DNA of 28,967 nucleotides from an uncultured Blautia sp. GTDB lineage: Bacteria > Bacillota > Clostridia > Lachnospirales > Lachnospiraceae. Under the pieces are notes generated by a model. That model searched no databases. It was not told the origin of the DNA and was given only the letters and a program-made list of their open reading frames with translations. How positions within the stretch are numbered: the first letter of the stretch is position 1; each line of letters starts with the position of its first letter. Of this stretch, positions 1 to 28,967 are shown piece by piece. The DNA lies in assembly GCA_900765525.1 (NCBI GenBank), contig CAAFRY010000145.1, positions 1 through 28,967 on the forward strand, written 5' to 3'. The position numbers and the translations under genes were made by a program.

Positions 1-18
1 GTATATATAGTAGGGTTT

Positions 19-48
19 TTTCAAATTTTCTTATGGGATACTTATAAT
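19..48 (+). promoter_or_regulatory. Candidate sigma-70-type promoter for the PucR-type regulator
   Basis: A perfect TATAAT lies at 43-48, and a weak T-rich -35 (TTTCAA, 19-24) sits 18 bases upstream. Transcription would start around 55, leaving a short leader before the ATG at 81. The -10 is convincing and the -35 is poor. Confidence 0.45.
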
Positions 49-80
49 TTACAAACTATATGATGAAAGAGGGAGACAAA

Positions 81-1169
81 ATGATTTCAAACCAGATTCT
101 TCAAAACACTCTGGATGGTCTGAAAGATATATCCAGAGCGGATTTTTGCGTAACGGATATGGAAGGCAAAGTGCTGGCAACTACCTTTTCCGAGACAATC
201 TGCGGACAGGAGGAAGTGACGGCATTCGCCAATTCTCAGGCTGACAGCCAGGTGGTTCGGAACAATCTGTATTTTAAGATTTATGATGACCATCAGCTGG
301 AATACATACTGGTGCTGGACGGGCAGGCAGACGACGCCTTTACCTTAGGCAAGCTGGTGGTATTCCAAGTGCAGGGACTGCTGACTGCCTACAAGGAAAG
401 ATTCAATAAGGACAACTTTATCAAGAACCTGCTGCTGGACAACCTGCTTTTGGTGGACATCCATAACCGGGCTAAGAAGCTCCACATTGAAGTGGATGTG
501 CGCAGGGTGGTCTATATCCTGGAGACTAACCAGGATAAGGACTATGGTTCACTGGAAAATATCAAAAATCTTCTGGGCGGAAAGTCCGGGGATTTTGTGA
601 CGGCTGTTGACGAGAAAAGCATTATCATCGTTAAAGAACTGGCGCCTACGGACAATTATGCCCAGCTGGAGAAAACAGCCCATACGATTTTGTCTACCCT
701 GGGTATTGAGAGAGACGGCAGAACCCATATCGCCTATGGTACCATTGTAAAGGAGCTGAAAGAGGTTTCCCGCTCCTACAAGGAAGCCAGAATGGCTTTG
801 GATGTGGGTAAGATATTCTTTGGGGAGAGAGAGGTTATCGCCTACAGTTCCCTGGGTATCGGACGTCTGATTTATCAATTGCCCATTCCTCTGTGTAAAA
901 TGTTTATCCGGGAAATCTTTGACGGCAAGTCACCGGATGACTTTGACGAGGAAACACTGACTACCATCAATAAATTCTTTGAGAACAGCCTGAATGTTTC
1001 AGAGACCTCCAGACAATTGTATATTCACAGAAATACCCTGGTATACCGTCTGGATAAGCTGCAGAAAAGTACGGGACTTGATTTGAGAGTCTTTGAAGAT
1101 GCGATTACCTTTAAGATTGCCCTGATGGTGGTAAAATATATGAAATATATGGAAACACTGGATTACTGA
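81..1169 (+). CDS. PucR/CdaR-type helix-turn-helix transcriptional regulator
   Basis: This 362-residue protein ends in a PucR C-terminal helix-turn-helix (about residues 296-350). It shows the family pattern of an N-terminal turn, SETSRQLYIHRNTLVYRLDK, and then a helix that leads into a hydrophobic tail. The region before it (about 1-290) would be the sensing part; family members such as CdaR respond to small carboxylates or cell state, but no ligand can be read here. I chose the ATG at 81 because GAGGGAG lies about 6 bases upstream. An upstream in-frame ATG at 60 would put the start almost on the predicted transcription start. The gene stands 61 bases before ftsE and could be its local regulator or simply a neighbour. 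The family call is firm; the regulon is unknown. Confidence 0.8.
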   Translation: MISNQILQNTLDGLKDISRADFCVTDMEGKVLATTFSETICGQEEVTAFANSQADSQVVRNNLYFKIYDDHQLEYILVLDGQADDAFTLGKLVVFQVQGLLTAYKERFNKDNFIKNLLLDNLLLVDIHNRAKKLHIEVDVRRVVYILETNQDKDYGSLENIKNLLGGKSGDFVTAVDEKSIIIVKELAPTDNYAQLEKTAHTILSTLGIERDGRTHIAYGTIVKELKEVSRSYKEARMALDVGKIFFGEREVIAYSSLGIGRLIYQLPIPLCKMFIREIFDGKSPDDFDEETLTTINKFFENSLNVSETSRQLYIHRNTLVYRLDKLQKSTGLDLRVFEDAITFKIALMVVKYMKYMETLDY

Positions 1170-1230
1170 TATAATGCTGCCCTGAATCATAAAAGGGAAC
1201 GTTATACAAACAGGAAAACAGGAGGTTATT

Positions 1231-1917
1231 ATGATTGATTTAAAAGACGTGAGTAAGTCATACAGCAAGGGCCAGCCGGCCATTGACCATATGAATCTTC
1301 ACGTAGAGAAGGGTGAATTTGTTTTCGTAGTGGGAAACAGCGGTTCAGGAAAGTCTACCCTGATTAAGCTTCTTTTGAAGGAGCTGGACCCCACAAGCGG
1401 GACCATCACGGTAAACGGCCAGCAGCTGAATAAGCTGAGAAGAAGGAAGGTTGCAAAATACCGCAGGGGAGTGGGTGTTGTGTTCCAGGATTTCCGTCTT
1501 CTGAGAGACCGGAACGTGTATGAGAACGTGGCCTTTGCCCAGAGAGTTATCCAGCGCCCCACTCGTATCATTAAGAAGCGGGTGCCGGAGGTATTGACTT
1601 TGGTAGGCCTGGCAGAGAAGTATAAGTCAAAGCCAGACCAGCTTTCCGGCGGTGAGCAGCAGAGAGTGGCTCTGGCCAGGGCCCTGGTAAACCGGCCGAA
1701 TATTCTGCTGGCAGACGAGCCTACAGGAAACCTGGACCCCAAGAATTCTTTTGAGATTATGAAGCTGCTGGAGGAAATTAACCAGCGGGGCACTACGGTT
1801 CTTGTGGTTACCCACAACAGAGAGATTGTAAATGCGTTTAAAAAGCGTGTGGTTACAATGAAGAAAGGCGTCATTGTCAGCGACGAACAAGAAGGTGAAT
1901 ATCGGAATGAGAATTAG
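1231..1917 (+). CDS. ftsE: Cell-division ATP-binding protein FtsE
   Basis: This is the ABC-type ATPase of the FtsEX complex, which couples ATP hydrolysis at the division site to activation of peptidoglycan hydrolases in the wall. The 228 residues are the usual FtsE length. Walker A is GNSGSGKST (35-43), the ABC signature is LSGGEQQR (138-145), and Walker B with the catalytic Glu is LLADEP (159-164). The VVFQDFRLL segment (84-91) is typical of FtsE. AGGAGG lies 7 bases before the ATG. The end overlaps the start of ftsX by 11 bases, implying translational coupling. Assignment is very secure given the ftsX neighbour. Confidence 0.96.
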
Positions 1918-2818
1918 TACAATTGCATACATATTTAAGCAGGGATTCAAAAATATATGGAGAAATCTCCGCTTTTCCCTGGCGTCCATTGCTACCATGG
2001 CTGCATGTATTTTCTTATTCGGCATTTTCCTGGCGCTGGTCATGAATTTTAATTATATTGTTCACTCTGCAGAGGAAGGCGTTGCCGTACTGGTATATTT
2101 TGACGAGGGAATCAAGCAGGAACAGATTGATGAAATCGGCAATCAAATTGAGAAGCGGCCTGAGGTGGCCACAATGGATTATATTTCCGCAGACGAAGCC
2201 TGGGAATCCTACAGCAAGGTTTATCTGGGAGAGGATAACAGTGATTTAGCGGAAGGCTTTATGCAGGACAATCCTCTGGCTAATTCAGCCAGATTTGACG
2301 TATATCTGGACAACGTGGAAGGACAGCAGACTCTGGTAGATTTTATCAAAGGACTGGACGGCGTCCGGAGGGTAGAGCAGTCCCAGCAGGCGGCAGATAC
2401 CCTGTCAACCTTTAATAAGCTTATGGCCTATGTATCTCTGGCTATTGTTATTCTTCTTTTGGCCGTGGCCTTCTTCCTTATCAGCAATACCATTACCATG
2501 GGTATTTCGGTGCGCCAGGAAGAGATTGGAATTATGAAGCTTATCGGAGCCACAGACTTCTTTGTGCGCTCACCCTTTGTTATCGAGGGTATTCTTTTGG
2601 GAGTAATCGGCGCAGCCATTCCCATGGGAATTCTTTATGTGATATACGAAAAGATTATAGCCTATGTGATGGAGAAATTCCATATGTTGGGAAGCTTCCT
2701 TCAGTTTTTGGATGTGAATTATGTATTCCAGTACCTTCTTCCTGTGGGAATCGGACTGGGAATCGGCATTGGCTTTATAGGAAGTATCTTTTCCGTGAGA
2801 AAACACCTGAGAGTGTGA
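1907..2818 (+). CDS. ftsX: Cell-division permease-like protein FtsX
   Basis: This is the membrane partner of FtsE. The 303 residues fit the FtsX plan: a cytoplasmic amphipathic start, TM1 (about 24-47), an extracellular domain of about 120 residues, then TM2 (about 176-198), TM3 (about 225-250) and TM4 (about 278-300). The [22 protein letters not shown] stretch between TM2 and TM3 is the family hallmark. I chose the ATG at 1907, inside the end of ftsE, because GAAGGTGA precedes it; the longer frame from a TTG at 1874 has no good ribosome site. The extracellular domain normally recruits a PcsB/EnvC/CwlO-type hydrolase, but no such gene is found next door. The stop overlaps the ATG of a possible small ORF (TGATG). 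Confidence 0.95.
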
Positions 2819-2988
2819 TGCAGCGGGCCATGGACCGGGATGCAGAGAGAAAGCGCCCAGGCAAGGCAATGAGCGGAGGATATGAGATGAAACTGGCAAG
2901 GTATATGCAGGTACGCATGTATCTTGCCAGTCTTTCATATGACAGGAAAAAGAAAGGAGCCCAACAGGGCTCAGGGAGGAGCAATTGA
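2818..2988 (+). CDS. Possible 56-codon small ORF coupled between ftsX and the S41 protease
   Basis: An open frame of 56 codons fills the ftsX-protease gap exactly. Its ATG overlaps the ftsX stop (TGATG at 2816-2820), and its TGA overlaps the protease ATG (TGATG at 2986-2990). The product would be very basic and methionine-rich (starts [16 protein letters not shown]). A GAGAG lies about 5 bases upstream of the first ATG. An internal ATG at 2887 has a better site (GGAGGA at 2875-2880) and would give 33 residues. Double stop-start overlap is what a translated linker gene looks like. However, the frame contains a 16-bp inverted repeat (2892-2931), and I recognise no family, so it may be a non-coding spacer. 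Confidence 0.35.
   Translation: MQRAMDRDAERKRPGKAMSGGYEMKLARYMQVRMYLASLSYDRKKKGAQQGSGRSN
2892..2931 (+). other. Inverted repeat (hairpin) between ftsX and the S41 protease
   Basis: The arms at 2892-2907 and 2916-2931 pair over 16 positions with at most two wobble or mismatch positions, around an 8-base loop. A short CTTTC follows rather than a U tract. It could be an attenuating or RNA-processing hairpin that lowers expression of the protease relative to ftsEX, or part of the small ORF. Confidence 0.5.
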
Positions 2989-4184
2989 TGGAACGCAGAA
3001 AATTTTTCCGGGGATTTCTTCTGGGAATCCTGTGTACCCTTCTTGTGGGGGGAGTCGGACTGAAGGTTTACGACAGTGTACAGTACAGGGAGAGAAATCA
3101 GGGTGCTGTGACAGATGCTTTTGTGCAGAAGGCTAAGTTTATCGAGGAGACGGTAAAGGATTCCTATACCGGGGAGACTGAGGATTCTCTCATGGAGGAA
3201 TATATGTATAAGGGGATGATGGCCAGCCTGGGGGACCCTTATTCTGCTTATTATACCCAGGAGGAGTATGAAGATTTAACTACGGAGACTACTGGTTCCT
3301 ATAAAGGAATTGGCGTGGTCATGCAGCAGAACACGGACACCATGCAGGTAGAGGTGGTGCGCTGCTATGAGGGGGCTCCCGGAGAAAAGGCAGGCTTGCT
3401 GCCAGGAGATATTATCATCCAGGTCAATGGAGAAGATACTTCCTCCATGGAGCTTTCGGAAGTAGTAGATATGGTAAAAAGCTCTGAAGACGGTACGGCC
3501 CATATTACCATTGCCCGGGAAGGGGAGAAGGATTATCTTCAGATAGATGTGCCTTTAGAGGAGGTAAACATTCCGGTGGTGGCTCATGAGATGCTGGAAG
3601 AAAATATCGGTTATATTGCCCTTTATGAGTTTACGGAGCAGACAGAGCCCCAGTATGAAGCTGCCTTTCAGGAGCTACAGGAACAAGGCATGGAACGGCT
3701 CATTGTGGATGTGAGAGGAAATCCGGGAGGCCTGCTGACCTCTGTCTGTGACATACTGGAGGATATTTTGCCGGAAGGCCTGATTGTCTACACGGAGGAC
3801 AAAGACGGCAGCCGCCGGGAATACACCAGTAACGGAGAGAAGGAACTGGATATGCCCCTGGCTGTTCTGATAAATGGCAGCAGTGCCAGCGCTTCGGAAA
3901 TTTTTGCCGGGGCCATTCAGGACTATGGTCTGGGAACCTTGGTAGGGACTACCACCTACGGAAAGGGAATCGTACAAAGTCTGATACCGCTTTCTGACGG
4001 AAGCGCTGTAAAAACTACCACAGCTAAATATTATACACCAAAGGGCAGATGCATCCATGGAACAGGAATTGAGCCGGACGTGGAAGTGGAACTGGCAGAG
4101 GAGCTGCAGCAGCAGGCCGTTATCAGCCATCAGGAGGATAATCAGCTGCAAAAGGCTGTGGAGATAGTGAAGGATATGGAATAA
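2988..4184 (+). CDS. S41-family C-terminal processing protease (CtpA/CtpB-like)
   Basis: This is a membrane-anchored serine protease of the carboxy-terminal processing family, which trims extracytoplasmic proteins. The 398 residues comprise a signal-anchor helix (about 8-26), a PDZ domain (about 95-180, with the GEKAGLLPGDIIIQVNG core) and the S41 catalytic domain. By spacing to known family members, the Ser-Lys-Gln triad is S301 (in SSASASE), K326 (in YGKG) and Q330. Start: ATG at 2988 with GGGAGGA just upstream, overlapping the stop of the small ORF. Placement after ftsEX matches the ftsEX-ctpB order of Bacillus and many Clostridia, suggesting a role in division or sporulation-linked processing; the substrate is unknown. 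Confidence 0.92.
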   Translation: MERRKFFRGFLLGILCTLLVGGVGLKVYDSVQYRERNQGAVTDAFVQKAKFIEETVKDSYTGETEDSLMEEYMYKGMMASLGDPYSAYYTQEEYEDLTTETTGSYKGIGVVMQQNTDTMQVEVVRCYEGAPGEKAGLLPGDIIIQVNGEDTSSMELSEVVDMVKSSEDGTAHITIAREGEKDYLQIDVPLEEVNIPVVAHEMLEENIGYIALYEFTEQTEPQYEAAFQELQEQGMERLIVDVRGNPGGLLTSVCDILEDILPEGLIVYTEDKDGSRREYTSNGEKELDMPLAVLINGSSASASEIFAGAIQDYGLGTLVGTTTYGKGIVQSLIPLSDGSAVKTTTAKYYTPKGRCIHGTGIEPDVEVELAEELQQQAVISHQEDNQLQKAVEIVKDME

Positions 4185-4208
4185 ATGCCTGCCTCCAGAC
4201 GCTTTTTC

Positions 4209-4244
4209 GACATTCTTTTGTTAAAACAGTAGAAAAAGAATGTC
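4209..4244 (+). other. Perfect 11-bp inverted repeat upstream of the symporter
   Basis: The arms GACATTCTTTT (4209-4219) and AAAAGAATGTC (4234-4244) are perfectly complementary around a 14-base loop, in the 85-base gap between the protease and the symporter. There is no U tract after it on the + strand. It could act as a weak terminator for the protease, or as an operator for the symporter because it ends 25 bases before that ATG. Confidence 0.5.
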
Positions 4245-4269
4245 TATAAGGACGAGAAGGGGGTATTTT

Positions 4270-5988
4270 ATGACAATTATAGACAATATTGTAGTGGTTG
4301 CATGTTTTGCGGGAATTCTTTGGGTAGGCTATTATTTTTCAAAAACCTCCCAGGATATGGACAGCTTTTATAAGGCTAACAGGGCTCTTCCCTGGTCTTT
4401 GGTGGTGGGAACCCTGATGGCTTCCTGGTACGGTGGAGCAGGGGTGGTAGGAACCGTAGGCTACTCTACTACCATGGGCCTTTCCGCCTTTTTCATCTGG
4501 TCCATCGGCGCCCACGCAGTCCGTTTCCCACTGGCTTTGTGGATTGCGCCCAGGATTTCGGTGAAGGCAAAAGGAACTATACCGGATTTGCTGCGTCTGA
4601 ATTACGGAAAGCTGGCGGCTATTTTGGGAGCCGTTACCATTGTTATCACCTGTCTTTCTATAGGAGAGATTGCTGCGGTAGGATATGTGGGAGAAGGCGC
4701 ATGGAATGCCAACAAGGTATTGGTGGCTGCCATTGTAGTTGTGATTTCCATTGCCATTACCTGTTTGGGCGGCCTGATGGGCGTGGCGGTTACAGATATG
4801 ATATTTTTCTTCCTTATGGTTGTATGCGTATCCTCTGCGTTTCCCCAGATGTTTTTCAAGGTAGGAGGATTTGAGGGAATCCGGGAAGCTTTAAGCGGAC
4901 CGGCGCCGGAAATGCTGACGGCCTTTGGAGGAACACCCATTCCCCAGGCAGTCATTCTGATTGTGCTTTGTATCAACATTTATAAGGACCCGACCTTTTA
5001 TCAGAGATTTGCGGCAGCCAATTCTCCTAAGACAGGAAAAAGAGCCATGCTGCTGTGCTTTTCCATCTGGCTGTCCTTTGATGTGGTGACCATGATTACA
5101 GGTACTATCATCCGGACCCATGACATTAACCTGACAACCCAGCCGGAGGTTACTTATATTGCTATGATTGTGGATAACCTTCCGGTCGTAGCCAAGGGAT
5201 TGTTTATTGTAGGAATCCTGGGAGCCATTATCTCCACTCTGGACAGCTATTACCTCATTGGTGGCGAGATTATTTCCAATGATATTATTTACATGCTGCG
5301 GGGAGACAGGCCCCTGAAGGATAAGACAAGTATCCGTATTACCAGAATTGCCAGTGTGATTTTCGGTATCATTGGTTTGGTGACAGCCTTTAAATTTGAC
5401 AGGGTGTATGATGCCTACCTGTTTTTGGCCAGCATCAGTATGACACTGTTGTTTGTGCCTATGATAGCTGCACTGATGTATGACGGAAAGAAGACCAATG
5501 TGGCCGGAGTTTCCAGTATGATAGTGGGAGCTGTGACATGGATTTTGTTCCAGTATGTATGCCCGGTGACGATTTCCGGAATCACCATTGACCCTGTTTT
5601 AATCGGTCTGCCTCTGTCCCTGGTAGCCTTTGTCATAGGAAACCACTTCGGCACGGACTTAAATGCCCAGCGGCGCCTGATGGAAGCAGGAAAAGGAAAG
5701 AAAGCTATGGAGAAGAAAGAGAAAAAACAGCCGGAAGCAAAGAAAGAATACGAGAAAGTAGAATGGCTGGGCGTAGACGGCGGCCTGATACTGCTGTTCA
5801 TTGTTCTGGCTTGTATCTACGGATACGGTATGCTTAACGGTATAGACTTTATTGTAGGTATTCTTTCACCGGGTCTGGCTATCTGTATTACTGTAGGAGT
5901 TTTCCTGAAATACTGCACAGAGGTCTTCTCCTTTGCCACAGGCAGAAAAGGAAAAGCAAAAGAGGACAAAAAAGAAAAGAAGGACTGA
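4270..5988 (+). CDS. Sodium:solute symporter (SSS family)
   Basis: This integral membrane carrier of 572 residues couples Na+ entry to uptake of an organic solute. At least 12 hydrophobic segments are visible. The start (SKTSQDMDSFYKANRALPW) and the LGAIISTLDSYYLIGGEIISNDI stretch, which carries Na+-site Ser/Thr residues, are typical of SSS proteins. The substrate cannot be read; PutP, PanF and carboxylate carriers all share this fold. A Lys/Glu-rich hydrophilic stretch (about residues 470-498) splits off the last two membrane helices, and the C-terminus is again Lys-rich. Start: ATG at 4270 with GAAGGGGGT upstream; a longer in-frame start at 4240 would begin inside the inverted repeat. The next gene follows after 1 base. 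Confidence 0.88.
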   Translation: MTIIDNIVVVACFAGILWVGYYFSKTSQDMDSFYKANRALPWSLVVGTLMASWYGGAGVVGTVGYSTTMGLSAFFIWSIGAHAVRFPLALWIAPRISVKAKGTIPDLLRLNYGKLAAILGAVTIVITCLSIGEIAAVGYVGEGAWNANKVLVAAIVVVISIAITCLGGLMGVAVTDMIFFFLMVVCVSSAFPQMFFKVGGFEGIREALSGPAPEMLTAFGGTPIPQAVILIVLCINIYKDPTFYQRFAAANSPKTGKRAMLLCFSIWLSFDVVTMITGTIIRTHDINLTTQPEVTYIAMIVDNLPVVAKGLFIVGILGAIISTLDSYYLIGGEIISNDIIYMLRGDRPLKDKTSIRITRIASVIFGIIGLVTAFKFDRVYDAYLFLASISMTLLFVPMIAALMYDGKKTNVAGVSSMIVGAVTWILFQYVCPVTISGITIDPVLIGLPLSLVAFVIGNHFGTDLNAQRRLMEAGKGKKAMEKKEKKQPEAKKEYEKVEWLGVDGGLILLFIVLACIYGYGMLNGIDFIVGILSPGLAICITVGVFLKYCTEVFSFATGRKGKAKEDKKEKKD

Positions 5989-5989
5989 C

Positions 5990-6526
5990 ATGAAGATTGA
6001 ATGTTTTCCCATTAAAATGAAGGAAGAGGAAGCCCTGAAAATCGCTGCAGGGGGAAAGAATCCGATTATCCGGCTTCTATTTGGCAAAAAAAAGATAAAT
6101 CTTCGGGTGATGTATCTGGAAAGCAGGTACATCATCTATGAAATGACTTATCACGACAATTTTTTGGTAAAAGCCATAAATAAGAAAAAAACGGAAGACA
6201 AACAGAAAATCAGAGTTATGGTGGAGGCTACCACCTGTACTGCAGCTTATGTGGAGGATGAGATTGTGACAGAGGAGCGGGAAGTGGAAGAAAATGACAT
6301 TCAGCCTACCTACTATGAAGATAAGCGGCTGCGGGACTGCGGAGCCATTATGGCCAGGCGGATGGTAAGGCGCCATGCAGGAAGGAATTTAAGTATCCGG
6401 CCTGTGGAGGAACGGAAAGTATACCGGCCTTTCTATATTGCCATATATGGAGAAATGATTGAGGGAACCAAAGCCAGATATATGCCCATAGCTGCAGATG
6501 GAAATCTTGTGTCCAGGAATTTCTGA
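5990..6526 (+). CDS. Hypothetical protein, 178 residues, coupled to the symporter
   Basis: I do not recognise this family. The protein is soluble, charged and without a signal peptide or membrane helix. An N-terminal part (1-75) is rich in beta-type hydrophobic/aromatic alternation (RVMYLESRYIIYEMTYH), followed by a Lys-rich patch, an acidic stretch (about 88-105: EDEIVTEEREVEEND) and an Arg-rich segment (MARRMVRRHAGRN). Only two cysteines stand out, so a metal site is unlikely. Its ATG lies one base after the symporter stop with AAGAAGGA upstream, so it is almost certainly co-translated with the carrier. It might be an accessory or regulatory partner, but that rests only on position. Confidence 0.7.
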   Translation: MKIECFPIKMKEEEALKIAAGGKNPIIRLLFGKKKINLRVMYLESRYIIYEMTYHDNFLVKAINKKKTEDKQKIRVMVEATTCTAAYVEDEIVTEEREVEENDIQPTYYEDKRLRDCGAIMARRMVRRHAGRNLSIRPVEERKVYRPFYIAIYGEMIEGTKARYMPIAADGNLVSRNF

Positions 6527-6599
6527 GAAACAGGAAAAATCTATACAGAGCGTTCCTGCCTGGACCAGAAAGGTTCTGCAGGAGCGGATAGATAAAGCA

Positions 6600-6641
6600 G
6601 CAGAAAAAGGATGTGTGTGAAGAGCCGCATCCTTTTTCTGC
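6600..6641 (+). terminator. Probable terminator hairpin
   Basis: A perfect 14-bp stem (6600-6613 with 6628-6641) with a 14-base loop contains A5 on one arm and T5 on the other. It stands 73 bases after the hypothetical gene and before the ferredoxin-like gene, in a 171-base gap with nothing else recognisable. No U tract follows the stem, so termination strength is uncertain. Confidence 0.6.
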
Positions 6642-6697
6642 AAACAGAGAGAAACAGATATTAGGAAAAAGCCAGGGGGTTAAGGAGGAGGATTATT

Positions 6698-7669
6698 TTG
6701 ACAGAACAGTATGAGAAAGCCATGGAGCTGTGGGAAGTTCCCAGGGAGTTTTATGAAGCGGCGGCACCTATGTACAGAGATTATGAAATTCAGTTGGCAG
6801 TGAAAATGGAGAAAAACCAGGTTTCCGGTGAGGAAATCTGCGTCTGGCTGAAGGAACTGGGGTATGAGGAGCCGGAAAAGCTTTTGTGGGAAAGCTACAG
6901 CCGCAATGTGCTGGTAAAAGACCAGAAGAATCCAGAGGATTACAGAATTACTACTTTTTATGACAGATACCCTTATTTTGCCCAGTATGAACCGGAGGCA
7001 TACGGAAAATACAGTGAGGAAACGGTACGCAGACTGAATGACTGGGACTTAAAAGTATATATGGGCATGGTTGCAGATAAGGCTCTGGCCATTGCCAGAG
7101 GAGAGGATGTGCCCATGCATCAGACCCAGTATCTGACCTTGGAAGAATCTATGGATATGATGGATACCTTTGGAGAGGAAATCCTGATTCTTCCCTGCAA
7201 CTGCAAGGCCATGGAACGATGTAAAGACAAACCAGTGAATGTGTGTATCAACAAACTGGAAAAAGGGCCAAACACTCCCTATGACCGGGGACACGGGGAA
7301 ATCCTCAGCAGAGAGGAAACCAAGGAGTGGATTCGCAAAATCAACGGGAAGGGGCTTATGCAGTCCGGGGAACATCAGGTGCTGTGCAACTGTGACGGCG
7401 TATGCTGCTATCCGGTAAAAATGGCGAAAATTCTGGGAACCAGGCTCAGGTATCCAACTTCCCACTATGAAATCCAGTGGGACCAGGAGAAATGTATACA
7501 ATGCGGAAAATGTGCAAAAATCTGTAACTTCGGAGCTTTTGTGAAAGAGGGCAAGAAGGTAACCTATGATGTGGAAAAATGCTGGGGCTGTACGATTTGT
7601 GCGCCAAACTGCCCCAAGGGAGCCATAACATTAAAAAAGAGACAGAAACTGACAAGCAGCGAAGAGTAG
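6698..7669 (+). CDS. Ferredoxin-like protein with two [4Fe-4S] sites and extra Cys motifs
   Basis: This soluble electron-transfer or redox-sensing protein has 323 residues. The C-terminal 60 residues hold two classic bacterial ferredoxin motifs: C266-x2-C269-x2-C272-x3-C276, and C295-x2-C298-x2-C301-x3-C305 followed by Pro. Two more Cys clusters stand in front: LPCNCKAMERCKDKPVNVC and VLCNCDGVCCYP, which may bind a further metal. The N-terminal 150 residues are helical and carry no motif I know. The start is a TTG at 6698, supported by AAGGAGGAGG about 8 bases upstream. The gene lies 10 bases before the BTAD regulator and 3 kb before the molybdenum hydroxylase, for which it could be the electron partner (inference). 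Confidence 0.82.
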   Translation: MTEQYEKAMELWEVPREFYEAAAPMYRDYEIQLAVKMEKNQVSGEEICVWLKELGYEEPEKLLWESYSRNVLVKDQKNPEDYRITTFYDRYPYFAQYEPEAYGKYSEETVRRLNDWDLKVYMGMVADKALAIARGEDVPMHQTQYLTLEESMDMMDTFGEEILILPCNCKAMERCKDKPVNVCINKLEKGPNTPYDRGHGEILSREETKEWIRKINGKGLMQSGEHQVLCNCDGVCCYPVKMAKILGTRLRYPTSHYEIQWDQEKCIQCGKCAKICNFGAFVKEGKKVTYDVEKCWGCTICAPNCPKGAITLKKRQKLTSSEE

Positions 7670-7679
7670 GGTGATAACT

Positions 7680-10544
7680 ATGGATGGAAGACCGGAGGAA
7701 AATATTCAGGTAACCCTTTTAGGGCGGCCTATGGTAAAAAAGGATGGAAAGCCTGTGAATTTTCCTTACCAAAAGGTAGAAGGACTGTTTTATTATTTAT
7801 GCATCAATAAAAATATTACAAGAAGTCAGGCCATAGGAGTTTTGTGGGCTGGCAGCAGCCAGGAAGCGGCCCGGAAAAACCTGCGGGATGCCATCTATAA
7901 TATCCGAAAGCTGCTGGGCCAGGAAATTCTCTCCGTGGAGGGCAATACAGGAATTATCTTTGACCCGCTGAAAAAGGTGTGGCTGGACACAGAACATGTG
8001 ACAAAAGACAATGTTCTGCGTCTGTGGCAGGGAGAATTTTTAGAGTTCTTTTTTGTAAAAAACTGTTACGAATATGAAGAGTGGGCGGAGACTCAGCGGA
8101 GAGAAATCCAGAGAAAGCTTCAGAGACTTTTGTCTGTGCGGATTTTCCAGTTTAAAAGCGATGAGAAAGGGGAAATCCTGGAACAGGCCAGCCGATTGCT
8201 GATAAAATATAAAGTTCTGGACGAAGAGCTGTACCGCAGCCTGATGAAAAAATTGGCGGAAGCGGGAAGATATGGGGAAGCCCAAAATCTGTACCGGGAT
8301 TTAAAAGAGATGCTGAGAACCGAGATTGACACCGGGCCAGAGGGGGAAACCAAAAATCTTTTTGATAAAATCGAAGATATGAAGCGGCAGGAAAACAGGG
8401 TTTTCCAGGAGGGAGAGGACTATTTCTTCGGCAGGAAGGATATTTTGTACAGAATTTATTCGGAGCTTTGCTATGGAGACCAGGGAACCCGCCAGTCTCC
8501 CCATTCCTTCCTTTTATGCGGAGAGACCGGAGTGGGAAAGAGTATGCTTTTGCATAGAATCCGCCAGCTTTTAGAGGAATCCGGGTATTTGATGTTTTCC
8601 TGGGAATGCTGCCAGACGGAAAAGGAACTGTATCTAAAACCCTGGTATGGTATTATGGAGAAAGTGGATGAATACTGCCGGATGAACCAAGTCCAGGTGG
8701 AATCCCCTACAGGTATCCTGCTGGAGCAGAAGGTATTGGAGAACCGCCTTTTTATGACAAGATTTGAGATTCTCACGGAAACGGTTTTCCGTTACCTGTG
8801 GCGATACTTTAAAGGCAAAGAGATTATTCTGTTCTTTGATGATATTCAGTGGATGGACGATATGAGTCTGAAGCTTCTGGGAAACCTGCTGTTTCGCCTG
8901 GGGAACCAGCAGCTTAGAGTCATTGCCGCTGTGAGAGAGGAGAATCAGGAAGAACTTAGCGGATTCAAGATTCCTCTGGTGGGAAGAGGGATTTTAAAGG
9001 AGGTAATGGTTTCTCCTTTTACCTGGGAGGAGGCGCTGCAGATTTCCCGGGATACGGGAAGGGAAGGTCAGATTCCGGAAGCCAGGGTAGAAGAGATTTA
9101 TAAGAGAACCCAGGGAAATCCTTTGTTTTACATGGAGGCTCTGAGGCTGCTGAGAGAGGGCGGCCAGGATATAGAATTTACCGATAAGCTGTCATACGTT
9201 ATAGAGGGCAGGCTTATGGCTTTGAAAAAGGAAGAGCTGCAGGTTCTGAAGGCCTTATCTGTATTTTCTGTATCGGTTCCCTGTGAAGATATTGAAGCAG
9301 TGCTGAATGCGGAAAGACAGATGATACAGAAGGCGCTGGCCGGCCTGTTGGATGCCAGGATGATTTTTGAACGGTTTGCCAAAGGGCGGGTCAGTTACGA
9401 ATTCCGGCATAAAGTAATCCAGGAATATGTGTACAACAGCCTTTCTAAGGAAAAGCAAATGCTATACCATTACCGAGCTGCTGACTATTATGAAAAACAG
9501 TACAATGTACGCAGCAGTATGGAGCTTTGCTCTCTTCTGATTTACCACTGCCAAAAATGTGGGGACAGGTATAAGGCCCTGGATTATAAGGTAAAATATC
9601 TGGAACCATTTTATCGCATTACCTATGACTATTACCCTATTCTGGCCAGAAAGGTTAAGTTCCGGCCAAAAATAAACGGATACCAGGCCAAGGAGGACGA
9701 GCTGGGAGAATTAGCCAGGGAGATTGAAAGAGAGTGGGAAAAGGATTCTTCCATGGCTCCTGTTTACATGAGAGTGGAATATCTCCTGGGAAGGTATGAA
9801 ATGTATACAGAGGCCTTCAGCCAGGGAATTATCCACATTTACAACAGTCTTCAGCTGGCCTTAAAGCTGGGACACAGGGATTATATTTTTTATAATTATA
9901 TGCAGCTAATCCTATATGGGGAGATGACAGGGAAGACTGCCATAACCCTGGAATACCTCCATACCTGCTGGGAGTTTATAAAAGACTGTGCCACCCCCCG
10001 TGCAGAGGAGGCTTGTATGCTGAAACGCCATCAAGCCCAGTACCTGATGGGAGAGGGAAAAACAGAGGAGGCTCTTGAAATCCTGAGACAAGCTGTGGAG
10101 GAACTGGAAAAGGGAGGCAGAGAAAATCCGATTTTTATTGAGCTGGCTATGTGCTGCCATGTCCAGGGAATCTGCTATATGCGGGAAAGTAAATGGGAAG
10201 AGGCCTGGTCTTCTCTGGAAAAGGCATCCAAGCTGGGAGAACAGTATCTTCATTCCGGAGAGGAAGGGATTTTTTATGGAGATGCTGCTATAGCTCTGGC
10301 CCATATGGGACAATTTGAGGAGTCCAAAGTGCTTATTGAAAAGGCCAGGAAGTGTTTTAAGGATATATCTTCTCTTTGGGGCGAGGCGGATACGGAACTT
10401 TCCAATGCCGTATGGGCCGGGTGCCAGCACCGGGAACAGGAATATAGAAACTCTATGAAAATTGCAAAGGAAATTGCAAAAAAGCTGGGCAGCGCCTATT
10501 TGTGGGAGAAAATCGAAGATACGGAAAAGGCAGGACTTTTATAG
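7680..10544 (+). CDS. SARP/AfsR-like transcriptional regulator: winged helix + BTAD + AAA ATPase + TPR-like repeats
   Basis: This 954-residue regulator has an OmpR-type winged helix (about 10-95), with the SQEAARKNLRDAIYNIRKLLG helix pair typical of SARP proteins. A BTAD helical domain follows (about 100-235, ending NLYRDLKEMLRTEIDTGPEGET). Next is an AAA/STAND ATPase with Walker A GETGVGKS (near 282) and Walker B IILFFDDIQWMDD (near 381-393), and then about 400 residues of helical TPR-type repeats. Such proteins activate transcription by binding 11-bp-spaced direct repeats near the -35 box. I chose ATG 7680 over GTG 7671 because AGGGTG lies upstream. It directly precedes the catabolic operon and is its best candidate activator; the ligand is unknown. 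Confidence 0.87.
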   Translation: MDGRPEENIQVTLLGRPMVKKDGKPVNFPYQKVEGLFYYLCINKNITRSQAIGVLWAGSSQEAARKNLRDAIYNIRKLLGQEILSVEGNTGIIFDPLKKVWLDTEHVTKDNVLRLWQGEFLEFFFVKNCYEYEEWAETQRREIQRKLQRLLSVRIFQFKSDEKGEILEQASRLLIKYKVLDEELYRSLMKKLAEAGRYGEAQNLYRDLKEMLRTEIDTGPEGETKNLFDKIEDMKRQENRVFQEGEDYFFGRKDILYRIYSELCYGDQGTRQSPHSFLLCGETGVGKSMLLHRIRQLLEESGYLMFSWECCQTEKELYLKPWYGIMEKVDEYCRMNQVQVESPTGILLEQKVLENRLFMTRFEILTETVFRYLWRYFKGKEIILFFDDIQWMDDMSLKLLGNLLFRLGNQQLRVIAAVREENQEELSGFKIPLVGRGILKEVMVSPFTWEEALQISRDTGREGQIPEARVEEIYKRTQGNPLFYMEALRLLREGGQDIEFTDKLSYVIEGRLMALKKEELQVLKALSVFSVSVPCEDIEAVLNAERQMIQKALAGLLDARMIFERFAKGRVSYEFRHKVIQEYVYNSLSKEKQMLYHYRAADYYEKQYNVRSSMELCSLLIYHCQKCGDRYKALDYKVKYLEPFYRITYDYYPILARKVKFRPKINGYQAKEDELGELAREIEREWEKDSSMAPVYMRVEYLLGRYEMYTEAFSQGIIHIYNSLQLALKLGHRDYIFYNYMQLILYGEMTGKTAITLEYLHTCWEFIKDCATPRAEEACMLKRHQAQYLMGEGKTEEALEILRQAVEELEKGGRENPIFIELAMCCHVQGICYMRESKWEEAWSSLEKASKLGEQYLHSGEEGIFYGDAAIALAHMGQFEESKVLIEKARKCFKDISSLWGEADTELSNAVWAGCQHREQEYRNSMKIAKEIAKKLGSAYLWEKIEDTEKAGLL

Positions 10545-10591
10545 AAATAAGGTTCTGCCTTTTCTTCTACAGACATTTTTCCGACAGGTAT

Positions 10592-10619
10592 TTGATAAAA
10601 AGAGAGAAGTATATAAAAT
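10592..10619 (+). promoter_or_regulatory. Candidate promoter for the catabolic operon (upstream of ridA)
   Basis: TTGATA (10592-10597) and TAAAAT (10614-10619) are separated by 16 bases in the 99-base gap between the regulator and ridA. GACA at 10572 and 10583 and GATA at 10594 are spaced 11 bases apart, a faint echo of SARP-type repeat geometry. The second point is weak. Confidence 0.45.
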
Positions 10620-10643
10620 ATTTGAAGTACGGGAGGAATTTAC

Positions 10644-11024
10644 ATGAAAAAACAGATTTTTACACCGAAAGGAATGAAAGTTTTCGGCGGTCCTGTGGCA
10701 GAGGCTGTAATTTCGGGAGGTTTTGCCTTTATATCCGGACAGATTGCCCTCAATCCAGAAACAGGTGAGGTGATTCACGGGACCATTCAGGAGGAAACCC
10801 GCCAGGCCCTCAGCAATCTGAAGCTGATTATAGAGGAAATGGGAGCTTCTATGGAGGATGTGGTGAAGTGTGACGTTTTCCTGTCCACAATGGAGGATTT
10901 CGACGCTATGAATGTGATTTACGAAGAGTTTTTTGGCAATGAGTGTCCTCCGGCCAGGTCCGGTGTAGCCCTGGAGCTGTGGGGCGGAATGAAAATAGAA
11001 GTCAGTGCTATTGTAAAATTATAG
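10644..11024 (+). CDS. ridA: RidA (YjgF/YER057c/UK114) family enamine/imine deaminase
   Basis: This soluble trimeric enzyme family hydrolyses reactive 2-aminoacrylate-type enamines/imines to keto acids and ammonia. The 126 residues are the normal length. The catalytic arginine aligns at R105 in PPARSGV, and the GFAFISGQIALNPETGE start and C-terminal MKIEVSAIVKL strand are family signatures. GGGAGGA precedes the ATG. It is the first gene of the operon, 11 bases before MttB-like 1. Its presence suggests that an enzyme in the pathway (lyase or dehydratase) releases an unstable enamine or imine. A pathway-specific RidA paralogue is more likely than the housekeeping copy. Confidence 0.93.
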   Translation: MKKQIFTPKGMKVFGGPVAEAVISGGFAFISGQIALNPETGEVIHGTIQEETRQALSNLKLIIEEMGASMEDVVKCDVFLSTMEDFDAMNVIYEEFFGNECPPARSGVALELWGGMKIEVSAIVKL

Positions 11025-11035
11025 GAGGTGAAGGT

Positions 11036-12430
11036 ATGATTCTGAGACAGGTGAAGCGTCAGGAACTGGAAACCATTCATGAGAAAACCTTATATGTATT
11101 GGAGCATATAGGGGTGGATTTTGAACATCAGGAACTGTTGGAGCTGTTTAAAAAGCGTGGTATCAAGGTACAGGGAAACCGGGTGTTTTTCTCAGGGAAA
11201 GATGTAGAGGAAGGTCTTTCTACCTTACTGCCCAGCTTTGTCCTGAAGACTCCTTATGAGGAATTGAAGATTGGAGAAGGGGGACAGGCTATCTGCTCTG
11301 CTTCCGGTGCCAGAAAGATTTTAGAGAAGGGGCAGGTCCGGGACGCTTCCCCGGAGGATTATGTGAAAATAAGAAAGCTGGATGCTTCCAGTCCTATGAT
11401 AAATCTTACCAGCTCTCCATTGACCTATGTGCGGGATTTCCCTGGGGACAGAAGCGAGGTTATCAAAGGAGCCCTTTCTCTGAAATATTCCACTCATCCG
11501 GTAATCATGTCCTGCTTCGGAAAGAAGGACGCAGAGGAAACGATTCAGCTAGCCAGAGATTTTTATGATACGGACGAAGGCTATTATACTATTGGCGTAG
11601 GAAATGTGATTTCCCCTCTCCGCTATGCATGGGAGGATGTGGAGGCCCAGCTGGCCTACACCAAGAGAAATCTGCCGGTAGTCATTGCCTGCTGTTCTAT
11701 ACCAGGCATGACCAGCCCCATTACCTTAGGAGGAACCATTGTACAGAACAATGCGGAGGTTCTTGCAGGGGTTCTCATGACTCAGTTCGTCAATCCGGGG
11801 GCTCCGGTGGTTTACGGCAATACTACCTATGTGTCCAATATGAGAAAAGCCAGCCCTGTATCCTGGGGCTGTGAGGAGGCTGTATTTATCCAGTACGCCA
11901 AAGCTATGGCTGATTTCTACGGATTGCCCTGCCGTACCGGCGGTTCCCTTTCTATGGGCAAAGAGCTGGATTACCAAAACGGAGCGGAGACAGCCATGTC
12001 CCTGATGACAAGCCTGGATGTGGGTTCAGACTTTATTTTCCATTCCTTCGGTGAAATGGACGGATTAAATGTATTCAGTTTTGAGAAATATGTGCTGGAT
12101 GAGCAGATAATGGAGGCCAGAAAAGCGGCGGAGGCCATAGATATTTTCTCTTCAGAGGATATGAGCCTAGAATCCATGGAAGAAGAAGGGCCGGGAGGAA
12201 ATTATCTTCTGGAGGAAGAGACCATGGAGCTTTACCGGGAGGAAATCTATTATCCGGAGCTTTATAATATAGAAAACTATGATGAATGGCAGAGAAACGG
12301 AAGAATTTCTGTAGAGGAAAAAGCAGCAGAAAGAGTGAAGAAACGTCTGGAGGAATATCAGGCACCAGAGTATTCAGAGAGACAGAAACAGATACTAAAC
12401 CAGGCTCTGAAAGGCTTTGAGCATTTATAG
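11036..12430 (+). CDS. MttB-superfamily (trimethylamine methyltransferase-like) protein 1, non-pyrrolysine
   Basis: This 464-residue protein belongs to the MttB family, whose members move a methyl group from a quaternary or tertiary amine to a corrinoid protein (trimethylamine, glycine betaine, proline betaine, carnitine). The start IHEKTLYVLEHIGVDFEH and the core CCSIPGMTSPITLGGTIVQNNAEVLAG are characteristic. The frame contains no in-frame TAG, so it is a non-pyrrolysine type like MtgB and MtpB. The start at ATG 11036 follows GGAGGTGAAG. No corrinoid protein or MtgA/MtqA partner is encoded in the window, so the acceptor must lie elsewhere, or the function differs. It is closely similar to MttB-like 2 downstream, and the two probably arose by duplication. 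Confidence 0.88.
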   Translation: MILRQVKRQELETIHEKTLYVLEHIGVDFEHQELLELFKKRGIKVQGNRVFFSGKDVEEGLSTLLPSFVLKTPYEELKIGEGGQAICSASGARKILEKGQVRDASPEDYVKIRKLDASSPMINLTSSPLTYVRDFPGDRSEVIKGALSLKYSTHPVIMSCFGKKDAEETIQLARDFYDTDEGYYTIGVGNVISPLRYAWEDVEAQLAYTKRNLPVVIACCSIPGMTSPITLGGTIVQNNAEVLAGVLMTQFVNPGAPVVYGNTTYVSNMRKASPVSWGCEEAVFIQYAKAMADFYGLPCRTGGSLSMGKELDYQNGAETAMSLMTSLDVGSDFIFHSFGEMDGLNVFSFEKYVLDEQIMEARKAAEAIDIFSSEDMSLESMEEEGPGGNYLLEEETMELYREEIYYPELYNIENYDEWQRNGRISVEEKAAERVKKRLEEYQAPEYSERQKQILNQALKGFEHL

Positions 12431-12447
12431 AAAATAGAGGAGGGCTT

Positions 12448-14730
12448 ATGGCAAAAAAACTGAGATATGTGGGAAAATCCCTTTCCAATGCGGATGTATA
12501 CGGTAAGGTCACGGGAAGCCTGGAATATTGTAAGGATATGCAGGGGGGACAGACCCTTTATATGGCCCTGAAGCACTCGGATATTGCCCACGGCCTGATT
12601 CAGACCATTGACTGCGCTAAGGCCAAAGAGGTACCGGGCGTAGTGAAAATTTATACCTGGGAGAATACGCCGGACACACTATATGACAGAGGAAGAGTGG
12701 CCCATTACGAACAGATGCCTAATCAAGAAAGGCTTTTCGATGCTCATGTGCGGTTTTGGGGAGAGCGGGTAGCTGCTGTGGTAGCTGTAAGTCAGGAAGC
12801 GGCCTGCCGGGCTGTTGATTTGATTCAGGTGACTTACCAGACGCTTCCTGGGGCGATTACTGCGGATGAGGCGGAAGCTCCTCAGGCGCCGAAAATCCAT
12901 CCGGAGGGAAATGTTTATACTGCTCCTGTCCAGGACAGAGGAGATTATAGCTCACTGAAAGAGGGGGAAATATTTAAAACCTACACTCACATTGGCAGAA
13001 TGACCCATCTTTCCATGGAAACCAGCTGCACTCTGGCCCGTTATGATAAAGGGACAGGAAGACTTACGGTATATACCGGCTGTCAGACGGTTTTCGGTAT
13101 ACGCTCCACCCTTGCTGATTTTTTAGGGATGCCTTACAGCAAAGTGCGGGTGGTGAAAGCTCCCATGGGCGGTTCTTTTGGCTGTAAGCAGGAAACTCTT
13201 ACAGAGCCTTTGGCAGCTTATGCGGCCAGAGACCTGAAGGCAGAGGTACTCCTCTCCTATACCAGAGAGGAGCAGATTCAGAATACCATGCTGAAGCACA
13301 GCCTGGATGAATGGGTGGAATCCAGAATAACCAAAGAGGGAAAGCTTCTTGGGCTGTCTTTTAAAGCGAGGCTGGACAGTGGTGCCTATCAGACCGTATC
13401 CCCTTCCTACTGCAGGACCATAGGAGGCAAGCTGGGAAAGGTGTATAACATTCCTCATCTTCATTTCGAGGGAAAGGCTGTATGTACCAACACTCCGGTA
13501 AACGGAAGCTTTCGAAGCTGGGGCTCCTGTGAGGTGGCTATGGGATTAGAAACCCATATGAACCAAGCGGCGGAAAAGCTGGGCATAGACCCGGTGGAAT
13601 TCCGGTTGAGAAATGTGTTGGAGCCCTATGCTCCGGAGAAGATGCACCATACCCATGTGGGGAATGTTCATTTCCGGGAATGTCTGACAAAAGGTGCGGA
13701 AAAGTTTGACTGGACCAGGCGCAGACAGGAGTGTGAGAAGAGGAATAAGGCCGGCGGAAGATACCGGTACGGCAGCGGCATGGCCCTGTACTCCCACACC
13801 AGCTCCTTTTATCCCTACCAGACAGACGTGGCTACAGCCATTGCCAGACTGCAGGAGGACGGTACGGTTATCATCCATGTAGGTATTCACGACCACGGCT
13901 GCGGCACAGTTATGGCGATGAAAAAGATTGCTGCGGAAATTCTGGAAATTGATTTAGAAAAAGTGGAGGTATTTGAGGCAGATACCCAGGTTACTATGTA
14001 TGATTACGGCTGTTATGCCAGCCGTACTGTATATGTGCTGGGAAAAGCCGTGGAAGAGTGTACCAGAAGGCTTCTGGAGCTGGGGAGAAAAACAGCGGCC
14101 GCCATGTTTCAGTGTATGGAAAGCGCTGTGAAATACCAGGACGGAGAGTTCTATCTGGAAACAGAGCCTTCTAAACGAGGGGATTTAAGACAGGTATCGG
14201 AGTATGCCCTGTCTGTCCAGGGAAAGGATATATATCAGGTATGCACGGTAAATTCCCGGGAAAATCCAGGTACAGCGGCAGCTCATTTCACTATGGTCCG
14301 GGTAGATACCTATACCGGAGCCGTGAAGGTGCTGAACTGCCTGTCTGTTCATGACATCGGCAGAGCCATTAACCCGGATATGTGCATAGGCCAGGTGGGA
14401 AGCGGTATTCAGCAGGGAATGGGAATGGCTCTGTGTGAGGAAATTAAGATACATCCCCAGACAGGACAGACCCTTATTACCAATTTCAAAAACTATGAGG
14501 TAACCAATGCAGTGGATATGCCGGAATATGACGTATTATTCATAGAAGAACCAGAAGAGTACGGCCCCTTTGGAGCAAAGGCCATCGGTGAGGTTGTGGT
14601 GGTTCCTGTGGCTCCGGCTATTGTGGCAGCAGTAAACCAGGCCCTGGGAACGGAGATAGGAAGCGTTCCCATTACGAGAGAGATTATTTTGGAAGAACTG
14701 GAAAAGCAAGAAAGGAGCCGGAAATCATGA
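12448..14730 (+). CDS. Molybdenum hydroxylase, large (Mo-binding) subunit, xanthine dehydrogenase family
   Basis: This is the catalytic subunit (760 residues) of a three-part molybdopterin enzyme that hydroxylates electron-poor heterocycles or aldehydes with water-derived oxygen. Visible motifs: the N-terminal GKVTGSLEYCKDM, the GGSFGCKQE pterin-site loop, RSWGSCEVAMGLE, and the catalytic Glu at about residue 715 in GAKAIGEVVVVPVAPAI. The expected xanthine-binding residues cannot be confirmed by eye, so the substrate is open: purine, nicotinate-type ring, imidazole or thiohydantoin are all possible. The start follows GAGGAGG, 17 bases after MttB-like 1. The stop overlaps the 2Fe-2S subunit (ATGA), as is usual for these operons. 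Confidence 0.93.
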   Translation: MAKKLRYVGKSLSNADVYGKVTGSLEYCKDMQGGQTLYMALKHSDIAHGLIQTIDCAKAKEVPGVVKIYTWENTPDTLYDRGRVAHYEQMPNQERLFDAHVRFWGERVAAVVAVSQEAACRAVDLIQVTYQTLPGAITADEAEAPQAPKIHPEGNVYTAPVQDRGDYSSLKEGEIFKTYTHIGRMTHLSMETSCTLARYDKGTGRLTVYTGCQTVFGIRSTLADFLGMPYSKVRVVKAPMGGSFGCKQETLTEPLAAYAARDLKAEVLLSYTREEQIQNTMLKHSLDEWVESRITKEGKLLGLSFKARLDSGAYQTVSPSYCRTIGGKLGKVYNIPHLHFEGKAVCTNTPVNGSFRSWGSCEVAMGLETHMNQAAEKLGIDPVEFRLRNVLEPYAPEKMHHTHVGNVHFRECLTKGAEKFDWTRRRQECEKRNKAGGRYRYGSGMALYSHTSSFYPYQTDVATAIARLQEDGTVIIHVGIHDHGCGTVMAMKKIAAEILEIDLEKVEVFEADTQVTMYDYGCYASRTVYVLGKAVEECTRRLLELGRKTAAAMFQCMESAVKYQDGEFYLETEPSKRGDLRQVSEYALSVQGKDIYQVCTVNSRENPGTAAAHFTMVRVDTYTGAVKVLNCLSVHDIGRAINPDMCIGQVGSGIQQGMGMALCEEIKIHPQTGQTLITNFKNYEVTNAVDMPEYDVLFIEEPEEYGPFGAKAIGEVVVVPVAPAIVAAVNQALGTEIGSVPITREIILEELEKQERSRKS

Positions 14731-15185
14731 GAATATCTTTTCTGTTAAACGGACGGCCCATGGAGATGGAGGTACAGGGAGAGAGAAGGCTTTTGGATTT
14801 TCTGAGAGAAGATTTGCACCTGACCGGAACCAAGGAGGGCTGCGGAGAAGGGGAATGCGGAGCCTGTACGGTGATACTGGACGGAAAAGCGGTCCATGCC
14901 TGCCTGACTACTGTGGGAGAGCTGGACAACAGTCAGCTCCTTACCATTGAGGGATTGGAACAAAATGGAGAGCTGGACCGTCTGCAGAAGGCTTTTATCA
15001 AGAAAAGCGCCGTACAGTGCGGCTTTTGCACCAGCGGCATGATTATGTCTGCCAAGGCTCTTCTCATGGAAAATCCCCATCCTACCCAGGAGGAGATAAA
15101 GAGGGCTATTGCAGGGAATATCTGCAGGTGTTCCGGTTACAAGGAAATAAAGGCCGCCATAGCTTTGGCAGCAGAGGAGGAGTAG
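14727..15185 (+). CDS. Molybdenum hydroxylase, small [2Fe-2S] subunit
   Basis: This 152-residue electron-transfer subunit carries both [2Fe-2S] sites. The N-terminal plant-ferredoxin-type motif is CGEGECGACTV, followed by a fourth Cys in VHACL. The C-terminal helical site is QCGFCTSGM followed by CRCSGY. It passes electrons from the Mo site to the FAD subunit. Length and motif order match CoxS/XdhC-type small subunits. The ATG overlaps the stop of the large subunit, and AAGGAG lies 10 bases upstream. Very secure. Confidence 0.95.
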   Translation: MRISFLLNGRPMEMEVQGERRLLDFLREDLHLTGTKEGCGEGECGACTVILDGKAVHACLTTVGELDNSQLLTIEGLEQNGELDRLQKAFIKKSAVQCGFCTSGMIMSAKALLMENPHPTQEEIKRAIAGNICRCSGYKEIKAAIALAAEEE

Positions 15186-15188
15186 GGT

Positions 15189-16070
15189 ATGGAACAGGTA
15201 ATCTACAGCCAGCCCACAGATATGGATGGCCTGGCTAGGGCCTTGGGACAGGCCACAGAAAAGACTGTCCTTTTGGGAGGCGGTACGGACCTTCTGATTA
15301 TGATTCAAAAGAAACATCCGCCCATTGACCGGTATATCAGCCTGGGAAAAATCCCGGACCTGGGGAAAATAGAGGAGCAGGATGGATTCTTGAAAATCGG
15401 GGCAATGGCTACTCACCACCAGATTGCCGGGAATCCTCTGGTGGAGAAATATTTTCCTGCTCTGTCCATGGCCTGCAGCCATGTAGGTTCCCAGCAGATT
15501 CGAAACAAGGGGACCATAGGGGGCAGCCTGGCTAATGCTTCTCCTGCAGGAGATATGATGCCCTGTGTGTTTCTCTTTAAAGGAGAGATAGAAATCTATA
15601 ATAAAAACCAGGAATACCGGAGAATTTCAGGGGAGGAATTTTTAATTGGGAACCAGAGAACCGCTCTTTCCCTGGGAGAGGCGGTATCCGCCCTCTGGCT
15701 GCCCATCCGGGAGGAGAGAAAAAGCTGCTTTGTGAAGCTGGGAGCCAGAACCGACGTGACTATTGCACAGATTTCTCTGGCCCTTTCCTGGGAGAAAAAA
15801 GAAAATGCCATAGAAGCGGTGAGAGCTTATTTAGGTGCTGTGGACGTGCGGCCCCTGTATCTTCCGGAGGCAGAGGAGCTGTTATCCGGGGAAATAAGCC
15901 AGGAGAAAAAGGATGCTCTGGCAGAAAGCCTGAGAGCCAGGATACAGGGAATCCGGGAAAGAAGAAAACGGCAGCCCAAGCTTCGCATTACTGAGGCGGA
16001 GCGGCTGTATAAAGAAAGAGCAGTAAAAGGCATAGTTTATGATGCGGCAGAATATATGGAGGAACTATGA
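15189..16070 (+). CDS. Molybdenum hydroxylase, medium FAD-binding subunit
   Basis: This 293-residue CoxM-type FAD subunit takes electrons from the [2Fe-2S] subunit. FAD-binding motifs are LLGGGTDLLIMIQ (about 32-44) and TIGGSLANASPAGDMMP (about 113-129), followed by the CO dehydrogenase flavoprotein C-terminal domain. The flavin would pass electrons to NAD or, as in some anaerobes, to a ferredoxin; the two-cluster ferredoxin-like protein at 6698 is a possible partner. Three bases separate it from the small subunit, and the start overlaps its neighbour's upstream GGAGGAG site. It overlaps the lyase gene by 4 bases (ATGA), so all four genes are translationally coupled. Confidence 0.93.
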   Translation: MEQVIYSQPTDMDGLARALGQATEKTVLLGGGTDLLIMIQKKHPPIDRYISLGKIPDLGKIEEQDGFLKIGAMATHHQIAGNPLVEKYFPALSMACSHVGSQQIRNKGTIGGSLANASPAGDMMPCVFLFKGEIEIYNKNQEYRRISGEEFLIGNQRTALSLGEAVSALWLPIREERKSCFVKLGARTDVTIAQISLALSWEKKENAIEAVRAYLGAVDVRPLYLPEAEELLSGEISQEKKDALAESLRARIQGIRERRKRQPKLRITEAERLYKERAVKGIVYDAAEYMEEL

Positions 16071-17596
16071 AAAGCAGAGAGATTGAGAAAGTAATATTAG
16101 GAAAACCTTTAACCATCCAGGAATTTGTGGCAGTGGCCAGATTTCATGCCACTGTGGAATTCTCAGAGGAATATAAAAAAAGGGTAGAAAAATCCAGACA
16201 GATTATTGAGAAATGTGTGGAAGAGAAAAAAGTAGTGTACGGCACCACCACAGGCTTTGGCGCTCTGGTTACCAAAAATATTCCAAAAGACCAGGCAGAG
16301 AAGCTTCAGAGAAATATTATCATTACCCATTCTACCTCTGTGGGAGAATCTTTTGAGGAAGAGGTAGTAAGAGGCATTATACTGATGGTGCTGCAGAGCC
16401 TTGGGAAAGGGGTCAGCGGCGTCCGCCTGGAACTGCTGGAGTGCTATCGCCAGCTTCTGAATAAAAATTTGATTCCCTATGTGCCAAAAGAAGGTTCTGT
16501 AGGTTACCTCTGTGCAGAGGCTCATGTGGCAGCGGCTCTTCTGGGGGAAGGAAAAGCCTGGTATGAAGGGGTTCTCTATGACAGCAAAACCGCATTGGAG
16601 AAAGCAGGAATGGAGCCCTTTGTGCTAAGCTACAAGGAAGGCCTGGCTCTTACCAACGGAGTTTCATCTCCGGCAGCCATGGCGGCTTTGGCCGTATATG
16701 ATATGCGCAATGCCATAAGAAGCGCAGACGTGGTGGGAGCTATTTCCTTTGAAGCTTTGCAGGGACAGTTAAAGGCCTATGACGATAGGGTGCTGGCCTG
16801 CCGCCCCTTTAAGGAGATAAAGGAGACAGCAGATATTATGAAAGCTGTGCTGAAGGATTCCCAGGTGCTGGAGGCTGCTAAAGGAAACCATGTACAGGAC
16901 CCACTGTCTCTGCGGTGTATTCCCCAGCTTCACGGAGCCGTAAAGAAAACCCTGGAGGATGCCTGGGAAGCTGTGGAAATTGAGATTAACGGCTGTGGGG
17001 ACAACCCTATTGTCACAGGAGAGCCGGAGGACTTTGACGTATTTTCCAATGGAAATCCGGACAGCTCCTATATGGGTATTGAAATGGATTCCCTGTGCAT
17101 AGCGGCTACTGCAGCGGCGAAGATGTCAGAGCGTAGAAACGTGCGCTTCCTGGATGAAAAGCTGTCTTCTTATCCTTACTTTCTGGTGAAGAATCCGGGG
17201 CTTAACTCCGGACTGATGATTCCCCAGTATACCCAGGCAGGGCTTTTAAATGATATGAAAATCCTGTCCCATCCTGCTTCTGTGGACAGCATGACCACCA
17301 GCGCCAACCAGGAAGATTATGTGGCTATGGGATATAATGCCTGTAAGAAAGCCCTGGAATGTGTGAAAAAGCTGGAATACATATTGGCCATTGAATTGTT
17401 TTCCGCTTACCAGGCTCAGCAGTTTACCGATAAGGAGCTGAAGCGGGGGGAGGGAAGCCAGAAAGTGCTGGATTACCTGGCTGGAGTGATTCCTGTTATG
17501 GAGGAGGATATTTACATTCATCCTCATCTGGAAAAACTGCAGCAGGAAATACATAAAGAAAAAATTGTGGAGTGTGTGGAAAATGACGTGAAATAA
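16067..17596 (+). CDS. Histidine-ammonia-lyase homologue lacking the MIO triad; probable ergothionase-type trimethylammonia-lyase
   Basis: This 509-residue protein has the aromatic-amino-acid lyase fold. It retains Y58 in YGTTTGFG, LQRNIIITHSTSVGE (His88 matches HAL His83), LTNG, QDPLSLRC, and SANQED, whose Glu aligns with the imidazole-binding Glu414 of HAL. The cofactor site is changed: HAL has GSVG-Ala-Ser-Gly-Asp, whereas here GSVG is followed by Tyr147-Leu148-Cys149-Ala150, so no MIO can form. The active-site Tyr280 of HAL is Leu (QDPLSLR). MIO-free HAL relatives include ergothionase, which eliminates trimethylamine from ergothioneine by acid/base catalysis. The adjacent quaternary-amine transporter fits. 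Ergothioneine, hercynine or another betaine are candidates; the exact substrate is inferred, and an inactive homologue is the main alternative. Confidence 0.78.
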   Translation: MKSREIEKVILGKPLTIQEFVAVARFHATVEFSEEYKKRVEKSRQIIEKCVEEKKVVYGTTTGFGALVTKNIPKDQAEKLQRNIIITHSTSVGESFEEEVVRGIILMVLQSLGKGVSGVRLELLECYRQLLNKNLIPYVPKEGSVGYLCAEAHVAAALLGEGKAWYEGVLYDSKTALEKAGMEPFVLSYKEGLALTNGVSSPAAMAALAVYDMRNAIRSADVVGAISFEALQGQLKAYDDRVLACRPFKEIKETADIMKAVLKDSQVLEAAKGNHVQDPLSLRCIPQLHGAVKKTLEDAWEAVEIEINGCGDNPIVTGEPEDFDVFSNGNPDSSYMGIEMDSLCIAATAAAKMSERRNVRFLDEKLSSYPYFLVKNPGLNSGLMIPQYTQAGLLNDMKILSHPASVDSMTTSANQEDYVAMGYNACKKALECVKKLEYILAIELFSAYQAQQFTDKELKRGEGSQKVLDYLAGVIPVMEEDIYIHPHLEKLQQEIHKEKIVECVENDVK

Positions 17597-17610
17597 GAGA
17601 GGAGAAGTTT

Positions 17611-19218
17611 ATGGAAAAAGTAAAAATCAGAAAACCCGTATTTGTTACGATGTTGATTCTCTATGCAGTGATTATTATAGTGGGCCTGGTTTGGCCGGAA
17701 GCTTTTGCAGAAGCGGAGGGGCAGATTGTTAATTTTGCAGCCTCCTGGTTTGGATGGCTCTATGATTTGACTGCCCTTATCATGCTGGGCATCTGTATAT
17801 GGGTCATGTTTTCAAAGAAAGTAGGAAAGATTCGGCTGGGAGGAGAAAATGCCAAGCCGATTATGAGCCGGTGGAACTGGTTCGTTATTTCCCTGTGCGG
17901 CGGTATTGCCACTGGTATTGTATTCTGGGGTATTGCAGAGCCTATTACACACTTCATGTCCCCCATACCCGGCTATGGATATGAGGCGGAGACTGCCCAG
18001 GGAGCTCTGTACGCTTTAAGTACCTGCTACCTTCACTGGGGTCCTGTACTCTATGCCTTCTATGCAGTGGCAGGAATCGGTATCGGCGTGGCTGTGTATA
18101 ACCTGAAGCTTCCTTACAGGGTGTGTTCCTGTCTGTATCCTATTTTAGGGAAGCGGGCCATGGGCGCTATAGGAACCGTAGTGGACATTCTCTGTCTCTT
18201 TGGTCTGGCCGGCGGCGTTTCTTCGTCCCTTGGAGTTTCCGCCATGCAGCTTGGAGCAGGACTGGGTATTATCACAAATGTGAATCCAACTAACTTTATG
18301 TGGGCGGTTATTCTGATTACCATAGTTATCACCTTTATTATTTCCAGTTACACAGGTATCGGACGTGGAGTGCGGTTCCTGTCAGATAAAAATGCCAAGA
18401 TTTATATTGGACTTATGGTATTTGTGCTTATCTTCGGTCCTACCAAATATATCCTGAATATGACCACAGAGGCTTTTGGCTTCCATTTGGACAACTTCTT
18501 CATGCAGTCCACTTATCTGGACACTTTTGAAGGCGGCATGTGGCCTACCTGGTGGACCATTAACTACTGGAGCTTTATGATTGCCTATACACCTCTTATT
18601 GGAATGTTTCTGGCGAAAATTGCCAGAGGAAGAACCCTGAAAGAGTTTACCCTTTTTAATTTCCTGCTTCCGGGAGGTTTTGGGATTTTGTGGTTCGGTA
18701 TTTTTGGTTCTTCTTCCATCAATATCCAGGAAACAGCAGGGGGTATCTGGGAATCCATGAATGAGCTGGGAACAGAGTCGGCGGTATTCGCCTTTTTTGA
18801 ACACTTCCCTCTGTCCACAGTGATGAGTATACTGTTTATGATTACCGCCTTTTTGTCTGTGGTAACCCTGGCGGACTCTATGACCACCACCATTTCTTCC
18901 CTTTCTATTAAAGCGAAAAATGCGGCTACTGTAGAGCCTCCGGCAAAAGTTAAGATTTTCTGGGGAATCGTTATGTCTCTGCTGGCTTTTATCAATATTG
19001 TGACAGCCAGCAATGTAGGGAAGGTAAGTGGAATCGATGCAACAAAGCAGCTTGCAATCGTCAGCGCTTTTCCTTTATTGTTTGTCATTGTGGTGATGAA
19101 CTACAGCACAGTAAAGATGCTGATACAGTATAAAAAATACGGTACCGCCGATTACCCGGAGGAATCTGTGGTAGAAAAAGAGCTGCAGGTGGACCATGAG
19201 GAGGAAGGAACGTCATGA
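17611..19218 (+). CDS. BCCT-family betaine/quaternary amine transporter
   Basis: This 535-residue carrier with about 12 membrane helices belongs to the betaine/carnitine/choline transporter family. Family features include the C-G-G-I-A-T-G-I start of TM3 (about residue 95-102), YLHWGPVLYAFYA in TM4 and GMFLAKIARGRTLKEF after TM8. The aromatic box that cages trimethylammonium groups is altered: where BetP has Trp-Trp-x2-Trp in TM8, this protein reads W320-S-F322-M323-I-A-Y326. W143 and Y151 of the TM4 part are kept. No long osmosensing C-terminal tail is visible, favouring a nutrient-uptake or exchanger role. It follows the lyase by 14 bases and overlaps the aconitase X gene (ATGA). Confidence 0.92.
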   Translation: MEKVKIRKPVFVTMLILYAVIIIVGLVWPEAFAEAEGQIVNFAASWFGWLYDLTALIMLGICIWVMFSKKVGKIRLGGENAKPIMSRWNWFVISLCGGIATGIVFWGIAEPITHFMSPIPGYGYEAETAQGALYALSTCYLHWGPVLYAFYAVAGIGIGVAVYNLKLPYRVCSCLYPILGKRAMGAIGTVVDILCLFGLAGGVSSSLGVSAMQLGAGLGIITNVNPTNFMWAVILITIVITFIISSYTGIGRGVRFLSDKNAKIYIGLMVFVLIFGPTKYILNMTTEAFGFHLDNFFMQSTYLDTFEGGMWPTWWTINYWSFMIAYTPLIGMFLAKIARGRTLKEFTLFNFLLPGGFGILWFGIFGSSSINIQETAGGIWESMNELGTESAVFAFFEHFPLSTVMSILFMITAFLSVVTLADSMTTTISSLSIKAKNAATVEPPAKVKIFWGIVMSLLAFINIVTASNVGKVSGIDATKQLAIVSAFPLLFVIVVMNYSTVKMLIQYKKYGTADYPEESVVEKELQVDHEEEGTS

Positions 19219-20522
19219 TTTGGCTTAGTCAGGAAGAGCAGGATATGTTAGAGGGCAGGCAGGGAAGACTGAAGCAGACAGCCATGGAAAATATCCTCCG
19301 TTACGCCCGGGTTCTGGGAGCGGAAGAACTTTGCAGAGTTACCAAAGCAACGGTGTTCTGCGGTGCCCACAATTATCTGGATGTATGTAAAAGCCAGGAT
19401 TTCCATGAGGTTTTCAGCAAAATGAACCTGGCCAGGGACGAAAGGATTCCTTTTGATTGTGTGGACAAAGGGTGCTATGTCCAGTCCTGTGTAGCGGCCA
19501 GCGACCAGTTCGAATATGAAGTTTTCGACCAGCCTAAAGAGGTTTTTGATAAGAACAGCTATTACCTGGAGGAGGCCAGAAAAGCAGGGGTAATCATTGC
19601 AGGCTCCTGTTCCCCTTACCTTATGGGCTGGCTCCCTGTCAGGGGAGAGCATTTTGTTACCACAGAATCCGGAGTGACCATTATGGGAAATTCTCTGTGG
19701 GGAGCCTGCTGCAATGCGGACGGAATAGAAGCTGCCTTTTGGTCGGCTATCTGCGGAAGGACCCCTAAATGGGGATACCATGTAAAAGAGAACCGGTACG
19801 GCACTCATTTATTCCACATAAAGGCACATCTCCATACGGTTTTGGATTGGGAGGTTCTGGGAAAGGCCATGGGAAAAAGGCTGCCTCTTACAGGCTGTAC
19901 TCCGGTGATTGCCGGGGATTTCCAGGGAGCGGATTTTGTGAAGCTGAAAAGCTTTTTTACCTCTTTGGCTATTACCACGAACTGCAGAATGTGCCATATT
20001 GTAGGCATTACTCCTGAGGCTAATACGGTGGAGGAAGCTTTCATGGGACATGAGATACAGGGAGAAGAAACACTTTACGATGAGGATATTGCCAGGGCTT
20101 ATGAGAAGTTATGCGAGGAAAAGGAAGGCTCTGTGGATTTGGTAAGCCTGGGCTGTCCCCATTATGACATCCACCAGATACAGGAGGTGGCGGAATATAT
20201 CAAGGGTAAGAAGGTTCATGAAGGAACCAGATTCATGGTCTGGACCGTATATCCGGTAAAAGCCATGGCAGATTTAAACGGCTACACCCAGATAATCCAG
20301 GAAGCAGGAGGCAGTATCCAGACCAGCACCTGCCCTGTTACCATTGGAGAGTGCTTTTTAAAGCATTATCCCGGCCAGGTCTATGACAGCCTGAAGCAGT
20401 CGGGCAGCGTCCGTTCTGACGGTTCGGCGGAAAGAGTATATTATACCGACAAGTTCCGCTGTATTGACGCAGCCATATCCGGCTGCTGGAAGGAGGAATA
20501 CAGGTGGAAAAAAGAATTCTGA
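19215..20522 (+). CDS. Aconitase X large (catalytic) subunit, copy 1, divergent
   Basis: This 435-residue homologue of the AcnX catalytic domain (DUF521) belongs to an iron-sulfur dehydratase family that includes cis-3-hydroxy-L-proline dehydratase and archaeal mevalonate-5-phosphate dehydratase. The N-terminal LSQEEQDMLEG and the GCPHYDIHQI motif are family hallmarks. Compared with copy 2, the substrate loop differs: GARSNREG of copy 2 is GACCNADG here, and FSESSATPY is TTESGVTIM. An insertion near residues 75-105 adds several Cys (CVDKGCYVQSC). The substrate is therefore probably different from copy 2. GAGGAAGGA precedes the ATG. The matching small subunit overlaps its 3' end. Confidence 0.88.
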   Translation: MIWLSQEEQDMLEGRQGRLKQTAMENILRYARVLGAEELCRVTKATVFCGAHNYLDVCKSQDFHEVFSKMNLARDERIPFDCVDKGCYVQSCVAASDQFEYEVFDQPKEVFDKNSYYLEEARKAGVIIAGSCSPYLMGWLPVRGEHFVTTESGVTIMGNSLWGACCNADGIEAAFWSAICGRTPKWGYHVKENRYGTHLFHIKAHLHTVLDWEVLGKAMGKRLPLTGCTPVIAGDFQGADFVKLKSFFTSLAITTNCRMCHIVGITPEANTVEEAFMGHEIQGEETLYDEDIARAYEKLCEEKEGSVDLVSLGCPHYDIHQIQEVAEYIKGKKVHEGTRFMVWTVYPVKAMADLNGYTQIIQEAGGSIQTSTCPVTIGECFLKHYPGQVYDSLKQSGSVRSDGSAERVYYTDKFRCIDAAISGCWKEEYRWKKEF

Positions 20523-20926
20523 AAGGCAGAGGTGTGATTCCGGGCATTGTGGAAGGGACGGCTATTGTTTGTCCCGGCAGCATTACCGGCTGGGGAGGAA
20601 TTGACCCTTCTACAGGTGTCATCAAGGATTACGAAAACGAAAACAAAGGAAAAACCATTAAGGACAGTATTCTCATTATGCCGGGAAGCAAAGGCTCCAA
20701 CGGCTGGTCCTGCTATTTTGGAGCAGCCAGAGCTGCCGGGTGCGCTCCCAGAGGGTGGGCTTTTTCAAAAATTGACAGCAGTGCAGGGGTTGCCAGCGCT
20801 GTTATGCAGATTCCCACAGTGGTAGATTTTTCCAGGGAGGAAGACCCCTGTCTGTGTATAAAAACAGGGGATTATGTGAGATTGGACGGGGAAAAGGGAA
20901 CCCTGGAAATTCTTCACAGGCCATAG
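20504..20926 (+). CDS. Aconitase X small (swivel) subunit, copy 1
   Basis: This 140-residue protein corresponds to the aconitase X swivel domain (DUF126), the separately encoded small subunit of type II AcnX enzymes. Family features include the GRGVIPGIVEGTAIV start, WGGIDPSTGVIKD and the phosphate/serine loop region GSKGSNGWSCYF, which in most members reads closer to GxGSSSGS. The start is a GTG at 20504 with GGAGGA 7 bases upstream, 19 bases inside the large-subunit gene. The unusual loop matches the divergence of its large subunit, as expected for a co-evolving pair. Confidence 0.88.
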   Translation: MEKRILKGRGVIPGIVEGTAIVCPGSITGWGGIDPSTGVIKDYENENKGKTIKDSILIMPGSKGSNGWSCYFGAARAAGCAPRGWAFSKIDSSAGVASAVMQIPTVVDFSREEDPCLCIKTGDYVRLDGEKGTLEILHRP

Positions 20927-20953
20927 GAGATAATAGGAAAGGAAGGACTTGCA

Positions 20954-22342
20954 ATGATTGTAAAGGAGATACAGGATTGGGAGATACAGATGATTCATGA
21001 GAAATCTCTGGAAATATTAGAAGAGGTAGGCGTGAATTTTGAACATGAGGAAATTCTGGAATTCTTTCGCAAAAGCGGTGTAAAGACGGAGGGCTGCAGA
21101 GTATTTTTTACTCCACAGCAGGTAGAGGCACAGCTGGAGAACCTGCAGGAGTCCTTTGTTATAGAAACGCCTTTTGCAAGTCTGAAAATCGGCGGGGGAA
21201 GCAGGGCTGTGGCCACTGCTTCCGGAGCTATGACAATCCTGAAGGAGGGAAAGATTGTAACTCCTTCGGTGGAGGATTATATTGACCTGAAAAAAATGGA
21301 CGATATGAGTCCTTTTGTCAATCTGGGCTGCGTGCCCGGTATTTACGCCGCAGGACTGCCGGAGGGAGAGACAGAGCTGGTGAAAACAGCTCTCAGTCTC
21401 CGCTATTCCAAGAAGCCTCTTATCGCCTCCTGTGAGACCGGCAGAAGCGCTGCCCAGTCCATTAGATTTATCAAAGAATTTTACGGAGATACAGGGGCTT
21501 ACTATACCCTGGGGATTGAAAACATTATATCTCCTCTCCGCTATTGCCGGGAGGACGTAGCTGCCACCTTGGCCTATGTCCGGCAGAATCAGCCGGTATG
21601 TATCACCTGTTGTTCTGCCCCGGGCATGTCCAGCCCTATTACTGTGGGAGGGACGGTGGTACAAAATAACGCAGAAATTCTGGCGGGCATAGTCATGACT
21701 CAGATGGTAAATCCGGGAGTGCCGGTGATATACGGAAATGTTACTTACAGCTCGGATTTAAGAAAGGCAGTGCCTATTTCCTGGGGACCGGAGGTAGCTA
21801 TATTTATGCAGTATGCAAAGGCTATGGCAGATTATTACCGGATGCCCTGCCGGGTGGGGGGCTCTCTTTCCGGCGCTAAGCAGCTGGACTGGCAGGACGG
21901 TGCAGAGACGGCAGTATCTATGATGACTACTTTGGATTGCCATACGGATTTGATGTTTCATGCCTTTGGAGAGCTGGACTGCCTGAATGTATTCAGTCTG
22001 GAAAAATATCTGCTGGATGAGGAGATTTTGGAGGCCAGGCTTTCCGTGGAGAAAAAAGAATATATTACAGAAGAAAATATACAGATGGACATGATAAAGC
22101 GGGTAGGTCCCAGAGGAACCTATATGCTGGAGGACGAGACACTGGAGCTGTACCGGACGGAGCTGTTCCATCCCCGCCTGTTTAACTGTGAGAATTACCA
22201 TGACTGGCAGCAGCAAGGGATGACCTCCGTGGTACATAAGGCCCACGGGGCCGTGGAGGAACGGCTGGCGGCATATGAAGCTCCGGTTTACGATACCAGG
22301 AGAAACCAGATGCTGGAGGATGTACTTTCTGTATTAGGCTGA
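20954..22342 (+). CDS. MttB-superfamily (trimethylamine methyltransferase-like) protein 2, non-pyrrolysine
   Basis: This 462-residue paralogue of MttB-like 1 shares its landmarks: IHEKSLEILEEVGVNFEHEE at the start, CCSAPGMSSPITVGGTVVQNNAEILAG in the core, and YRMPCRVGGSLSGAKQLDWQDGAE, with conserved VNPG-PVIYGNVTYSSD. No in-frame TAG is present, so it is not a pyrrolysine enzyme. The pair may handle successive demethylations or two related amines. AAGGAAGG lies before the ATG, 27 bases after the swivel subunit. As for copy 1, no corrinoid protein is encoded nearby, which leaves the methyl acceptor unidentified. Confidence 0.88.
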   Translation: MIVKEIQDWEIQMIHEKSLEILEEVGVNFEHEEILEFFRKSGVKTEGCRVFFTPQQVEAQLENLQESFVIETPFASLKIGGGSRAVATASGAMTILKEGKIVTPSVEDYIDLKKMDDMSPFVNLGCVPGIYAAGLPEGETELVKTALSLRYSKKPLIASCETGRSAAQSIRFIKEFYGDTGAYYTLGIENIISPLRYCREDVAATLAYVRQNQPVCITCCSAPGMSSPITVGGTVVQNNAEILAGIVMTQMVNPGVPVIYGNVTYSSDLRKAVPISWGPEVAIFMQYAKAMADYYRMPCRVGGSLSGAKQLDWQDGAETAVSMMTTLDCHTDLMFHAFGELDCLNVFSLEKYLLDEEILEARLSVEKKEYITEENIQMDMIKRVGPRGTYMLEDETLELYRTELFHPRLFNCENYHDWQQQGMTSVVHKAHGAVEERLAAYEAPVYDTRRNQMLEDVLSVLG

Positions 22343-22356
22343 AAGGAAGGAAAAAT

Positions 22357-23385
22357 ATGGGGACGGTAGTAAAAACAGAAGAAATCAAAACTTTAATGAG
22401 ACAGGCCCTGGCTCTGCGTGGGGTAACAGGAGAATATGCGGAGTTTATTATTGCAGATTATGTGGAATCGGAGACAGAGGGGCATAAAACCCACGGGCTG
22501 TCTAAATTTTTAACCATAGATATTGGGCTTTCCAAGCGCCAGGGGGATTTAAAATTAGTAAAGCAGAAGGGCTGCTATGCCATGGTGGACGGAAACCGGG
22601 AGCTGGGACATATCGGGGCCCTGTATGCGGTTAATCTGGCCATTGACCTGGCAAAGAAAAACGGCGTGGGAATTGTGGCACTGAAGAATGTAAGCCGGTA
22701 TTCCAGAATTACACCATACGGAAGAAAAATAGGGCAGGAAGGCCTTATCGGGATTATCACCAATAACGGAGGACCGGGATGTGTAGCTCCCTTTGGGGGA
22801 AAACAGGGACTGTTCGGAACAAATCCTCTGTGCTTTGCTTTTCCTTCAAAAGGAAAACAGCCCTATGTCTTTGATTTTGCTACTGCTCAGAAGGTTTGGG
22901 GAGAGGTGAGACAGGCTATTGTAGAGCAGAGGCCTTTAGCCAGAGATTCTTTTCTGGATAAGGACGGAAATTTCACCACAGACCCGGAGGCCGTTCAGTG
23001 CGGAATACCTTTTGGCGGGCCAAAGGGCTACGCTCTGTGCTATGGGCTGGAGCTTATGACAGGGGCCTTTATGGGAGCAAAAATGGGAAATAAAGCAGAA
23101 GATGAATATGATTTGGGCTATCTTTTCACCGCACTTTCCCCTGACATGTTTACGGATTTGGAAAGCTTTCAGGAGGAGGCAGATGAGATGGCCCGGGCCG
23201 TGAGAAATTGTCCTCCTATAAAAGAAGGGGGAAAGGTTTTTGTGCCGGGGGAAATTTTCGCAGGAAAAGCAGTCAGTGAGATTCCTCAGGACAGCCTTGA
23301 AGTGGAAGACCAGGTATATGAAAGATTAAAAATCATGAGCGTTTCCCTGAAGGGCGGCTATGAAAATAGTAAAAAAATGAACTGA
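22357..23385 (+). CDS. Ldh2-family NAD(P)-dependent 2-hydroxyacid / cyclic-imine reductase
   Basis: This 342-residue member of the Ldh2/malate-lactate dehydrogenase family includes malate, ureidoglycolate and sulfolactate dehydrogenases and the delta1-pyrroline-2-carboxylate/piperideine reductases. Landmarks: ESETEGHKTHGLSKF (about 38-52), NNGGPGCVAPFGGKQGLFGTNPLCFAFP (about 145-172), and FGGPKGYALCYGLELMTG (about 223-241). Where most family members carry the catalytic His (SxHFGxAGYY), this one reads V-S-R114-Y-S-R-I-T-P-Y-G, so the usual acid/base His is Arg. Several pyrroline-carboxylate reductases pair with AcnX hydroxyproline dehydratases, which makes imine reduction attractive here. AAGGAAGG precedes the ATG, 15 bases after MttB-like 2. 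Confidence 0.88.
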   Translation: MGTVVKTEEIKTLMRQALALRGVTGEYAEFIIADYVESETEGHKTHGLSKFLTIDIGLSKRQGDLKLVKQKGCYAMVDGNRELGHIGALYAVNLAIDLAKKNGVGIVALKNVSRYSRITPYGRKIGQEGLIGIITNNGGPGCVAPFGGKQGLFGTNPLCFAFPSKGKQPYVFDFATAQKVWGEVRQAIVEQRPLARDSFLDKDGNFTTDPEAVQCGIPFGGPKGYALCYGLELMTGAFMGAKMGNKAEDEYDLGYLFTALSPDMFTDLESFQEEADEMARAVRNCPPIKEGGKVFVPGEIFAGKAVSEIPQDSLEVEDQVYERLKIMSVSLKGGYENSKKMN

Positions 23386-23403
23386 CGGACGGATACAGAA
23401 ACC

Positions 23404-23498
23404 GTCGGAACTAATATAGAATCAATATAGAACCACTATAGAACCACTATAGAACCAAAATGGATTCGGCATAGAACTGACATAGAAAAGAATTGACA
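23404..23498 (+). promoter_or_regulatory. 11-bp direct-repeat array with in-phase TTGACA (candidate SARP operator/promoter)
   Basis: Eight consecutive 11-base units run from 23404 to 23491. Those beginning at 23415, 23426, 23437 and 23448 start TATAGAA, those at 23470 and 23481 start CATAGAA, and those at 23404 and 23459 are degenerate. The next register (23492) contains TTGACA at 23493-23498. This is the only long gap (150 bases) inside the operon, just before the second aconitase X pair. I see no good -10 at the expected spacing. Period and phase match SARP-type binding sites. Confidence 0.75.
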
Positions 23499-23535
23499 GA
23501 ATCCCCGGCATATGGGGAGAAAAGGAGAAGGTACA

Positions 23536-24744
23536 ATGAAATTAACACAGGAACAGCAGGACATGCTGGAGGGAAAATATGGAAAGGGAACTGCCTATGC
23601 CATGAAAATACAGGTAGCCATAGGAGAATCCTTTGACGCAGAACGGATGGTTCCCATTACCAGGGCCCATGTGGCTTTATCAAACCAGGAGGCAGATTTG
23701 TGGTTTTGCGAAAAGCTGTTAAGGGAAGGAGCCAGGTGCAGAGTGACGCCTACGGTAAATCCCGGATTCTGCCTGGACTTTTTTAAGCAAAGAGATATGG
23801 TTGCCCCAGAATTTGCAGACCTGATGCAGAGAACTCACAATGCCTACAAGGCTATCGGCGCTCAGCTAAGTTATAACTGCACCCCTTATATTGACACCAA
23901 TGTTCCTCATTATGGAGAGGTTATTGCTTTTTCCGAGTCCAGCGCTACCCCCTATGTCAATGCAGTTTGGGGTGCAAGGAGCAACCGGGAGGGAGCCAAC
24001 AGCGCACTGTGCGCTGCCATCACAGGCTATGTGCCGGAATATGGACTGCTTCTGGAGGAGAACCGGAAGGGAGATATTCTGGTGGAAGTAAAGGCAGATG
24101 TAAAGACGCCCTATGATTACCATATTATTGGAATGTTGGGAAAGAAAATCGGGGAAGGGATTCCTGTATTCACCGGCTTCCCAAAGGAAACCATCACAAA
24201 AGAGGGCCTGAGAAATCTGGGAGCAGAGCTGAATACTTCCGGGGCTTACGGCATGTATCACATTGAAGGCTTTACACCGGAAGCACCGGATTTGAAAACC
24301 GCCTTTGGGGGAAAGGAACCGAAACGGACAGTGGTTCTCACCAATGAGGACAAAGAGCAGATACTAGAAGAAATCTCCCTGAGCGGCGGCAGAAAGATTG
24401 ATTTTGCCATGTTCGGATGTCCTCATTTTACTCTGGAGGAGGTAAAATATATTGCTTCTAAGCTGGATGGAAAGAAGCTGGAAAAGGAAATGTGGATTTT
24501 GGTGTCCAGCCATGTAAAAGAGATGGCAGTGCGTATGGGGCTGGATGATATAATTACCCGGGCGGGAGGATTTATTGTCCCGGATTCTTGTCCTGACCAG
24601 CCCTGCTGGAGGCATCTTGCAGGAAAGACCGGAATTACAGAATCGCCTAAATGTGCCTACTATCCACAGCGAAGGGGGATTCATTTCGTTATCCGGGATT
24701 TAGATACATGTATAGAAGCAGCGCTTACAGGGGAGGTAAAGTAA
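23536..24744 (+). CDS. Aconitase X large (catalytic) subunit, copy 2
   Basis: This 402-residue AcnX catalytic subunit is close to the family consensus. Motifs: LTQEQQDMLEGKYG at the start, YNCTPYIDTNVPHYGEVIAFSESSATPYVNAVWGARSNREG (about 120-160), GCPHFTLEEV (about 294-303) and a C-terminal Cys pair in SCPDQPCW. Members of this family remove water from cis-3-hydroxyproline or hydroxy acids, using an iron-sulfur cluster held by Cys. Conserved substrate-loop residues suggest this copy is active. I chose ATG 23536, not 23512, because AAGGAGAAGG lies directly upstream. It follows the 11-bp repeat array and is likely transcribed separately from, or more strongly than, the rest. Confidence 0.9.
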   Translation: MKLTQEQQDMLEGKYGKGTAYAMKIQVAIGESFDAERMVPITRAHVALSNQEADLWFCEKLLREGARCRVTPTVNPGFCLDFFKQRDMVAPEFADLMQRTHNAYKAIGAQLSYNCTPYIDTNVPHYGEVIAFSESSATPYVNAVWGARSNREGANSALCAAITGYVPEYGLLLEENRKGDILVEVKADVKTPYDYHIIGMLGKKIGEGIPVFTGFPKETITKEGLRNLGAELNTSGAYGMYHIEGFTPEAPDLKTAFGGKEPKRTVVLTNEDKEQILEEISLSGGRKIDFAMFGCPHFTLEEVKYIASKLDGKKLEKEMWILVSSHVKEMAVRMGLDDIITRAGGFIVPDSCPDQPCWRHLAGKTGITESPKCAYYPQRRGIHFVIRDLDTCIEAALTGEVK

Positions 24745-25149
24745 ATGGGCAGACGATTTCAATGCCACAAAATATCAGAGGGCTGTGCGGAGGCAGAAGC
24801 CCTGGTTTCCAAAGACCACATTATGTTTTATCTCATCGAGCCTAAGACAGGGACTGTAATTGAGAAGGCTCATGATTTAGAAGGAAAAACCGTAGCCGGC
24901 AAGGCTCTGGTCTTTCCCGGGGGAAAGGGCAGCTCCGTTGTCCAGGCCGACGGCCTGTACCAGTTGAAAATCCAGGGAAACATGCCTGCGGCCATGATTA
25001 TCCAGCATCCGGAAACGGTTCTGGTATCCAGCGCCATTATCATGGAGATTCCCATGGTGGATAAGGTAGAGCCGGAATTTTATGAGATATTAAAAGAAGG
25101 AGACAGAATCCTGGTGAATGCGGACCAGGGTTTTGTAGAAATATTATAG
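24745..25149 (+). CDS. Aconitase X small (swivel) subunit, copy 2
   Basis: This 134-residue DUF126/swivel-domain protein begins immediately after the large-subunit stop codon with GGGAGG upstream. The FPGGKGSSVVQADGLYQL loop corresponds to the serine/glycine phosphate-type loop of AcnX small subunits, and MPAAMIIQHPETVLVSSAIIMEIPMVD matches the C-terminal half of the domain. It pairs with copy 2 to form the complete type II enzyme. It closes the operon; the terminator hairpin begins 22 bases later. Confidence 0.88.
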   Translation: MGRRFQCHKISEGCAEAEALVSKDHIMFYLIEPKTGTVIEKAHDLEGKTVAGKALVFPGGKGSSVVQADGLYQLKIQGNMPAAMIIQHPETVLVSSAIIMEIPMVDKVEPEFYEILKEGDRILVNADQGFVEIL

Positions 25150-25170
25150 ATTCGATACACACCCTCTAAG

Positions 25171-25226
25171 AATGGAGCTGCTGTATGAAACATTTTTCCT
25201 TTTTGTTTCATAGGGCGGCTCCATTT
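25171..25226 (+). terminator. Terminator hairpin after the catabolic operon
   Basis: Two nested stems: 25171-25180 pairs with 25216-25225 (one G-U), and 25184-25192 pairs with 25204-25212 (perfect). A T-rich stretch (TTTCCTTTG) follows. This is the strongest terminator-like structure in the window. Confidence 0.75.
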
Positions 25227-25294
25227 CCTTTGCCTGTTTCCCAGGCCCATTTAAAGTTTTGCTTTGCAAAGGGAGCCTGCTCACACCTGAATCA

Positions 25295-25339
25295 TGTTCT
25301 TACGCAGCCCGACAGCAAGTGTTGGGCTGCGTAAGAACA
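25295..25339 (+). repeat. Perfect 16-bp (20 bp with one wobble) palindrome
   Basis: The arm TGTTCTTACGCAGCCC (25295-25310) is perfectly complementary to 25324-25339, and the stem extends four more pairs (one G-U) to a GCAAG loop. It lies in the 310-base non-coding gap (25150-25459), after the terminator and before a promoter. No U tract follows, so it is more likely an operator, a processing or stability hairpin, or a dispersed palindromic repeat than a terminator. Confidence 0.7.
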
Positions 25340-25383
25340 GTGACTACAGTGTTCCGGGTTCTGGGCAAAATAGAGCAAAAATA

Positions 25384-25413
25384 TTGGCATGGAACAGGAT
25401 TTTGTATTATACT
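25384..25413 (+). promoter_or_regulatory. Candidate sigma-70-type promoter for the plsY-glycosyltransferase pair
   Basis: TTGGCA (25384-25389) and TATACT (25408-25413) are 18 bases apart, with an overlapping TATTAT at 25405. It sits 45 bases after the palindrome and 47 before the TTG start of the acyltransferase. Confidence 0.5.
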
Positions 25414-25459
25414 GAATAGGAAAACGGGGAATGATGAACAGAAGTAAGGTGAAAGTAAA

Positions 25460-26086
25460 TTGATAGAATATATGGTATATATTGTATGGGGATATTTGTC
25501 GGGATGTATCCTGTTCGGAGCCTGGATTCCCAGACTTTTGAAGGGAGTTGATGTGAGAGAGGAGGCCAGGGATAATAATCCCGGAACGGCCAATGCTTTT
25601 CTCTACGGAGGAACTTTATGCGGAATTCTTGTGCTTTTGGGAGACATTCTCAAAGGGGTACTGCCGGTTCATTATGCTTTGGAGCGGTTTGGAACATTCC
25701 ATCCGGCCCTTGCTCTTATTATGGCGGCGCCGGTGCTGGGCCATACCTTTCCGATTCAGAGCCTTTTTGGGAGAAAGACAGGTAAGGGAGGCAAGGGAAT
25801 CGCTGTTTCCTTTGGGGTTTTGCTGGGACTTTATCCTTTTCTGGAAAGTTTTTGGTTGCTGGTATTTTGGTATCTTTTATTTTCAGCAGTGGTTATCCTG
25901 AATCCTCACAGTCTGCGGACGGTGGTATCCTTCCTTTTTCTATTGGTAAGCAGCATCCTGTTTAGGGTAAAACCAGTCATCACAGTGGGAACTGCACTTA
26001 TTTCTCTGGCTGTGACAGATAAACACAGAAAAGAACTGAAGAGAGAGAAAGAAAAAGAAATTCGATTTGTATTCAGGAGAAATTGA
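25460..26086 (+). CDS. plsY: PlsY-family acyl-phosphate:glycerol-3-phosphate acyltransferase
   Basis: This membrane acyltransferase (208 residues, about five to six helices) acylates glycerol-3-phosphate with acyl-phosphate to start phospholipid synthesis. The three PlsY motifs are visible: DNNPGTANAF (about 35-44; family GxxNxGATN), GDILKGVLPV and GHTFPIQSLFGRKTGKGGKGIA. The last contains a GRKT insertion relative to the usual FKGGKGVAT, and the C-terminal tail is long and Lys-rich. Start: TTG at 25460 with AAGGTGAAAG upstream (ATG 25472 is possible). The glycosyltransferase follows after 3 bases, so this may be an extra, glycolipid-linked copy rather than the housekeeping plsY. Confidence 0.82.
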   Translation: MIEYMVYIVWGYLSGCILFGAWIPRLLKGVDVREEARDNNPGTANAFLYGGTLCGILVLLGDILKGVLPVHYALERFGTFHPALALIMAAPVLGHTFPIQSLFGRKTGKGGKGIAVSFGVLLGLYPFLESFWLLVFWYLLFSAVVILNPHSLRTVVSFLFLLVSSILFRVKPVITVGTALISLAVTDKHRKELKREKEKEIRFVFRRN

Positions 26087-26089
26087 CAG

Positions 26090-27256
26090 ATGAAGGTTTT
26101 GATTTTATCCTGCAGGACAGGAGGAGGCCATGACGCAGCAGGCATGGCCATGAAAGAAGAGCTGAATGCCCGGGGCCATGAGGCGGTTTTGTTTGATTAC
26201 CTGACTTTGGCGGGACAGAAAGTTTCGGACAGAGTGGGAGATATATATGTGAATACGGTGAAAAAAATGCCCCATGTTTTTGGAGCAGTATATCAGCTGG
26301 GTATGGTAGTCAGCAGAATTACCAGAAAATCACCGGTATATTATGTAAACTCGAAAATGGGAAAATATCTGGAAACTTATTTGGAAGAGGAGCAGTTTGA
26401 CGCTATTCTAATGCCTCATTTGTACCCGGCAGAAACCATAACCTATATGAAAAGAAAAGGGGCGAAGCTGCCACTCACTGTAGCTATCATGACGGATTAT
26501 ACCTGTATTCCTTTTTGGGAAGAAACAGAGTGTGATTACTATATAGTGCCTCACCAAGAACTGATAAAGAGCTGTGTAAAGCGGGGGATACCGAAGGAGA
26601 AGCTGGTTCCTTTGGGAATTCCCGTAAGCCGCCGGTTCCGGCAAAGGGCGGATAAGGAAAAGGCCAGGGCGTATCTGAATTTTCCGAAAGACAAGAAAAT
26701 CTGCCTGCTTATGGGAGGGAGCATGGGAGCCGGAGATTTGGAAAGGCTTACAGAAAAACTATTGGAACAGGCAGGGGAGGATTACGCTGTTGCCGTTGTG
26801 TGCGGGAGCAATAAAAAAATTTTCCTGGGTCTGAAAAAGAAATACAAGGACAGAGAAAATTTGTATATCATCGGAAAAACCAACCAGATGGAAGTTTATA
26901 TGAAGGCCTGCGATATTATTTATACCAAGCCGGGAGGTCTGACTTCCACAGAGGCGGCGGTTTCGGGAATTCCTATTATCCATACGGCCCCTATTCCGGG
27001 ATGTGAAAGTGCTAACCGCCGTTTTTTTGTCAGACAAGGTATGTCCCTGGCACCAAGAACAACGGAGGCACAGGTGAGAGAAGGAATCCGGCTTTTGGAT
27101 GATAATGAGCGAGTGGAGGCCATGAAAAAGGCCCAAAAAGCTTGTATCAAGGGGGACAGCGGCAAAAGGATTGCAGATTTTCTGGAAGACCAGGTGTATT
27201 CCTGCCCGGAGGTGTATAAGGATAATACAGCAGAGTACAAAAATACCATGGTTTGA
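26090..27256 (+). CDS. MGDG synthase/UgtP-like diacylglycerol glycosyltransferase (GT28-type)
   Basis: This 388-residue cytoplasmic-face glycosyltransferase resembles UgtP/MGDG synthase enzymes that add glucose or galactose to diacylglycerol. The N-terminal GGGHDAAGMAM motif (about 12-22), the GTDYxxx-like MTDYTCIPFWEE and the donor-site KPGGLTSTEAAVSGIPII (about 282-299) are characteristic. The ATG follows CAGGAGAA. Coupling to a plsY homologue suggests glycolipid formation from newly made phosphatidate-derived diacylglycerol. Whether it is processive, and which sugar it uses, cannot be read. Confidence 0.88.
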   Translation: MKVLILSCRTGGGHDAAGMAMKEELNARGHEAVLFDYLTLAGQKVSDRVGDIYVNTVKKMPHVFGAVYQLGMVVSRITRKSPVYYVNSKMGKYLETYLEEEQFDAILMPHLYPAETITYMKRKGAKLPLTVAIMTDYTCIPFWEETECDYYIVPHQELIKSCVKRGIPKEKLVPLGIPVSRRFRQRADKEKARAYLNFPKDKKICLLMGGSMGAGDLERLTEKLLEQAGEDYAVAVVCGSNKKIFLGLKKKYKDRENLYIIGKTNQMEVYMKACDIIYTKPGGLTSTEAAVSGIPIIHTAPIPGCESANRRFFVRQGMSLAPRTTEAQVREGIRLLDDNERVEAMKKAQKACIKGDSGKRIADFLEDQVYSCPEVYKDNTAEYKNTMV

Positions 27257-27340
27257 GGCGTGTTTGCCCTTATTCAGAGAGGGTATCCTCAGTGTATGAG
27301 AAGTTTATGAGGATTAGAAGGAAAGTAGGAGGTTTTTATT

Positions 27341-27973
27341 ATGACACAGAGAGAAAGAATGATGGCGGGAATGCTTTACGACCCGGGCGACAAAGAGATT
27401 ATGGATGAACAGTTTCCTTATCTGGATTTGCTGGGGGAATTTAACGCCCTGCCTTCCAGTGCAGTGGAAAAGCGGGATGAACTGATGAAAAAAATGTTCG
27501 CCTCCTGTGGAGAGAACTGTTATATCCAGCCGCCTTTTTATGCAAACTGGAGTGGTCATCATATCCACATGGGAAATTCTGTATATGCCAACTTTAATTT
27601 TACGGTGGTGGACGATGGAGAGGTGTTTATCGGAAACCATGTGATGATAGGGCCAAACGTAACCATTGCCACAGCGGGACATCCGGTGGAGCCTTCTTTG
27701 CGAAAAAAAGGTATCCAGTTTAACAAGCCGGTACATATCGGAGACAATGTATGGATTGGAGCCGGAGCAATGATACTCCCAGGAGTGACAGTAGGGGAAA
27801 ATACAGTCATAGGCGCCGGCAGCGTAGTGACTAAGGATTTACCAGCCAATGTGGTGGCTGTGGGCAGCCCCTGCCGTGTGCTGCGGGAAATCGGTGAGAG
27901 GGATAAAATCTATTTTTATAAAGATGAGAAAATAGATGTGACACCGGAAGACTTTGAGGGACAGAGTTTATGA
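27341..27973 (+). CDS. Maltose/galactoside-type O-acetyltransferase (left-handed beta helix)
   Basis: This 210-residue acetyl-CoA-dependent sugar O-acetyltransferase has an N-terminal Mac domain (MTQRERMMAGMLYDPGD) followed by hexapeptide repeats from about residue 75 to 180. The catalytic His is H114 in TATAGHPVEP, and DNVWIGAGAMILPGVTVGENTVIGAGSVV is typical of maltose/galactoside acetyltransferases. AGGAGG precedes the ATG. The acceptor sugar is unknown. The 84-base gap upstream holds nothing I can name. Confidence 0.93.
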   Translation: MTQRERMMAGMLYDPGDKEIMDEQFPYLDLLGEFNALPSSAVEKRDELMKKMFASCGENCYIQPPFYANWSGHHIHMGNSVYANFNFTVVDDGEVFIGNHVMIGPNVTIATAGHPVEPSLRKKGIQFNKPVHIGDNVWIGAGAMILPGVTVGENTVIGAGSVVTKDLPANVVAVGSPCRVLREIGERDKIYFYKDEKIDVTPEDFEGQSL

Positions 27974-28905
27974 TTTTAAGTGTCAGCAGAAGGACAGATA
28001 TTCCTGCCTGCTATTGGGACTGGTTTTTAAACCGGGTGAAGGAAGGGTATCTGTATGTGAAAAACCCCATGAATCCTCATCAGGTTAGCAAAATAGAGGT
28101 TTCTCCGGAGACAGTGGACTGTATGGTGTTTTGGACCAAAAATCAGGGCCCCATGCTGGAAAAAATGGAAGAAATAAAGGACTACCCTTTCTACGTGCAG
28201 TTTACCCTGACCGGATACGGGAAGGAAATAGAGCCAGGGCTTCCGGATAAGCGGAGGCTGATTTCTCTGTTTCAGGAGTTGTCCCGGAGAATCGGAAAAG
28301 AGCGGGTCATATGGAGATATGACCCTATTTTCTTAAACCCTTCTTATTCACCTGCCTGGCATGTGAACACCTTTGAAGAAACAGGAAGGCAGTTAAAGGA
28401 TTATACGGAAAAATGTGTCATTAGTTTTCTGGACTTTTACGGAAAGACAGAAAGAAATATAAAAGGGCTGAATATCCGGCATATAGAGAGGGAAGAAATG
28501 TACTTCCTGGCTGAGAAGCTAAAAGAGAAGGCAGAGAATATGGGGCTTGTCCTGGAGACCTGTGGGGAAGAGTTGGATTTTCAATCCCTGGGTATTTCTC
28601 ACGGAAGCTGCATTGACAAGGCTCTTATAGAGAGAATCCTGGGCTGTAGGCTGAAGGGCAGCAAGGACAGAAACCAGAGGCCTGCCTGCGGATGTATGGA
28701 AAGCATAGAGGTAGGCGCCTATGATACCTGTCTCAATGGCTGCAGGTATTGTTATGCCAATGAGAACAGGGAAGCGGTGCAGCAGCGCCGCAGACGCTAT
28801 CATGTAAATTCACCCCTTCTCTGCGGAAACCTGGAGCAGGGAGATACTGTGACTGTGCGGAAGATGAAATCCTTAAAAGAGCCCCAGCTAAGACTAGTGT
28901 ACTGA
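27970..28905 (+). CDS. DUF1848 protein with C-terminal iron-sulfur Cys motif
   Basis: This 311-residue protein starts ILSVSRRTDIPACYWDW and ends with the DUF1848 Cys cluster C240-G-C242, then C254-x3-C258-x2-C261-Y. The CX3CX2C spacing is that of a radical-SAM [4Fe-4S] site, but it lies near the C-terminus, and the function of the family is not established to my knowledge. It overlaps the acetyltransferase by 4 bases (ATGA), so the two are co-translated. Function unknown. Confidence 0.85.
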   Translation: MILSVSRRTDIPACYWDWFLNRVKEGYLYVKNPMNPHQVSKIEVSPETVDCMVFWTKNQGPMLEKMEEIKDYPFYVQFTLTGYGKEIEPGLPDKRRLISLFQELSRRIGKERVIWRYDPIFLNPSYSPAWHVNTFEETGRQLKDYTEKCVISFLDFYGKTERNIKGLNIRHIEREEMYFLAEKLKEKAENMGLVLETCGEELDFQSLGISHGSCIDKALIERILGCRLKGSKDRNQRPACGCMESIEVGAYDTCLNGCRYCYANENREAVQQRRRRYHVNSPLLCGNLEQGDTVTVRKMKSLKEPQLRLVY

Positions 28906-28910
28906 CACGT

Positions 28911-28967
28911 TCACATTTCAACAAATGACTTGCCTGAATTTCCATCTGCTGCGTTGTCGTCAATCGA
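28911..28967 (-). CDS. Possible 3' end of a minus-strand gene cut by the window edge
   Basis: Read on the minus strand from the edge, 18 open codons end in TGA (complement of 28911-28913). The tail reads SIDDNAADGNSGKSFVEM, a plausible protein C-terminus. It converges on the DUF1848 gene with a 5-base gap. Too short to identify. Confidence 0.25.
   Translation of the reverse strand, partial: SIDDNAADGNSGKSFVEM

What the first reader, a model, noticed from the sequence alone, without database searches (positions are those of the whole stretch)
10644..25149. Thirteen-gene operon that may be an undescribed quaternary-amine catabolic pathway
Seen: RidA, two MttB-like proteins, a three-subunit Mo hydroxylase, a MIO-less lyase, a BCCT carrier, two aconitase X pairs and an Ldh2 reductase are packed on one strand, with overlaps or gaps under 30 bases except for one 150-base gap. 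Known: BCCT carriers and MttB proteins act on quaternary amines; AcnX and Ldh2 enzymes act together in hydroxyproline breakdown. I know of no described pathway with this set. Inference: import of a betaine, release or demethylation of its amine, ring hydroxylation, hydration/dehydration and imine reduction.
Basis: inference. Interest (0 to 1): 0.82.

Follow-up and report, generated by a model that had tools for sequence, protein, structure and literature searches.

The report
Gut-bacterial histidine-betaine breakdown operon (proposed)
A block of genes in a gut-type bacterium looks like an undescribed route that strips trimethylamine from histidine-type betaines (relatives of the food compound ergothioneine) and then processes the remaining acid, which would matter because trimethylamine affects human health.

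Summary
The 13 genes are real, on one strand, with the stated spacing. The set is not chance: all 13 have relatives in one uncultured Lachnospiraceae genome (G002, four contigs), and 9 of 13 form one cluster in each of G641, G645, G646. XdhABC and BCCT are variable; upstream SSS, DUF, ferredoxin and BTAD genes belong to the set. The key gene is a HAL-fold lyase without the MIO triad, in its own well-supported clade apart from ergothionase. Such lyases have a BCCT carrier nearby in 19 of 33 loci, ordinary HAL in 0 of 25, and stand beside HutU-HutI-HutG in four Bacillus-type loci. AcnX2 keeps catalytic residues but not the hydroxyproline or phosphomevalonate determinants; an AcnX2S-like domain is fused to ergothionase-type lyase in 4 of 120 listed proteins. 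Against this, 9 other genomes with AcnX2 relatives had no lyase nearby. Best reading: import, trimethylamine elimination from an imidazole betaine, AcnX hydration, NAD hydroxyacid dehydrogenase. Roles of MttB1/2, AcnX1, RidA and XdhABC are open; no substrate is proven.

The parts
4240..5988 (+). SSS-family sodium:solute symporter, part of the conserved set
   Evidence: SSS name by reading, no family search was run on it; relatives 80-86% in the clusters of G595, G641 (half the gene), G645, G646; also near lyase in L008, L013, L018, L022, L028, L033
5990..6526 (+). Protein of unknown family (called DUF6k here) next to SSS
   Evidence: no Pfam/NCBIfam hit; conserved 39-65% in five related loci; AF2 model pLDDT 79, no PDB match with E <= 0.001
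6698..7669 (+). Ferredoxin-like 4Fe-4S protein
   Evidence: Fer4 domains; 68-83% in the clusters of G595, G641, G645, G646
7671..10544 (+). BTAD/AAA/TPR transcriptional regulator, likely regulator
   Evidence: Pfam BTAD, AAA_16; 47-51% relatives next to RidA in G595, G641, G645, G646
10644..11024 (+). RidA
   Evidence: PF01042; 84-87% in G595, G640, G641, G645, G646; 68% in G002
11036..12430 (+). MttB1, non-pyrrolysine MttB-superfamily protein
   Evidence: PF06253; 74-84% in G595, G641, G645, G646, G002; start read from the sequence
12448..14730 (+). XdhA-type Mo-binding subunit
   Evidence: MoCoBD_1/2; GE motif kept; 56-62% relatives near lyases in L003, L013 and beside BCCT in G002
14727..15185 (+). 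XdhC-type 2Fe-2S subunit
   Evidence: Fer2, Fer2_2
15189..16070 (+). XdhB-type FAD subunit
   Evidence: FAD_binding_5
16067..17596 (+). MIO-less HAL-fold lyase, subfamily a (proposed trimethylamine-lyase)
   Evidence: PF00221; MIO triad absent; clade a 100/100
17611..19218 (+). BCCT carrier
   Evidence: PF02028; 80% relative beside XdhABC in G002; 66% relative after XdhABC and two lyases in L003
19215..20522 (+). AcnX1 large subunit
   Evidence: PF04412; three cluster Cys, Glu, Ser, Lys kept, Asn79 and Tyr365 equivalents lost
20504..20926 (+). AcnX1 small subunit
   Evidence: PF01989
20954..22342 (+). MttB2, sister paralogue of MttB1
   Evidence: PF06253; tree and lost Asp
22357..23385 (+). 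Ldh2-family NAD(P) hydroxyacid dehydrogenase
   Evidence: PF02615; 67-72% in six genomes
23536..24744 (+). AcnX2 large subunit
   Evidence: PF04412; 87-89% in six genomes; shared catalytic residues kept, substrate loop shortened
24745..25149 (+). AcnX2 small (swivel) subunit
   Evidence: PF01989; 51-55% identical to the swivel domain fused to ergothionase-type lyases P0122, P0157, P0168, P0199

Best explanation
An operon for anaerobic breakdown of a histidine-type (imidazole) betaine of the hercynine/ergothioneine class in a Blautia-like Lachnospiraceae. SSS and/or BCCT import the betaine. The MIO-less lyase removes trimethylamine; a quaternary nitrogen can leave without MIO. The resulting imidazolyl-acrylate is hydrated by AcnX2 to a hydroxy acid, which Ldh2 oxidises (or makes, in reverse) as an NAD-linked hydroxyacid dehydrogenase. 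XdhABC hydroxylates or desulfurises the imidazole ring. MttB1/2, AcnX1 and RidA handle N-methylated or enamine intermediates. Shown: gene identity, conservation, MIO loss, AcnX residues, the AcnX-lyase fusion in relatives. Inferred: substrate, order of steps, all chemistry after the lyase.
For: The lyase lacks the MIO triad and keeps His and Glu at the HAL His83 and Glu414 positions (their ring-binding role is recalled). BCCT near MIO-less lyases 19/33 vs 0/25. In L006, L011, L019, L023 the sister lyase b stands with BCCT and HutU, HutI, HutG-like genes, in L030 without BCCT; the HutU sampled (L019) scores 984 bits as hutU and 700 as thiourocanate hydratase. Ergothionase-type lyases sit in such clusters too (L008, L012 by PDB match; L206, L223 by blastp). 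AcnX2S-like domain fused to ergothionase-type lyase in 4 of 120 listed proteins. AcnX2 keeps the shared hydroxyacid-binding residues but no amine or phosphate ligand. Hydroxyacid dehydrogenases recur: Ldh2 here, a 2-hydroxyacid dehydrogenase in L033, a 3-hydroxyacyl-CoA-dehydrogenase-like protein beside the ergothionase type in L012.
Against: No HutU/HutI in the window. AcnX2 is not lyase-bound: around AcnX2L relatives in 9 other class genomes (two at 71-72%, the rest 33-47%) no lyase-family gene was found. MttB1, MttB2 and AcnX1, which are well conserved, have no firm role here. Lyase a stands beside another MIO-less lyase (b, c or e) in most related genomes; the window shows only a. Known AcnX enzymes act on beta-hydroxy acids, Ldh2 on alpha-hydroxy acids (recalled), so direct coupling is uncertain. 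The fusions join the AcnX domain to the ergothionase type, not to subfamily a. The BCCT control is confounded by taxon: the MIO-less loci are mostly Firmicutes, the MIO loci mostly other phyla.
Confidence: 0.4

Rival explanations
1. A variant of known ergothioneine degradation: the lyase is a divergent ergothionase, XdhABC removes the sulfur, and the rest is accessory.
For: Mo hydroxylase genes lie with ergothionase-type lyase and BCCT in L206 and L223, and with lyase b in L012/L013. PMC13405746 (passages) cites reports of ergothionase in C. symbiosum and of a gut thiourocanate desulfhydrase.
Against: The lyase scores 336 bits to a HAL and 189 to ergothionase 6s7j. The window-type XdhA is only 34-35% identical to the two ergothionase-linked ones. 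No ergothioneine pathway that I know of has AcnX or MttB.
Confidence: 0.2
2. Hydroxylated proline betaine pathway: MttB demethylates, AcnX dehydrates, RidA/Ldh2 deal with the pyrroline.
For: AcnX1-type genes stand with MttB, BCCT and RidA without lyase in L111/L113, and with BCCT, MttB and a corrinoid protein in L180.
Against: AcnX1 and AcnX2 lack the Asp203 equivalent. The lyase is then an unexplained core gene. No proline racemase family gene appears in the Pfam scans of 20 window ORFs.
Confidence: 0.1
3. The MttB/AcnX1/lyase a module and the AcnX2/Ldh2/RidA module are two separate pathways that share regulation and transporters.
For: G595 and G640 split them: SSS-Fdx-MttB1-lyase a-AcnX1-MttB2 and RidA-AcnX2-Ldh2-lyase e (SSS, Fdx and MttB1 seen in G595 only). 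AcnX2 relatives also occur without lyase.
Against: They form one cluster in G641, G645, G646 and the window.
Confidence: 0.2

Closest known systems
Ergothionase (PDB 6s7j, Treponema denticola)
   Same: HAL fold without MIO; trimethylamine as leaving group (inferred here); ergothionase-type genes occur in clusters of relatives of this operon
   Different: Window lyase is closer to HAL (336 vs 189 bits) and lies in a separate 100/100 clade; a shared MIO loss is not rejected (AU p 0.447)
Histidine utilisation (Hut) pathway
   Same: HAL-like ring positions kept; sister lyases stand beside HutU-HutI-HutG in Bacillus-type genomes
   Different: No MIO; betaine carriers, AcnX and a hydroxyacid dehydrogenase in the operon instead of HutU/HutI
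Aconitase X (cis-3-hydroxyproline dehydratase; mevalonate 5-phosphate dehydratase)
   Same: Family match, three cluster cysteines and shared hydroxyacid-binding residues in AcnX2
   Different: Neither substrate-specific determinant present
MttB-superfamily demethylases (MtgB and others)
   Same: Full-length family match; Leu at the Pyl position of MttB2, as in MtgB
   Different: No corrinoid gene beside MttB1/2; an Asp kept in 17 of 18 other MttBs is lost

Membership tests
Histidine ammonia-lyase | Ala-Ser-Gly triad forming MIO | tested here: not met
   GSVGYLCAEAH in the window; aligned to MIO of HAL; 120 of 120 listed homologues MIO-less
Ergothionase | absence of MIO in a HAL-family protein | tested here: met
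Ergothionase | closest to characterised ergothionase by sequence/tree | tested here: not met
   336 bits to HAL 7tqr, 189 to 6s7j; own clade
Ergothionase | releases trimethylamine from ergothioneine | not testable with these tools
   needs an enzyme assay
Aconitase X, C3LHyp dehydratase | Asp203 amine ligand (with Thr72) | tested here: not met
   Asp absent at the aligned loop of AcnX1 and AcnX2; small-subunit motifs KGSSVV and KGSNGW lack the Thr by reading
Aconitase X, MVA5P dehydratase | Gly48-Val49-Ser50 phosphate loop | tested here: not met
   loop shortened in AcnX2, different in AcnX1
Aconitase X (family) | three cluster Cys plus Glu129, Ser130, Lys361 | tested here: met
   both large subunits
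MttB-superfamily demethylase | cognate corrinoid protein gene nearby | tested here: not met
   none among the operon genes nor in the clusters of relatives; G595, G640, G641, G645, G646, G002 hold PF02607 elsewhere. Some other MttBs also showed no corrinoid gene nearby, so this is weak
MttB-superfamily demethylase | pyrrolysine (TMA type) | tested here: not met
   Leu at the Pyl position of MttB2, of MttB1 by reading; no in-frame stop in either ORF
Mo hydroxylase (xanthine dehydrogenase family) | three subunits with Mo, 2Fe-2S and FAD domains and the active-site Glu motif | tested here: met
Hut pathway | HutU and HutI with the lyase | tested here: not met
   absent among the 20 window ORFs scanned; on the lyase contig in G002, about 8-9 kb beyond the second lyase in G641 and G646

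The most novel reading that the evidence does not exclude
A CoA-independent route for trimethylamine-lyase products: MIO-less lyase, then an aconitase X acting as a hydratase of imidazolyl-acrylates (a new AcnX activity), then a hydroxyacid dehydrogenase, with two MttB paralogues repurposed away from corrinoid chemistry, present in Blautia-like gut bacteria.
Probability: 0.25. Interest if true: 0.82.

Novelty: new variant of a known kind. Interest (0 to 1): 0.66.

Why it matters
It points to a wide family of probable trimethylamine-lyases distinct from ergothionase: 15 of 20 genomes of one genus-level group, which includes a Blautia isolate, hold at least one. A 2026 paper judged ergothionase rare in gut bacteria from a BLAST with one query, while warning that divergent homologues were not covered (PMC13405746, passages). 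If these lyases act on dietary histidine betaines, that picture changes. It also offers an assayable function for aconitase X subclasses that the structure paper leaves without a known activity (PMC8184944, passages).

Tried and rejected
Whole-genome search of the window's own assembly: none held. Rfam and tRNA scans: nothing. Promoter and terminator scans: counts equal to shuffles (19 vs mean 18.9; 17 vs mean 15.9). DUF6k structure: no PDB match with E <= 0.001. In the 33 vs 25 locus comparison only BCCT, the sigma-54 regulator and SSS (p 0.032) were significant; Xdh p 0.63, AcnX p 0.13, MttB p 1, HutU p 0.41 were not; 22 of the 80 loci fitted neither lyase pattern and were dropped. AcnX2 as a lyase-only partner was rejected: 0 of 9 other genomes with AcnX2L relatives, of 11 such genomes besides G595, showed a lyase nearby (G1001 and G1020 were not fetched). 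Literature: MttB with aconitase X gave one paper, listing only; hercynine, trimethylamine, lyase, urocanate together gave none; thiourocanate with ergothioneine and bacteria gave one; ergothionase or thiourocanic gave 24, listing only but for PMC13405746; hercynine, trimethylamine, gut bacteria gave two. Zhou 2025 and Feng 2025 are not held, so I could not see which C. symbiosum protein was assayed; a subfamily-b-like C. symbiosum protein exists (P0057), and none of the names shown among the 120 listed ergothionase-type proteins is C. symbiosum (most carry no name). XdhABC as a metallopterin ergothioneine synthase was dropped: that enzyme is related to acetylene hydratase and DMSO reductase (PMC9516567, part 1 of 6 and passages).
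Full report
Observation. The ORF list and family searches confirm the thirteen genes at the stated place. Gaps are 27 bases or less, with several overlaps, except 150 bases before AcnX2L. The MttB1 ORF listed from 10943 most likely starts at 11036.

Is the set conserved? Yes. In G002, the genome of an uncultured Lachnospiraceae (locus L002), all 13 genes have relatives on four contigs: lyase 65%, AcnX2 88/76, AcnX1 70/74 on one, which also carries HutU-HutI-FtcD; RidA 68, MttB2 56, Ldh2 69 on another; XdhA 62, XdhC 78, XdhB 56, BCCT 80 on a third; MttB1 74 alone on a fourth. In G641, G645 and G646 one cluster reads Fdx-BTAD-RidA-MttB1-SSS-DUF-lyase a-AcnX2-AcnX1-MttB2-Ldh2-lyase e, without XdhABC and BCCT (DUF in G645). 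G595 has SSS-DUF-Fdx-MttB1-lyase-AcnX1-MttB2 at the same chromosomal site as the window: the four genes upstream are 77-96% identical and PlsY and glycosyltransferase genes follow, with one extra gene between. Its BTAD-RidA-AcnX2-Ldh2-lyase e block lies elsewhere. G640 shows parts of the same two blocks on short contigs, and no MttB1 orthologue was found in it. So the conserved unit starts upstream of the given finding, and XdhABC and BCCT are variable parts.

How common? In the genus-level group of G595, 15 of 20 genomes have a MIO-less lyase (motif seen): 5 of the AcnX-cluster type, 7 with lyases b and a in tandem (BCCT seen before them in 6; one contig starts at lyase b), 3 with BCCT and lyase b only. 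In 299 family genomes 4 passed the strict lyase cut-off; in 392 order genomes 6 passed for AcnX1L; in 391 class genomes 12 passed for AcnX2L.

The lyase. Its best solved relatives are histidine ammonia-lyases (336 bits); ergothionase 6s7j scores 189. The MIO triad is missing. In a tree of 44 rows (14 of 44 extracted MIO lyases plus two more were used) the MIO-less subfamilies a, b, c, e form one branch (100/100), the window lyase lies in a (100/100), and the two ergothionase-type rows are a long separate branch; holding all MIO-less rows together is not rejected (AU p 0.447). His and Glu at the HAL His83 and Glu414 positions are kept in the MIO-less rows printed; in one row (L003_17062) the Asp after the Glu is Ser. 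That these residues hold the imidazole is recalled knowledge. BCCT genes lie near MIO-less lyases in 19 of 33 loci and near MIO lyases in 0 of 25 (p 1.5e-6); HutU is near 10 of 33 and 11 of 25, so the MIO-less lyases are about as Hut-linked as true HAL. The two groups differ in taxonomy, so this control is imperfect. In Bacillus-type genomes the order is BCCT-lyase b-HutU-HutI-HutG in L019 and L023; in L006 an AraC-type gene lies between, in L011 the Hut genes lie upstream; Acinetobacter L030 has HutU, HutI, HutG and lyase without BCCT. The HutG model score sampled was just under its cut-off (222 vs 229).

Ergothionase link. Ergothionase-type genes (525 and 546 bits to 6s7j) stand next to lyase b in L008 and L012. 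By blastp to the L008 protein (41-43%), L206 holds BCCT-lyase b-XdhCBA-ergothionase type and L223 (G646) XdhCBA-ergothionase type-BCCT, then BTAD and HutU. Their Mo subunits are 34-35% identical to the window's; the window type recurs in L003, L013, G002 and, without a lyase nearby, in G641 and G645. Two Mo hydroxylase lineages thus join these clusters; ring hydroxylation or desulfurisation is inference.

Aconitase X. AcnX2L keeps the three cluster cysteines and the equivalents of Asn79, Glu129, Ser130, Ser131, Lys361 and Tyr365 of the T. kodakarensis enzyme, but the loop that holds Asp203 (hydroxyproline amine) or Gly48-Ser50 (phosphate) is shortened (residue roles from PMC8184944, passages and one section). 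AcnX1L keeps the cysteines, Glu, Ser and Lys and lacks Asn79; Tyr365 is lost in the three lyase-cluster rows printed and kept in three rows from clusters without lyase. Four of the 120 listed ergothionase-type proteins are AcnX-swivel plus lyase fusions, 51-55% identical to the window's AcnX2S; L008 has AcnX2L and AcnX2S just before the ergothionase type. This is the strongest link between the two enzymes. Against it, the surroundings of AcnX2L relatives in 9 other class genomes hold no lyase-family gene; in G971 (71% identity) they are TRAP transporter and 2-hydroxyacid dehydrogenase genes. That pairing agrees with an AcnX/hydroxyacid dehydrogenase couple but shows that AcnX2 is not tied to the lyase.

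MttB. MttB1 and MttB2 are sister paralogues (53-56% identity of MttB1 to MttB2 orthologues; joint clade 1.000). An Asp two residues after the Pyl position, kept in 17 of 18 other MttBs that I grouped as comparison, is replaced in all 12 orthologues. Several other MttBs of these genomes lie beside corrinoid genes (L180, L181, L184, L187); others showed none against my reference set (for example L183, L188, L189). So a missing neighbour alone is weak evidence, and corrinoid proteins exist elsewhere in these genomes.

Verdict. The finding is real, and in what I could search the gene combination is not described. Betaine type, trimethylamine release and AcnX-lyase coupling are well motivated but unproven; the roles of MttB1/2, AcnX1, RidA and XdhABC are open.

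Noticed in passing
window 60-4184: PucR-, FtsE-, FtsX- and C-terminal-protease-like genes (names by reading) precede SSS; G595 has the same four at 77-96% identity, so the operon sits at a shared chromosomal site.
   Followed up: yes
L223 6494-13382: XdhCBA, ergothionase-type lyase and BCCT near BTAD and HutU in G646: a candidate ergothioneine cluster, separate from the window-type cluster in that genome.
   Followed up: partly
MIO-less lyase loci such as L001, L005, L021, L033, L160, L162, L163, L167-L169: A sigma-54 regulator resembling PrdR lies near the lyase: 14 of 33 MIO-less loci against 0 of 25 MIO loci.
   Followed up: partly
L196 6378-17433: Three MttB genes with two BCCT and two proline racemase family genes in a deltaproteobacterium, perhaps a proline-betaine cluster.
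   Followed up: no
L180 3-6929: BCCT, AcnX1-type pair, PocR regulator, corrinoid protein and MttB together: AcnX with a corrinoid demethylation system.
   Followed up: no
L239 8277-13821; L248: AcnX pairs with TRAP transporter and 2-hydroxyacid dehydrogenase genes, no lyase.
   Followed up: partly
L166 4895-8640: FeFe-hydrogenase-like and NuoF-like genes directly after lyase e in G595.
   Followed up: no
window 27970-28905: DUF1848 protein after a hexapeptide acetyltransferase gene, apparently unrelated to the operon.
   Followed up: no
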